Assembly: GCA_013216195.1 (NCBI GenBank) | Contig: JABSOQ010000007.1 | Span: 1 to 55,772 of the forward strand | Direction: 5' to 3' | Length of the DNA: 55,772 bases | DNA from: Bdellovibrionales bacterium | GTDB taxonomy: Bacteria > Bdellovibrionota > Bdellovibrionia > Bdellovibrionales > UBA1609 | In this document: positions 1 to 55,772 of the stretch, piece after piece | Position numbering within the stretch: the stretch's first letter is position 1 | Layout: each line of letters opens with the position of its first letter | Notes under the pieces: model-generated | Database searches by the model: none | Seen by the model: the letters and a program-made list of their open reading frames with translations, nothing else | Told to the model about the DNA's origin: nothing | Position numbers and translations under genes: made by a program

Positions 1-1
1 G

Positions 2-157
2 CTGGACATCATGTACGAAAAGCCTTCTAACCCGGATGTAAAGGATTGTATCATCACGGAAGAGGTCATCACCAAGGGTGAGAAGCCTCAGTTGGTTTAC
101 GGTCGCAAAAAAGAGACCGATAAAAAATCTTCAGAAGAATCTGCTGAAAGCGCCTAA
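2..157 (+). CDS. clpX: ATP-dependent Clp protease ATP-binding subunit ClpX, C-terminal end (partial)
   Basis: Only the last 51 codons are inside the window, ending at TAA 155-157; the 5' part lies to the left. The reading contains LDIMYE, then a CIITEEVI stretch and GEKPQLVYGRK, which is the typical end of the ClpX small AAA+ subdomain. A short charged serine/lysine/glutamate tail follows. ClpX is the hexameric unfoldase that feeds ClpP. That lon follows 212 bp downstream fits the common tig-clpP-clpX-lon gene order. The call rests on a short segment plus this context. Confidence 0.85.
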   Translation: MDIMYEKPSNPDVKDCIITEEVITKGEKPQLVYGRKKETDKKSSEESAESA

Positions 158-269
158 TGCGCGCTTTCGGCCACGTCGACTAGTGCATTTCTGACATAGT
201 CCTAAAATTTTGCCCCCAATCACTTTCGATTTGTGGGGTCCAAACGCTCTGTGCGTAAAGCCATCGAAA

Positions 270-297
270 TTGACTCCCGGGCCGAAAAATTTAAAAA
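270..297 (+). promoter_or_regulatory. candidate sigma70-type promoter for lon
   Basis: TTGACT at 270-275 and TAAAAA at 292-297 are separated by 16 bp, in the clpX-lon gap about 70 bp before the lon start. The -35 is good and the -10 is poor, so this is a pattern match only. I saw no CIRCE-like inverted repeat (the HrcA site) in this gap. Confidence 0.35.
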
Positions 298-323
298 TAC
301 TAATAAGGGCCTTGGCCCGCCAA

Positions 324-342
324 CACTTGGTCTCACCAAGTG
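324..342 (+). promoter_or_regulatory. perfect hairpin in the lon 5' leader
   Basis: CACTTGGT, loop CTC, ACCAAGTG: an 8-bp perfect stem 27 nt before the lon ATG. A smaller GGGC-CTTG-GCCC hairpin sits just upstream at 307-318. No T-run follows, so it is not a terminator. It could affect lon mRNA stability or translation, or be a protein-binding palindrome; the sequence does not say which. Confidence 0.4.
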
Positions 343-369
343 GTAATAGCCTAAATAAGGAGCCGATAG

Positions 370-2844
370 ATGAGTGAATCATCAAGCAGCGAATCTAAAT
401 CACTACCCCTCTTGCCGCTGAGAGATTTGATCATATTTCCTCACATGATGATGCCTCTGTTTGTTGGCCGTGAGAAAAGTATCAATGCGCTAGAAGAGGC
501 GATGAGTAAGCAGATCGACATTGTGTTTGCTGCACAGAAAGATGCCAAAACAAACAATCCAGAACCAAGCGACATTTATGATGTTGGAACAGTTGCCACA
601 ATCATTCAGTTGCTTAGACTTCCTGATGGCACAGTAAAGGTTCTTGTCGAAGGTAAGAAGAGAGTTAAACTTCAAGAGTTCAAAGAGACAGAGAACTTCT
701 TTGTTGTCGATGTTGAAGAGATTCCCGAAACCACTAAGAACGAAAAAGAAGCTCGAGCCCTGATGCGTTCGGTGAAAGCCACTTTTGAAACTTATGTGAA
801 GCTGAACAAGCGCATTCCGCCAGAAATTCTGATGAGAGTTTCGACTATCGACGACATTGGTGAGCTGTCTGACATTATTGTAGCTCAGCTAAATCTCAAG
901 CTTGAAGACAAGCAGAAGCTTCTTGAAATTAGCGATCCAGGTGTTCGACTCGAAGAGCTGTTGAATATGATGACTGGTGAGATCGAAATACTTGAAGTTG
1001 AAAAGAAGATCCGCAACCGCGTGAAAAAGCAAATGGAGAAGTCTCAAAAAGAGTACTACCTCAATGAGCAAATGCAGGCGATTCAAAAAGAGCTGGGTGA
1101 TAAAGACGATTACCAGGCAGAGTTGGCTGAGCTCGAAGAGCGTGCAGCCAAAATGAATTGGTCAGAAGACGCGGCCGAGCGAGTAAAGAAAGAGATCAAA
1201 AAACTAAAGATGATGTCTCCAATGAGCGCAGAGGCTACTGTGGTAAGAAACTACATCGACTGGATGCTAGATCTACCTTGGTATGACTATGCCGAAGAAA
1301 ATAAAGACATCTCCAATGCAGAAGCCGTGCTCGATGCTGATCACTGGGGCCTAGAGAAGGTTAAAGAGAGAATCTTAGAGCACCTTTCTGTTCAGGTCTT
1401 GACTGACAAGTTGAAGGGGCCAATTTTGTGTCTCGTGGGCCCTCCAGGTGTTGGTAAGACTTCACTTGCAAGATCTGTTGCTGCGGCTTTGAACCGACCT
1501 TTTTCTCGAATCTCACTTGGTGGTGTTAGAGATGAGGCCGAGATTCGTGGCCACAGAAGAACTTACGTTGGTGCGATGCCGGGCAAAATCATTCAGTCGC
1601 TTCGCAAAGTTGATGAGGGTAACCCACTTATTCTTCTCGATGAGATCGACAAAATGAGTATGGACTTCAGAGGCGACCCATCTTCGGCTCTTCTCGAGGT
1701 TCTTGATCCTGAGCAAAATTCAACCTTCTCAGATCACTACCTTGAGGTCGACTACGACCTGTCGCCGGTTATGTTCTTAACAACAGCCAACTCTTTGCAC
1801 CCGATCCCAAGACCGCTTCTAGATCGTATGGAAGTGATTCAGCTTGAGGGTTACATCGAGAGCGAAAAGTTCAACATTGCGAAAAGCTATTTGATTCCGA
1901 AGCAAATTAAACAGCACGGTCTTGAAGATTACAAAGTGAGCTTCACCGATGCGGCTGTGAAAGAGGTTATTCGCTCTTACACAAAAGAGGCGGGTGTTCG
2001 TAATCTTGAAAGACAATTTGCAACTCTTTGCCGTAAGCAGGCGAAAGATATTGTAACAGAACAAGCTAAGGCTAATGAGAGGGCTAAGGTGGCTAAAGGC
2101 AAAGCTGCAGCCAAAAAAGCTCCATCGAAAAAGCACACAATCAATCCGAAAAAGGTTCAAGAGTACCTCGGGCCAACTAAATACAAGTTCGGTAAAATTG
2201 AAGGTGGCGATGAGATCGGTCTTACTAACGGTTTGGCTTGGACTGAAGTGGGTGGTGATCTGCTCGTAATCGAAGTCTCAGTTGTGCCGGGTAAGGGTAA
2301 GTTCACCGTTACTGGTCAACTCGGCGACGTGATGAAAGAGTCTTGTGCAGCAGCTATGAGCTATGTCAGATCTCGCGGCCCATTGTTTGGCTTCGATAAA
2401 GAGATGTATGCAAACATCGATGTGCACATTCACGTACCAGAGGGAGCAATTCCGAAAGATGGTCCGTCTGCAGGCTTGGCGATCACAACAAGTATTGTGT
2501 CTGCGATCACGAAGATTCCTGTGAAGAAGACAGTGGCCATGACTGGTGAAGTGACTCTTAGAGGTCGTGCCCTTGGTATTGGCGGCTTGAAAGAAAAGAC
2601 TCTTGCAGCTCACAGAGCTGGTATTAAAACTGTGATTTGCCCGAAAGAGAACGAGAAGGACTTAAAAGACATTCCTAGAGAGGTCTTAAAAGATCTTAAG
2701 GTGATTTTGGTTGATCACGTTGATCAGGTTCTTGTGAACGCTCTTGATGTGAAGAATGCAAAAGAGCTATTCAAAAACAGAGCAGAAAAAGGTTTAGGCC
2801 TCAGAGCTCAGTATACGGGTCAGCAGTTGCATCAGACTCACTAG
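370..2844 (+). CDS. lon: Lon ATP-dependent serine protease (824 aa)
   Basis: Lon degrades misfolded and regulatory proteins in the cytoplasm. Domains in order: LON substrate-binding N domain (about residues 12-205), coiled-coil helical region (205-300), AAA+ module with Walker A GPPGVGKT at 357-364 and Walker B ILLDEID at 421-427, and a C-terminal protease domain with PKDGPSAG (catalytic Ser700) and GGLKEK (catalytic Lys743). The Ser-Lys spacing of 43 equals that of E. coli Lon. The protein is somewhat longer than the E. coli enzyme (784 aa), partly because of a Lys/Ala-rich insert at about 565-590 between the AAA+ and protease domains. The ATG is preceded by a good Shine-Dalgarno sequence (AAGGAG, 357-362). 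A terminator follows at 2865-2896. Confidence 0.98.
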
Positions 2845-2864
2845 TATTCGTTTAAAGTTGAAAT

Positions 2865-2896
2865 AAAAAAGAGGGGCTTATTAGCTCCTCTTTTTT
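2865..2896. terminator. bidirectional intrinsic terminator between lon and the 2919-3446 gene
   Basis: A run of A, then GAGGGGCT...AGCTCCTC, then a run of T. The stem works on both strands, with a T-run on each side, and lies between two convergent genes (lon ending at 2844 and the minus-strand gene ending at 2919). Confidence 0.85.
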
Positions 2897-2918
2897 TATG
2901 CTTATTTGTAGCCAACTG

Positions 2919-3446
2919 TCACTCGGCGGTTAGCATCTCTTGAATAAATGAAATTTCACTGTTCACGTGATCGAAGTTATCTAGCGAATCAATTGAGGCC
3001 ATAAGATCTTCCCCGAAAGCTGTTTTGACATATTCAGGGTTAACAATCAGCTCTTTGTCTACCTGGCAAAGGTGCGCGAGTTTCAACACAGAAACATACA
3101 TGGCTTTGGCTTGAGCAACTTCATTTGGGTCTTTTGAGTGAACCCCGTAGCCGACCGCGTAGAGATTGATCGAGCTCATGACCTGACCAACCTGAAAGCA
3201 CACTGAAGAGTCATCTTTAGCCTTGCTATCTCTCTCTGCTCTTCGAACAACTTCAGACAATTGAGCCACCTGTGTGATTGCAGATATTTTGGCTACAGCA
3301 GCCCTGTTTCTAACGTGGTTGTTGATGATGTTATATTTTTCATCGATCTGGTCTGTGATTTCGCAGTTGGCTTGGTCGGCAGCGAATGCGCTGGTCTGCA
3401 AAAGAGCGCTTGACAAAGTAATCAAAGCGACAAGAATTGTCTTCAT
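2919..3446 (-). CDS. small exported protein of unknown function (175 aa)
   Basis: I do not recognise the family. The N-terminus is a clear Sec signal peptide (MKT, hydrophobic core, TSAFA-A; cleavage about residue 22). The mature part is about 150 residues, mostly helical in appearance, with three cysteines. The ATG at 3444-3446 is preceded by TAGGAGAAACCT, a good ribosome site. It is convergent with lon and shares its terminator. Probably periplasmic; no catalytic motif is visible. Confidence 0.75.
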   Translation of the reverse strand: MKTILVALITLSSALLQTSAFAADQANCEITDQIDEKYNIINNHVRNRAAVAKISAITQVAQLSEVVRRAERDSKAKDDSSVCFQVGQVMSSINLYAVGYGVHSKDPNEVAQAKAMYVSVLKLAHLCQVDKELIVNPEYVKTAFGEDLMASIDSLDNFDHVNSEISFIQEMLTAE

Positions 3447-3545
3447 AGGTTTCTCCTAATCAATATACGTACAATACACACTAACTGCTCTACAATTTTG
3501 CAACTGCTGTTCCTGGCGAGTTTGAAAAGCTGGTGATAAACCAGT

Positions 3546-4007
3546 TTAGTCTTTCCGTTGCTTACCTTTAGTGAGCATCTCATCGAGGCAAGAGCCTCCT
3601 CCTTCAATATCGGCTAACATCTTAGCCTCTAGATAAACCATGCGCCTGGCTTCGATCTTGTCGATGACCTGTTGATGACTTTGTAGCATCTCACCGGCCT
3701 GAAAGCGCCTTAAGCGCTCGGTCGCCTGGGGAGTGATCTCTTCGCTCGAATCGGGCAACCATATTGCCATATGCTTTAGTTGCTTGCTGGCATCTATGCT
3801 ATTGACCCCTATAGAGCTAAAGGTATTGCCATAATGAACCCCTGGGCTGTTAGTCCCTATAACCGTAAAAACCTCATCCTCAAGGGCTTCTTCGAATAAG
3901 CGTGAGTCTTGTTCAGTTGCCAAATACGGATTTTCACTTCGAGGTACTCCGTTTTGATTGAAAGAGTTGTACATTGCCAGTTTCAGCACCAGATAACCGT
4001 AAGGCAT
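3546..4007 (-). CDS. hypothetical protein, 153 aa, uncertain start
   Basis: I do not recognise it. The protein is charged and soluble-looking, with a helical C-terminal half rich in Glu, Arg and Lys, and no signal peptide. No Shine-Dalgarno sequence precedes the ATG at 4005-4007. The frame stays open upstream for another 31 or so codons, into the region where the next plus-strand gene also lacks a start. This gene and the 4072 gene may flank an old rearrangement junction near 4010. It could be an N-terminally truncated gene. Confidence 0.45.
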   Translation of the reverse strand: MPYGYLVLKLAMYNSFNQNGVPRSENPYLATEQDSRLFEEALEDEVFTVIGTNSPGVHYGNTFSSIGVNSIDASKQLKHMAIWLPDSSEEITPQATERLRRFQAGEMLQSHQQVIDKIEARRMVYLEAKMLADIEGGGSCLDEMLTKGKQRKD

Positions 4008-4071
4008 GTGATTTTTAGACGGCTCTGAGGTTCTTGATTCAGTTGATTTAGAGTGGGTAGTTGATAGCTCA

Positions 4072-6885
4072 TTGTACGATTTGAGGGTTTTGAATGGGCC
4101 AGGTTATAAAGATGGTGAGAGAGATGATGAGGCACCTTATTATTTGCCGGCTTCTGAGGTGGTGTTTGAACTTGAGCTTGCTAACGATGCTGGTGAGGCT
4201 CAGACGGGTACTCTCAGCTATAGCTTGTACAAGATAGCTGTAGAAAACTCTGGCACAGTTACCTTGGCCAATTTGCAGCCAGGAACTTTTCCGGAAATGC
4301 GGTTTGCTGATCTTGAAGATGGTCAGTACTGGGGCTCCTTCTACGTCAGGGATAGCTTCGATCGAAGGTACTCGTTGGGTTTTGGTGTAGATGCGAAGGC
4401 CGTTGAGGATTTCGACGTACTAGTTGCCAACAACTTTCAAACCCACCACAGAGCAGTCGTGATTCCTGTTGTCATTACCAAAGATGACTCACAGTCAGGG
4501 AGGAACGCTCTTAAGTACAGAGTTGATGGGGCAGATGAATGGATTCAAAGACCTTTCAATATGGAGGTTGGTGACAGAACCCTTTTGGATATTGGCAATC
4601 TGACTGTCGGGGATCATAGTGTCGATATCAGGTTTATAGACACATCTGGAAATCTTTCTTTAGTAACTAAAGCGGTGAACTTTAGTGTTACAGACTCAGG
4701 GCAAAACTCTTCACCTGTATATCGAGGAATTGCTTATAAGAGTTTTGGCTATAAGGGATTTCAAGCGCAAAACTCTATTGTTCATATTACCAATAATGGT
4801 GAAATGGTTCTGGTGCCAACGAATGAGAGTTCTTCCTCACAGCAATTGGGCTACTTTGAAAGCCGAATGCCGTATTGGGTTGGTGATTTAGACGAGGCGT
4901 TTTATCGCGAGAACCCGCTTCAAATGGGTGGGGCCCAGTTGGTATATCAGAATGACGAATATTCTGTTTTTCATAGTACGGCCCATGGCCACAAACTGAT
5001 CACTTTTGATCTTTCAGATGCAAAGAATCCGAAACTCATTCAGTTTCAGTCACTTCAATACTCTGTCCAAAAGTGGCACCCCTTTGATGCCGGTCGATTG
5101 CTCGGGTTTAGACCTGACACTTCTGAAGGGTTAATGAAAATCATTAGTTTAGATTTTTCTGACCCACTCGATGTTGTGCAAACAGACTCTGGTATCACTA
5201 TCGATAACACAAGCGAATTTCCAAATATGAACTGGTCAGACATTCAGCTAGTGGGCAATCAAATCTTGGCGACCAGTAATGACGATGAAACCATCTTTCA
5301 GATGAAGTCCTTCACGATAAATGACGACCTTCAGGTCACCGAATTGGCAACATCAATAATCGATCTAACAAAGACAAGAGTGTACTATCCCTATTTGAAT
5401 GATGGTCAGGTTGTCACTAGGGTTCGAGATCTAGATGAGCCGTACTCGGTGATTCGCGTCTACAATCACAGCGACTTATCCCAAATTCAAGAAATTGAAA
5501 GAAGCTCTGACTGTTATTATCTGACGATAGCTGCAGGTAGCCGAATCTTCTGTGGCAATAGCGGGGTGAGTTACATTTACGGCTTCAATGGAAGCCAGTA
5601 TGAGAGAACACACACAATTGACCGGCAGATTATGAGTGTTGTCAATGAGAACACTGTCGAGACCTACAATTTTAATCACGACAGTTGGATCAGATGGAGG
5701 GTTAATACCTCTAACCTATCGCGGGTGATTAGTAGAGAACTGCCAGTCGGGATGAATACGAACACATATAAAGATGAGATTTATTTGCAGGGCAATTCAA
5801 TCATTGCCGTTGGCCAAGGTGTTGTGCGTAGCTACCCAAAGGATAACTTAAGCCCCTATCAGTCGCAAGACAGCCTGCGGTTGTCAGACACTGAGCGTAC
5901 GATTCTCAGAATGTCTGTTAAGGTAGGGGACTTTCTCTATGTCTATACCAACAACTGGCGAGGCCCTAACGAGGGTCATCATATTACACAAATTGACATT
6001 TCGAACCCAAGCAATTTGAGGGTGGTCGATTCTATTCGGCTCAATACAAGTAACAATTCGCTTTTCTATGAGATGGTGTTTTCTCAAGGCTACATTTACG
6101 TATTCAATTCAAGAGAGATAGTATCGCTTGAGGTTCTTAATACAGGAGCTCTTAACCAGACCGATATAGCAAACCTTTCGCCTGGCTCTTCGAGTATTTC
6201 AGACGTGGAACTGTTCGATAATAGCTATATTTTCTTTACCCACTATTTTATACCACAGGGTGCAGACCAGCCTGTTTCTGAGCTTGCCCAGATCGATATT
6301 AGGTCGGCAGGGAACCCTAGCTTCTTGCGGTCGATCCCAATTGCCTCAGAGTCATCTTCTAGTTCTTTGAGAAGGTTGGTCAGGAGTGGTAACCGTATGC
6401 TGACGTATCACCACGGCTCAGGAGTAAGTGTGATTTCAGTCAACGAGCAGGGGGCTTTGTCAGAATCTTCAAGCGTAGATGGAATCTTTAGGCTGGTTAA
6501 TCAAAGCTTTTATGACACGATCATTGCCAAAGAAATCATTTGGGATGAATCTTCGCAGACAAACTTTTGGTTTTTTAGGAACCGTTATTTTAGAGGTCAT
6601 GAGTTCCAGAATCTTGATTACCCTGATTGGGAGAACCTGCAAGGTCGACCTCAGATTGGTTTTTTTGAAACTTCTCCATCCGGAAATGGTGCACCTCAAG
6701 TCGTCAAGACTACCTTGCAAAATGATGAGCTGTTCTCAGCTAAGCCTTATTGGTACATCAGAAATTCCCACCCCGTTTGTGTGATACTCAATAGCGATAC
6801 TGCGGAGTTTACCCTTTCAGATCCAAATCTGGGCGTTGTAACTTTCCAAAGGCAGAATCTATTTTTATCAGTTTCAACCAAATGA
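4072..6885 (+). CDS. large beta-propeller-like protein with LVIVD-type repeats, 5' end doubtful (about 937 aa)
   Basis: The first 190 residues look like one or two Ig-like/fibronectin-type beta domains. The rest carries repeated segments of the form I-D-(L/I)-S-(D/N)-x-x-N-P followed by a short strand, for example TFDLSDAKNPKLI, QIDISNPSNLRVV and QIDIRSAGNPSFL. These resemble LVIVD repeats of surface beta-propellers. Such proteins are normally exported, but no signal peptide is present. The only possible start is a TTG at 4072 without a ribosome site, and the frame is open only to 4012. This suggests a gene that has lost its 5' end, or a start I cannot recognise. No frameshift is seen inside the ORF. 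No terminator follows. Confidence 0.6.
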   Translation: MYDLRVLNGPGYKDGERDDEAPYYLPASEVVFELELANDAGEAQTGTLSYSLYKIAVENSGTVTLANLQPGTFPEMRFADLEDGQYWGSFYVRDSFDRRYSLGFGVDAKAVEDFDVLVANNFQTHHRAVVIPVVITKDDSQSGRNALKYRVDGADEWIQRPFNMEVGDRTLLDIGNLTVGDHSVDIRFIDTSGNLSLVTKAVNFSVTDSGQNSSPVYRGIAYKSFGYKGFQAQNSIVHITNNGEMVLVPTNESSSSQQLGYFESRMPYWVGDLDEAFYRENPLQMGGAQLVYQNDEYSVFHSTAHGHKLITFDLSDAKNPKLIQFQSLQYSVQKWHPFDAGRLLGFRPDTSEGLMKIISLDFSDPLDVVQTDSGITIDNTSEFPNMNWSDIQLVGNQILATSNDDETIFQMKSFTINDDLQVTELATSIIDLTKTRVYYPYLNDGQVVTRVRDLDEPYSVIRVYNHSDLSQIQEIERSSDCYYLTIAAGSRIFCGNSGVSYIYGFNGSQYERTHTIDRQIMSVVNENTVETYNFNHDSWIRWRVNTSNLSRVISRELPVGMNTNTYKDEIYLQGNSIIAVGQGVVRSYPKDNLSPYQSQDSLRLSDTERTILRMSVKVGDFLYVYTNNWRGPNEGHHITQIDISNPSNLRVVDSIRLNTSNNSLFYEMVFSQGYIYVFNSREIVSLEVLNTGALNQTDIANLSPGSSSISDVELFDNSYIFFTHYFIPQGADQPVSELAQIDIRSAGNPSFLRSIPIASESSSSSLRRLVRSGNRMLTYHHGSGVSVISVNEQGALSESSSVDGIFRLVNQSFYDTIIAKEIIWDESSQTNFWFFRNRYFRGHEFQNLDYPDWENLQGRPQIGFFETSPSGNGAPQVVKTTLQNDELFSAKPYWYIRNSHPVCVILNSDTAEFTLSDPNLGVVTFQRQNLFLSVSTK

Positions 6886-7273
6886 CGATTGGCCTTTGGA
6901 GGAGCTCTGCTAGGTCTTCGAGATCCAGGTTTTTGAGTGATTGGTGTGCTTAGCAACTTCTTCTAAGACAAATCCCCAACGATGCTTTTCGTATTCGAAA
7001 CAAAACACTGATGTTGAGTGAACTTCCGAACTATGACCAGTATCAAAAGATTTAATGCTCTTATGTAAATAGGGCATATTTTCACTTATTGGCAAAATCA
7101 ACTAGATGGCTGTAAGCCCCTAAAATCAAGTCTTTCGAGCTACAGAAATGTTGGTTTTATGTTAAGGGGTGCGTAGAAATTGGACGCCCCGTCCCTGGCG
7201 AGAACGGTTTTATTTGCCAAAAAATCTATTAATTTGACCAGAATCAGGCCATCTGTGAAAACCTTAAATCAGG
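6886..7273. other. intergenic region (388 bp) with a hairpin and a weak small ORF
   Basis: A GC-rich hairpin (GGGG-t-GCGT, 9-nt loop, ACGCCCC) lies at 7166-7190, about 85 bp before the regulator gene. It has no T-run and could be an operator or leader structure. On the minus strand, 6910-7101 is open for 63 codons with reasonable-looking codons, but it has no ribosome site and no recognisable domain, so I do not call it a gene. No clear sigma70 promoter was found for the 7274 gene. Confidence 0.4.
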
Positions 7274-8419
7274 ATGACAGAGGTTGAAAAGGAACAAAAG
7301 GTAATAGAGGCGGCTCCTGTAGCCGACAAGCCATCGCAATTGGAGTTAGGCAAGCTTCTTTGTGAGAAGGGCGATTTCAAGCAAGCTTGGGACGTCTTGG
7401 CTGCCGTTAAGCAAAGGCTTTTCGTTGAAAGGCAGTGGAACGGCTATCTTGAGGCGCAAAGCCTCATGCTTCGTATATGCGCTGAAATGGAGCGCTTTGA
7501 AGAGATCAACGATATCAAAGAAGAGCTACAGGACCTTGTAATTCGTGAAAACGTCGAATTGACATCAAAAACTTACTACACACTGGCTTTGTGCGCTTCG
7601 TACAAGAGACAAAACAGTGTGGCTCGTGAGTATCTCGACAAGGCTTTGAGCCTTGCGCTCGAGAGAGATGAAAAAGAGAATATCTGCTACGCTATTAATG
7701 GTTTGGCAATTCTGTATTTTTCTGAGGGGCGCTATGAAGATGCTCTTAAAGAGATTTACAACCTGAAGGTGTTTTATCAGGTTATTGAGATTCCCGATCT
7801 GAAGATCTCAAGTCTGATTCTCAACGGGCACATTTTAAAGGCCATGGGTGAGTACGAAAAGGCAATCGAGCTGTACTGGCAGTGCTACGATAAGCTTAAG
7901 GAAGAAAAGCGTTTGTATATGTACATTCACGTACTCAACGCTTTGGGCTACACCTATAGCAAGATTGGCGATCACAACTTGGCTCGGGTCTATTTGACCC
8001 TTGCGAAGAGAGCAATTGACCCAGAAAACCATGTGGCGTTATCGAAAACTATACAGGCGAACTTAGATGCGCTTGGTGGGGCAAAAGAAAACGATCGTTA
8101 TGATATTGTCTTTCACATGTCGACAAATTCAGTTGTTGAGAAAAAACGTGGAAGAGTCGACTTTAAGAATCAATTTATTTTGATGGATATGTTGAGGCTT
8201 TTTTTGAAGAACCCTGGGGAGGTCTATTCAAAAGAAGAGCTGGTTAAGAAGGTTTGGAAGCAAGATTATGATCCAGGCATTCACGACAATAAGATCTATG
8301 TGACAATCAAACGTCTACGTAAGATGATTGAGCCAGACTTCGATAAGCCAAAGTACATTTATCGAGCAAAAAATGGTTACTACCTGAACAAGAGCACAAG
8401 AGTGCTGTTCGAACAGTAA
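7274..8419 (+). CDS. TPR-domain transcriptional regulator with C-terminal OmpR/PhoB-type winged helix (381 aa)
   Basis: Residues about 20-270 form helical TPR-like repeats (for example ARVYLTLAKRAI and EYEKAIELYWQCY). Residues about 283-375 match the Trans_reg_C winged-helix fold: a GRVDFKNQ start, the helix SKEELVKKVWKQDYDP, the recognition-helix-like region HDNKIYVTIKRLRKMIE, and the wing IYRAKNGYYL. There is no receiver domain or phosphoacceptor Asp, so the signal is probably sensed through the TPR part. The ATG has only a close AGG in front. The next gene starts 20 bp downstream, probably in the same transcript, and encodes a small secreted protein. Confidence 0.85.
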   Translation: MTEVEKEQKVIEAAPVADKPSQLELGKLLCEKGDFKQAWDVLAAVKQRLFVERQWNGYLEAQSLMLRICAEMERFEEINDIKEELQDLVIRENVELTSKTYYTLALCASYKRQNSVAREYLDKALSLALERDEKENICYAINGLAILYFSEGRYEDALKEIYNLKVFYQVIEIPDLKISSLILNGHILKAMGEYEKAIELYWQCYDKLKEEKRLYMYIHVLNALGYTYSKIGDHNLARVYLTLAKRAIDPENHVALSKTIQANLDALGGAKENDRYDIVFHMSTNSVVEKKRGRVDFKNQFILMDMLRLFLKNPGEVYSKEELVKKVWKQDYDPGIHDNKIYVTIKRLRKMIEPDFDKPKYIYRAKNGYYLNKSTRVLFEQ

Positions 8420-8439
8420 CAAGAGCCGGGGGGAACAAC

Positions 8440-8949
8440 ATGAAGAAGCTACTAGCAATTTTGGGGGTGTTAGTCCTCATTGGCTTCGGATCTGTGGCAC
8501 AAGCAACAAGCGTATTGGGCGAGGGTGGCGACACTTTGCCGTGGCCATGGGGTTCAGAGTGTCCTTTCCCTTGGAACAGCATTGAAGGTATGTGGGAGGA
8601 GAAAGAGCCTAAGACCGAAGGCTTTCTCGAAACTTACTTCCAATTTGAAATCATTGAAGTTTGGCAGTCAGGCACTCATGTTTTTAGGGTTCAGCAATAC
8701 GATGGTGAGGGAAACCTTGTAGCAGAAGGTAAAGGGGTTTCACCAAGAGGTCAGCGAATAGTAAGGGCCATGCTTCTGCCGACAGATTCTACTGGTGAAG
8801 CTAAGTCATATTTCGTGATCGTACGCGCTTACACAGAAGATCGCTTCAGCTGTTCAGATAAGCTAATCACTGTGCTGACTATGCGTGAAAGAGGCGCTCC
8901 TCTTGATGATGATATGCATATGATTATAAAAAAATCTGAGCTCGATTAA
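8440..8949 (+). CDS. small exported protein of unknown function (169 aa), co-transcribed with the regulator
   Basis: The protein starts with a clear signal peptide (MKKLLAILGVLVLIGFGS, cleavage after AQA at residue 22). The mature part is strand-rich and alternates like a small beta-barrel or lipocalin-type fold, with two cysteines (in SECPF and FSCSD) that could form a disulfide. I cannot assign a family. GGGGGG at -10 to -5 is the ribosome site. The 20-bp gap to the upstream regulator suggests one operon. Confidence 0.75.
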   Translation: MKKLLAILGVLVLIGFGSVAQATSVLGEGGDTLPWPWGSECPFPWNSIEGMWEEKEPKTEGFLETYFQFEIIEVWQSGTHVFRVQQYDGEGNLVAEGKGVSPRGQRIVRAMLLPTDSTGEAKSYFVIVRAYTEDRFSCSDKLITVLTMRERGAPLDDDMHMIIKKSELD

Positions 8950-9005
8950 GCTTTTGCAGTAATTTCAATAACTTGCGAGATCACTTTTTTTCAGGAAAAG
9001 ACGCT

Positions 9006-9025
9006 AGGCCCTCGACAGGGGGCCT
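9006..9025 (+). terminator. possible terminator hairpin after the 8440 gene
   Basis: AGGCCCT-CGACA-GGGGGCCT followed by a T-rich but broken tract. It overlaps the -35 element of the tRNA promoter, so it may act as both. Confidence 0.4.
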
Positions 9026-9040
9026 ATTTTCATTTATAAA
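9012..9040 (+). promoter_or_regulatory. candidate sigma70 promoter of tRNA-Val
   Basis: TCGACA at 9012-9017 and TATAAA at 9035-9040 with a 17-bp spacer. Transcription would start near 9047, about 11 nt before the mature tRNA. Confidence 0.6.
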
Positions 9041-9057
9041 TCTGTCTTCCTTTATAT

Positions 9058-9133
9058 AGGGTCTTAGCTCAGTTGGTAGAGCGCCACCCTTACAAGGTGG
9101 ATGTCGTCGGTTCGACCCCGGCAGGCCCTACCA
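9058..9133 (+). tRNA. tRNA-Val (anticodon TAC)
   Basis: A complete 76-nt cloverleaf can be folded by hand. The acceptor AGGGTCT pairs with AGGCCCT (one G-T). The D arm is GCTC...GAGC. The anticodon stem CCACC/GGTGG holds loop CTTACAA, giving anticodon TAC. The T arm is GTCGG-TTCGACC-CCGGC. The 3' CCA is encoded in the genome. Confidence 0.97.
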
Positions 9134-9143
9134 TTTAAAAACT

Positions 9144-9167
9144 CCACCCGCTGGGTGGTTTTTTTTT
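9144..9167 (+). terminator. intrinsic terminator of tRNA-Val
   Basis: CCACCC-GCT-GGGTGG followed by nine T residues, 10 bp after the tRNA. Confidence 0.92.
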
Positions 9168-9202
9168 GGCAAAACAGGCTTCGATATGGTTTGCATCTAA
9201 GC

Positions 9203-9224
9203 AAAAACCACCCCAAAGGGTGGT
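9203..9224 (-). terminator. intrinsic terminator of the 9250-12123 gene
   Basis: Read on the minus strand: ACCACCC-TTTG-GGGTGGT followed by TTTTT, 25 bp after the stop codon of the LamG/CXXCH gene. Confidence 0.8.
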
Positions 9225-9249
9225 TTCAGTTTCAAGGATAACAATTTGA

Positions 9250-12123
9250 TTACCTGTCCAGCAAAAACTGGTCTATTTTGTACGAACCCGTCAGCTTGGT
9301 TCTTGGCTTGTTGGTGCCGAAGTAATGAGCTGGTATCACACCTCTGATTATTCTAGCTGGTTGCATGGGTTGTCTTCGAGGGTCGTCTTCTTCATTCACC
9401 CCAGGGCGAAGTTGTAGAGCTCTTACATCTAGTTCTGGCTTGGTATACGACAGCTGTGGTGTGTGACATGACAAGCAAAACTTATTGCCGCTGAAATTGG
9501 GTCTTGGTCTGCCGTATCTTAAAACCTGTCTTCGGTGTATCAGTTTATCTCGAACAGAGACCGCCCCGTAGGGTATATTTTTTCTGTGGGCAAAAGTCTC
9601 GATCGGTGTGAGATTTGCCATCTGAGCTTCACCGTAGCGGACATAGCAAGTAAAATGAGAGCCAGAAGGTGAAGCTGACAAGGCTCTAAGAGTGTCGTGG
9701 TACCAACTGGTAGCAAGGTTCGCACGGCTTCTCCAGCCGCCTGAAGAGGGAGCCCTAATGATGGTACCTCTTGCGTAATTGCACTTTTCTTCAAGCGTAG
9801 GGTTTCTAGCGACCAACTTGAAGTCATCAACCCAGCCTTTGAAGCCTCGGGTCGAGGCGTGTTCTGTGCCGAGAGTGACCAATCGGCCTGCAGTCAGCCT
9901 AAAGAAGTTTTTCAATTGAGCATCTGTGTAAGCACCTTGACGAATGAATGGTGTGACTTTCATTCCGTCGATGAAGAGTGCGGGCCTATGGTTGGCTGTG
10001 AACTCGATACCTAGGTTCATCCATTTTCGGTGCCGCTTCCTTAAAAGGCTGCCTGGTATTGTAGCACGCCCTATATTTGCGCCTGTTGAGTCGACCAGTA
10101 GAACAGTGTCGACATTTACGTTGGGTGTGCGACTGGCATTAATCCGTTTGTCTAAAACAATTTTTCGACCGTTTGAGAGTTCAATCAGGTTCTGCCTGTG
10201 TTGAGTGCCCGAGGTTGGTCTGCGAGCATCGATAAAGACACTGAGGTACCATTCTCTCTGGTTATGAATAGAAAAGGTTGTTCCAGATTGCGATGGAATC
10301 TTGAATTGCAAACCTGACCTGCCGTCAAGCCAAAGACCTTTGCCGTGAATCCCACCCTTAGCAATAGGCTCAAGGCGAATGTTACCTATTGGTCTGCCGT
10401 ACTTTGGCAGCTTAACAAACTGTGGCTCAGCAGCTGCAGAATTTTGAATCAGAACAGGATCGTTTGACGGAGCGCTAGGGAAGCTCGCAAGCCCTCGATT
10501 GATGCTGGGCTGACCGTTGTTATTGAAGCCATCGTAGTGCTTCATGGTCACTTTTGTGGGCTCATAGCCGACAGCTCCAGTCATCTCGGCGTTGATAATC
10601 ATGTACGGGTTCATGTAGTCATCAAATGCGATTTCGTCGGTGTGGCGGGTAGATCCAAAATGCCACACGACATCTCTCATGGTAACGGGCTTAGCTTTGT
10701 CTAGGTAGTTGAACCGGTTCTCCCAAGAGCCAAGAAAAGACGAGTTAGGAGTCAGATATTGGTGATACTCATTGTGAAGAACAGTATCGCCAAGTTCTCT
10801 GTTTGCTCCAACTCTTTCTGCCCACTGACCCGAGGGCACGGTTCCATTGCTGTAGAGTTTTAGCTTTCTCGTAGCCCGTTTTCGACTTCTGCCAATAATT
10901 CGATCTGACACAGTAAAGTTGAAGTCGACGTTATTGAGTAGCCCGTCGAAGTGGATCATTTTTCCTCGAGTCCAGAAGCCAATCATTGAGATCCCGTTTG
11001 TTCTTGCGCCGATGCTTTCATAGTTAAGGGCATCATCTCTATTTCTTGGTTTGTGGTCGCTGTGATCTGCGTAGGGTGTGTGCCTCATAACTCCATCGCC
11101 CCTAAAGTTGTAAAAGGCAGCGCCTCGGCCATAGGCTTCAAAGAATAAGTTTGCAGCACCTTTGTCTATCCAAGGATAGCTCCCGCCGAGTACTCCGTTT
11201 TTGGGTATAGGGTTGCCGAGAGTGTCGCGAAATTTGAATCTGGCGAACTTGTAACGCCTAGCCATTCGGTTCACGGTATCGAATGGAGCATAAGCAATTG
11301 GGCGCCAGTTGGCCATTGACCAACGACTGACGTCGCACTGTTCGGTTGCGGAACCATCAGAATTAGTCGCAGGGTAGGTGTTGTAAGCAAGGTTCGCACT
11401 AGGCACACGTGTACCATTGTGAAGGCGCAGTTCAGCGTTGTGAACACGGGCCACGATCAGTCTGTTGTCTCCGGCAATCGTGGGTTCAGCTAATTTAGGC
11501 ACTCGCCACTCTGGCCCCCGTTTGATCGTAGACCTATCAAAAGTGACCCGCGCAATGTAAGCGGCATTCGTCTTTGGGTTTGCGACTTCAAAATTAGCAT
11601 CTACAGCCATAAACCGAACTTTGTCTTGTGTACGGTGATTGAAGCGAGTGACCAATGTCACTTTATAACAGTCTCGGTTTCCCCCGGAGCATGCTCTCGG
11701 GTTGTGACCGTAGCGTTGAGTTTTTTCGCAGATAATCGATCTTGAATTGGCATAATCGCGCAACAGGTGGCTGTGGCCGTTGCTGCGGTAGTAATTGGGG
11801 TTAAAGCTGTAAGAGCGATCTCCGTCACGTAAGACATTGGCTCCGACAAGCTGGTTGCGTTGGTCTTTTAGATGACTAACTATTCGCTTTGGTTTCAGAA
11901 TAAAGAAGCGATTACCACCAGCTCTTAAGACTCCTAGGCGCCCATCGCGAGTCATATCATGCACGGGTAGGTGAGGAGTTGTAGTTTGGTATTTACTACC
12001 AATTTTTTTTGCAGTGACCGTGTCTATGTTTCGAATAGGAAAATCTGGAAGCTGGGCGTCCGACTGTGCAGGCAAACACAGTGCAAAAAAAGAAACTATA
12101 GGCATAAGCATAAAGCGATACAT
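9250..12123 (-). CDS. large exported protein with LamG-like domain and one CXXCH heme-type motif (957 aa)
   Basis: I chose the ATG at 12121-12123 because it has a strong GGGGGG ribosome site and begins the signal peptide (MYRFMLMPIV, core, SDA-Q). The TTG ten codons upstream has neither. Most of the first 580 residues are unfamiliar, basic and Asn/Arg-rich. Residues about 585-780 resemble a laminin-G/concanavalin-A-like jelly roll, including a WVDDFKL strand typical of LamG_3 domains. Near the C-terminus CLSCH (Cys883, Cys886, His887) matches a c-type heme site. The protein is probably periplasmic or on the cell surface. If heme is attached it would be a monoheme protein; CXXCH can also occur by chance or bind another metal. 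The gene is transcribed alone and has its own terminator. Confidence 0.75.
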   Translation of the reverse strand: MYRFMLMPIVSFFALCLPAQSDAQLPDFPIRNIDTVTAKKIGSKYQTTTPHLPVHDMTRDGRLGVLRAGGNRFFILKPKRIVSHLKDQRNQLVGANVLRDGDRSYSFNPNYYRSNGHSHLLRDYANSRSIICEKTQRYGHNPRACSGGNRDCYKVTLVTRFNHRTQDKVRFMAVDANFEVANPKTNAAYIARVTFDRSTIKRGPEWRVPKLAEPTIAGDNRLIVARVHNAELRLHNGTRVPSANLAYNTYPATNSDGSATEQCDVSRWSMANWRPIAYAPFDTVNRMARRYKFARFKFRDTLGNPIPKNGVLGGSYPWIDKGAANLFFEAYGRGAAFYNFRGDGVMRHTPYADHSDHKPRNRDDALNYESIGARTNGISMIGFWTRGKMIHFDGLLNNVDFNFTVSDRIIGRSRKRATRKLKLYSNGTVPSGQWAERVGANRELGDTVLHNEYHQYLTPNSSFLGSWENRFNYLDKAKPVTMRDVVWHFGSTRHTDEIAFDDYMNPYMIINAEMTGAVGYEPTKVTMKHYDGFNNNGQPSINRGLASFPSAPSNDPVLIQNSAAAEPQFVKLPKYGRPIGNIRLEPIAKGGIHGKGLWLDGRSGLQFKIPSQSGTTFSIHNQREWYLSVFIDARRPTSGTQHRQNLIELSNGRKIVLDKRINASRTPNVNVDTVLLVDSTGANIGRATIPGSLLRKRHRKWMNLGIEFTANHRPALFIDGMKVTPFIRQGAYTDAQLKNFFRLTAGRLVTLGTEHASTRGFKGWVDDFKLVARNPTLEEKCNYARGTIIRAPSSGGWRSRANLATSWYHDTLRALSASPSGSHFTCYVRYGEAQMANLTPIETFAHRKNIPYGAVSVRDKLIHRRQVLRYGRPRPNFSGNKFCLSCHTPQLSYTKPELDVRALQLRPGVNEEDDPRRQPMQPARIIRGVIPAHYFGTNKPRTKLTGSYKIDQFLLDR

Positions 12124-12553
12124 CGCGTCCCCCCGGAAGCTTGCGCCCTTCAACTCACCCTCTCTAATTGCAACGGTGATTCCAAGCTTAGTGTGCGATC
12201 GCCACCAGTTAGCTATCTATAATCATTGAGGTCTCATTTTGATACGTAGGTTTTTGTTATCTACTACTGAGACAGCTGTTCAATTGTTTAACGGCAGACG
12301 TTGCAAGACTTCAGTCTGTGCTGTGGCATTCGGGTTGAGTCTAAAACCGTAGTTTTTGATTCGTGTTATTGGCATCAACATTGAATTTCTACAAGGTTGA
12401 TTACAAGAGATTCGAGAAGGGTAAAAGTTGGGGACATATTGAGTCCGTTCGAAGGCAAGAGTTGGGCATAAGGTCTCTGTCTCGAAATGAAATCATTGAT
12501 GTGCAATTAACGTAACGAAAGTTTGGAGAAACCAAAATACAAAAGGGGGCGCA
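12124..12553. other. intergenic region (430 bp) with one weak small ORF
   Basis: This is the divergent gap between the LamG/CXXCH gene and the hemerythrin gene and must hold both promoters; I could not pick clear hexamers. A 50-codon frame at 12363-12515 (GTG start, TAA end) has protein-like codons and a basic product but no ribosome site, so it is only a possibility. Confidence 0.35.
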
Positions 12554-12964
12554 ATGTCGCAATTGTTTCAATGGTCAGCTGAAGAGTTCGGTCTAGGAGT
12601 ACAAGAGATGGACAATGAACATCAGATACTCATTAAAAAGATGAATAAGCTTTATGATGCTTATGAGGCTGGGGCTGAATACCTAGAGCTAAAAGGGTTG
12701 ATAGAGGAGTTGGCTAATTACACGGTAGAGCATTTTAGAGATGAAGAGGCCTTTATGGAGAGCATCGGCTTCGAGGGTCTAGCTACCCACAAGATAATTC
12801 ATGAGCAGTTGCTAAAACAATTTACTGAGCATGTAGATAGGTTCAATCAGGCCCAAGAAATTGAGCCCAAGTTTTTTGATTTTTTGAAAGTATGGCTTTC
12901 AGCACATATCAGAGGCATCGATATGAAATATGCACAAAAAGAAAAAAGCTTGAACGCGGGCTGA
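12554..12964 (+). CDS. bacteriohemerythrin (136 aa)
   Basis: This is a single-domain four-helix hemerythrin that binds O2 at a non-heme diiron site in the cytoplasm. All seven canonical ligands are present at canonical spacing: His23, His60, Glu64, His79, His83, His118 and Asp123. The length is the usual 130-140 residues and the N-terminal FQWSAEEFGLGV motif is typical. It may serve in O2 storage or sensing. The ATG at 12554 is preceded by GGGGGCGC. It is monocistronic, with a hairpin at 12971-13003 shared with the convergent gene. Confidence 0.95.
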   Translation: MSQLFQWSAEEFGLGVQEMDNEHQILIKKMNKLYDAYEAGAEYLELKGLIEELANYTVEHFRDEEAFMESIGFEGLATHKIIHEQLLKQFTEHVDRFNQAQEIEPKFFDFLKVWLSAHIRGIDMKYAQKEKSLNAG

Positions 12965-12970
12965 GAACAC

Positions 12971-13003
12971 AAAAAAAGACCCAGCGTTTGCTAGGTCTTT
13001 AAA
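12971..13003. terminator. terminator between hemerythrin and the 13026 gene
   Basis: A run of A, AGACCCAGC-GTTT-GCTAGGTCT, TTT. The stem has one C/A mismatch. The T-run is longer on the minus strand (seven T), so it mainly serves the 13026-13439 gene and may also stop hemerythrin transcripts. Confidence 0.75.
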
Positions 13004-13025
13004 GTTCAAAAGGCTTAAATAAGAC

Positions 13026-13439
13026 TTAGTCGTCGTCTTGTGGAGCCAAGCAAGGCATGAAGCCGTCTACTTTAGCAGAGTAAAGAGCTGTTCCATCTGA
13101 GCTAAATGACTCGCTGATAGAAAAACCCATTCTTACTCGAGCATACTCACCTCTACGAGCGATGAAGTTACCAACTGCTTTAGCAACGTTGTTGCTCCAC
13201 AAAGATTTGCAGTCGTCGTTTCCGCCGATGTAACGGATTTTTTTGTTAAGACCCATTAGTTGACCAGCTTCGATCTGGCTAATAGCTGCAACACCAGCTT
13301 GTTTAGCGTCTTCTTTTGAAGCGTACTTACCAAGAGTCAACATAGCTCTTTGGTTAAGATCGAAATCAGTCCAGCTGTAGTGAGTAGCACTTGCAGAGAA
13401 GGCACCCAAAGCGACGATCGCTAGAATTAGTTTTTTCAT
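13026..13439 (-). CDS. small exported protein of unknown function (137 aa)
   Basis: Clear signal peptide (MKKLILAIVALGAFSASA, cleavage after residue 18), then a 119-residue mature domain with two cysteines and an acidic C-terminal tail (QDDD). I do not recognise the family. Strong ribosome site GGAGGG about 7 nt before the ATG. A perfect 7-bp hairpin (TTGGTTT-GTTG-AAACCAA, 13468-13485) lies in its 5' leader. Codon use looks highly expressed compared with neighbours (inference from reading). Confidence 0.8.
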   Translation of the reverse strand: MKKLILAIVALGAFSASATHYSWTDFDLNQRAMLTLGKYASKEDAKQAGVAAISQIEAGQLMGLNKKIRYIGGNDDCKSLWSNNVAKAVGNFIARRGEYARVRMGFSISESFSSDGTALYSAKVDGFMPCLAPQDDD

Positions 13440-14185
13440 ATAATATCCCTCCGTAAAAATTTGTTGATTGGTTTGTTGAAACCAACCTACGAGCGAGAGC
13501 CCAGCTTTTCAGCAATCAACAGCCATCTAGAAAAGAAAGCAGTTACTGATAGAAAACCTTGGTTTATCGGTGTGTTAGGGGATAACGCGGATTTTAAATT
13601 CAAGAGGGTGAAATGCGTCAGACTCGAGTTATTAACCATGAGGTAATTAAAAATCGTAGGTCTAAAAGCCCAATAGATCTACAAAAGCTATCTTGTTTCG
13701 CTGCCATTGCCTGGGTTGGTAGCTGGGACTTGGCTCCCAGAGTTTACCAGAGCCGGTTTTAGGGAACTTCATGAAAGTGAAGTCTAATCGTCACAAATCT
13801 CTCTCAACTGGTAATCGAGCATTGAAGTCTCAGGTCTCAGTCTGAGGTGAGAGGATCCTGGTTGGTTATATCCAGACTTTGAACTTGATAACCAGGATTG
13901 TTGTCATACCAGTTCCCGCTACAAAAATAGATGTTTCTAGCTCGAGGGTCGATTGTCTGATTTGCTAGAGCCGTTGCAGAAGCGGTTCTCAACTGCTCAG
14001 AGTTCAATTGCAATGGCGTATCTAAACAAAAATTAATTCTCTCAAAGTAAAAGTAATTCTCAGAAAGCCGAAGAGCTGCAGCGATTTCCATGCCAGTAGG
14101 AGTAAATCTTGTTTAAAGCTATCTGTAAGTTCAGTGTTTGGTAAATTTGATGGCAGTCTGTGAAGGGAAGTGATAAGCCCAAGGA
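13440..14185. other. long intergenic region (746 bp) with one doubtful ORF
   Basis: The right end is the upstream region of the MATE gene and the left end is the promoter region of the 13026 gene. Apart from the doubtful ORF at 13837-14091 and the leader hairpin at 13468-13485, I see no gene, RNA or repeat. Confidence 0.4.
13837..14091 (-). CDS. doubtful small ORF or gene remnant (84 aa)
   Basis: The translation looks protein-like (two Cys, balanced composition, aromatic YFYFERINFC segment), but there is no ribosome site, signal peptide or known domain. It may be a decayed fragment of a larger gene. Confidence 0.25.
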   Translation of the reverse strand: MEIAAALRLSENYFYFERINFCLDTPLQLNSEQLRTASATALANQTIDPRARNIYFCSGNWYDNNPGYQVQSLDITNQDPLTSD

Positions 14186-15559
14186 ATGATGAAGCTCAAA
14201 CAGCAGATTTTAAGATGGGGGCCTGTGTTTCAGTTGGCTTGGCCCTTAATCGTTGCCAACAGTTTCTGGAACTTGCAAATGACAATAGATCGCATTTTCC
14301 TGGGGCAGTACTCGACGGCCGCTCTCGGGGCTTCTGTTGCAGTTATGAGTTTGTTCTGGACTCCAATGGCTTTGCTTCAGCAAATGGCTGCCTATGTCAC
14401 CACCTTCGTAGCTCAGTACAAAGGCTCCGGGCACCCTGAACAAATTGGACCGTCATTTTGGAAGTCACTCTACGTCAGTGTTATTGGAGGGTTGCTGTTC
14501 TTATTCATGATACCGATGAGTGATTGGCTATTTTCATTTCTTGGTCACAGTGAAAATATGAGAGCTCTCGAGGTTGAGTACTTTTCGGGAGTTTGTTTTT
14601 CGGCACTGCCTACAGCAGTGGTGGCCGCAGTGAGTGGTTTGTTTACTGGTCTTGGGCGCACTCGAATCATAATGGCCATTAACGGTGTCGGGTTGGTCTT
14701 TAATGTTTTGTTTGACTACCTACTCATTTTTGGAAACTGGGGTTTCCCTGCCCTTGGCGTAGAAGGGGCTGGCTACGCTACAGCCTTGGCGACAACTTGT
14801 GGTGCAGTATTTGGTTTGGTCTACCTGTTCATGAGACCAAGAAGCGATATGTGGAATCTCTCAGATGGTTGGGGCTGGAACACAGAATTTTTTCTTCGGT
14901 ATTTGAAGTACGGTGTGCCGAGTGGCTTGCAATGGGCCCTAGAAGGCTTGTCTTTTGCTGTATTTCTAGTTTTCGTTGGGCAGCTGCCAAATGGCGATGC
15001 GGCGTTGTCGGCCAGTAGTATAGCTGTGACCATATTTTTGTTGGCGGCTCTTCCCTCTATTGGGATCGGCCAGGCCGTTTCGGCACTAGTTGGCGATCAT
15101 CTGGGGCACAACAATCCGCAAAGGGCAGAGCGTGACACTTGGGCGGGATTTCAAATGGCAATGATCTACATACTTGTGATGAGTACTAGCTTTGTGTTGG
15201 TGCCAGAGTTCTATTTGAGTTGGTTTGAAAACACAGACAACCCCCAGGCTTGGGCTGAGACAGCGGCACTTGTTCCTATGATATTGGTGTTTGTGGCAGT
15301 TTTTTGCCTGTTCGATACACTCAATTATGTAATTGGTTTTGCTCTCAAAGGAGCTGGTGATACCCGTTTTGTTTTTCTGGTCGCATTGATTGTGCCCTGG
15401 CCACTGATGGTGTTTCCAGCTTGGTGGGTAAGAGACATGCCCGACGGCCTGTTCTGGGGTTGGATGGGGACGACAGCCTTTGTGATCGTGCAAGATACTA
15501 TTTATTTGCTGCGCTTTTTAGGCGGCAAATGGAAGGCTATGAGAGTCACCCACAGCTAG
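14186..15559 (+). CDS. MATE-family multidrug/metabolite efflux transporter (457 aa)
   Basis: This is a polytopic inner-membrane protein with twelve predicted hydrophobic segments in two six-helix halves, the MATE (NorM/DinF) layout and length. The first half starts LAWPLIVANSFWNLQMTIDRIFLGQYS, which resembles the MatE repeat (P-x-x-x-x-x-x-x-x-x-x-D-x-x-x-x-G). The second half repeats it from about residue 235 (GVPSGLQWALEG). Such proteins export cationic drugs or metabolites using Na+ or H+ gradients; the substrate cannot be read from sequence. AAGG precedes two adjacent ATGs (14186 and 14189), and spacing slightly favours the second. It is probably monocistronic. Confidence 0.92.
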   Translation: MMKLKQQILRWGPVFQLAWPLIVANSFWNLQMTIDRIFLGQYSTAALGASVAVMSLFWTPMALLQQMAAYVTTFVAQYKGSGHPEQIGPSFWKSLYVSVIGGLLFLFMIPMSDWLFSFLGHSENMRALEVEYFSGVCFSALPTAVVAAVSGLFTGLGRTRIIMAINGVGLVFNVLFDYLLIFGNWGFPALGVEGAGYATALATTCGAVFGLVYLFMRPRSDMWNLSDGWGWNTEFFLRYLKYGVPSGLQWALEGLSFAVFLVFVGQLPNGDAALSASSIAVTIFLLAALPSIGIGQAVSALVGDHLGHNNPQRAERDTWAGFQMAMIYILVMSTSFVLVPEFYLSWFENTDNPQAWAETAALVPMILVFVAVFCLFDTLNYVIGFALKGAGDTRFVFLVALIVPWPLMVFPAWWVRDMPDGLFWGWMGTTAFVIVQDTIYLLRFLGGKWKAMRVTHS

Positions 15560-15706
15560 TTTCTTTGCAATTGAAGGTCTTTTGCTTGGTGAGGTTCAAA
15601 TAAAGGTGAGTACACATGCCGTTGCAAGTCTTACGGTTGTAATCATTGAGAGCCCCTGATATCACCTGATGACGCGCATGACCTGACTTTCTTGGAGCTT
15701 GAACAG

Positions 15707-16354
15707 ATGGCTAGATATTTGAATCTTACAAATTTGTGTAGTCAGCCCGAGTCACTCAGAGACCTTGAGTGGGAGCGAGCTTTTCTACAGGCCCTTATTG
15801 ATGGCACTCTTGCGCTTGAAAACAAAGAAGCCCAGCAGGGCCCTGATGGATGGCCCTACCTGTTTGCTCGCGTGTCTCCGACTGCTGATGAGCCATTCTT
15901 GAGAATTGCCGATTGGCTTTCGAATCGTGGTATTGGTCTGGTCATTAATGCTCATAAAGATATGCCTGATTATGTTTTTCCTTACGGGATGATTTGGGGG
16001 TTCAAAGAGTACGGTCAGTTTTTTGAAGCTAGTGCAGCTCCTGAAGGAGACAAGATCGTTTTTGAAAAAGGTGACAAGGTGATCGCCGGGCCACCAACTG
16101 AGCAGTATCTTCCGATTTATGTGCGAGAGATTCTGAGAGAGTTCTTTAGCAGCCAAGGCGTCGACGACATTAAAATATTGGTGATTAGCAAAGATAAAGA
16201 GAACTACGATTTGGTGTTTTCGCTAGACTCTCTAGGGACGCCACCTGAACACGAGCGAAATGCGATTTTAGAGGCAATTGCTTGGTTTCTGCCAAACCAT
16301 TACTCGGTGGTATTAGCCGATGAGCAAGGTTTGCCAAACTTCTTTCCGTTATAA
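15707..16354 (+). CDS. cytosolic protein of unknown function (215 aa)
   Basis: I chose the ATG at 15707 because GGAG lies 9 nt upstream; the TTG at 15692 overlaps that ribosome site. There is no signal peptide or membrane segment. The protein is acidic with an alternating alpha/beta pattern and a conserved-looking C-terminal region (YVREILREFF ... NYDLVFSLDSLG ... YSVVLAD). I do not recognise it; an SseB-like domain is a guess I would not defend. A terminator follows directly. Confidence 0.75.
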   Translation: MARYLNLTNLCSQPESLRDLEWERAFLQALIDGTLALENKEAQQGPDGWPYLFARVSPTADEPFLRIADWLSNRGIGLVINAHKDMPDYVFPYGMIWGFKEYGQFFEASAAPEGDKIVFEKGDKVIAGPPTEQYLPIYVREILREFFSSQGVDDIKILVISKDKENYDLVFSLDSLGTPPEHERNAILEAIAWFLPNHYSVVLADEQGLPNFFPL

Positions 16355-16355
16355 A

Positions 16356-16382
16356 AAAAGCAACCTGGATGAGGTTGCTTTC
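16356..16382. terminator. bidirectional terminator
   Basis: A run of A, AGCAACCT-GGATG-AGGTTGCT, TTTC. Convergent genes end at 16354 (plus) and 16421 (minus). Read on the minus strand, seven T residues follow the stem. Confidence 0.85.
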
Positions 16383-16420
16383 AAAACTCTAAGACTTGCG
16401 ATCTCAAATACCTAAATAGG

Positions 16421-16807
16421 TTACTCTTCCATTTCCCCAGGAGCAGGTAGCAAATCTATCAGACACTCTCTCCAGTACTCAGGAACTTCATCAGAGAAGT
16501 CGACTGCAATTTGAAATAGCCCTTTACCCTTGTGAATGGCTCTAGTAACAGTGCCATCTAAATCAAGATTCATCTGTGGAAGAAATAGAACCAACTGCTG
16601 ACCCACCAGGTCTTCAAGAGACAAATTTGACCTCAACTCAGGTGGTATCAGGTCTTCTCTTTGGATATGTAACAAGAAGCCCCTAGTTGAGGCATCAATA
16701 ATTGCCCCTGTTCTTGCCACCACGTTGTAGCTTGTTAGCGCCGTTATGTCCGATACTACGATCGCATCAACTTCTTTTCTCTCAGCCATTCTTCTCTCGG
16801 CACCCAT
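16421..16807 (-). CDS. PilZ-domain protein, probable c-di-GMP receptor (128 aa)
   Basis: This is a single-domain cytosolic protein. It has an N-terminal arginine-rich segment (GAERRMAERK, residues 2-11) and, at about 37-43, DASTRG, which matches the PilZ (D/N)-x-S-x-x-G signature; the two parts together form the c-di-GMP site. The remaining strands fit the PilZ beta-barrel. Its effector role (motility, adhesion or predation switch) cannot be read. The ATG at 16807 has GAGAGGGG 8 nt upstream. A sigma28-like promoter sits 37 nt before the start. Confidence 0.88.
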   Translation of the reverse strand: MGAERRMAERKEVDAIVVSDITALTSYNVVARTGAIIDASTRGFLLHIQREDLIPPELRSNLSLEDLVGQQLVLFLPQMNLDLDGTVTRAIHKGKGLFQIAVDFSDEVPEYWRECLIDLLPAPGEMEE

Positions 16808-16850
16808 TGAGTGACCCCTCTCTTAACTTGCAACTTTCTCTTCATAAAAC

Positions 16851-16877
16851 CTATCGGCGGAGCAAGACCAAAGTTAA
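16851..16877 (-). promoter_or_regulatory. candidate sigma28 (FliA-type) promoter for the PilZ gene
   Basis: Read on the minus strand: TTAA, 15 bp, GCCGATAG, against the FliA consensus TAAA-N15-GCCGATAA. The -10 block matches 7 of 8. The start of transcription would be near 16844, giving a leader of about 37 nt. This would tie the gene to flagellar/motility control. Confidence 0.45.
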
Positions 16878-16979
16878 ATGAAAACCACAAACACCAGTAT
16901 TTTTAAGCACTTAGGGGATCAAAAATATCATTAAAATCATGCTATTTTTGCTAAAGTTTTTAAATCAAAGCCAAAGATA

Positions 16980-17008
16980 AGCTAGCTACAGAACTACCGT
17001 AGCCAGCT
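16980..17008 (-). terminator. possible hairpin terminator of nadA
   Basis: Read on the minus strand: AGCTGGCTAC, 9-nt loop, GTAGCTAGCT (10 bp with one G-T), about 50 bp after the nadA stop. The following tract is only mildly T-rich, so termination efficiency is doubtful. Confidence 0.4.
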
Positions 17009-17056
17009 ACTGGAGTCGCAGGTTGAGCCTAAACGTCAACGCCAAACTCTAAAGAA

Positions 17057-18019
17057 TCAATTAGGTCCTGAAAATGAAGCTGGCCAATCGATACTCTCGC
17101 CATTTGTAACCTTCAACATTCTCTCAAGCGGAAGCTGTGCGCTCTCGGCGACGCCGTCTTCAATATCAAGAGCAGGGGCTAGGCTTTCAAGAGCTTGTTC
17201 GATCTTTTCTAGCGTGTTCAATTTCATGTACGGGCATTGGTTGCAAGCGCAGGAGCCCTCTGCAGGTGCTTGAAAAAGTTCTGCATCTGGTCTTTCTTTT
17301 CTCATTTGATGAAAGATGCCATCTTCAGTTGCGACAATGAACTTCTTTGCGGGGTTCGTTTTGACCTCATTCAAAATTTTTGAAGTCGAACCGATCACGT
17401 CTGCATACTGAAGAACTTCATCGAGGCACTCGGGGTGAGCTAAGACTATGGCATCAGGATGCTCAGTCTTCAGTTCGAAAAGCTTGCGTGCTGAAAAGAG
17501 AACATGAACTTCACAGGCGCCCGGCCACAAGATTAAGTCGCGGCTTGATTTCTTTGCGAGATAACTACCAAGGTTTCGGTCTGGACCAAATAGAACAGGT
17601 CTATCTTCGGGAATAGCAGCCAAGATTTTTTCTGCGTTTGAAGACGTACAGGTAATATCTGTGATGCTTTTCACTTTTGCGCTGCTATTGACGTAACTTA
17701 CACAAATAGCATCTGGGTGTTTGTGTCTCCACTCTAGATATTGTTCATAAGGGGAGTGATCAACCAAGCTACAGCCGGCTTTTAAATCAGGTACTAAAAC
17801 AGTTTTTTCTGGAGATAAGATTTTAGCTGTTTCACCCATAAAGACTACGCCAGCCATCAAAATCACCTTGGCGTCAGATGCCTTGCCGAATTGAGCCAGA
17901 GCCAAGCTATCACCAACGAAGTCAGCGATATCTTGGATTTCACCATCTTCATAATAGTGCGCCAATATAACAGCCGAGTGTTTCTTCTTTAAATCGAGAA
18001 TTCTTTGCTCAATGCTCAT
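17057..18019 (-). CDS. nadA: quinolinate synthase A (320 aa)
   Basis: NadA condenses iminoaspartate with dihydroxyacetone phosphate to quinolinate in NAD de novo synthesis, using a [4Fe-4S] cluster in the cytoplasm. It shows the HYYEDGEIQDIADFVGDS signature near the N-terminus and the cluster cysteines Cys83 (AGCSLVDH), Cys169 (GACEVH) and a C-terminal group Cys257/Cys259/Cys262 (SCACNQC), one of which is the third ligand. These positions match the short NadA form such as that of Thermotoga. I chose the ATG at 18019 for its GGAAGGGGAGG ribosome site, over the upstream GTG. No nadB or nadC lies next to it. Confidence 0.97.
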   Translation of the reverse strand: MSIEQRILDLKKKHSAVILAHYYEDGEIQDIADFVGDSLALAQFGKASDAKVILMAGVVFMGETAKILSPEKTVLVPDLKAGCSLVDHSPYEQYLEWRHKHPDAICVSYVNSSAKVKSITDITCTSSNAEKILAAIPEDRPVLFGPDRNLGSYLAKKSSRDLILWPGACEVHVLFSARKLFELKTEHPDAIVLAHPECLDEVLQYADVIGSTSKILNEVKTNPAKKFIVATEDGIFHQMRKERPDAELFQAPAEGSCACNQCPYMKLNTLEKIEQALESLAPALDIEDGVAESAQLPLERMLKVTNGESIDWPASFSGPN

Positions 18020-18093
18020 AGCCTCCCCTTCCTTGCCTAGCACAAACTACATGCAATGGCCTGGTGGAACAATACTTTAGGCATAGTATAGCA

Positions 18094-18115
18094 CAAAAAT
18101 GGGCCTAGAGCCCAT
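18094..18115 (-). terminator. terminator overlapping the stop codon of the 18105 gene
   Basis: Read on the minus strand: ATGGGC-TCTAG-GCCCAT followed by TTTTT. The TAG stop codon lies in the loop. Confidence 0.8.
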
Positions 18116-18878
18116 TATTAATTGCAGCTTCTATTTCAAGAGATAGCAATAGAGAGTCGAGCACCGTGTATCCATATGAAATAGCTAGGTAACGCGTCTT
18201 GAGTCTACCGTTTAAATGGCTCTGTCGCTGATCAGACCGACTGTTTTCGGGCAGGTCGGGATCATAGTTGTTGTAAACGGCGTTTAAGCAAGTCTTGGAG
18301 CCCTGGCATTCTTGTGATGTGAGCAGTTCGATTAGGTTCGAAGAGAGCTGGTCTGCCGAGATCGTGGTATCAAGCTGAATCAAAATGCGAGTCAGGCTAG
18401 CTGCTCGGGTAAGGTCTGATGAGTTTGCAGATCTACCAACAGCTTTTAAGCGTTCTATACGGTTCATGACTTGAGAGTACTGGTACTCCCACTCTGGCCC
18501 GAGGTAAGGTGTCAGTGAGTGAAGGGTATTTGCCAGCTCAATCATAGCAAACAACTGATTGCCCAAAAGAACTTGCTCATTGATAGGGGCTGCATAGTCC
18601 TCAAGAATTCTGTCGTTGGGCGCGCCAGCAAGATACTCATTGAGCCAGCCAGATTTTTCATAAAACTCAATAAGCTCGCCATCTTGAATTAAATCGAGGA
18701 GCTCTGCCAAAACCATTTCAGAGCTCGAACGATTGACCTTTTCAAAATAAAGCAGCTTATCAGAGGCAATAAACTGTGGGCCATCAGTCGAAATTTGAGT
18801 GCTCTCATCAGCAGCGGCTGAGTTCAGATATACAATGGCCACGATCGTGGCAACGATTAGCTTTAATATGATTCTCAT
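18105..18878 (-). CDS. exported protein of unknown function (257 aa)
   Basis: I chose the ATG at 18878: GGAAGG lies 7 nt upstream and the signal peptide begins there (MRIILKLIVATIVAIVYLNSAAA, cleavage about residue 22-23). The longer frame from 18962 would run through the promoter. The mature part is mainly alpha-helical and rich in Leu, Ser and Asn, with two Cys close together (SQECQGSKTC) that probably form a disulfide. No family recognised. It sits 97 bp behind mglA but has its own promoter and a terminator at its end. Confidence 0.75.
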   Translation of the reverse strand: MRIILKLIVATIVAIVYLNSAAADESTQISTDGPQFIASDKLLYFEKVNRSSSEMVLAELLDLIQDGELIEFYEKSGWLNEYLAGAPNDRILEDYAAPINEQVLLGNQLFAMIELANTLHSLTPYLGPEWEYQYSQVMNRIERLKAVGRSANSSDLTRAASLTRILIQLDTTISADQLSSNLIELLTSQECQGSKTCLNAVYNNYDPDLPENSRSDQRQSHLNGRLKTRYLAISYGYTVLDSLLLSLEIEAAINNGL

Positions 18879-18900
18879 TTTCGACCTTCCAAGATGAATA

Positions 18901-18929
18901 GAGATACCGCAAATAACATATTGCGTCAA
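18901..18929 (-). promoter_or_regulatory. sigma70-type promoter for the 18105-18878 gene
   Basis: Read on the minus strand: TTGACG (18929-18924), 17-bp spacer, TATCTC (18906-18901). Transcription would start near 18894, leaving a short leader before the ATG. Confidence 0.6.
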
Positions 18930-18975
18930 CTTTTTACTGAGTTGATTAGTGATTACAGGCACTTAAGCCTTCTAG

Positions 18976-19566
18976 CTAGAGGTTTCCACCCTTAAGAACG
19001 TTGATAATGCTCTTAGAGACTGAGTTGAGCGACTCGATGACTCCGGTGCCTTCGGCAGCTGTCGACTCAAAATCAGGAGCATTAAAGTGGTTTAAACTCT
19101 TTCGAAGTTCGGCCACTGGCAGGGCATTCGGTAAGTCTCTTTTGTTGTATTGAAACACAAGCGGTATCTCTTTAATGTCGTAACCGTGTTGTTCGAGACT
19201 CACTTTTAAGTTCTCTAATGACTGGAGATTTTCCTCCATACGTTCAGCTTGAGAGTCTGCGACAAAGACCACTCCATCGAGGCCCTTCATAATCAGCTTC
19301 CGAGAGGCGTCGTACACAACTTGGCCTGGCACCGAATACAAGTGAAAGCGAGTTGTGTAATCTCTAATTTTGCCAACATCTAACGGCAAGAAATCAAAAA
19401 ACAAAGTTCTTTCTACGTCAGTCGGCAATTCGAAGAGTTCCGATTTATCTTGCGCATGGGTCTTGTGGTAAACCCACTGGAGGTTAGTTGTTTTACCACC
19501 TAGAGATGGGCCCCAATATACAACTTTGCAATGAACTTCTTTGGCATTGTAGTTAATGAAAGACAT
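18976..19566 (-). CDS. mglA: MglA-type Ras-like GTPase (196 aa)
   Basis: This is a small cytosolic GTPase that sets cell polarity and controls motility in myxobacteria; in Bdellovibrio it is known to act in prey invasion. Visible motifs: P-loop GPSLGGKT (19-26), switch I TLFFDFLP (54-61), switch II YSVPGQ (77-82) with Ser78 where Ras has Asp (Myxococcus MglA has Thr), and base-recognition NKRD (141-144). The length is typical. The start overlaps the recR stop by one base (TAATG), implying translational coupling. No mglB is present in the window, so its GAP must be encoded elsewhere or be absent. Confidence 0.95.
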   Translation of the reverse strand: MSFINYNAKEVHCKVVYWGPSLGGKTTNLQWVYHKTHAQDKSELFELPTDVERTLFFDFLPLDVGKIRDYTTRFHLYSVPGQVVYDASRKLIMKGLDGVVFVADSQAERMEENLQSLENLKVSLEQHGYDIKEIPLVFQYNKRDLPNALPVAELRKSLNHFNAPDFESTAAEGTGVIESLNSVSKSIINVLKGGNL

Positions 19567-20183
19567 TAAATCTGAATCCTATTCTCGATGGCTCGCCCAA
19601 GTGTTCTATGATCAATGTAATCAATATCTCCACCGATGGGAACTCCGTGTGCTATTCGCGATGTCTGAAGACCCATCTCACCTAAGATCTTAGCAAGATA
19701 AAGTACGGTCGTGTCACCCTCTAAATCAGCATCAAGGGCCAAAATGACTTCTTTTACAGGAGCATCTGTAGCGAGTGAGTCTTTGATCTTGCTAAGTAAA
19801 GGGGCAATTTTGAGATCTTGCGGGCCGATGCCATCTAGCGGAGAAATCACTCCGTGTAAGACATGGTAGCGGCCTCTAAAAACGCCTGATGATTCTATGC
19901 TTGAAATATCTGAGGGGCTTTCAACAACGCAAATGGCCTCATCTGTTCGCTTTGGATCAGAGCAAATCCGGCATATCGATTCTTCTTCGGTGTAAGAAAA
20001 GCAGTTTTCACAGACAGAGATGTTTTCTTTAACTTCGGTAATTGCTGATGAGAAATCGTCGGCGAACTCCTGAGAGGATTTCAGCACGTGGTAAGCCAAC
20101 CTAGCAGCAGATTTTGGTCCGATGCCTGGTAGTTTCGAAAACTCGTGAATCAGTTTGTCTAGTGAAGGTAAGTTGCCAATCAT
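19566..20183 (-). CDS. recR: recombination protein RecR (205 aa)
   Basis: RecR acts with RecF/RecO in loading RecA at gaps. It has an N-terminal helix-hairpin-helix (LPGIGPKSAARLA, 18-30), a zinc finger with Cys58, Cys61, Cys71 and Cys74, and a Toprim domain (VVESPSD and LALDADLEGD). The length is normal. It sits in the usual dnaX-ybaB-recR order, 35 bp after ybaB, and shares one base with mglA downstream. Confidence 0.97.
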   Translation of the reverse strand: MIGNLPSLDKLIHEFSKLPGIGPKSAARLAYHVLKSSQEFADDFSSAITEVKENISVCENCFSYTEEESICRICSDPKRTDEAICVVESPSDISSIESSGVFRGRYHVLHGVISPLDGIGPQDLKIAPLLSKIKDSLATDAPVKEVILALDADLEGDTTVLYLAKILGEMGLQTSRIAHGVPIGGDIDYIDHRTLGRAIENRIQI

Positions 20184-20218
20184 TGCGTTTGCCTAGCCTA
20201 TCAGAGAGTTCAGCCCAA

Positions 20219-20563
20219 TTAGAACATTCCTGGCATGGGGAAGCCACCAGTAATCTTTGACATCTCGTCATCTGAGGTCTTTTTCGCCGTATTCAGGGCC
20301 TCATTCGCCGCTGTCATCACGAGATCTTCGAGCATCTCTTTGTCTCCAGACTCAAAAACATCAGGGCTGATTTCAACAGCTGAGATCTTTTGCTCACCAG
20401 TAGCTGTTACCTTTACAGCTCCTCCTCCTGAGCCGCCTTCAAAAGTGCGTTCAGCAAGTTCTTCTTGGACCTTCTTCATTTTGGCCTGCATCTGGTTGGC
20501 CTGTCTCATGAGTTGTTGCATACCGCCGCCAAAGCCAGCGCCGCCTTTTCCGCGTCCTTTCAT
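20219..20563 (-). CDS. ybaB: YbaB/EbfC nucleoid-associated protein (114 aa)
   Basis: This is a small dimeric DNA-binding protein, usually co-transcribed with dnaX and recR. It has a Gly/Met-rich start, a helix MQQLMRQANQMQAKMKKVQEEL, the strand region GGAVKVTATGEQKISAVEISP, and a Met/Pro-rich tail. The ATG overlaps the end of dnaX by 4 bases, so translation is probably coupled. Confidence 0.95.
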   Translation of the reverse strand: MKGRGKGGAGFGGGMQQLMRQANQMQAKMKKVQEELAERTFEGGSGGGAVKVTATGEQKISAVEISPDVFESGDKEMLEDLVMTAANEALNTAKKTSDDEMSKITGGFPMPGMF

Positions 20564-22485
20564 GACTTTTTCTCCTTAATAGATTGAACAGTAACTTCGA
20601 ATACAGATTCGATAGCTTGCATAAGGGGTTGTTCTTTTGTGGCCTTTAGGTCGGCCTCTTGTTTTTCCATGCGTTTTAATTCTAAGGCTTTCTTAGGAGT
20701 CATCTTCGGTTTTGATTTCTCACTTTGCCCTTCATCAATAAAAACCTGAATTGAATGCCCCTCGCCCCAGTGAGTATTGATCAAGTTCAATGCTTTTTCT
20801 CTAAAAGCATCGCTTGTCATTTTCTCGTACATAAATTTAAGAGGCTTCGGAATACCAATGTGCAGATCTTTCTCGTCTTTTTTGCCTAGGTAAACGTTCT
20901 CAAGCTGTGCACCAACAAGGCCGTTGTCTCTCTTAATGGCCTGAATCAGCTGAAACCAATTTTCTTGCGGTGTAAGGTCACTTTGATAATTTGCTGTTAG
21001 TGCTGTCGCCGGCTCTGGGCTTGGCATTGATTTGGCCTGTGTCGGTCTTGCCGCCTGGGGCGATGCCGCGGTTTGTGCTCGAGGCATTGGTTGAGCAGCT
21101 GGTGTTATAGCTTCATTAGTCGGTGTTTTGACCTGAGCTTGAACAACAGTCTCAGGTTTGGATGCAGGCTGGTGTTGTCTCGAATTCTGGTTGTTAACTT
21201 GTTGTGGCTTCGAGTTGATCTGGTTTGGCTTCGCTACTTCAGCAACTGGCTGAGTTGGTTGTGCTACAGATGCCCGACTAGAGATGCTAGGTGCTGCTGT
21301 CTGACTAGTGGTGGCCTGTGCGCTCGGTGAAGTCTTTTTTTTTTCATCGCTGGCTACTGGTGCTGACTGTTGTCCGCTCAGGTTGAGATGCTTCAAAGGT
21401 GTAATACGAGGAGCGGCAGCCATGCGAAGTAAAAGCATCTCTAGAACAATTCGAGCATCCGCAGAGTAAGAAAGGTCGTTTAGACCCTTCAGCATCATAT
21501 CAAACAGCATGTGAAGGTCTTCTTCACTAACTTGTGAAGTTAAGTTTTTAAGCTGGTCTGACTCGCCATCAGAGATATCGAGAGTTTCGTTTTCAATGCT
21601 TGGAGCCGTTTTGATGAACAGACCATTTCGTATCTGCTCTAAAAAGTCTCTGGCAAAGGTCTTTGAGTCGGCACCTGATTCAAAAAGCCGTCTGACTATG
21701 TCAAAAGTGGTATCGGTGTCTCGCTTAACGATAGCCTCAAAGGCTTCGTTTAAAAGTGCGCGGTTTGTAAGCCCAAGTATTTCAGAGGTCTTCTCTAGTG
21801 TGATGTCTCCATCACTAAAAGTAATAACTTGATCTAACAAGCTCTGCGAATCACGCATCGAGCCGTCGCCTTCTTTGGCTATGGTCCAAAGAGCATCACG
21901 AGTCGCCTCGACGCCATCTTCTTTGCAAATGGTTTCAAGGTGATCTGTAATCATTCGAACTGGGATCCTTCTAAAATCAAATCTCTGACAACGAGATAAA
22001 ATTGTATTCGGGATCTTTTGCACCTCGGTAGTGGCCATTACAAAAACCACATGGTCAGGCGGCTCTTCAAGAGTCTTTAACAGAGCATTGAACGCCGCCG
22101 TCGAAAGCATATGAACTTCGTCGATGATGTAGATCTTGTGTTGACCAGAAGACGGCATGTAGCCGACGGTCTCACGCAAATCGCGAATCGCATCAACACC
22201 GTTGTTAGAGGCTCCATCAATTTCAATTACGTCAACGCTTCTGCCAGCTGCAATGTCTTGCGCTTCTTGAGATTGGCCGGTCGGATCATCGGGGCATCTC
22301 AAGGCCATGGCTAAAATACGCGCTGAAGATGTTTTACCTGTGCCACGCGGGCCAGTGAACAAAAGAGCGTGATGGAGTCGGTCATTTTTTATGGCATTGA
22401 GGAGCGTTTGGCTGACGTGAGACTGCCCTACGAGTTGCTCAAAATGTTTGGGTCGCCACTTACGGGCAATCACCTGGTAGGACAT
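20560..22485 (-). CDS. dnaX: DNA polymerase III subunits tau and gamma (641 aa)
   Basis: DnaX is the motor of the clamp loader. The ATG at 22485 has AAGGAG 10 nt upstream and starts the standard MSYQVIARKWRP; the frame upstream is not used. Walker A is GPRGTGKT (45-52), Walker B YIIDEVHML (119-127), sensor/arginine finger LSRC (163-166). Three of the four zinc-finger cysteines usual between Walker A and B are absent: only Cys64 remains, in LRCPDDPTG. A long Pro/Gln/Ala-rich linker (about 370-510) precedes the tau-specific C-terminal domain. The codons GAA AAA AAA AAG (381-384) form a run of ten A containing A-AAA-AAG. A -1 shift there meets TAG after nine codons, giving a gamma form of 393 aa. 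Confidence 0.97.
   Translation of the reverse strand: MSYQVIARKWRPKHFEQLVGQSHVSQTLLNAIKNDRLHHALLFTGPRGTGKTSSARILAMALRCPDDPTGQSQEAQDIAAGRSVDVIEIDGASNNGVDAIRDLRETVGYMPSSGQHKIYIIDEVHMLSTAAFNALLKTLEEPPDHVVFVMATTEVQKIPNTILSRCQRFDFRRIPVRMITDHLETICKEDGVEATRDALWTIAKEGDGSMRDSQSLLDQVITFSDGDITLEKTSEILGLTNRALLNEAFEAIVKRDTDTTFDIVRRLFESGADSKTFARDFLEQIRNGLFIKTAPSIENETLDISDGESDQLKNLTSQVSEEDLHMLFDMMLKGLNDLSYSADARIVLEMLLLRMAAAPRITPLKHLNLSGQQSAPVASDEKKKTSPSAQATTSQTAAPSISSRASVAQPTQPVAEVAKPNQINSKPQQVNNQNSRQHQPASKPETVVQAQVKTPTNEAITPAAQPMPRAQTAASPQAARPTQAKSMPSPEPATALTANYQSDLTPQENWFQLIQAIKRDNGLVGAQLENVYLGKKDEKDLHIGIPKPLKFMYEKMTSDAFREKALNLINTHWGEGHSIQVFIDEGQSEKSKPKMTPKKALELKRMEKQEADLKATKEQPLMQAIESVFEVTVQSIKEKKS
21335..21344 (-). 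promoter_or_regulatory. A10 slippery site in dnaX (predicted programmed frameshift or transcriptional slippage)
   Basis: Ten T on the plus strand are ten A in the mRNA, phased as xxA-AAA-AAG, the same heptamer used by E. coli dnaX. The -1 frame reads D-F-T-E-R-T-G-H-H and then TAG; the +1 frame also stops, after 21 further codons. The site lies between the clamp-loader domains and the tau-specific region, where a gamma end is expected. Confidence 0.75.
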
Positions 22486-22513
22486 AAAGGATAGGCTCCT
22501 TGGGTTTAAAAGT

Positions 22514-22610
22514 GGCCAGGCACCCCATAGCACATGTGGTCTTCGCTACCGTTGCTTCCTTCCGGACCTGGCGGGATTCACAAAGTCCGACATTGTATGG
22601 GACCCAGCCT
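22514..22610 (-). ncRNA. ffs: signal recognition particle RNA, small bacterial type (4.5S)
   Basis: On the minus strand the apical hallmark CCAGGTCCGGAAGGAAGCA is present, followed by ACGGTAGCGA: the GGAA tetraloop with its two symmetric internal loops, the Ffh-binding site. Flanking arms CCCATA and TATGGG close a single long stem. Ends are estimated to within a few bases. It binds Ffh and FtsY for co-translational membrane targeting. It sits 28 bp before dnaX, a frequent position, and the two are probably transcribed from one promoter. Confidence 0.95.
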
Positions 22611-22653
22611 CAAGATAAACGCAACGGTTGTACACCAAAACGCCTAGGGGCGC

Positions 22654-22681
22654 ACCATAACATCGTAGCGCGGCCTGTCAA
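22654..22681 (-). promoter_or_regulatory. strong sigma70 promoter for SRP RNA and the dnaX operon
   Basis: Read on the minus strand: TTGACA (22681-22676), 16 bp, TATGGT (22659-22654). The -35 is perfect. Transcription would start near 22647, some 37 nt before the mature SRP RNA, implying 5' processing. Confidence 0.75.
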
Positions 22682-22797
22682 GAGGCTGTCTGTAGGGCGA
22701 AAGAGAGCATTCAAATTGAAGCTCGGGCTGTGCGCCTCTGTGTTCGATTAGAGGTGCAGAATTTTCTCAATCAACAGAGATTGGCTTAGTGATTGTT

Positions 22798-23817
22798 CTA
22801 TCGTGCTTCGACAGCGAGAGCCTCATCAACCCCGCCGATTCCGCCAGATAGCGAAGAGGCATCGCCTCCACCAGAGCCAGCTGTCAAGTTCAGTGGTGTC
22901 CGCGGAAAGGCTCGTGCTTCAACGCTAGTGATGGCTTCAACAATTTCTCTACTTGCTGGCGCAGGGTCAGTGGCCAAACCAACTTCAAGTTCTGTGTCTG
23001 CTGGGTTCGCCCGATTTACTGGTGATGAAATTGGCCAACTTTGTGTTTCGAATGTGCCATCAGCATTGCGATAAACAACTGTTACACCTTGCACAGGGGT
23101 GCCATCGAGTTGCACATGCATAGGTATCTGACCATTCTCAATAGGAATCGGAACATTCACAGACGAATTGTTAATTGAGTTACTATAGTGAACATGCACG
23201 CTGTGATCTCCACCGCTTCGATTGTAATGGAGATTGGCCTGCATGTAAGAAGTTGTGCCTGACTCCGAAGGAAGCCTTCTGAAATCTTCAACGGTTTGCC
23301 TGTAGAAGCCTCCGTTGATTTCTCTCAGTGTGTACACGTGGCCAATATCTGTTCGGTTACCTTGCCCCAGGGTGACGTGGTAGCTCTCTGCTCCCAGGGC
23401 TGCTTCAGAGTCTGATTGGTTAGCTCCGAAAGTTCTTTGCACTTGCATTCGGCCGCTCGCGAATTCTGATTCGGGTACGCCCAATGAGAAATCGAGTTGT
23501 CTGATCGGGCCGGTATGATCTCCAGCAAGCACCTGAGCGCGAATCGGGCCTGAGCCTCTTGGTGCACCGTTTTCTACGTGCATAGAAATCTCGGCTTTTC
23601 TCGTCGTTGTCGGTCGAGTGTCAGTTATACGACCAATGAACCTTCGGTTCGTATTTGAGCCATAAAGCATATCTCGGGTGAACGTTCTGAAGGGTGCATC
23701 ACCTGCGATTCCAATGAGCCGACCTAAAGCAGCGCCAGCGCCCGCATAGGCGATGGGGCTAACAGCTAGTGAGGTAGCCAATACGACTGATACAGATAGT
23801 GAGCGTCTCAATTTCAT
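22798..23817 (-). CDS. exported protein with GGIGG...EAR C-terminal tail, paralogue of the divergent 24063 gene (339 aa)
   Basis: Clear signal peptide (MKLRRSLSVSVVLATSLAVSPIAYA, cleavage after residue 25). The mature protein is strand-rich and contains blocks shared with its divergent neighbour in the same order: LGRLIG near the N-terminus, LDFSLGVPESEF, EINGGFYRQT, IPMHVQLDGTPV, YRNADGTF, EAITSVEARAF and, at the end, GGIGG followed by a short acidic stretch and EAR as the last three residues. No known family recognised. The ATG has AAGGGG 6 nt upstream. Probably periplasmic or secreted beyond the outer membrane. Confidence 0.8.
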   Translation of the reverse strand: MKLRRSLSVSVVLATSLAVSPIAYAGAGAALGRLIGIAGDAPFRTFTRDMLYGSNTNRRFIGRITDTRPTTTRKAEISMHVENGAPRGSGPIRAQVLAGDHTGPIRQLDFSLGVPESEFASGRMQVQRTFGANQSDSEAALGAESYHVTLGQGNRTDIGHVYTLREINGGFYRQTVEDFRRLPSESGTTSYMQANLHYNRSGGDHSVHVHYSNSINNSSVNVPIPIENGQIPMHVQLDGTPVQGVTVVYRNADGTFETQSWPISSPVNRANPADTELEVGLATDPAPASREIVEAITSVEARAFPRTPLNLTAGSGGGDASSLSGGIGGVDEALAVEAR

Positions 23818-24062
23818 ACATTCCCCTTACCGAAGGTGGGCTTGAGCCCAGCTTGCCTACCTCTAGCTCGGGCAACTTTCTTATCAGCTGAGAATGGCGA
23901 GATTAGAGATGACAGATCTCTGCGGTAGAGAAGTAGACAGCAGCAATTGAAATCGACAGTTTGTTGATGATTCAGTGTTTGAAGAATTTAAAAAATCTAA
24001 TATTTGATTACTGGCGCCTGTCTCAATTATAGAAATGGCTCGAAAATACCGATGACTTTGCT

Positions 24063-25130
24063 ATGGCAAGCAACAAAAAGCATCAAAACAAAACTAGCAT
24101 CTTAGCTGCTATCTGTTGTGCGCTGCTGGCTTTGCCATTTGCTGATCTTGCTATTGCTGGTCCTGGTCGCATCATCGGTCGTTATCTTGTTGGGCTTAGA
24201 GATAATAGAACATTTGATGATTTCATTGAGACGGCTTTGAGAGGGGAGTACCCCTCGATTCGCTCAGTAGTCAGGTTCGATCAGGGGCGCCAGGTTCCGG
24301 GCCGAGGTACTGGCCTTGTGTATCGCCATCGAACGGGTGATGGCCCCGAGGCCGACAGCCTTCGAGTTCAAACGCTTTACCGAAGAGAGGGAGCTGCCTC
24401 CTTATGGCAATCAGATTTCTCTATTGGGCTAACTGCAGAAAACTTTCAACCACCTCGAGATCAAGTCAAGTTTCTTAGGCCTCGTGCGAATCCCAATGGC
24501 GACAATCCAGCTTACGATGGTGTGCAAGTGATTCGCAGGACCAATGGCTTTCCAGATCGAACTCAGAACTTTCGAATTGCAGAGATAGATGGCCAACAAT
24601 TTCGTCAAACAACTCTCGATCATCAAATGATGCAATACGGGCCTAGTGATGTCAGAGGCATAAAAGTTGAGTTGATGCTTCCAGGTCGAGCGGGTGCTGG
24701 TGAAGTGCCTGAGCAAGGAAGAATTGTCGTTCGAACTTCGAACTTTGACAGTCGTATGCAGTCTCAGTTTATCGATATACCCGATGGGGAGCGAGCACTT
24801 CATGTCGAGTTAGTGGGAGAGCCTGCAACAGAGCTGTTGGTAGTCATGAGGCGAGCCGATGGAACCCTCTACAGCCAGACTCGCTCAATCCAGTCTCAAT
24901 TTAGTTTTCCGGTAAACCCAGAAAGAGAGCTATCATTGGGTGAGCCCGATCCGCCAACTACGGTTGCTGCAAATTTGCGAGAACAGATTAATGGAGTGCA
25001 GGCTCGTGACTTTGCAGCGGGGCCAATGAACCTTTCAGACGCTCTAGATACCCCAGCTCAGTACCGAACCGATGGTGGTATTGGTGGTATGGAGATCATG
25101 GAGCCAGAGGATGTACCTGAAGCTCGCTAA
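24063..25130 (+). CDS. exported protein with GGIGG...EAR C-terminal tail, paralogue of the 22798 gene (355 aa)
   Basis: Signal peptide (basic N-region MASNKKHQNK, hydrophobic core, AIA-G at 32). Blocks aligned with the 22798 protein: PGRIIG, SDFSIGLTAENF, EIDGQQFRQT, ALHVELVGEPA, MRRADGTL, EQINGVQARDF, and an ending with GGIGG and EAR. Overall identity looks low (by eye), so the duplication is old. I see no good ribosome site before the ATG, which is unusual here. It converges with the kinase gene with a one-base gap and no terminator between. Confidence 0.8.
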   Translation: MASNKKHQNKTSILAAICCALLALPFADLAIAGPGRIIGRYLVGLRDNRTFDDFIETALRGEYPSIRSVVRFDQGRQVPGRGTGLVYRHRTGDGPEADSLRVQTLYRREGAASLWQSDFSIGLTAENFQPPRDQVKFLRPRANPNGDNPAYDGVQVIRRTNGFPDRTQNFRIAEIDGQQFRQTTLDHQMMQYGPSDVRGIKVELMLPGRAGAGEVPEQGRIVVRTSNFDSRMQSQFIDIPDGERALHVELVGEPATELLVVMRRADGTLYSQTRSIQSQFSFPVNPERELSLGEPDPPTTVAANLREQINGVQARDFAAGPMNLSDALDTPAQYRTDGGIGGMEIMEPEDVPEAR

Positions 25131-25131
25131 C

Positions 25132-26115
25132 TTACAGAGACCAAGCGATTCTCTCGAGAGCCTCAACCTCTTCAGCCCAATAGGTATAGTCGTGAAACTG
25201 TGGAAACAACTTAGGAAAGCTTGGGTCGGCCCAGCGTTTTGCGATCCAGCCTGCGTAGTGAATGATTCTCAAGCCCCTTAGCCCCGGAAACAAGTCAAAC
25301 TGTGACTCCGGAATCTCGCGAAGTTCATCGTACCCGGCTAACAAAGCCTGTTTCTCTTCATCAGCCATCTCTTGATCACCGCTAAACAGCATCCAAAAGT
25401 CTTGGGCCTCGGGCCCCATTACGCTGTCATCAAAATCTACAAAGAAAAAATCACGATCGCCCTCAGCGGTGTCGAGCTGAAGAAGATTGCCTCGGTGGCA
25501 GTCTCCGTGAATTCGAATAAATTCATCTGGCTCAAGGTGGTCTTCAAGCCAGTACAAGATGGTTTCGGCGGCCTTCTCGTACCGTGACCAGACCTCAGGC
25601 GCAGCAACGGCTTCGATGCGGTCGAGGGCTGGCCAGCCGAACTCCTCAGGTGTGAGGTCAGGCCGGCTTCGAAATTCATTTTGCGAGCCACAATTGTGCA
25701 ATCTTGCAAGCAGCCCTCCGACTTGCTTAAGCTGCTCTGGCGTCAGCTCTTGTGGCATTCTGCCAAAGCACTTTTCAAATATCGAAAAATTAAGGTCAGA
25801 GTAGCTTGATAGAGTCTTTCCGCCGACTTCAATGGGTGCAATAACTGGTATACCTTGGTGTTTGAGTTCTTGTTCAAAAAAGTGCTCTTCGTGCAGGGCT
25901 TTAAGCGACCAGCGATTGGGGCGGTAAAACTTGGTGATGATATGGCCCCCGAGCGCGTCGTAGTCTTTTGAAGTCGTTTCGAGAAAAACATCGAAGACTC
26001 GGTTCTCATAAGAATTGAGCTGCAGATACTCGCCAGTGGTGGTGTAGCCACATGACTCTATACCCTCCAGAACAACGTCAGGCGTAAGTTTGTAAAAAGA
26101 TTGATCTAAACTCAT
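25132..26115 (-). CDS. srkA: SrkA (YihE)-type stress-response Ser/Thr protein kinase (327 aa)
   Basis: This belongs to the APH/choline-kinase-like superfamily; E. coli SrkA phosphorylates Ser/Thr and counteracts MazF-linked death after oxidative stress. It shows the catalytic loop HGDCHRGN (203-210, Asp205 as base), the metal-binding VDFDD (226-230) and the following MGPEAQDFW, and the N-terminal LNSYENRVFDV typical of the family. The length is close to E. coli SrkA (328). The ATG at 26115 has little in front as a ribosome site. No dsbA neighbour, unlike in enterobacteria. Confidence 0.92.
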   Translation of the reverse strand: MSLDQSFYKLTPDVVLEGIESCGYTTTGEYLQLNSYENRVFDVFLETTSKDYDALGGHIITKFYRPNRWSLKALHEEHFFEQELKHQGIPVIAPIEVGGKTLSSYSDLNFSIFEKCFGRMPQELTPEQLKQVGGLLARLHNCGSQNEFRSRPDLTPEEFGWPALDRIEAVAAPEVWSRYEKAAETILYWLEDHLEPDEFIRIHGDCHRGNLLQLDTAEGDRDFFFVDFDDSVMGPEAQDFWMLFSGDQEMADEEKQALLAGYDELREIPESQFDLFPGLRGLRIIHYAGWIAKRWADPSFPKLFPQFHDYTYWAEEVEALERIAWSL

Positions 26116-26260
26116 CGACTATGACCTTAGCTCAAATTGCTTGAATTTGTGAGTTGAAATCGAAAACCGAGTCAGACAGGTAGAATATACCGGTAGTGTT
26201 GACACTTGACTCAGCTGGCGATGTTGCCAAAGGCCCTAGTGATGGGGCAATCTAGCAACC

Positions 26261-27031
26261 ATGGGTTTTCAGTTTTCGCTATTTTCAAATCTTAGGCTCG
26301 ATGAACATAAAGCCTGGTTGCAGTCTCTTGACCTTCAGGTCAAGAGAAGGGCCTATCAAAAAACGATCACCCTTCGAGTCGACAGAGTGGGCGGTGTACG
26401 TGTCGGCTGCTCGAAAACCTGCCCTATGCGAGAGGTAGAGCGTTTCTTGATCAAAAATCGGACTTGGATCGAAAAGAGTTTGAAAGAGGCACAGACGCAT
26501 CAGGCACGTTACCCTAAAAAGACGTTCTGTGATGGTGAGGAGTTTCTTTTTTTGGGTAACCGATTGAGGCTCAGGCATAAGCAAACAACGAAAGCGAAAC
26601 CAAGATTTGATTTTCAAAGTGGTGAGATGAGGCTGTCGCTAAGCCACAGAGGTTATGACTTGTCACAGGTCTCTGAGTATCAAAAGGCCATGGTCACGTT
26701 TTACAAGAGATCGGGGTCGACACTATTGACCAAAATGGTTGAAGAAAACGCTAATAGAATGGGGCTCAAGCCAAACAAGCTTAGTTTTAGGTCTCAAAAA
26801 TCGAGATGGGGTAGCTGTTCGAGCCAGGGTAACATCTCTCTAAATTGGCGATTGGTTTGTGCACCTGCTCGGGTGGCGAATTATGTAGTGATTCATGAAT
26901 TGGCTCATCTTCAACATCATGATCATTCAGCACGTTTTTGGTCTTTGGTTGAACAATACTGCCCAGAGTACAAAGCCTGCAAAAACTGGCTAAATCATAA
27001 TCAGTTCGAATTCGATTTCTTAAACGTTTAG
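26261..27031 (+). CDS. YgjP-like (DUF45/WLM family) zinc metalloprotein (256 aa)
   Basis: The C-terminal half has the family signature RWGSCSSQGNISLNWRL (about 182-198), then HELAH (212-216) with His222 of HHDHSARFW, giving a zinc site of the HExxH-plus-distal-His type. The N-terminal strands and the FLIKNRTWI segment fit YgjP. Biochemical role is poorly known; hydrolase activity is family-level knowledge. Start ATG 26261 lacks a clear ribosome site, and a hairpin around 26233-26255 lies just upstream. The radical SAM gene starts 56 bp after its stop. Confidence 0.88.
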   Translation: MGFQFSLFSNLRLDEHKAWLQSLDLQVKRRAYQKTITLRVDRVGGVRVGCSKTCPMREVERFLIKNRTWIEKSLKEAQTHQARYPKKTFCDGEEFLFLGNRLRLRHKQTTKAKPRFDFQSGEMRLSLSHRGYDLSQVSEYQKAMVTFYKRSGSTLLTKMVEENANRMGLKPNKLSFRSQKSRWGSCSSQGNISLNWRLVCAPARVANYVVIHELAHLQHHDHSARFWSLVEQYCPEYKACKNWLNHNQFEFDFLNV

Positions 27032-27087
27032 CCTGACTTCGTATCTTTAATAGACTGCTCTACACCTTCGGGTTGCATTGAGTTAAC

Positions 27088-28395
27088 ATGGTTGTAGTGA
27101 AAGACATTAAGCCATTTGCTGCACGTTCATCACAGAATCACTCCAGTACGCAAAACGAACTTAAACAACCCTGCACGAGAAAGTGGACAGACATTAAGAT
27201 CTCTGTTTGGGATGGTGTCGCCTCGGTTTGTGGTTTGGCGAAGCCAATTCAGCTCAACGAGCTGGTTGACCCACACAACAGCCCAGAGGTTATGCGAGAT
27301 AGGCTGAGAATGCTAAGCGGCTGTTGGCCAGCTTTGGGTAGAGGTTGTGAGGGGTGTCAGCGACAAGAGCAACTCGGCATAAAAAGCGAAAGGCAGAGGT
27401 CTGATGAATCGGTGGCGAGGCCTAACAAAGGCAGCCATATCGATAAACACCATTTCGATTCTTTGTCTGCAGAGCCTGAGAACTTAAAGCTGATGTTTCG
27501 TAACAAGTGCAATATGAAGTGTGTTTACTGTAGTTCTTCGAGGTCAAGCTCGTGGCAGATAGAGAACAGCTTGTACGCACCTGAGAATTCGCTAGTTAAC
27601 TTCGATACAGATTCGCTAAATGTGCGCGATGAAAAATACCAGCGGCACCTTGCCTTTACTTGGCGGTGGTTGAAAAAGCACTCGCAAAGCCTCAAATCAC
27701 TTCATATCTCGGGTGGTGAGCCTTTTTTGCAAAGCGAGGTCTGGCATCTGGTTGAGTACCTGACTGAGAATCCTCACCCTGAGCTCAAGGTCACAATAGT
27801 TTCAAATCTTCAAATTGAGTCAAAGAGCTTTCAGGCAGGTTTGCGTAGGCTCAGAAAGCTTAGAGAGGTGGTTGCTGGGTTACAGTTGATCTGTAGCATC
27901 GACTCCTGGGGAGAGCCTAGCGAGTACATACGTTTTGGGCATGAAGTCTCGCAATTCGAAAATAACTTTCAGCAGGTGCTCTCGCTTTCTGAAAAGATTG
28001 ATGTTTCAATTTCGACGACATTGACAGCATTGAATGTCAGTCATCTACCTGTCTTAACAGATCAAGTTTACCGATGGCTTCATAAAAGACAATTTGATTG
28101 GAGCTTCAAAAGGTGTAAAAGCCCTGCAAGGCTCGACCCAGCAGTTTTACCTGTTGAGATTTCTGAGCAGCCGATGCTGCAGACTCTTGCCGAGTGCGAG
28201 AGACTTTTTGGTGGGCGTGCTTGCATAAATGAGCAAAGAGAACTTTTTCTTGAAATACTCAATGAGCCTGAAAACCCAAGACTACTTTTTGCGCTTACTG
28301 AATACCTAAACGAGCTTGATACAAAGAGATCTACCAATTGGCAGGAGATGTTTCCATTTTTGGCAGGTCTGATTACTCCCATAAAAGCCAGCTGA
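27088..28395 (+). CDS. twitch/SPASM-like domain-containing radical SAM protein (435 aa)
   Basis: The AdoMet [4Fe-4S] cluster motif C-x3-C-x2-C is at Cys141, Cys145 and Cys148 (NKCNMKCVYC), and GGEP at 209-212 is the AdoMet amino-group motif. Before the core, Cys79, Cys87 and Cys90 with the flanking MRDRLRMLSG and QEQLGIKSERQ resemble the twitch auxiliary-cluster element of family members in which it precedes the TIM barrel. The substrate is unknown; no precursor peptide is recognised beside it, although the small exported protein at 28626 follows. The ATG lacks an obvious ribosome site. Two hairpins end the transcript. Confidence 0.85.
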   Translation: MVVVKDIKPFAARSSQNHSSTQNELKQPCTRKWTDIKISVWDGVASVCGLAKPIQLNELVDPHNSPEVMRDRLRMLSGCWPALGRGCEGCQRQEQLGIKSERQRSDESVARPNKGSHIDKHHFDSLSAEPENLKLMFRNKCNMKCVYCSSSRSSSWQIENSLYAPENSLVNFDTDSLNVRDEKYQRHLAFTWRWLKKHSQSLKSLHISGGEPFLQSEVWHLVEYLTENPHPELKVTIVSNLQIESKSFQAGLRRLRKLREVVAGLQLICSIDSWGEPSEYIRFGHEVSQFENNFQQVLSLSEKIDVSISTTLTALNVSHLPVLTDQVYRWLHKRQFDWSFKRCKSPARLDPAVLPVEISEQPMLQTLAECERLFGGRACINEQRELFLEILNEPENPRLLFALTEYLNELDTKRSTNWQEMFPFLAGLITPIKAS

Positions 28396-28440
28396 GGGCT
28401 AGCTGGCGCCATCACAGTTAGAACCTCTTAGGTTCTTTTC
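28388..28440 (+). terminator. terminator of the radical SAM gene (two hairpins)
   Basis: CCAGCT...AGCTGG at 28388-28406 overlaps the stop codon, and AGAACCT-CTT-AGGTTCT at 28420-28436 is followed by a T-rich tract. Confidence 0.75.
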
Positions 28441-28625
28441 TTGTCTAAAAGATTTTCAGGTGTTCGGCTAAATAGGCACCAATTCTGATGTCTCAATTTG
28501 AGATCAGTGACCCGAGACGATAAGCGACTAATATCAGTTACAAATCCTCTTGCCAGTTGTGGCCTGCTCTGGCACGAACGGTGCTCTTATCTAGACCTAG
28601 GAATGAGCCGAAAAGCTAAGTAGAG

Positions 28626-29132
28626 ATGCCGATGAAAACAATGAGAATGATTGATAAGTTAACATTAGCCGCGATAGCCACTTTGGCTATTACTGCCATC
28701 GCTCAAGACAACTCAAGCGTCTGGAACAAGCTGAGCGTATGGGAGCAGAGTAAGCAGCAGCAAAACAAGGTCGAAGGCGTGGTTAAGACTTTTGCTCATG
28801 ACGAAAGTGCCAATCGCTACGTCATTAAAGTGAAAACCAGTGAGGGCTTCAAAACTCTTAAGATCTGCAATGATGGTATTCAATCAGCCTCGAATCAATC
28901 TGACTTCACCGGCAAGAACCCAAACCTTGATACTCTTCAGCAGGCCATGGACAAAGGCAAAAAAGTCTCTGTCACATACGGTGGCAATTGGGATAAATGC
29001 ATCAAAGGCATTCAAGTCGAGAAAGCCGAAGAGAGTGATACCGCTCAAGGTGATGTGGATACAGAAGACACTGCCGAAGGTGAAGTCGAAACTGAAGAGT
29101 CTGCCTCCGAAGAGGGCTTCGCAGATCTTTAG
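28626..29132 (+). CDS. small exported acidic protein of unknown function (168 aa)
   Basis: Signal peptide ends at about AIA-Q (residue 26). The middle (about 40-125) is a small strand-rich domain with two cysteines (LKICND and DKCIKG) that could be a disulfide pair. The last 40 residues are very acidic with repeated T-A-E-G/T-E-E type motifs, likely disordered. Four in-frame ATGs (28626, 28632, 28641, 28647) are possible starts. I do not recognise a family. It is convergent with the HExxH gene that ends 23 bp downstream. Confidence 0.7.
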   Translation: MPMKTMRMIDKLTLAAIATLAITAIAQDNSSVWNKLSVWEQSKQQQNKVEGVVKTFAHDESANRYVIKVKTSEGFKTLKICNDGIQSASNQSDFTGKNPNLDTLQQAMDKGKKVSVTYGGNWDKCIKGIQVEKAEESDTAQGDVDTEDTAEGEVETEESASEEGFADL

Positions 29133-29154
29133 GTCAATTTGTGGGAAGAGCTTT

Positions 29155-30204
29155 TTATCTAATCGATTCGGCTTCCACCTTTTCAAACCAGCCCTGATAA
29201 ATGATATCGAGCTCTCGAAGCCGGTCTCTATTTATTAGAAGAGATTGATCAAATGGCCTTAGACCTCTCCTCATTTCGAAGAGCATTGGAACATTAATCG
29301 CGCGAAATTCTACAAGTGGAGACTCATTATCAGGCAGATGTAGGCTGTTCCTAAAAAGATCTCGACCCAAGGTGTTTAAGAACCTGTCGGCTCGCTCATC
29401 TTCAGATAAGGGTTCGAACCCGAGTTGCCTTAAATTAAGTAAGTAAGCTCTCGTTTCAATCATAAAATGAAACCATTGATACGGAATGACCCAAACGCCA
29501 GCCTCTAAGGTTGGCCGCAGAAGGTCTGGTGGGCGATAGCCCGATGCAATTCGGTCAGCAATTCTCATCAAATCAGCCACGTGAAGTAGTTCGTGAAAAA
29601 GCGTGCGGTTGAAGTCCGAAAGGTCATGTGTCATGTGCTTTGGGTTAAACAGAATGTCGAAGCTGTTCGAGGTAGCTCCAGAAGACTTGTCTCGGGCTAT
29701 TTGCAAAAATTCTTCGAAAACGTCTTGAGGCAGCTCGCCTTTATCGGGGTCGATCTTGTTTAAAACGAAGCCAGGTTGGGCTAGGTCAAATACAGTAGCT
29801 CCGAGGGCGGGCTCTAGGCCTGAGCCTGGTTTGGCATTGAGCTTGGGTTCAGGCAAAAATATTCTGATTTTAGAGAGGTCGGCTTTTAAGACAAGATAGC
29901 TAAGGGCTTGAACAAGGTTAGAGCGCTGATCAGTACTCATAAGTGCTTGTTTGAAGGTTTCGCTGATGTGGGCCCAGGTTGCACTTCTCTCAGTTGTTCC
30001 GTCTTGAGTGAGTACCTCTTCAAGGGTAGCGTACTCGACGGTTCCTTCGCCGGCGTAGTATTCGCCGACAACGCTCGCCGCACGAGAATCGCTGAGTTCT
30101 TGGCCGCAGGTGCTCACATTGCCAAAACCACTTTTGTAAAACAGCTGACCAGCCTCTGCGAGGCCAGAAAACAGAACTACGAAGGTGATGAAACAAAACT
30201 TCAA
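29155..30204 (-). CDS. exported putative zinc metalloprotease, HExxH type (about 349 aa)
   Basis: HELLH with flanking LFHELLHVADLM fits a zincin active site, and a Glu 42 residues after its second His, in ETRAYLLNLRQL, is a probable third ligand. The same layout occurs in the 36793 protein. I prefer the TTG at 30204: AAAGG lies 7 nt upstream and translation then begins directly with a signal peptide (KFCFITFVVLFSGLAEA-G); a longer frame from the TTG at 30246 is possible. No known peptidase family is recognised. It is divergent from the 30559-38064 operon across about 350 bp. Probably periplasmic or secreted. Confidence 0.7.
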   Translation of the reverse strand: MKFCFITFVVLFSGLAEAGQLFYKSGFGNVSTCGQELSDSRAASVVGEYYAGEGTVEYATLEEVLTQDGTTERSATWAHISETFKQALMSTDQRSNLVQALSYLVLKADLSKIRIFLPEPKLNAKPGSGLEPALGATVFDLAQPGFVLNKIDPDKGELPQDVFEEFLQIARDKSSGATSNSFDILFNPKHMTHDLSDFNRTLFHELLHVADLMRIADRIASGYRPPDLLRPTLEAGVWVIPYQWFHFMIETRAYLLNLRQLGFEPLSEDERADRFLNTLGRDLFRNSLHLPDNESPLVEFRAINVPMLFEMRRGLRPFDQSLLINRDRLRELDIIYQGWFEKVEAESIR

Positions 30205-30558
30205 CTTAAAGCCTTTCAAAAAATCTCCCACAAAAGCTCTATACAAGGGCCAGACCAGTTAGGCGGGGACATTGAAATCCAGGCTCCGCTAGGTCATTAC
30301 GGTAAGATAGAGCCTTTGCTTTGTGTAAGCCTTATCAGTCGATGGCAAAAATTGTCAGGCTTCTCCGGCTCGGGTGACCAAAAGGCGCGATAGGCCATTT
30401 TTTTCAGGGTCATTGGTCAACAAGCCCTATCTCAGTAGTGGCATTAATCTTGTAAATGTAGGCCACGATCAAAAGGTTTAAATATCAGGTAATTGCCTGA
30501 ACAAATTGGCAAAATCCCAGATTCAAGTATGAAACTGGTTATCGAGGAAGGTTGACTG
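30205..30558. promoter_or_regulatory. shared divergent promoter region of the two zincin-containing transcription units
   Basis: This 354-bp gap separates the leftward zincin gene from the rightward five-gene run. On the plus strand TTGGCA (30506-30511), 16 bp, TATGAA (30528-30533) is a fair sigma70 promoter ending about 25 bp before the 30559 ATG, which has GAGGAAGG as ribosome site. ATTGCC...GGCAAA around 30493-30512 is an inverted repeat overlapping that -35 and could be an operator. The minus-strand promoter was not found. Confidence 0.45.
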
Positions 30559-31527
30559 ATGCCATTTGCACTTCAGTTGGCGTTGATTGTATCAATGCTC
30601 ATCTTAACTAGCGTGACTGCTTTCGCCGAAACTTGCGGCGATTCAGATCTCTATCGGTCGCTACAGGCCGCAATTACAAAGCGAACCCAACTTGAAACCA
30701 CTATGCAAATGGTTTCGGCCGCAGATGAAGCCTTTGTTCCAGGGCAAGATTTACATCTAAGAATGCCGAGGGCTGATGATCTTCTTGTCATCGAAGACGA
30801 CTCTAGCGACAACCCCTGGCAAAAGTTCAAAGAATCGACTCGAGAGTCACTTTCTCAATTCGACAAACTCTACGGCGGAGCCATAGTCGAACAGCTCTAC
30901 AAACGTTCTATTGGCTATGAAAAAGATCTCGATCGAGACTATGTGTTGGTGTATCTGGGCCCGAGCACTAAGTTGTCTTTGATAGTGGCCACAGAAGAAG
31001 AGCTCCTGTCATTGAAAGCGAAAATTCAACAGGCCTACGAGGCTAGTGAAAAGCGGGTTGAAGACGATCCTGCGACCTCGCGAAACGCTTCGGGCTTGTT
31101 AAACGTGATTGATGGAATCATAGCTGACAAAAACTACATTTTGCCTTGCGAGGCTGAAAAGCTAAATGAGCTTCTTCTATCAGACAGCTTTAGCGAATCA
31201 ATTGAGCGCTTTTGCAGTGCCAGACATGAAGCCAACCGGCCGGTTGATTATGGCCCTATGTGCACTTTTGGAGCAGCCGAAGACCCGCCTAGATTTGTTG
31301 AGAGAGAGTCGATTTGTGCTCTTGAAAATGTCAATCGTAAGTCGGTGAGCCCTCTTCCTGAGTTCGAGGTTTCTGAGAGCTACTTGATGTTTATTTATGG
31401 CTACAAAGTGAGACAGCGATTTCATTTGCGAGTGCAGGGTCAGCAGGGCCCTAGAGGTTCAATACCTTTGAGTGTTCGACAAGATCTTCGATTTAGACTG
31501 TTTGGGAGGCTGAACAGTGTCGAGTAG
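30559..31527 (+). CDS. exported protein of unknown function, first gene of a five-gene run (322 aa)
   Basis: Signal peptide (MPFALQLALIVSMLILTSVTAFA, cleavage after 23). The mature protein is helical, acidic in the first half and contains several Cys (TCGDSD, LPCEAEK, FCSAR, MCTFG, ICALE) that suggest disulfides outside the cytoplasm. No family recognised. Its 3' end overlaps the next gene by 11 bases, so the two are translationally coupled. Confidence 0.75.
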   Translation: MPFALQLALIVSMLILTSVTAFAETCGDSDLYRSLQAAITKRTQLETTMQMVSAADEAFVPGQDLHLRMPRADDLLVIEDDSSDNPWQKFKESTRESLSQFDKLYGGAIVEQLYKRSIGYEKDLDRDYVLVYLGPSTKLSLIVATEEELLSLKAKIQQAYEASEKRVEDDPATSRNASGLLNVIDGIIADKNYILPCEAEKLNELLLSDSFSESIERFCSARHEANRPVDYGPMCTFGAAEDPPRFVERESICALENVNRKSVSPLPEFEVSESYLMFIYGYKVRQRFHLRVQGQQGPRGSIPLSVRQDLRFRLFGRLNSVE

Positions 31528-33511
31528 GTTTTGGTTTATAGTTCTTGTTATAATGTGTCTACCGAGCCTGGCGAATGCTCAGCTCGCTGGGGTTTATCAC
31601 TCTTTGCTAACAAGAACTGATTGCCCTCAGCAGGCGATAATTGAAACAGAGCAGGGCTACCGTAACTTCTTTCAAAACTATTCGAACGCACTGTTAGATA
31701 CTCAAGATAATACCTGCGACATCATTTTTTCTCTAAACATGACCAGCTACATTCGGCATTTGATTCTTGCTGACAAACAAGACGCCTACAATGATTTCTT
31801 TGGGGTGTTGGTAGACGAGTATGACAAGGCAGCTTTAGAAGACGTAGGGGCTGGCCGAGTTTGCGCTGAAGCAGGTGCAGATGGCAGCGTTCATGTTGAA
31901 AACATTCAGATCTGTCGATCTGACAGAATGGTTGAAGTTGCCGATATTGCGAACCGCGTTTGGTATGAGTTCTTTTTTAGAGAGCAGGCTCAGCAAAGCG
32001 CCTTAGGTAGCTCTTTTGTTACCCTCGGTGTGGGCGCTCTGTTTTATGGGGCCTTAGCTTATAAAATTAGTAACTTCCGCACCAAGATCACAAAAATAGT
32101 AAAGCACGTTAAAACCCTTATAAGGCGCCCACAAACTGTAACTGTCACTGGGCGATCTGCAGCTGTAGGTGGTGCTGTTGCCACCACTGGCGAAAAAGAA
32201 GTGGAGATTGTCAGATCAACCACTGATTACCCCTCGCCTATGGAGTACTTCAACGGCGATCGAACTCGAGCTCAGCGGGTTGGTGACAAACTCTACGGAG
32301 TTCTTCGAAATGGGCTTACTGGGTTTGCCAATTTTATCTTCTCATTTTCAATGCTCGTCACTGGTGAAGATGATCTTCTTTTCGAAAATGAGCAGCTGTT
32401 GGGCTATCAGATGTCGAGTGGTGCCGAAGAGGCGAGAGACATTTTAATTACTTTCACGTTCGCAATGGCTCCATACGTGCTGGGCGAGAAGATTGCTGAG
32501 CGCATTATGGGTGATTGGTTTACAGACAAAACCTTAGACCCACTGCCCGAAAACGCCTGTAGGTCGACTCTAGTAAAACGCAATTTTACGCGTGCAGGCC
32601 GATGGCTTGGCAGATTTGGTGTTGGCGTCGTAGCCGGTACTACAGCTGCGATTGGCTTGAACTTGACCGCTATCAGCGCTCTCGAGCGAAAGCAGTTCGA
32701 GATGAAAATCAACAATGCCTTTGCAGAGGTTGAGCGACTCAAAGCGCGAATAAGAGAGATCAACGACCCGACTGATCCACTAGTCTATCGGCTAACGCAA
32801 GAGCTAGTCGATTTGGCGACAGTGCAGTTGGTACCGACCCTTGTGGGCGGCCGAATGCTTGCTCTTGATAAGGTTAAAAAAGAGCACGAATCGAGCATGA
32901 TGTGCGGAGTGCTCAGTGATTATTATAGAGGCCGCCATCTCACGACAGATGTTGACCGTGAGAACAAGGCAAGACCTGTAGAATTTGAAGAAAAGGTAGA
33001 TGAGGTTTTTGCTAACGAAGTCACATCTGGCTACTTCGACCGAGGCTGGGGCCTGCTGATGGACACCTTGGCCTTCATTCGTGGTTTTGATCAAGAAGAG
33101 TATCATGGCTTGAAGACACCAATATACGATTTGCAAGACCAGCTACTCCACTACAGAACAGCCACGCGCTACAACCTGAGGCTGAGGGGCCGGCACGCCT
33201 TTGCAGTTGGCAAGTACAGCGGGCATGCTAGAGCTCTATCTGTGATCAAGAGAGATTATCAAGCGCCACCAAAAGGTGTGGTTGAGAATGTGACCGAAGC
33301 TGAATGGCAGTCTTTCTTTCAAGCGCAAGATCACTTCAACATGGCTAAAGAAGAGTTGGCTGATGATGATCTGGGCGTGAGCTGTTTACCTCTGTATTTA
33401 GATAAAGTGACTCACTACAACTTATTTTTTGACAACGACAAGTACCAAAGTCATGTGCCATGCAGTGTGAACCACCCATCGGTGAATGCAGAGTTTTGTA
33501 AAGCAAATTGA
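31517..33511 (+). CDS. membrane protein of unknown function, second gene of the run (664 aa)
   Basis: GTG start with GGGAGG 7 nt upstream, inside the end of the preceding gene. It has an N-terminal signal peptide (ending ANA-Q at 21) and then about four hydrophobic segments in the middle third (GVGALFYGALAY, FIFSFSMLVTG, ILITFTFAMAPYVLG, VGVVAGTTAAIGLNLT). A largely helical, charged C-terminal half follows, with Cys near the end. The layout implies an inner-membrane protein with large periplasmic parts. No family recognised; the 886-residue protein two genes on has a similar plan (signal peptide, central membrane pair, long soluble tail). Confidence 0.75.
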   Translation: MSSRFWFIVLVIMCLPSLANAQLAGVYHSLLTRTDCPQQAIIETEQGYRNFFQNYSNALLDTQDNTCDIIFSLNMTSYIRHLILADKQDAYNDFFGVLVDEYDKAALEDVGAGRVCAEAGADGSVHVENIQICRSDRMVEVADIANRVWYEFFFREQAQQSALGSSFVTLGVGALFYGALAYKISNFRTKITKIVKHVKTLIRRPQTVTVTGRSAAVGGAVATTGEKEVEIVRSTTDYPSPMEYFNGDRTRAQRVGDKLYGVLRNGLTGFANFIFSFSMLVTGEDDLLFENEQLLGYQMSSGAEEARDILITFTFAMAPYVLGEKIAERIMGDWFTDKTLDPLPENACRSTLVKRNFTRAGRWLGRFGVGVVAGTTAAIGLNLTAISALERKQFEMKINNAFAEVERLKARIREINDPTDPLVYRLTQELVDLATVQLVPTLVGGRMLALDKVKKEHESSMMCGVLSDYYRGRHLTTDVDRENKARPVEFEEKVDEVFANEVTSGYFDRGWGLLMDTLAFIRGFDQEEYHGLKTPIYDLQDQLLHYRTATRYNLRLRGRHAFAVGKYSGHARALSVIKRDYQAPPKGVVENVTEAEWQSFFQAQDHFNMAKEELADDDLGVSCLPLYLDKVTHYNLFFDNDKYQSHVPCSVNHPSVNAEFCKAN

Positions 33512-33557
33512 TTTTTTAATTTGACCAATTTTTAAAGTTCTACAAAAGGAGAAAAGA

Positions 33558-34124
33558 ATGAAAAGTTGGATGACAATAGTAGCCGCGGTTGTTTGCGCGC
33601 TATCAGTGAGTGCTGCGAACGCACAAGAATCAAACACGTTAACGTTTCAGATCGACCCTCAGTTTGGTATCGATCAGACTCAAACAGAAGCAGCGAGAGC
33701 TGTCGAAAGAGCTGGTATCACAGCTTCAGTTATTCTTTTGGGTTCTCGTTGTACTGGCGAAAGTGCTATCGACACATGGGCCAACAGAATTCTAATGATC
33801 GAAGCTGGTTCTAAGGGCGCGACTTTCGATCTTAACCTTCAAGGTATCGGTGCCGGTGCAATGATGGGTATGGAGACAATGGTTGGTGCTGTTCAGGTTC
33901 TTGAGGCTATCCGTGGTTGGAGAACAGACGGTAGTGATGTTGTAGCCCCATTCTGCGATACACTTTCTGGTCTAATGGTAATGTCTTATGGCCTAGAGCA
34001 CGGTAAGAACATGGACGCTGTGAAAGAGTCTTTGCGCACAGTTTACAACTTTCCAGAAGCTGCGGCTAACCGCGTTCAAGAGATCTATCAAAGTGTGGTT
34101 GGTCCTGCGGAAGTTGCAGAGTAA
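33558..34124 (+). CDS. small exported protein of unknown function, third gene of the run (188 aa)
   Basis: Strong ribosome site (AAAGGAG) and clear signal peptide (MKSWMTIVAAVVCALSVSAANA, cleavage after 22). The mature domain has two Cys (SRCTG, PFCDT), a Gly/Met-rich stretch (GIGAGAMMGMETMVGAV) and helical ends. Codons look optimised, suggesting that this is the most highly expressed member of the run (inference). The gap to the previous gene is 46 bp and to the next 5 bp. Confidence 0.8.
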   Translation: MKSWMTIVAAVVCALSVSAANAQESNTLTFQIDPQFGIDQTQTEAARAVERAGITASVILLGSRCTGESAIDTWANRILMIEAGSKGATFDLNLQGIGAGAMMGMETMVGAVQVLEAIRGWRTDGSDVVAPFCDTLSGLMVMSYGLEHGKNMDAVKESLRTVYNFPEAAANRVQEIYQSVVGPAEVAE

Positions 34125-34129
34125 ATAAT

Positions 34130-36790
34130 ATGCCTTTGTTCCGGCACATTGGATTTGCTCTTGTTGGGGTTTTATTAGGCGCAAGCCTTTTTACGACCTC
34201 AGCTGAAGCCCTTCCTGAACAGTGTGCCGGTGCTGACCCACAGCATTTTGTGGGTAATCACGAGAGGTCGCATTACCGGCGATCTCTTTCTTATATTGAA
34301 TCTCTCAATGAGTCTGAGCTGAACGCAGTTTATGCACGTCGCGATGAGCTGAGCCTCAATGTTTTTCAAGAAACGTCACTCGTTGGGCGTTTACGTTTCT
34401 TTCATAAAAAAGCTTCAGCGAATTATCGAATCAATTGTCTTCGAAATAGTTCGACTGATCTTGATTGCCAAATGAGTCTTGAGCCCCTGAGGGCTGGCTT
34501 GTTTTCTGAACTCACGTCATACCGTGCAATGTTGGCCGTCTCCCAGGGGCACGCTGGCCTTGAGCTACTTAGTGCTGGGTTCTCCTCGGTCAACTGGGTT
34601 GTGGCAAGACATATTAGGCAGCCAAAAGAAGCGAGAGCAAGGGGCACTCGCATATATATGGATCCTCTCAATGATGAAGAGGCTCAGCTCGTAAAAAGCC
34701 TATTTATTGAAAACGTTTTGAGACCTTTGGGATACCTTGAAGTCGGTCTTGATGGCCTTCAGCAGTTCTTGAATAGTTTTGATAGAGGGCAAATGAGACA
34801 GTACGGAGAGCGTATCTCTGCTCTGCAAGATCTAGCAAAAGATCGGTATGTTTCAGCAATGACGCGGTTTCCGCTTCTAGGTTTTTATAAATCCCATCAA
34901 AGCAATGACTCTCAAGCCCTGGTTGAAGCCTTGTCGATTCACAAAAGAATTGCAGAACGTCAAATGGGTCAAAGGCTCCGTCTAAGAAACCTCGTAAATT
35001 ACCCGACAGCATTGCTGGCTGATATTTTGGTGTCACGAGCGAACTCAGAAGACGATTGCCAAAACTTAGCAGCTCTTTTTAGGTCTGAAGAGAGAAGGCT
35101 CAGAAACAACGGCTACTTGCGGCTCACGGGCACTATTGTTGGATGTGGTCTCGCATTTGTTACCGGGGCTTGGCCCGTTTGTGCGGCACTCACTGTTTTG
35201 AACTCTAGCGCCTCAATTAGGCAAAGTGCTAGTCGCGTAAGGTCTTCGGTATACTGGCAGTATCTTGACCCTGAGAACCAAGATGAAATTGATCTTGTTG
35301 ATGCGATTCGTTCAGCTAAGGGTGACCTCTACCTCGAGATGGCTCTATCTGTTCCAATAACCTTAGGTTTAGGTGCGGCAGCCAAAGTTGCCACTACCCG
35401 GTTTATGACTTCGCGATTCTCAGCACCAGTTAGGCGGCTCTTTGTTAGAGAGAACAAAAAAGCCCCAAGAAGTGTGCTTGCACAAGCCTTGGTGGCAGAT
35501 CTACCAATTACTAGAAAGCCTATGCGCTATCTTTTTGGTGTCACACCTACGCAGTCGTTTTGGCCTGCTTCTATATTTTCTGTTGGTGTAAACATTGGCT
35601 TTACGTACCCAGAGGTTTTCAAAACAGCTGACAGGTTTATGAGGGTCAGACCAGCTTTGTTGGACCCAGATCACGAATATTACCCGTATTACGAAGAGAT
35701 GCGGCAAAGGCCTGTGGCCGAGGCGATGCCTTTTGTTAAAGAGACTCTGCCGATGATTGCAATGATACATCATGATCCCGCGCACTCTGATTTGAAGGCC
35801 GAGATTTTAAATGACCACCTTTCTTTGGTTAATATCCGTGCTCGGTTCCAGGAGAGAGAGGAGTTTCTGACTGAAATAGCTAATGAGCCCCGGACTCAAA
35901 GCCTTTACTTTGTTTTATACCGTGAGGGTAATATGGCTAGAGTGCGTGAGCTTAAAGCTTTGGCTCAGCAAGCCTACCGTGACTTTTATATGGTTGTAGC
36001 TCCTGCTCTGTTCGCAGCAATTGGTGACAGCTTTACCGAAGAAGAGATCGAGGTCGATTCGGGCTCGACTGATAGCTCTGTTTTGAAGCAAGTGCGTTTT
36101 TCTGCTGAAACCTTCGAGCTAGCTGCATTTTTAGAAAACGCCGAGGCCTTCAGGCAGGCGATTAGCAATCAGCCTGAGGTTCTGTACAACTTCGGGATGG
36201 AGCCAGAGATTTGGCTTTCTCTGACGGAAACTGAGCAGACAAAGCTCGCAATGGTTTGCGCTAGATATATGGCGCTTAACATTTTTCATAAACAGGTGTT
36301 CGAAGTAAAGGTACATGAGTACTTGCTAGGTGCCCATTTTGAGTTGGCACAATTAGCTCTTGTTCAAGCCTATAGCGATTTTGCTTCAACTCTGCTACCG
36401 AATCGTCAGAGTCGAGACGAGTTGCGAGGGTTCACTGGTACGGTCTTAGAGATATTCTCAAATGACTACACCGCTCAATCATACGCTATTGATGAAGACA
36501 CCAGGGTTCAAGAGTTGCCACCGACTCCACAACTTATGGGAATGCTGAATGATTTCTTTTTTGATCAGATGATTTTCGAAGTTAATGAGCTCAGTGAAAC
36601 GTCTGAGCCCCTTACGGTATACAAAGCGTGGAGCTCAGAGGGTGAATTGCTCGACAGAGATCAGTTGGACCTCTTCAGTATTAAGAGAAACCTCGATCCA
36701 ACCTCTAGACGTTTTTTCCTTCCAAACGGAGATGTCATAGGCTTCATGGAAAGCCTAAGACGTATGATTAGATACGAGATTGGTATATAA
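34130..36790 (+). CDS. large exported/membrane protein of unknown function, fourth gene of the run (886 aa)
   Basis: Signal peptide ends at about AEA-L (27). Residues 30-325 are helical and soluble with a few Cys (QCAG, INCLR, LDCQM). Hydrophobic segments lie at about 331-357 and 402-421 with a charged stretch between. The remaining 460 residues are helical and soluble. There is no HExxH or other catalytic motif. No family recognised. It starts 5 bp after the previous gene and is followed after 2 bp by the zincin gene. Confidence 0.75.
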   Translation: MPLFRHIGFALVGVLLGASLFTTSAEALPEQCAGADPQHFVGNHERSHYRRSLSYIESLNESELNAVYARRDELSLNVFQETSLVGRLRFFHKKASANYRINCLRNSSTDLDCQMSLEPLRAGLFSELTSYRAMLAVSQGHAGLELLSAGFSSVNWVVARHIRQPKEARARGTRIYMDPLNDEEAQLVKSLFIENVLRPLGYLEVGLDGLQQFLNSFDRGQMRQYGERISALQDLAKDRYVSAMTRFPLLGFYKSHQSNDSQALVEALSIHKRIAERQMGQRLRLRNLVNYPTALLADILVSRANSEDDCQNLAALFRSEERRLRNNGYLRLTGTIVGCGLAFVTGAWPVCAALTVLNSSASIRQSASRVRSSVYWQYLDPENQDEIDLVDAIRSAKGDLYLEMALSVPITLGLGAAAKVATTRFMTSRFSAPVRRLFVRENKKAPRSVLAQALVADLPITRKPMRYLFGVTPTQSFWPASIFSVGVNIGFTYPEVFKTADRFMRVRPALLDPDHEYYPYYEEMRQRPVAEAMPFVKETLPMIAMIHHDPAHSDLKAEILNDHLSLVNIRARFQEREEFLTEIANEPRTQSLYFVLYREGNMARVRELKALAQQAYRDFYMVVAPALFAAIGDSFTEEEIEVDSGSTDSSVLKQVRFSAETFELAAFLENAEAFRQAISNQPEVLYNFGMEPEIWLSLTETEQTKLAMVCARYMALNIFHKQVFEVKVHEYLLGAHFELAQLALVQAYSDFASTLLPNRQSRDELRGFTGTVLEIFSNDYTAQSYAIDEDTRVQELPPTPQLMGMLNDFFFDQMIFEVNELSETSEPLTVYKAWSSEGELLDRDQLDLFSIKRNLDPTSRRFFLPNGDVIGFMESLRRMIRYEIGI

Positions 36791-36792
36791 CT

Positions 36793-38064
36793 GTGGCAGG
36801 CTGGGGAAGAATTTTTTGTCTGTTGGTTTGGTTGCTGTGTTTGCCTGCGTTCGCCGACAACGTACCGAGATCTGTAAACGATCTATTCCCGGTCATGGTA
36901 CCACCGACTTGTACAGAGCTTCTGTTAGGTGCCGGTCGTAGCTTAGATTTGAACCAAGAATTACAAGACCTGAAATCGTTATCACAATCTGAAACTAACG
37001 ATTTAGTTTTTGAGCAACAGCTCGAAGCCTTCTTGTCGAAGTACATCATGTACGCTCGAAGCGAGGGTTTGATCTTAGAGTTCGCAGAAGACAGTCTCAC
37101 TACACTTCGGGTGGTACCCGATCAGTATGGTCACCCATTGGGTCAATTGGCCGCGCAGCTTGAGCCCTTCGGTTATGCTGTTTTATTTAAATCAAAGTTC
37201 TTGTTTGATAATAGCCTCGGTCAACTGGTGCATGAAGATAGAGTTTTGCACTTATCACCAGAGCTTCTTCTTAAAGACGGGGGCCTTTGGGAGGTGGTTC
37301 GGCACGAGCTTCAGCATCTCATCGAGAGCTTGCTCGATGATCTAGCTCGGGCACCCACTTTCTTTGGTATGCTACGATCTGAAAACGATGATCTGACCCA
37401 CGATAAGAACTTCTATGAAGACGAGTTACACCTCGATGAAATCAATGCTTACCTAATTTCGTTGAGATCACTTATTGAACAAGTTAAAGCGTTTGAAGCC
37501 TACTTTGAAACTCTCGATAGCGAATTTGACCGAGTTCCTGTTAGAAAAGTTATCGATGCCTTGGAAGAGCGCTTTGCTGTTACACTTGATCTGGCCATGA
37601 GAATTGCCGAGGCGGTCGAAGACAACCTCGAACAAGTTGATAAGGCTTTACAGCGGTTGTCAATTGCAAGGCTCTATGAGATCGATATGACAAGGCTTGA
37701 TGGCAAAGTAGTCGCGGTGGTCGACGATCTGGCGATTACATTAAAAGCATCAGAAGAAGGTGAGTTTTATACCGCCACCGTTCAGTATGCCAAGGGCAAG
37801 ACTTTCGAGACTCGAAAGTTTGAATTAACACAGCAGCAGGCTCATAGGTTCTTTAGGTCGAGGGTGACATCTAGGAGAGCTCTTCTGGTTCTAATTGCGA
37901 GAGTGGTAAGTCGTCATTTTAAGCCTATGCTTGAGTTTGCCCCGGTGATTACTGACTCTTTAGAGATCCTTCAAGAAGCTGCCGATGGGGGAGAGCAACT
38001 GCTGCAGCCGGCTTTTGAGGACACTCTAGAGGCCTTGCTGTCTGATTTGGGCATTGCCTACTAG
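36793..38064 (+). CDS. exported putative zinc metalloprotease, HExxH type, last gene of the run (423 aa)
   Basis: GTG start two bases after the preceding stop. Signal peptide (MAGWGRIFCLLVWLLCLPAFA, cleavage after 21). HELQH at 171-175 in WEVVRHELQHLIESLL is a zincin helix; Glu216 in DEINAYLISLRSL, 41 residues after His175, is a likely third ligand and matches the E-x-x-A-Y-L-x-x-L-R-x-L block of the divergent 29155 protein. The C-terminal 200 residues are helical plus a small beta part. No known peptidase family recognised; the shared zinc site suggests a new or divergent gluzincin-like group. Confidence 0.75.
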   Translation: MAGWGRIFCLLVWLLCLPAFADNVPRSVNDLFPVMVPPTCTELLLGAGRSLDLNQELQDLKSLSQSETNDLVFEQQLEAFLSKYIMYARSEGLILEFAEDSLTTLRVVPDQYGHPLGQLAAQLEPFGYAVLFKSKFLFDNSLGQLVHEDRVLHLSPELLLKDGGLWEVVRHELQHLIESLLDDLARAPTFFGMLRSENDDLTHDKNFYEDELHLDEINAYLISLRSLIEQVKAFEAYFETLDSEFDRVPVRKVIDALEERFAVTLDLAMRIAEAVEDNLEQVDKALQRLSIARLYEIDMTRLDGKVVAVVDDLAITLKASEEGEFYTATVQYAKGKTFETRKFELTQQQAHRFFRSRVTSRRALLVLIARVVSRHFKPMLEFAPVITDSLEILQEAADGGEQLLQPAFEDTLEALLSDLGIAY

Positions 38065-38234
38065 CGGCAGCTATCAGCTGAAAGTGACAAAAATGGGGGT
38101 CTGATGTCTTCAAATCAATTCTAGGCCCACTTCAGGCCTGCCCTCAGTGGCCTCACTCTTGCTTTTTTACACGGTTGGACGGTTAAGCGCCCAAGTTGCT
38201 CGTAGTACAGCTTAGCCGAAAATGAGGAGTCATC

Positions 38235-39926
38235 ATGTTCCAATTTGGTCGTATGTTGCGAGTGACAGTTGCTCTACCAGTGCTTTTCGCATTGGCGCTC
38301 ACGGCGTGTTCAAATGAAGAAACAAAGAGTCGTGGTCGAAACAAAGGCAATGACCCCAACCCCAGCGGGGCAGCCGCTGGCCCACCATCTGGTGGCGGAG
38401 ACACTAGCGAATTAGATGAAAGTGCTTTCGGTAAGCTACAGCCTGAAGGTGACCGCTTAATCGTACTTGACCCAAGAGATGGCACTGAACGAGAAACCAC
38501 TCTCGTTCGTGGCGGAGAGCGAACATTAATAACAGATTCAGGCTCAAGCGCTGTTTACAGAGATACTATTGGGCGCTCAACAGTGCCGGGTGCTTATGTG
38601 ACTCTCGAGGGAGCTGGTGGTGGCTTGATAGCCGACACCGACAGCCTTAGCCCTACAGTTTACACAGACTACGGCATTTCTAGAGTGATAGAGCCTGATC
38701 CTACTTATGTTCACATTCAGCCACAAGACCGTATGGATCCGATCTTAACTGGTGGTTTCGACCCGAACCCAGACACTGGAGTTTCTGAATTCGTTTACAC
38801 AGATTTTGGTAATGATCTGATTATGTACACTCTGCGAACTCTAGCAAACAGCTGGGGTAGCTACCGCGGCCAACCTATGGATATGGGTGCTAGCATTCGC
38901 GAGTTGATCGTTGAGCCTCAAGCTGGCTCGAATCAGGTAGTCGTTGCAGTAAAAATTCAAGCCGACGGTGTTTTTGGAGGTGAAGCTTTAGCAAACGGCC
39001 AGCGCATTTATCGAGTTGAGCTTGAGGGCACTATGAGCGCTCAAGGTCGCAGAATCACACTCCGTCAGATCTCAAACCCTGAAGAAGACGGCGGGTACCG
39101 TTTTCAAGCCTATGTCACATGTATGGACGTTGAGCTCGGAAGCTGCGACACCTCTATCGTTGTGATCGAGCAAATCAGTGAACACAATGAAATCTGCAAA
39201 CGTGGTATTGCTATCTACAGAAACATTGGTGCTCAATTGCAAATGGATGATGACCTATTCACCCAAGTGAACTGTGGTCAGTTTCCAGATCAGTACCCTG
39301 CAGCTAAGCGATTCTTGAGCTACATGGCTAATACTGTACATAGCTACAGAATTCGAAAGCGGGTCGCTGTGCCGGCTCAATGCTCGCCAGTAGACGCACA
39401 GGTGAAAATTCCCCACATGGAAGAAACGCGAGCAAGAAGCTTTGCCGCTGCCAATGGTTATGCCTTTGTGCATATCGAAGGTATCGAAAGCGATTACGAT
39501 TACACACGAGCAGACTTATTTGAACTTTCTGATGGTTCAAACCCAGCTGCCCACTTGTTTGATGATGCTCGTGATTGGTTTAGGTTTTGGGGTCAGCTGA
39601 AGCGTGACACACCTGAGACCAGCGAAGTTTTCAGGCACGAGTTGCGCTTCTATGGCGACAGCATGCCTCGCGGTGCCCACAGTGGTATGACCAGCCCAAT
39701 GGCGTCGACCATTTCACAAGCGGTGCTTGAAGGTAATGATGGCAGAGGTCACCTGAGTATTCTTCTTAATTTCACAGACGGTTACTCAACAGAGCTTGAG
39801 TTCTTAGGTATTAGCAAAAGGTATCTGTCTCCAGAGGGTATGCGATTTTACCCATTTCAGGGCCGAGAAGTGAGAGCGATAACTGAGTACCCTGTGCCGT
39901 TTCCAGAAGAGTTCAAAGGAATGTAA
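38235..39926 (+). CDS. outer-membrane or periplasmic lipoprotein of unknown function (563 aa)
   Basis: Lipobox LTAC with Cys25 as the acylated residue after a hydrophobic core; the next residues SNEE carry no Asp at +2. A Pro/Gly/Ser-rich linker (about 33-60) precedes a large strand-rich domain with Cys pairs (VTCMD/GSCDT, EICKR/VNCGQ) and a C-terminal part with many aromatic residues. No family recognised. GAGGAG ribosome site. It is 170 bp after the five-gene run with no terminator between, so it may be part of it or separate. Strong terminator at 39953-39981. Confidence 0.8.
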   Translation: MFQFGRMLRVTVALPVLFALALTACSNEETKSRGRNKGNDPNPSGAAAGPPSGGGDTSELDESAFGKLQPEGDRLIVLDPRDGTERETTLVRGGERTLITDSGSSAVYRDTIGRSTVPGAYVTLEGAGGGLIADTDSLSPTVYTDYGISRVIEPDPTYVHIQPQDRMDPILTGGFDPNPDTGVSEFVYTDFGNDLIMYTLRTLANSWGSYRGQPMDMGASIRELIVEPQAGSNQVVVAVKIQADGVFGGEALANGQRIYRVELEGTMSAQGRRITLRQISNPEEDGGYRFQAYVTCMDVELGSCDTSIVVIEQISEHNEICKRGIAIYRNIGAQLQMDDDLFTQVNCGQFPDQYPAAKRFLSYMANTVHSYRIRKRVAVPAQCSPVDAQVKIPHMEETRARSFAAANGYAFVHIEGIESDYDYTRADLFELSDGSNPAAHLFDDARDWFRFWGQLKRDTPETSEVFRHELRFYGDSMPRGAHSGMTSPMASTISQAVLEGNDGRGHLSILLNFTDGYSTELEFLGISKRYLSPEGMRFYPFQGREVRAITEYPVPFPEEFKGM

Positions 39927-39952
39927 GTTTCTCGGTTCTATATTTAGAAAGT

Positions 39953-39981
39953 AAAAAAGAGCGCCGAGGGCGCTCTTTTTT
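39953..39981 (+). terminator. strong intrinsic terminator after the lipoprotein gene
   Basis: AAAAAA, GAGCGCC-GAG-GGCGCTC, TTTTTT; a perfect 7-bp GC-rich stem. Confidence 0.93.
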
Positions 39982-40009
39982 ATTGGGCTTTACCAAACAA
40001 TGAGCTGTA

Positions 40010-40068
<59 letters not shown>

Positions 40069-40104
40069 GCAGATTCAAAGAGAGGGTCAACTTCCGGCGG
40101 CCGA

Positions 40105-40335
40105 TCATTCTTCTACCAGCTTAAATCGTGGAGTTGTTACTCCATTAATCTCTACGGTCTCCCCAAACATTTTGAGTGGGCGAACCCAGAGTTTGCCAAG
40201 TTCGTTTTCATAAAGACATTCATACAGCACTAATTCTTCAAGAGATTCACTGTGCCTGACCGTATCGATAACTTTATATTTCGGCCCTTTGTAATGCTGG
40301 TAAACTCCGCCAGCTACAATTTTAGAAGTTTGCAT
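40105..40335 (-). CDS. DUF1653 family protein (76 aa)
   Basis: A small cytosolic protein matching the DUF1653 pattern closely: G-x-Y-x-H-Y-K-G-x-x-Y-x-V near the N-terminus, then [16 protein letters not shown] and LWVRPLKMF. The function of the family is unknown. Strong ribosome site (AAAGGAG) before the ATG at 40335. Single-gene unit; no terminator seen before the heptamer array. Confidence 0.9.
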
Positions 40336-40590
40336 TTAAGCTCCTTTCAAAATCTTGGCTCAGTACGAGCTTATTGACCATGCTGAATTCAGTTGCAAGT
40401 CGAATTGCAGACACACAGAACATAATAAGCCGATTGATAATTGCTATGTGATTACAGCCTATTTGACGGGCACGTTGAGCGTTAAAGTTTGATTTTCACT
40501 ACAAAATTTCTTGATGTCGTAGTGTCACAGTGTGAAAATCTTTGCCAAGACTTTTACGGACAAAAGTCTAACAAGTCAGGTGGCGGGGAA

Positions 40591-41493
40591 ATGGATTTAT
40601 CTCAAAGTAAAAACTCATTGCTCATAAATCAGCTAAACAAAAAGCCTGTGCTTAGCACTTACACAGACTACCGACGCTACCTACATGACTTCTACAACTT
40701 CAAACGAATTCAGACGTCTCAAAGTGTTCGACCTTATGCTTATGCTGATTTTGCTGCTGCAGCGAATATTAAGTCACCAAACTACTTAAAGCTAATTATT
40801 GATGGTCGCCGTAACCTCTCAGCGCAAATGATGACCAAGTTTTCGAAAGCTCTCGGTCACTCAAAAGCAGAGGCTAATGAATTTGCAGCGCTTGTGAAGT
40901 ACAGCCAAGCGAAAACGCCTGCTGAGCGCAACCAGCATCTGAAGGTCTTGGCCGATATTCGCGTAGAAAAGCAAATCAAAGAAGGTCAACTTCTCTCGAC
41001 TGACTATGAGAAAGTGCCGAGTTGGGTAACTTGGGTTCTTCACGCGATGACCGATCAGAAAAATGTGAAGTTTGATGTTGAGAGTTTGCGAAATATCATG
41101 CGAAACAAGGCATCAGAAGAGGAGATCAAAACAAGCCTCAATGGTTTGGTTGAGCGTGGTGAAGTTCAAATTGCAGAAGACGGCTCTGCTCAGAAGGCTC
41201 GCGAAGTGATGAGTGGCCGTGAGAACGTACCGGTAGAGCTCATTAGAAAACTTCAAGCCGAGTTGATCTATTTAGGTTTAGAGTCACTATTTCAAGATCG
41301 CCCCCAAGACAGAGAGTTTGGGGCCATGACGGCTTCTTTGACAGAAGATGAGTTTGATCAATTGAAGTTTGAGCTCAGACAGCTTCGTAAAAAATGGAGT
41401 AAGAACTTTTCAGTGAACCGACACCAGGCCAAAGGCGACAGAGTGTTTCAGCTGAACATTCAGTTGTTTCCAATTACAAAAGCGACACGCTAA
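40591..41493 (+). CDS. TIGR02147/DUF4423 family regulator-like protein (300 aa)
   Basis: The family is known mainly from Fibrobacter, Bdellovibrio and relatives, and is thought to be regulatory. Typical features: an early TDYRRYLHDFYNFKR segment, an HTH-like region (YADFAAAANIKSPNYLKLIIDGRRNLS) followed by MTKFSKALGHSKAEANEFAALVKYSQAKT, and the C-terminal DUF4423-like helices (LTEDEFDQLKFELRQLRKKW). I chose the ATG at 40591 (AGGTGG 7 nt upstream) over an upstream TTG whose added residues look non-coding. No terminator is seen; a possible structured RNA follows at 41563. Confidence 0.85.
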   Translation: MDLSQSKNSLLINQLNKKPVLSTYTDYRRYLHDFYNFKRIQTSQSVRPYAYADFAAAANIKSPNYLKLIIDGRRNLSAQMMTKFSKALGHSKAEANEFAALVKYSQAKTPAERNQHLKVLADIRVEKQIKEGQLLSTDYEKVPSWVTWVLHAMTDQKNVKFDVESLRNIMRNKASEEEIKTSLNGLVERGEVQIAEDGSAQKAREVMSGRENVPVELIRKLQAELIYLGLESLFQDRPQDREFGAMTASLTEDEFDQLKFELRQLRKKWSKNFSVNRHQAKGDRVFQLNIQLFPITKATR

Positions 41494-41975
41494 TTCTCAG
41501 AATCTCGTTACTAGGTCTATTTGGTTTTAAAGGTAGATTTTAGAAAAGAAAAAATCAGATCCTGGTGTGAAGCGAGAAGGAACTGGCTGGTTCCTAGCTT
41601 TCGAGGGGGGGAGGGGAAAGTGCCCCACACCAAGACCTGAACAATACACCAACGTTCAACACCCTTCTATATAGCAAGGGTAGGGCCAAGGTCTGGCCCG
41701 CCTAGATGCACTCAGATGCGTTTTATTGCTGTCTAAGTCTCAAATCGGTGCGCAAAAACGGCACCCAGGCTCAATTTGGGCCCCTCTGTTCGATCTGAGC
41801 TGGGCGCAAAGTTGAGGCCTCGCCTTGCCAATCCACTATCGGGCGTCTGTATTTCGTCTCAAATTGATACAGCCGATAGCTAGGGGGCTGTGCCCTTATG
41901 AGCGTAGGTGCCGGCTTCTGGATGCAACTTTGCAATCAATTACGACTGTACCCGTTTGCCTGAAAGGAACTCGCT
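41494..41975. other. intergenic region (482 bp) with a possible structured RNA
   Basis: Besides the branched structure at 41563-41632, there are several GC-rich inverted segments between 41740 and 41830 (for example GCACCCAG and CTGGGCGC). I see no ORF worth calling and no clear promoter for the 41976 gene. Confidence 0.35.
41563..41632 (+). ncRNA. candidate structured RNA, three-way-junction-like fold
   Basis: The outer stem TGGTGTG (41563-41569) pairs with CACACCA (41626-41632). Inside, AAGC/GCTT and AGGAAC/GTTCCT (41578-41595) build one arm and GGG(G)/CCC(C) (41613-41625) a second. A run of seven G lies between. No match to a known riboswitch or small RNA that I recognise. Folding by eye only. 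Confidence 0.3.
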
Positions 41976-43109
41976 ATGTGGCGAAATCTTACGTTTGCTG
42001 TAGGCTCATTGATGCTCGTATTGGGCTTCTCTTCTCTGGCTCAGGTCATGATGCCCATGGAGGTAAAGGTTAGGTTTAGTGAGGTTGAGGGCGAGCGCAC
42101 GATTTACCCTGTTCAAGACGGGCCCTACCCTGGGCGTATGGTAACGATGGTGCCATCAGCACAGGGCGAGCTGAGAGTTGAGTTTATCAACCTAACGACG
42201 AAGGGTGAAGATTACCCCGCTTACCAGATGTCAGGCTCCGCCCCTGCAAGAGTCACCCTGGCTGAAGGCGGTAAACTGACTGTCGAGTTTTCTGAGCCTT
42301 TTCATTACAGGTATGTCGTCGCCAATGATCAAACAGGTTCTGAAGAGATGAGAACAGGCGCACTTGATAAGCTCGAGGCCACCATTAGCGAAGAGAACCT
42401 TCCGAACTTCACGAGGGTTTATCTAGGTGCCCCTGCGATTGGCTTTGTTTTGAGAGAAGACCTAGAGAGAATGAAAAGACTGGCTGAAGCCTACGTATCT
42501 GAGAGAGCGCAAGAGTACACGAGCTTTCCATTGGCTGACCAGTTGGCTAAAGGAGCAAAACTTACGGGCCGCCCTTCGCTTGTAAAAGCGATTAGCTTTC
42601 AGAAACCCGTCTCAGAGGCATTACCAAGCGTCATGTACCCCGCAGGTATACCTTTGAAAATTGAGATCAACCCTTATACGAATGAGCTCGTGCTAGGGAC
42701 CTCGATGATACTTGGCGGGCCTTCTCTCAGAACAATTGCAGGCTTAGTCGATGATATTGTGGGCCTTGATAATAACGGTACTTCAACTTTTGGGGGCCCA
42801 AATGGTTTTCAAGGGCTTGATCGATTTGTTGAGGTCGACTTACAAGATCAAACTATAGCCAACTACATATCTGCTAGGGCAGAGATCATTCGCATGCGCA
42901 CAGACATCGAGCAGGCAGTGAAGAGGGCTCACGGCATACCAGATTTCACAACCGACCCCAGGCCCGACCCAGTTACCGGTTTGGGGCGAATCATGATGGT
43001 CACCGCTGGTTCAGGCGAGAATGCGATGCTAAATGGCTTTCACGCTGTGAAAGAGTGTCGCTCTATAATTACGGGTCTATCGCTGGGTGGGCCTGAGCAG
43101 CTCCGCTAA
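41976..43109 (+). CDS. exported protein of unknown function (377 aa)
   Basis: Signal peptide ends at about SLA-Q (22). The first 110 residues of the mature protein are strand-rich, then a helical segment (LREDLERMKRLAEAYVSERAQEY) and a mixed C-terminal part with a single Cys near the end. AAGGA 8 nt before the ATG. No family recognised. It precedes the efflux operon by 135 bp but the operator region lies between, so it is probably a separate unit. Confidence 0.75.
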   Translation: MWRNLTFAVGSLMLVLGFSSLAQVMMPMEVKVRFSEVEGERTIYPVQDGPYPGRMVTMVPSAQGELRVEFINLTTKGEDYPAYQMSGSAPARVTLAEGGKLTVEFSEPFHYRYVVANDQTGSEEMRTGALDKLEATISEENLPNFTRVYLGAPAIGFVLREDLERMKRLAEAYVSERAQEYTSFPLADQLAKGAKLTGRPSLVKAISFQKPVSEALPSVMYPAGIPLKIEINPYTNELVLGTSMILGGPSLRTIAGLVDDIVGLDNNGTSTFGGPNGFQGLDRFVEVDLQDQTIANYISARAEIIRMRTDIEQAVKRAHGIPDFTTDPRPDPVTGLGRIMMVTAGSGENAMLNGFHAVKECRSIITGLSLGGPEQLR

Positions 43110-43163
43110 CAAGTCTTAGGTTGAGCCAATCTAAATACCTGTATTTACGATTCTTTATGGTTA

Positions 43164-43181
43164 TTTAAACAAATGTTTAAA
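43164..43181. promoter_or_regulatory. TetR-type operator, site 1
   Basis: TTTAAACA-AA-TGTTTAAA: perfect 8-bp arms around a 2-bp centre. One of three similar 18-bp palindromes before the tolC-like gene. Confidence 0.7.
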
Positions 43182-43188
43182 AATCCTA

Positions 43189-43217
43189 TTGAATTCATTT
43201 AAACGTTCGTTTAAATT
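43189..43217 (+). promoter_or_regulatory. candidate sigma70 promoter of the efflux operon
   Basis: TTGAAT (43189-43194), 17 bp, TAAATT (43212-43217). The spacer and -10 coincide with operator sites 2 and 3, so a bound repressor would exclude RNA polymerase. Confidence 0.55.
43198..43215. promoter_or_regulatory. TetR-type operator, site 2
   Basis: TTTAAACG-TT-CGTTTAAA: perfect 8-bp arms. It directly abuts site 3. Confidence 0.7.
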
Positions 43218-43233
43218 TAAACAAACGTTTGAA
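43216..43233. promoter_or_regulatory. TetR-type operator, site 3
   Basis: TTTAAACAAACGTTTGAA: the central CAAACGTTTG is a perfect palindrome and the outer bases are nearly so. It ends 11 bp before the ATG, overlapping the leader. Confidence 0.65.
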
Positions 43234-43244
43234 TAGGAGAATTC

Positions 43245-44744
43245 ATGAGCCAACCGTCCCCCCTCTACTTCAAGATCAGTTTTCGTGTGCTGCTGATTTT
43301 GTCTTTTGTTCTTGGTCCGCAGGCCTCATTGGCAACGAAGTTACAGCCTAACTCGGGTGCAATTCAGCTCAATGAGAAGGCCTTGCTCGATATGGCTTTG
43401 TCGAGTTCACCGGTTCTTCAGGGTATCGAGGCTCAAAATCAATTGGCTCAACTCGAAAAATCGAGACTCGATGCTCAATATGAATCTCGCTTGAATGGTG
43501 AATGGAGCTACGCTGAGTCTCGCGAAGATGGCTTGGCCTCTTTTATTCCAGTGTTCTCACCAGAGCGGCGTGCAGGCCTTGGCCTGAATAAGAGATTGCC
43601 GGTGGGTATGAATGTGGCCGTCACTGGGTTTCAGTCGCAGATTAATGCAGGCAATGTGATTAATGCGGCTACCAGAACAGGTGCCACTGTTAACCTTGAA
43701 GTTGACCTACTGAAAAACTTCTTCGGCCGCATCGATCGTAATGCTCTTTTAGAAAAAGAAAGTGCAGCTGAAAAAGCAGAGCTCGAGGCAGAGCTTGGGC
43801 GCAAGGGCCTCATGATGGATGTGCGAAAACTCTACTGGTCGCTTGTTGCGAATCAGCTTTCACTCAATCTTTCTCAACAGCTTGTAACCTCTGCAAATAA
43901 GCAACTTCGAGATGCGACCAAAAGGTCTCGAGCTGGTGCTGCAGACAAGGGTGATGTGGCTCGTAGTCGCGCTCAGGTTCTCTCAAGACAATCGAGTGTC
44001 TATCTTTTTCAATACGAAAAGGAGCAGCTTGAATACCAATTGAAAAAAATGGTTCCAGCTCTGGTTGATAAAAAGTTTGCTGTCAGCCCTGATGGTATTG
44101 ATGATGCTGTAAGGGGTGTGTTGGCGTGCGTGCAATCGATTACCAAAGATCAAAAAGGCAACCCAGATTACTCCTCGTACTATTCTGTCATTAACCTTAC
44201 TCAGAAACAGTTCGAGGGCCAGAGAAAACAAGCTGAGACAACAGGTGACTGGGATCTCAAACTGACTTCGGCCTACCAAATTAGTGAAGTGCAGGCAGCA
44301 TCAAACTCAAGTGGTCCTGAGTTTGATGGAGACTTTCAAGATGGCTACTCGGTGGGTGTTCAGCTGAGTATTCCTTTAGAGGGTGATATTCATGATGCTG
44401 AACTTGCTCAGAAAAGATTGGTTGAAGCTAGGTTCAAGAGTGAAATTAGAAACCTTGAACTGCAAGTTGAAGAGACTCACAAGCAGGTTTCAAAATCTTT
44501 GATTCTTTTGCAGGAGGCTGCATCGGCCTTGAACCAAAACGTAATCAATCTCAAGCAGAGCCTTGGTACCACAAAGAGAAAATATCGCCAGGCTCGAATT
44601 AGCATCAATGAAATGATTGTCGAGCAAGATCAGCTTTTTAGCTCTCAGCTCAATGAAATCGCAACTAAGCTGCAGGTTATTCATGCCTTGTATGAGTATT
44701 TCAAGGTCTTCAACACACACCCTTGCCCACTGAACGAGATATAA
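43245..44744 (+). CDS. TolC-like outer-membrane efflux protein (499 aa)
   Basis: Signal peptide ends near ASLA-T (33). The mature part has the long alpha-helical heptads of outer-membrane efflux (OEP) domains in two halves, with the typical start LNEKALLDMALSSSPVLQGIEAQNQLAQLEKSRLDAQYE and, later, a beta-strand insertion (WDLKLTSAYQISEV). TolC trimers form the outer-membrane exit duct of tripartite pumps. AGGAGAATTC ribosome site. First gene of an operon with an RND pump (12 bp downstream) and TetR; three TetR-type palindromes control the start. Confidence 0.92.
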   Translation: MSQPSPLYFKISFRVLLILSFVLGPQASLATKLQPNSGAIQLNEKALLDMALSSSPVLQGIEAQNQLAQLEKSRLDAQYESRLNGEWSYAESREDGLASFIPVFSPERRAGLGLNKRLPVGMNVAVTGFQSQINAGNVINAATRTGATVNLEVDLLKNFFGRIDRNALLEKESAAEKAELEAELGRKGLMMDVRKLYWSLVANQLSLNLSQQLVTSANKQLRDATKRSRAGAADKGDVARSRAQVLSRQSSVYLFQYEKEQLEYQLKKMVPALVDKKFAVSPDGIDDAVRGVLACVQSITKDQKGNPDYSSYYSVINLTQKQFEGQRKQAETTGDWDLKLTSAYQISEVQAASNSSGPEFDGDFQDGYSVGVQLSIPLEGDIHDAELAQKRLVEARFKSEIRNLELQVEETHKQVSKSLILLQEAASALNQNVINLKQSLGTTKRKYRQARISINEMIVEQDQLFSSQLNEIATKLQVIHALYEYFKVFNTHPCPLNEI

Positions 44745-44756
44745 GGAGCCGCTCAA

Positions 44757-47700
44757 ATGACAATGGCTAAGTTTTTTATCGACAACTACAAGTTTACAAT
44801 TGTTCTGATGCTCGGGCTTATGCTCTATGGTTGCATGGGTGCAATAGGACTCAACTCTGAAACCTTTCCTTCAGTAGATATTGGCAGTGTGGTGATAACC
44901 ACCAACTACCCGGGTGCCTCAGCTGAAGACATGGAGTCAAAAGTAACGAAACCGATCGAAGATGAGATCCGCGGGGTCAGGGGTCTCAAAGAAGTGAAGT
45001 CTGTCAGCCAAGAGGGATTGAGCCGTATCGTTACCGTGGTTGATATTGACAACTACGATGTGAAAGAGGTTGTAGCAGATGTGCAAAGGGCTGTGGACAG
45101 AACGCCCAACTTGCCAGTTGATCTGCCTAACCCGCCCAACTTCTTCGAGGTGAAGTCAGAGGAGTTCCCCGTAATTGAGGTTGCTGTGATTGGCTCAAAC
45201 GAGGGCCGGTCTCGAGATGAAATCGCTTACGAATTGTCTGAAGAGTTAGAAGACAATAAGAAGATTTCAAGCATTAACCTCACTGGCTACAGAGAGCGTC
45301 AGTTCAACATCTTGATCAACAAACAGAAGATGCAAGACCTTCATGTGAGTATTGAAGAGGTTGCAGGCAAGATTCGAACACAAAATATTAATATTCCAGG
45401 GGGTAACCTCGAGACGGGCAGTGCTCTCAAAAAAGTGAAGCTTGAGGGTAAGATGAAATCTGTCGAAGATCTCGAGAACCTGGTGATAAGATCGAACTTC
45501 TCAGGCGAAAAGGTTCTTCTTGGCGATATCGCCACAATTGAAGACGGTGAAGAAGATGCTGATACCTTGGCCAGATATGAGGGAACGTCAGCAACAATTG
45601 TGACTATTGCTAAAAAGGGCGGAGCTGACATTATCACTTTGGCAGGTGAGGTAAGAGATGTTCTGAAAATCTTCGAAGAGAAGTACGAAGGCCAGGCTGA
45701 GTTTTTGATTTTTAACGATGAAGGTAAGCGAGTTGGAAACCGAATTGATGTTCTGACATCAAATGGTCAAGCGGGTTTAATTCTTGTCGTAATTTTGCTG
45801 TTGGTGTTTTTGCCAGGTCGAATTGGCTTAATGTCTTCGTTGTCTCTACCGTTGGCAGTACTGGCGGTGTTTGGCTACATGTCTTCTGTTGAGATGACTT
45901 TGAACACAATCAACATTCTGGCCCTTGTGATCTCGTTAGGTATGCTTGTGGATAACGCTGTGGTTATCTCAGAAAACGTAGCTCGCCTCATGGATCAGGG
46001 CATGGCGGCTAGAGAAGCCGCAATCAAAACAATAAGCACTTTATGGTTACCGATCACTGCGACAGCTTTTACAACTATCGCAGCATTTTTGCCAATGTTA
46101 GTGACCCAAGGTGTGATCGGGCAGTTCATTAGAGGCATCCCGATTCTAGTAACGGCCGCACTTATTTTTAGTTTGGGTGAGAGTTTCTTTTTGCTGCCAG
46201 TCAGATTGTTGATAGCAAAACAAAAGTCAAAGGAAGAGGTGGCCAATCAAACAGAAGACTGGTTCACCATCAATGCCATAAAGCCCTTCGGCACTTTTGT
46301 CGAATGGCTGGTAAATCGTCGTTACATTGCAACAGTGCTGTTCTTGGGTCTTATCGGTGGTTCAATATTTATGATTGGCTTTGTGAACAAATTTATCTTG
46401 TTTCCAGCCAGCCAAACAGAAATCTACACTGTCAGGCTAGAAATGCCTGAGGGCACCCGTATCGAGAAAACAGATGAAATGCTAGGGGTTCTTATTCAAG
46501 AGCTTCGAAATAATGTAGGTGATGAAGCCCTACATATTGCGGGCAAAGTTGGTATCTCTGAGCAAGATTTTGGTGATCCAAAATCTAAGCGGGGAGAGAA
46601 TGTTGGAATCGCTTTTATCTTCATGACTGAAGAGGCGAAAAACTCTCGGGTCACAAACGAAGTTCTTAAGCAATTGAGAACTATCAAAATTGATGGAGTG
46701 AAAGATCTTTCTTTCTCTGCAGCGATCAACGGCCCGCCGATTGGTGACCCGGTGACTGCAGTTTTCAGATCGAACAATGTCGAGAACTTAGATGTCGTGA
46801 CTGACATCATTATGAAAAAGCTTGGTGAAACAGAGGGTGTTTTTGATATCCAGCTTGATGACGTTTTTGGTGCCGATGAGAAGAGTGTAGAGCTCGATCA
46901 AGTAAAAGCTGGCCGCCTTGGTCTCGATTTTCGCTCGGTAGGCTTCGCTGTTCGCATGGCCATTGCTGGTGAAATTCTTGAAGAAGTGAATATCGACAAC
47001 AAAGATGTCAATTACTTCATTCGCTTCAAAGAAAGTGGCAGGCAAACCCTCGATGATCTAAAGAATATCAAAATCGCCGACAGAAGAGGCAATTTGATTC
47101 CGTTAAGTGAGGTTGCCACAATTCGTGAGAAGAAGGCGAACCCACAGATTAAGCGGTTTGATTTCAAGCGAGCTAAGACTGTTACGGCTAACATCAATGA
47201 TGACATCATTACGTCTGTCGAGGCCAACGCGATTGTTGGCAAAACCTTTGAAGGTATCAAAGACCAGTACAAAGACGTGAGCCTCAAGTTCGGAGGCGAG
47301 GGCGAAAGAACTCAAGAATCTTTTGCTTCTCTTATGCAAGCTCTTGTTCTTTCGCTAATAGGTATTTTCGCATTGCTCGTGTTCTTGTTTAAGTCTTACA
47401 TCCGACCAGTGATCATTTTGACAACTATTCCGTTGGGCCTAGTTGGTGTGGCGATTGCGTTTTGGGTACATCAGAGACCGATTAGCTTCTTAGCGCTTAT
47501 TGGTGTGATTGGCCTTGGTGGAATTATTGTGAACTCGGGTATTGTTCTCATTAGCTTTATTGAGCAGCTGAGGCTCGAGAACCCAGATCGAGATTTGACG
47601 AGCATTCTAAAAGAAGCGGCCTCTTTGAGGCTTAGAGCAGTTGTTGTGACCTCTCTAACCACCGTGAGCGGTTTGTTACCTACCGCATACGGTATTGGTG

Positions 47701-47912
47701 GGGCAGATGAGTTTATTATTCCGATGACACTTGCTATGGCTTGGGGCCTAACGAGTGGTACTGTTCTGGCGCTACTTTGGGTGCCGTGCGCCTATGCCAT
47801 TACAGAGGATATGGCTGCTGCATTTGCTAATCTCATTGGCAAGCCTAAGGACCTGCTCAATAGCGGCTCTAGTGGCTCTCATGGTACGCAGTCTTTAGGG
47901 GGAGTGAAGTGA
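44757..47912 (+). CDS. RND-family efflux permease, AcrB/HAE1-like (1051 aa)
   Basis: A proton-driven inner-membrane pump of the resistance-nodulation-division family. Full length with twelve membrane helices and two large periplasmic loops in two repeats. N-terminal TM1 is followed by ETFPSVDIGSVVITTNYPGAS. The TM4 proton-relay motif is MLVDNAVVISENV, with Asp399 at the place of AcrB Asp407 and Asn at 408. FGGEGERTQESF marks the second half. No membrane-fusion adaptor (HlyD/AcrA type) gene is next to it. The substrate cannot be predicted. The gene overlaps the TetR gene by 4 bases. Confidence 0.95.
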   Translation: MTMAKFFIDNYKFTIVLMLGLMLYGCMGAIGLNSETFPSVDIGSVVITTNYPGASAEDMESKVTKPIEDEIRGVRGLKEVKSVSQEGLSRIVTVVDIDNYDVKEVVADVQRAVDRTPNLPVDLPNPPNFFEVKSEEFPVIEVAVIGSNEGRSRDEIAYELSEELEDNKKISSINLTGYRERQFNILINKQKMQDLHVSIEEVAGKIRTQNINIPGGNLETGSALKKVKLEGKMKSVEDLENLVIRSNFSGEKVLLGDIATIEDGEEDADTLARYEGTSATIVTIAKKGGADIITLAGEVRDVLKIFEEKYEGQAEFLIFNDEGKRVGNRIDVLTSNGQAGLILVVILLLVFLPGRIGLMSSLSLPLAVLAVFGYMSSVEMTLNTINILALVISLGMLVDNAVVISENVARLMDQGMAAREAAIKTISTLWLPITATAFTTIAAFLPMLVTQGVIGQFIRGIPILVTAALIFSLGESFFLLPVRLLIAKQKSKEEVANQTEDWFTINAIKPFGTFVEWLVNRRYIATVLFLGLIGGSIFMIGFVNKFILFPASQTEIYTVRLEMPEGTRIEKTDEMLGVLIQELRNNVGDEALHIAGKVGISEQDFGDPKSKRGENVGIAFIFMTEEAKNSRVTNEVLKQLRTIKIDGVKDLSFSAAINGPPIGDPVTAVFRSNNVENLDVVTDIIMKKLGETEGVFDIQLDDVFGADEKSVELDQVKAGRLGLDFRSVGFAVRMAIAGEILEEVNIDNKDVNYFIRFKESGRQTLDDLKNIKIADRRGNLIPLSEVATIREKKANPQIKRFDFKRAKTVTANINDDIITSVEANAIVGKTFEGIKDQYKDVSLKFGGEGERTQESFASLMQALVLSLIGIFALLVFLFKSYIRPVIILTTIPLGLVGVAIAFWVHQRPISFLALIGVIGLGGIIVNSGIVLISFIEQLRLENPDRDLTSILKEAASLRLRAVVVTSLTTVSGLLPTAYGIGGADEFIIPMTLAMAWGLTSGTVLALLWVPCAYAITEDMAAAFANLIGKPKDLLNSGSSGSHGTQSLGGVK

Positions 47913-48571
47913 CCACTGAAGAGAAAGTAGAGACTAAAGAAAAGATTGTCGCTGTAGCCAGTGAGCTTTTCTCTCGCTTTGGTTACGATGGCACGTCTAT
48001 TCGTGATATCGCAAGTAAGTCGGGGGTGAATGTCGCCTCGATCAATTACCACTTTGGCAGTAAGGGCAACCTCTACTGGGCTACTGTGGGCGACAAACAC
48101 AATTGGCTTGATGAAGGCATTAAAGAGATAAGCGAGAGAACAGATGATATTTCAGAAGTCATTGTTCAGGCTTATGCCTATTTGATGGAAGACCCAGCCG
48201 CAATACGAACTGCCATGAAGATGATGCTAACAGATGGTGTGCCTGAGCCAGAGGGCGAGTATGCGGCTTTGATGAGTGAGAATATGGGGCCTCCTGGTTC
48301 AGAGCATATAATGAGAGTGCTCAAAATAACTGTGCCAGATACGGTTTCAGATGAGGCGATAGATTGGGCCATGAAGTCGCTGTTTGGTTCTCTAATTCAT
48401 TGGGCTACTATGAGTGCGAGCTGCAAGCTCGAGCATATGAAAAAAAGGATGCCTGAATTTGAAGGCGACGGAATCAAGCAAATACTCTGTCATCACACAG
48501 CTGCGATTGTTGAGTATTTGAAAACTAACCCTGATGTCGACTTGACTGCGAAAGCTAGTGGCTCGAAGTAG
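47909..48571 (+). CDS. TetR-family transcriptional repressor of the efflux operon (220 aa)
   Basis: The N-terminal TetR helix-turn-helix is clear: EKIVAVASELFSRFGYDGTSIRDIASKSGVNVASINYHFGSKGNLYW (about residues 11-57). The rest is a helical ligand-binding domain of a size usual for TetR_C regulators. GTG start with GGGGGAG 5 nt upstream, overlapping the pump stop (GTGA). As third gene of the operon it most likely represses its own promoter through the three 18-bp palindromes at 43164-43233. Confidence 0.93.
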   Translation: MTTEEKVETKEKIVAVASELFSRFGYDGTSIRDIASKSGVNVASINYHFGSKGNLYWATVGDKHNWLDEGIKEISERTDDISEVIVQAYAYLMEDPAAIRTAMKMMLTDGVPEPEGEYAALMSENMGPPGSEHIMRVLKITVPDTVSDEAIDWAMKSLFGSLIHWATMSASCKLEHMKKRMPEFEGDGIKQILCHHTAAIVEYLKTNPDVDLTAKASGSK

Positions 48572-48616
48572 AGCCATGAGCCATGAGCCATGAGCCATGA
48601 GCCATGAGCCATGAGC
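48571..48616. repeat. perfect 7-bp tandem repeat, unit GAGCCAT, 6.6 copies
   Basis: Six full heptamers plus GAGC, beginning at the last base of the TetR stop codon (TAG). The array is not translated. It has the same period as, but a different sequence from, the array at 40012-40067. Confidence 0.95.
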
Positions 48617-48706
48617 TTTATTGAATGGGGTACGGGCTTCCGGATTCAGCGGGTCACTGCTAACTATATTGGTCGCTCGTGAGCGAATTTGAAAACCTTT
48701 GGTCCC

Positions 48707-49117
48707 TTATTGGGCTATTGCCAAAGCCAGCAGGTAGCGAACCAAAATGTAGACAGCCAACAAAAGCATACAGGTAAAGGTTATACCCATTCCGGCCACA
48801 CGAAACCTAAAGCTAGGTGGATCTAGGTGTTCATGCTTGGTTAAGCTAGTAAAATGCAGCAAGCGACCTATCAAGAAAGCAATACCGATTAAGTGAACCG
48901 ACCAAAACGGCAATGCCCACTGGTTCTCGGACATGATCAAGAGTATTAAAAAGATTGGTGTGTAAGAAGCAAAATTACTATGTGCACCAACATGCCCCGC
49001 CATCACATTTTTGCCATAGCCGTAAGCCGTGCGTGTTACCCTTCGTTGCTTGATCACTTCAAAGCTCAGATAAAAATACAAAATTGCAAACACACTTAAG
49101 TAGAAGCTCGAATGCAT
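48707..49117 (-). CDS. MAPEG-family membrane protein (136 aa)
   Basis: Four hydrophobic helices in the MAPEG plan (microsomal glutathione S-transferase/eicosanoid enzymes). Between helices 1 and 2 the segment QRRVTRTAYGYGKN...AGHVGAHSNFASYTP includes the A-H-x-N-F family motif. Loop 3 has RLLHFTSLTKHEHLDPPSFRFRVAGM. Bacterial members conjugate or reduce lipid peroxides with glutathione, or have unknown roles. GGAGGGG precedes the ATG at 49117. Confidence 0.88.
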   Translation of the reverse strand: MHSSFYLSVFAILYFYLSFEVIKQRRVTRTAYGYGKNVMAGHVGAHSNFASYTPIFLILLIMSENQWALPFWSVHLIGIAFLIGRLLHFTSLTKHEHLDPPSFRFRVAGMGITFTCMLLLAVYILVRYLLALAIAQ

Positions 49118-49264
49118 GACCCCTCCAGATAGGCTATTGGATCACGATCTGGTGGCTTTGAAAAGTGTTGAAAGCTACCCTGGCATCGGGCTGTAAACAG
49201 CAAAACGCCCCACTTTGCAGTGAGGCATTCTCAAACCAGAACAATTTTCTAATAGATCCGAAAG

Positions 49265-49786
49265 TTAGTTTTGAGCTTCGCCAATCCAAACAGTTGCTGA
49301 TGTAGACAGAGGTGTTAGGTTGAGCATAGTTGATACGGTCTCTCTTAAACCCATCTGCACGACATCGTTGTGGTCTACCCACTCAACAAGTTCTCTTACG
49401 ATGCGAACTTGAACCTTTATAGTATTGCCAACTTGAAACTCTGGGCCAAAAACCTCTTCAGCACTCGGCCAGCCTGTGCAGAACCTGTGATTTGGGTCGT
49501 GAATAGGCAGGCCAATACCCGTTACCATAAAACCGTTGTTAAGGTTATGTCGAAGGCGAGTTCCCCAAACTTGCCACTTCTCTAAGTTGAGCGCTGGAAG
49601 TGGGCATGCGTAGCCAAGTATATTAGGAATAAACGTACTCTCCTTAATCTCAAGATCAATTTCTTGGCTTGAGTCATGCAGAACCTGAACCACTTCGGGA
49701 AGCTTAACCCCTAGGCCTTGTGCTGTTGCGAACTGGCCGACGAACAAACTGAATGTAATAGCTAGTAGAGTGATGAGTGACTTCAT
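49265..49786 (-). CDS. exported protein of unknown function (173 aa)
   Basis: I chose the ATG at 49786 (GGGGGAAAG ribosome site; signal peptide MKSLITLLAITFSLFVGQFATA, cleavage after 22). The mature domain is strand-rich with two Cys (YACPLPA, RFCTGW), probably disulfide-linked. The region NNGFMVTGIGLPIHDPNHRFCTGWPSAEEVFGPEF looks like a conserved core of an unknown family. Monocistronic as far as can be seen. Confidence 0.75.
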   Translation of the reverse strand: MKSLITLLAITFSLFVGQFATAQGLGVKLPEVVQVLHDSSQEIDLEIKESTFIPNILGYACPLPALNLEKWQVWGTRLRHNLNNGFMVTGIGLPIHDPNHRFCTGWPSAEEVFGPEFQVGNTIKVQVRIVRELVEWVDHNDVVQMGLRETVSTMLNLTPLSTSATVWIGEAQN

Positions 49787-49894
49787 TTCTTTCCCCCTTT
49801 GAAATACCCTCAAGTCACTATTTAGGCGAAAGCTTCAATAAATGAAACCTATAAAAACGCATAGGTGTAATAGTTATTATTTATGAATAGGGGG

Positions 49895-50635
49895 CTAGAT
49901 GCGCCATGAGATCCACATTAGACCCATTTTGCCGTTGATACTGTGATTACTAAAGTCAGATGAGCAATGGAGGTGAGCCCGGTCCCATAGAGCCATATTG
50001 CCTTTTTGCCATCGAAACGGCAGGGCAATTTCAAAACCTTTAAAGCGCTCTCGGTCAGAGGGCCCTTGAAAATATCGAGAGAGCTCTTCGTCAGATAGGT
50101 CGTTGTTGTTGTCTAATCCGTGTATATGCTCGAGCTCTTCGGGTTTCAATGAAGCGATCGTTTCCACTTTTCCGGGATAGCTAACGGAATGATAGGCTTT
50201 CTGTTGAAAGATGACGGTGTAGACTTCAGCCCCATCTGGGTCAACCTCGAGAGGTATAATGCCTTGTTTGTAAATGTACTCATCGGGGTCATAGCCTGAG
50301 TCGGTGTGAGTGCCATACGGAAAGTAGTTGCGATGAAAAGTAAAAGCGAGGCCGTAAGGCTCTTCAAGCTTGTCTTTCAGCTTGGCTCTCAGCAACTTTT
50401 CTATGGCTTCTTTAACCTCACCCTGCGGGTGGGCCATATTGCCCAGGGGCTTGCCGTTCTTCTTTAAAAGCTTTTGTTGGGTATGATCAGAATTCTCATA
50501 GCTTGCCACAGCCCACTGTTTGAGCTGTTCAATTTCATCAGGCGAGTAAAGAGCACTCAGAGTCTGGGGGGCTGATTCGTGTTGCTGAATCTTTTGAATC
50601 AGCTGTGATGGCTTTGCCCCAGACAGTGAGATCAT
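49895..50635 (-). CDS. probable 2-oxoglutarate/Fe(II)-dependent oxygenase-like protein (246 aa)
   Basis: The facial-triad pattern is visible: H-x-D at His110-Thr-Asp112 (GTHTDSGYD), and a distal His at 221 or 223 (WDRAHLHCSSDF) preceded by FRWQKGNMALWDR, the usual strand before the second His. The C-terminal NGKMGLMWISW could hold the 2OG-binding Lys236. The length fits single-domain double-stranded beta-helix oxygenases. Substrate unknown. No signal peptide. The start overlaps the stop of the upstream exported-protein gene by 4 bases, so they are coupled. Confidence 0.7.
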   Translation of the reverse strand: MISLSGAKPSQLIQKIQQHESAPQTLSALYSPDEIEQLKQWAVASYENSDHTQQKLLKKNGKPLGNMAHPQGEVKEAIEKLLRAKLKDKLEEPYGLAFTFHRNYFPYGTHTDSGYDPDEYIYKQGIIPLEVDPDGAEVYTVIFQQKAYHSVSYPGKVETIASLKPEELEHIHGLDNNNDLSDEELSRYFQGPSDRERFKGFEIALPFRWQKGNMALWDRAHLHCSSDFSNHSINGKMGLMWISWRI

Positions 50636-51081
50636 TCAGTAGCTGACTCTTCGTCTTCAAAATAATTGACCGTTACGGGCTCAAGGTGATCAACCTCGCC
50701 TGTCATAAACTTCGGTATTACAAACTGAACCATTTGACCGCTGTCCTCTTTGTCTACGCTGAAAGCGTTTATCACCAACATGATATTGCTAGGCGATGAG
50801 GGGTCAGTCGTGCCGAGAAAGTAATCAGCCAATCTCAACATCTTAGGTAGCCCGTCTAGAGTTACAAACTGTTCTTGCTGGTCGAGCGTAGAGACAAGCT
50901 CATGAGAGATCGCCGTTCGTTGCTCGATTGAGAGGCCCTGTGACCAGCCTCGCACTTGGGCTGTAAAGTCTTCTGGTGCTTCGGCCATTGCCGAGCCCTG
51001 GCTGATCACCATTATAGCGACAGCTGTGCAACTAACATGTCTAACTATCTTTAGAAATTTCAGTATTACTTTCATACTCAT
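50632..51081 (-). CDS. exported protein of unknown function coupled to the oxygenase gene (149 aa)
   Basis: The ATG at 51081 or 51075 is used (AAGG 5 nt before the first); the GTG two codons upstream lies in the ribosome site. A long basic N-region and hydrophobic segment end in GSAMA-E (about residue 33), a signal peptide or membrane anchor. The mature part is 115 residues, acidic towards the end, without Cys. No family recognised. It is translationally coupled to a cytosolic oxygenase-like protein, which is an odd pairing. Confidence 0.7.
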   Translation of the reverse strand: MSMKVILKFLKIVRHVSCTAVAIMVISQGSAMAEAPEDFTAQVRGWSQGLSIEQRTAISHELVSTLDQQEQFVTLDGLPKMLRLADYFLGTTDPSSPSNIMLVINAFSVDKEDSGQMVQFVIPKFMTGEVDHLEPVTVNYFEDEESATE

Positions 51082-51256
51082 AAACACCTTATAAGGCCTT
51101 CCTCAAATCTGTAGCCACTAGATCGTAAATTCTGTAGACACCATCTTCTAGACAGCAGATCTTGTGCCACTTGAGAATTTACTCATCTATTGATGTTCAC
51201 CTAGTGGCCTATTTGTTGAAGTGGTTGGGGCCTAATTAGGTGAAGGGTGAAAATCT

Positions 51257-52186
51257 ATGAAGAGATTACTCAGTAGTATAGCTTTGCTATTAGTCGTGGC
51301 CACGGTTGCCTCATTAGCTTGGGCAGACCCCCACCCTTATTTTGCCCGCTGTGATGTGAACTTGAAATCACATGCACCAATGAGTGAACAAGACCTACAG
51401 GTCGAAGTTGGCTATCTGATGAGAGAGCTACATTTCGAGGCCGCTGAAGACATCGGGGTTGGCTACCACACATACTACGCTCATTTTCCCGATCTGCAGT
51501 GGCGCTTGACCAAAGATCCGAACTTTCATTGGGTGGATACCTATGGCAAAATAGGTCGTACGGTCGCAGATTATCTAAAGGGAATGAGCAATAAAAATAG
51601 AAACCGCATCGAGCACAGAGCTCGGCTGCGAAGAGAGGGCTTCACTGAGGCTGAGATTGCTGACCGTGTGAGACCTTTGAGAAGAGTTCCTTCGGTGACT
51701 GTTATGTCACCATTTGAGTTCATGAACACAAAGCCTGACCCAACTAAGTTCTGGTATCAAGGCATCGACTGGTCAGCCACTCATGAGTATCATGCTGGAG
51801 TCCCCTTAAAAGACTATCCACTGTTTTTGAGGGCACCTGCTGATTTGATCACAGACTTTGAAGGTGTGCTCAGTAAATTTGTGGACCTGTCAGGTACCTT
51901 TAATATTCTCTTTGGAGACGTGGCCAACACCCCTGGCCAGCTGATGTTCACACTCGATGAAGAAAAGACCCTAATCGTAGACAAGCAAGGCAACCCCGTC
52001 TCTATTTCTGATTACATCGGTATGATGAAAGGTGTGAGCACTGTACCTTGGAGTACAGGTGAGCAAACCCCAGGAGCCTTTTATCTACGAAAAGACTCTG
52101 ACGACTTTTCAGTGCCTCGCTTGAAACTGATTTATCTAGATGGCTCGTCAGTGTTGCCAACCAGGGTTTACTCGCTCGTCGATTAA
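51257..52186 (+). CDS. exported protein of unknown function (309 aa)
   Basis: Signal peptide ends AWA-D (23). The mature protein has a single Cys, many Asp/Pro/Tyr/Trp residues (for example THEYHAGVPLKDYPLFLRAP) and a basic helical middle (RNRIEHRARLRREGF). No family recognised. GTGAAGGGTG lies before the ATG. Its stop overlaps the 3' end of the interrupted M48 gene on the other strand. Confidence 0.75.
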   Translation: MKRLLSSIALLLVVATVASLAWADPHPYFARCDVNLKSHAPMSEQDLQVEVGYLMRELHFEAAEDIGVGYHTYYAHFPDLQWRLTKDPNFHWVDTYGKIGRTVADYLKGMSNKNRNRIEHRARLRREGFTEAEIADRVRPLRRVPSVTVMSPFEFMNTKPDPTKFWYQGIDWSATHEYHAGVPLKDYPLFLRAPADLITDFEGVLSKFVDLSGTFNILFGDVANTPGQLMFTLDEEKTLIVDKQGNPVSISDYIGMMKGVSTVPWSTGEQTPGAFYLRKDSDDFSVPRLKLIYLDGSSVLPTRVYSLVD

Positions 52187-52935
52187 GGTTTGGGGCATCT
52201 TGTGTTGTTTGCTGCATACTTCATTTTGCGAATGCGATCGGCAAGATAAGCTGCTCGTGATTTTGAGTTTGGGTGGGTGCTCATAAACTCTGGGGTTGAG
52301 CCGCTAAGTGAAGCCATTTTGTTCCACAGCCGTACCGAACCATTCGGGTCCTAGCCAGCCCGCACTAGATAATCAAGGCCCAACAAGTCTGCTTCTTTTT
52401 CGTGGGCTCTGCTGAAAGGCATAAGAACACCAACACCAAGCCCAGCCATAATCAATTGATCTGTTTGCTCGCTCTGACCAAAAGCTATGTTTGCCAGAAC
52501 GAGGCCTCCTTGTGCAAGAAGATTCTGCGACACTCTCTCATTGCCATGCTCGGCTTTGACGTGCGCGATTTCGTGACCAATTACCGCCGCAAGTTCTGCT
52601 GTGCTGCCAGCTAGTCGAGTGTTGCCTGTGTGCACACCCATCTTGTTGCCAGGTAAGGCGAATGCATTAGGGGAATCATCGGCAAACAGTTGAACCTCCC
52701 ACCGGCTTGGGTTTTCTCCAATTGCTCTTAAGATTTCATTCGTAGTGCAGGTTACCCAATTGAATACGGGTCCAGAGCGAATGGTTCTCTGCTGTGATTT
52801 CATCTGGGCAAAAGATTGTTGGCCCATGCTGTCCATTTGACCCTTAGGCATAAGCAAGAGTTGTTTGCGCCCTCCAGGAGAAGTGGCACAAGCGGTTGCT
52901 AAGAACAGAACTGTGAATACGACCAAGTTTTTCAT
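52183..52935 (-). pseudogene. M48-family metallopeptidase lipoprotein gene interrupted by an in-frame TAG
   Basis: From the ATG at 52935: lipobox LATAC (Cys16), then a compact M48 domain with HEIAH (121-125) and the third ligand Glu181 in HEKEADLLGLDYLVRAG, where a TAG (52353-52351) ends the first ORF at 194 residues. The same frame continues for 55 more codons to TAA at 52183, and these read as the normal M48 C-terminus (DPNGSVRLWNKMASLSG, then a TPEFMSTHPNS match to the family motif). The stop replaces what is usually a Tyr or Phe codon. The zinc site is intact, so a truncated product could fold partly. Ribosome site is weak. Homologues such as BepA/LoiP act in outer-membrane quality control. 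Confidence 0.85.
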
Positions 52936-53026
52936 ACTTCTAGTGTGGATAATTTCAGTTTTGGTGTCATCGCTGTAAGTCGACATCTAGACCCGAGTGG
53001 GCTCTCAAGGAATCAGATTGCTTAGA

Positions 53027-53737
53027 TTAGAAATCCCATGAGAACTGGTGCCCCACTTCTTCTCGGCAGCGCATGTTGTGTTTGTCGACAAAAGACTCCC
53101 ATATAGGACCATCTTTAAATTTCTGGGCGTGTGGTAAGAACTCTTTGTTGTGCAAACTGAACAAGTGATTTTGTCTCTCTGATGCGCCTTCGATTCGAGT
53201 CGGCCTCATCAGTGAGTAGAAGTAAGAACCAACTGCCCTCGGTAAGTTTGGGTTTATGTGAGCACCCTCGTAACGGTGATAATTTATTGGGGCTTCACCG
53301 ATTTGGCTAAGCCGTGAAGAGCTGCTTTCACCCCTTCTCTCATACGGGCCTTCGGAGCTAGTGTGAGTAAATACCCGCACTTTGAATGTGTCGATATCCA
53401 ATTGTTCAGCCCTGTTTGCGGCGTTGTGATTGGGCAGCTTCCAGCTTACGACAACGAAGAGGTCAGGTGCTGAATCAAGCTTCATCACCGCCAACATTGT
53501 ATCTGAATACCAGTCGGCGATTTCGGCTGGTGAAAAAGAAGTGTACTCAATCATAGTGTCGAGCATAGCTTGTTTAATCTCGGCCACTTCGCCTGAGCTA
53601 GCGGGTTGCTGGGCTAGAGCCGCTGGCGTCATTGCTAGCAGAAGGACAAAAATCAACGTGAGAGCGATCAACCCAATTTTGTTGAATCGGTAGAACTCTG
53701 TAAGTATATGAAATTGCAAACGATTGATAGCCTTCAT
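53027..53737 (-). CDS. exported or membrane-anchored protein of unknown function (236 aa)
   Basis: I chose the ATG at 53737 (AAAGG 5 to 9 nt upstream); the longer frame would start inside a terminator hairpin. A long N-region is followed by a hydrophobic core IGLIALTLIFVLLLAM and ALA-Q at 42. The mature part has a single Cys and a strand/helix pattern (DLFVVVSWKLPNH, DTFKVRVFTH). No family recognised. A strong terminator and a structured leader lie immediately upstream, so expression may depend on read-through. Confidence 0.7.
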   Translation of the reverse strand: MKAINRLQFHILTEFYRFNKIGLIALTLIFVLLLAMTPAALAQQPASSGEVAEIKQAMLDTMIEYTSFSPAEIADWYSDTMLAVMKLDSAPDLFVVVSWKLPNHNAANRAEQLDIDTFKVRVFTHTSSEGPYERRGESSSSRLSQIGEAPINYHRYEGAHINPNLPRAVGSYFYSLMRPTRIEGASERQNHLFSLHNKEFLPHAQKFKDGPIWESFVDKHNMRCREEVGHQFSWDF

Positions 53738-53774
53738 AATGGCCTTTATAACTGCAATTAGAGTGCCTGAAGGC

Positions 53775-53804
53775 AAAAAAAACCCCACTCAGAATTAAGT
53801 GGGG
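53775..53804 (-). terminator. strong intrinsic terminator upstream of the 53027 gene (possible attenuator)
   Basis: Read on the minus strand: CCCCACT, 8-nt loop, AGTGGGG, then eight T. It is 38 nt before the ATG of the next minus-strand gene and 370 nt after the regulator gene. It is either the distal terminator of the regulator transcript or an attenuator. Confidence 0.85.
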
Positions 53805-53871
53805 AAACCAGGGATAAGGGTCTAGGTATTTTTGTTCTGGTTTAAAGCCAATTACAAAGGTTCGAGCCTGC

Positions 53872-53921
53872 CATGATGATCAGGATCTGCATGGTGACTC
53901 AGGAGCTAATCAGCCGCTCCT
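53872..53921 (-). promoter_or_regulatory. hairpins in a candidate structured leader
   Basis: The imperfect stem CATGATGATC/GATCTGCATG (53872-53893, 8 of 10 paired) and the perfect stem AGGAGC/GCTCCT (53901-53921, 9-nt loop) lie upstream of the terminator on the minus strand. No known riboswitch consensus recognised. Confidence 0.35.
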
Positions 53922-54174
53922 ACGAGGGGACAAGGGAGGCAGCGTTCTCTGTCACTTGTCTTACTATTAAGTCTACTGAAACTAGAATATTTCAAAACTT
54001 ACATTTTTTGAGAGATAGAATCTTAATCCAAGACACTGATTTTATTGCATTTTATCAACTTCAGATTGCTGCAAAATGGGGCCTGTGAGGCTCGAGTTTT
54101 GGCTTACAAGACCACAAAAACGAATGGGTCGACTCCACTGCCGAGTTGTGTTCATTGATGGTCAGAGTTTTTTG

Positions 54175-55008
54175 CTAGGATTCAGACGATTCAATCAGCT
54201 CTGAAGCTGTATTGAGGTCAAGAGTATCAAAAGCCGTCAGCAAGAAAACGGGCAATTCGCCTTCATGACCTTCTTCAGTCATGATCTCACGGATTTTTTT
54301 GAGGGCTTGTGCTTGCACCTTTTCGATTCTCTTGTACTGATCTTTTGAGACCTCACAAGAGTAATTAGCAAGAACCGGTTTCAAGTTTTCTTTTGTTTGC
54401 AGAGTGTTCACTCTCACTTTTAAGAAGTCAGCTGTCGCTTTGAAGTGGTTAACGAATTGATTCAAGTCAGCTGAGAAATTCTCAAACACTGAGCGATAAA
54501 CTCCATCTTCTTCAGTCAAAAAGCCTTTACCTACCAGCTCTTCAAGATACTTCTCACCCATCTTGCCATAGAGCTGAAGAAGCTTTTCTGCTTTAACGCC
54601 AGAGTCATTACTCGCAAGTTTGAAAATGATGTACTTTACCTGGTTTTCAAGCTCTTTGTTGAGAGCTGGGTTGTAGACCGGGGCGACAGACTCGAGTTGT
54701 GGAATACGGTCTTTTAAGTACTCGGCAATAGGGCCAGGGTACATTTCGACTAACTTTTTACCTGATGTTTCGCCACTTACATAACTCAGTATATCTAAAA
54801 CGGTAGAAACTTGAGGAAGGGTCTTAATTTTGCCCGTAAGTATTCTTCGAATTGTAGGTTCGCTCACCCCACATTTTTTGCTGAAGCCACTTACACTTAG
54901 GTACTTCGACTCATCTATATAAGACTGAATAACTTGCCTGAGATGATCAGGCAGAGCCTCGATCTCTTTGATCTCAGAAAAGTCTGTTGTTTCAGCTAGA
55001 ACTTCCAA
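54175..55008 (-). CDS. HTH regulator related to the TIGR02147/DUF4423 family (277 aa)
   Basis: Residues about 18-65 form an XRE-like helix-turn-helix (LRQVIQSYIDESKYLSVSGF, then SKKCGVSEPTIRRILTGKIK). The middle and C-terminal helices, including EVSKDQYKRIEKVQAQALKKIREI, fit the DUF4423 region. TTG start with AGGGG 7 nt upstream. It lies 30 bp after the secreted-type gene at 55039, so both are probably one transcript, and the regulator may control it. It differs from the 40591 protein in having a cleaner HTH at the N-terminus. Confidence 0.8.
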   Translation of the reverse strand: MEVLAETTDFSEIKEIEALPDHLRQVIQSYIDESKYLSVSGFSKKCGVSEPTIRRILTGKIKTLPQVSTVLDILSYVSGETSGKKLVEMYPGPIAEYLKDRIPQLESVAPVYNPALNKELENQVKYIIFKLASNDSGVKAEKLLQLYGKMGEKYLEELVGKGFLTEEDGVYRSVFENFSADLNQFVNHFKATADFLKVRVNTLQTKENLKPVLANYSCEVSKDQYKRIEKVQAQALKKIREIMTEEGHEGELPVFLLTAFDTLDLNTASELIESSES

Positions 55009-55038
55009 ATTGTTTCCCCTAAATCCCCAAATTCAAAA

Positions 55039-55772
55039 TCAAATGTCGACCTGATAGTTACAGCTCACAGATGAGCCACTTGTCTTTATGACATTGTCTG
55101 TCGAGAGTGATTCGCCCTTGAGAGGTGACGTGTACTCTTCGAGAACGAATGGATCCATAAGCTCCATCAAGGTTCTGCTGGTGCCCGTGAACTCACCGCC
55201 AGCTTTTTGAAAGTAATCAGCAAACTCGCTATTACACATGGGTGAGCCAATTGAAAACGAACTAAAAGAACCACGACGTAGAAAATCAAAAAATACAGGT
55301 TCTGCAAAAAGCAAATTGGTTAACGTGCCGGCTGGCGAATTGATAACGCCGAAGCCCTTATCGACGAGTTTTTCAAGAAACTCAGTTTCTTCTGCAGTCG
55401 CGTTTCGATCCCTCCATATCGTTTCAGGAAACTGTGTCGGGTGAACTTCAGGATCACATACATCAAGAATGTGCTCAGATCGAATTGCCTCTGTGGTGCA
55501 AGTCTCAGATACTCCGCGAATACGTGATTCGTAATAAATGTCGACTGCGAAAAAGCGAAACATCCTGTTGTCTGGTGAGAGATGAATCTGCTCAACGGCC
55601 TTCATAGGTGCCAAGGGCTGGTCGTTGCAAGCAACGGCTTCAATACCGTGTTCTGCCATGAGTTCATTGTGCTCATCGCAAACTTTCACACTTTTGAAAT
55701 AGACATGTTTTCCGTCATGGCAGATGCGATCGCCAGAGACACTCAGATCTTTCTTGAGAATTATGAAGTCGG
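55039..55772 (-). CDS. Cys-rich, probably exported protein of unknown function (partial, N-terminus outside window)
   Basis: The frame is open to the right edge of the window, so at least 243 C-terminal residues are seen and the start lies outside. A GTG at 55689 is internal; coding continues upstream with RICHDGKHVYFKSVKVCDEH. The visible part has eight or so Cys (for example RICHD, KVCDEH, VACND, ETCTTE, DVCDP, PMCNS, VSCNY), which suggests disulfides outside the cytoplasm. No family recognised. Followed after 30 bp by the DUF4423-type regulator. Confidence 0.75.
   Translation of the reverse strand, partial: DFIILKKDLSVSGDRICHDGKHVYFKSVKVCDEHNELMAEHGIEAVACNDQPLAPMKAVEQIHLSPDNRMFRFFAVDIYYESRIRGVSETCTTEAIRSEHILDVCDPEVHPTQFPETIWRDRNATAEETEFLEKLVDKGFGVINSPAGTLTNLLFAEPVFFDFLRRGSFSSFSIGSPMCNSEFADYFQKAGGEFTGTSRTLMELMDPFVLEEYTSPLKGESLSTDNVIKTSGSSVSCNYQVDI

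What the first reader, a model, noticed from the sequence alone, without database searches (positions are those of the whole stretch)
29155..38064. Undescribed exported-protein gene cluster framed by two zinc metalloprotease-like genes
Five genes (30559-38064) are packed with an 11-base overlap and gaps of 46, 5 and 2 bp; all five start with signal peptides and two have central membrane segments. A sixth gene, divergent across about 350 bp, is exported too. The first and last members of the locus are HExxH proteins. I recognise no family in any of the six. Inference: this is an envelope or secreted assembly, with membrane components (664 and 886 aa), a highly expressed small component (188 aa) and two proteases, perhaps for processing or prey-envelope modification.
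Basis: partly seen in the sequence, partly recalled or inferred. Interest (0 to 1): 0.75.

Follow-up and report, generated by a model that had tools for sequence, protein, structure and literature searches.

The report
Inserted exported protease and membrane-hairpin cassette
Six neighbouring genes for exported proteins sit in this genome as one inserted block; one is a zinc protease of a phylum-wide family and its neighbour probably carries a membrane-inserting hairpin that, in relatives, is joined to toxin-like domains, which hints at an undescribed way these bacteria act on other cells.

Summary
In a collinear locus of another genus the two flanking genes are about 105 bp apart, so A-F is a roughly 9-kb accessory insertion. 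B, C, D and E have no detectable relative in 369 genomes of the phylum. A-F match no curated family.

Two genes can be placed. F (423 aa) belongs to an exported zincin family, HExxH-x(35-55)-DE[IV]xA[YH], absent from Pfam (E=3e-18 with F left out of the profile). E (886 aa) probably carries a Cys-plus-glycine-rich-hairpin module found here in large exported proteins of 76 of 330 genomes of the phylum. E ranks above all true non-members but is not significant by HMMER.

Behind this module relatives carry interchangeable domains (EndoU, PARP, papain, kinase-like, exported J-domain, F's zincin), fused or as the next gene. E-F, 2 bp apart, fits the split form. Best reading: a split polymorphic exported effector; E inserts in a membrane, F is the protease. 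Delivery into another cell is inferred. A's protease membership is unproven; B, C and D remain unexplained.

The parts
29155..30246 (-). Gene A: exported protein with HELLH (29581-29595) and a later ETRAY motif; start more likely at 30219
   Evidence: membership in F's zincin family inconclusive
30559..31527 (+). Gene B: exported protein, 322 aa, no relative found
31517..33511 (+). Gene C: exported protein, 664 aa, with central hydrophobic segments; module test not met
33558..34124 (+). Gene D: exported protein, 188 aa, good ribosome-binding site, no family
34130..36790 (+). Gene E: exported protein, 886 aa, probable Cys-hairpin module protein
35057..35410 (+). Probable Cys-hairpin module in E (aa 310-427; hairpin about aa 333-361)
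   Evidence: hhalign P 9e-4 to 3e-4, rank 1 of 602
36793..38064 (+). Gene F: exported zincin, 423 aa, 2 bp behind E
37129..37464 (+). Zincin domain of F (aa 113-224), HELQH at 37303-37317, DEINAY at 37435-37452
   Evidence: E=3e-18 to profile without F
29133..38234 (.). Extent of the insertion relative to the collinear locus of G006

Best explanation
A-F is an accessory cassette coding for an exported effector set. E goes through the Sec system and carries a Cys-plus-glycine-rich hairpin that can insert into a membrane. F is a zinc protease exported separately and made in step with E (2-bp gap). Together they are the split form of a protein type that in other genera of the phylum is one chain: signal peptide, long N-terminal part, hairpin module, then a zincin and/or another enzymatic domain. 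In the most likely mode of action E inserts in the membrane of another cell (prey or competitor) and positions or passes the effector, while F cuts target proteins or releases an active fragment of E. Shown here: the insertion, F's family, the module family with interchangeable C-terminal domains, and zincins fused to the module elsewhere. Probable: E's module (about 0.7). Inferred: membrane insertion, target cell and protease activity. A may be a second, divergent protease; B, C and D are unexplained exported partners.
For: Insertion: the flanking genes are about 105 bp apart in G006 (other genus, same family, collinear through the RND genes), and A-F are absent from G002 (same genus). F: zincin family in 22 of 369 genomes, E=3e-18 without F in the profile. 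Module family: first 17 genomes, 76 of 330 genomes with a wider profile, 77 ORFs in an iterated search without E. Interchangeable C-termini: zincin plus EndoU PF14436 6e-11; PARP 1e-5 and Ppx/GppA 1e-23 (the latter protein's module hit is weak); Peptidase_C1 1.5e-6; a kinase-like domain fused in L100 but a separate overlapping gene in L106 (E 1e-22); an exported J-domain protein PF00226 (6e-18) overlapping the module gene by 10 nt. Zincin behind the module in one chain: L070, L159 (4e-11), L194 (1e-6), L175 (3e-4), L091 (hhalign 6e-6). E: hhalign P 9e-4 to 3e-4 over aa 310-427, rank 1 of 602 non-member ORFs with 31.6 against 21.0 for the next, above 150 hydropathy-preserving shuffles; only proteins that are module hits themselves score higher. 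ATP-, RNA- or Hsp70-dependent domains behind signal peptides suggest action in another cell's cytosol (established properties of those domains).
Against: E is not significant by HMMER (0.04 per 1000 sequences), was not found in its own genome by the profile made without it, gives P=0.0037 against the MAFFT alignment A5, and does not resemble the L120/L176 pair of the same order. E's own C-terminal 450 aa match nothing. The short 515-aa module protein with its J-domain partner is conserved across one genus (12 genomes), which suits a housekeeping role as well as a weapon. No immunity gene was recognised. Most zincins are stand-alone. Single-sequence structures of E and F were useless (pLDDT 34 and 44).
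Confidence: 0.42

Rival explanations
1. Envelope complex of the producer: E and C sit in its own inner membrane, B and D are periplasmic parts, and A and F are periplasmic proteases for processing or quality control. No other cell is involved.
For: All six have export signals; C and E have central membrane segments; the short module protein with its J-domain partner is conserved across a genus, as a housekeeping system would be.
Against: The block is accessory and absent from the matching locus of same-genus and same-family genomes; B-E have no relatives in the phylum; relatives of E's probable module carry EndoU, PARP and kinase-like domains that have no evident task in the producer's periplasm.
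Confidence: 0.27
2. Secreted digestive set: A and F are exported proteases that degrade prey or environmental proteins; E, C, B and D are cargo or surface proteins carried along on the same island, and E's likeness to the module is accidental.
For: F relatives are mostly solo exported proteins; E's module match is not significant by HMMER.
Against: E is the best scorer among 602 and 226 controls and lies 2 bp before a zincin whose relatives are fused to that module in at least five genomes; accident in both is unlikely.
Confidence: 0.18
3. Conflict cassette against the producer's own kin: F (or A) is the toxin and B or D the protecting protein.
For: Accessory insertion; small unknown exported neighbours B and D.
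Against: No immunity-like domain found in B or D; no immunity gene recognised beside relatives.
Confidence: 0.08

Closest known systems
Polymorphic toxin systems (Zhang et al. 2012, PMC3482391)
   Same: Constant exported N-terminal region and interchangeable C-terminal enzymatic domains, including EndoU and HExxH zincins that occur both just before a toxin domain and as toxins.
   Different: No RHS or filamentous-haemagglutinin repeats or T6SS/T7SS markers seen, no recognised immunity gene; the effector is often a separate exported gene right behind the module gene; Bdellovibrio does not occur in the text searched.
PVC-metallopeptidase of polymorphic toxins (PMC3482391)
   Same: A zincin lying between the trafficking part and the toxin domain, as the zincin lies before EndoU in L070.
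   Different: Its signature is HExxHxxQ-E; F has HELQHLIE and a conserved DE[IV]xA[YH] 35-55 residues later.
Membrane-inserting hydrophobic hairpins: RTX N-terminal domain (PF02382), T3SS translocators (SseC/AopB)
   Same: Glycine-rich hydrophobic hairpin in an exported protein; single weak matches (RTX 2e-5 for one of 49 module members, SseC 0.01, AopB 0.014).
   Different: No family-wide match; the AopB match disappears with the 49-sequence profile; the nearly invariant Cys and the TG turn are particular to this family.
Stand-alone exported zincins of the same phylum (e.g. L009, L015, L054)
   Same: Same HExxH...DE[IV]xA[YH] domain as F, with a signal peptide.
   Different: They are solo genes without an adjacent hairpin-module protein.

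Membership tests
Exported zincin family defined here (F) | Domain with HExxH, then DE[IV]xA[YH] 35-55 residues later | tested here: met
   F: E=3e-18 to a profile without F; HELQH 171-175, DEINAY 215-220
Exported zincin family defined here (A) | Same domain | tested here: inconclusive
   hhalign P 0.0015-0.0023, but HExxH decoys score the same
Cys-hairpin module family defined here (E) | Profile match over the whole 125-150-column module with the Cys and the TG turn | tested here: inconclusive
   hhalign P 3e-4, aa 310-415, top of non-members; not significant by hmmsearch
Cys-hairpin module family defined here (E) | Signal peptide, long N-terminal part, central hydrophobic hairpin, C-terminal extension | tested here: met
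   and the member list
Cys-hairpin module family defined here (C) | Profile match over the module | tested here: not met
   P 0.027-0.069 over 12-30 columns only
Polymorphic toxin systems | Interchangeable C-terminal toxin domains behind a constant part | tested here: met
   Met for the module family; E itself has no recognisable C-terminal domain
Polymorphic toxin systems | Adjacent immunity gene | tested here: inconclusive
   None recognised in the contexts printed, not searched for systematically; B or D could not be tested as such
Polymorphic toxin systems | Transfer to another cell and toxicity | not testable with these tools
   needs experiments
PVC-metallopeptidase | HExxHxxQ-E signature | tested here: not met
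   F reads HELQHLIE
Bdellovibrionota (organism) | Taxonomic identity of the genome | not testable with these tools

The most novel reading that the evidence does not exclude
The Cys-hairpin proteins are a phylum-wide membrane-passing device of predatory bacteria: they insert in the inner membrane of a prey cell and carry effectors, fused or encoded by the next gene, into its cytosol. E-F is a protease-carrying version acquired as a cassette.
Probability: 0.25. Interest if true: 0.9.

Novelty: new variant of a known kind. Interest (0 to 1): 0.66.

Why it matters
How intracellular predators get proteins into the cytosol of their prey is open. A family of Sec-exported hairpin proteins with interchangeable RNase, ADP-ribosyltransferase, papain, zincin, kinase-like and J-domain partners, in about a quarter of the sampled genomes of this phylum and in no Pfam family, gives concrete candidates. 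The split E-F pair allows the hairpin part and the enzyme to be tested separately.

Tried and rejected
Full-length E, C, F and the joined B-C-D-E proteins were searched in relatives, order and phylum. The E-like hits in G037/G042/G045 turned out to be a TPR lytic transglycosylase and were rejected; the F-like hit in G007 (L014/L016) has no HExxH and was rejected. Foreign origin by composition: no signal. Mobile-element marks: no tRNA or repeats at the edges. A as a member of F's family: not better than HExxH decoys. C as a second module protein: not supported. A shared double-Cys subfamily of E with L120 and L176 looked attractive by eye but failed. L058 and L055 as module-zincin fusions: module not confirmed. 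J-domain fused in L092/L097: motif HPDK/HGDK only, E about 0.03 at best, not counted. AlphaFold of E and F from single sequences: unusable. Both genome-contig scans, one viral-contig scan and one plasmid search: no relatives. Literature searches found no description of this family; most subscription journals are not in that library.

Full report
Observation. The start of A is better placed at TTG 30219, behind GGGAG. Exported-looking genes are frequent in this window, so the run of six is a modest rather than an extreme enrichment. No member reaches a family threshold in Pfam, NCBIfam or PHROGs.

The block is one insertion. In G002 (same genus) the order is APH kinase, YgjP, homologue of 28626, then DUF4423 regulator and the homologue of gene 38235, with no A-F. 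In G006 (other genus, same family) the order is collinear with the window from 15692 to the RND pump, and the homologues of 28626 and 38235 are about 105 bp apart. The window has 9.1 kb there, holding exactly A-F. Composition and codon usage are those of the host, and no mobile-element mark was found, so the event is old or came from a similar genome. Loss in the relatives is not strictly excluded.

B, C, D and E have no relatives at E<=1e-3 in 369 genomes of the phylum. A peptide-pattern scan with E of 84,980 species and one of viral contigs found none either; those scans reach close relatives only.

F. A three-sequence profile (F, L009, L015) found 26 places in 22 of 369 genomes. They share, for the most part, a signal-like N-terminus and a domain of about 115 residues with a FDP..L segment, HExxH, and a DE[IV]xA[YH] motif 35-55 residues later. 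F matches a profile built without it at E=3e-18. By general knowledge of zincins the two histidines and the later glutamate would bind zinc; this was not tested. Most relatives are stand-alone genes. A has HELLH and ETRAY at a similar spacing but scores no better than unrelated HExxH proteins.

From F to the hairpin module. One F-type zincin (L070) lies in a 1536-aa exported protein behind a central glycine-rich hairpin and before a bacterial EndoU nuclease (PF14436, 6e-11). Searching the phylum with that hairpin region found large exported proteins in 17 genomes, in 15 genomes of the window's order with a profile that left E out, and in 76 of 330 genomes with a wider profile that contained E. 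An iterated search without E collected 77 ORFs, several of them overlapping copies of one locus. The consensus is PxxAxxxC...GGxxVGGxLxxTGxGAxxG with a nearly invariant Cys and Gly. No Pfam family fits; scattered weak matches are to membrane-hairpin families such as DUF726, RTX, holins and SseC.

What follows the module varies: zincin (L070, L159, L194, L175, L091), EndoU (L070), PARP (L160, 1e-5, just below the curated cut-off), papain-like Peptidase_C1 (L172), Ppx/GppA (L162, whose module hit is weak), a weak HD domain (L105) and a kinase-like domain (L100). Some effectors are separate: the kinase-like domain of L100 is an exported gene overlapping the module gene by 13 nt in L106 (E 1e-22), and an exported J-domain protein overlaps the 515-aa module gene by 10 nt in a genus-wide pair. 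Fused in one place and adjacent in another is the usual sign of functional coupling.

E. hhalign places aa 310-427 of E on the whole module, Cys on Cys and TG near TG, with P 9e-4 to 3e-4. It ranked first of 602 non-member ORFs (31.6, next 21.0), exceeded 150 shuffles that keep the hydropathy pattern (best 25.8), and among 226 ORFs with central hydrophobic segments only proteins found as module hits scored higher. Against this, hmmsearch is not significant and a MAFFT-based alignment gives P=0.0037. With E's architecture and the zincin 2 bp downstream, I put E's membership at about 0.7. C fails the same test.

Mechanism. Shown: the block as an insertion relative to two relatives, F's family, the module family and its exchangeable partners. 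Probable: E is a module protein and E-F is the split form of module-zincin. Inferred: the hairpin enters a membrane of another cell, because several partners need ATP, RNA or Hsp70, which the producer's periplasm lacks, and F acts there as a protease or releases part of E. The main rival is an envelope complex of the producer itself, favoured by the genus-wide conservation of the short module protein with its J-domain partner.

Limits. Single-sequence structure models were unusable. Literature searches found no description of this family, but the library lacks most subscription journals.

Noticed in passing
window 40012-40067: Eight perfect copies of CTACTGC between gene 38235 and the DUF4423 regulator at 40489; a 7-bp repeat that could vary in copy number.
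   Followed up: no
window 48571-48616: 6.6 perfect copies of GAGCCAT starting at the last base of the TetR-type gene 47909-48571, another 7-bp array.
   Followed up: no
window 27088-28395: Twitch-domain radical SAM gene (NF033640, 6.5e-66) lies between YgjP and 28626 here but not at this place in G002 or G006; a second gene gained or moved at this spot.
   Followed up: partly
window 38235-41493 versus G002 (L023+L024 joined) 25203-28170: The pair gene 38235 plus DUF4423 regulator is inverted in G002 relative to the window and G006, so this locus rearranges.
   Followed up: partly
L126 7997-10254, L104 8875-11120 and equivalents: A 515-aa hairpin-module protein and an exported J-domain protein overlapping by 10 nt are conserved across one genus; a Sec-exported J-domain without an obvious Hsp70 partner in the periplasm is odd.
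   Followed up: partly
L104, L103, L102, L096, L106, L124 C-termini: Short module proteins without an effector domain end in a Cys near the C-terminus (e.g. GVCR, KACKL, GQCRL, VPC).
   Followed up: no
L091 8503-13437: 1644-aa module protein with successive kinase-like repeats (by eye) followed by a zincin.
   Followed up: no
window 9250-12153: 967-aa exported protein without Pfam match that carries a CLSCH motif (possible heme attachment) near its C-terminus and a LamG-like stretch by eye.
   Followed up: no
window 22511-22609: Small SRP RNA (RF00169, 69.7 bits).
   Followed up: no
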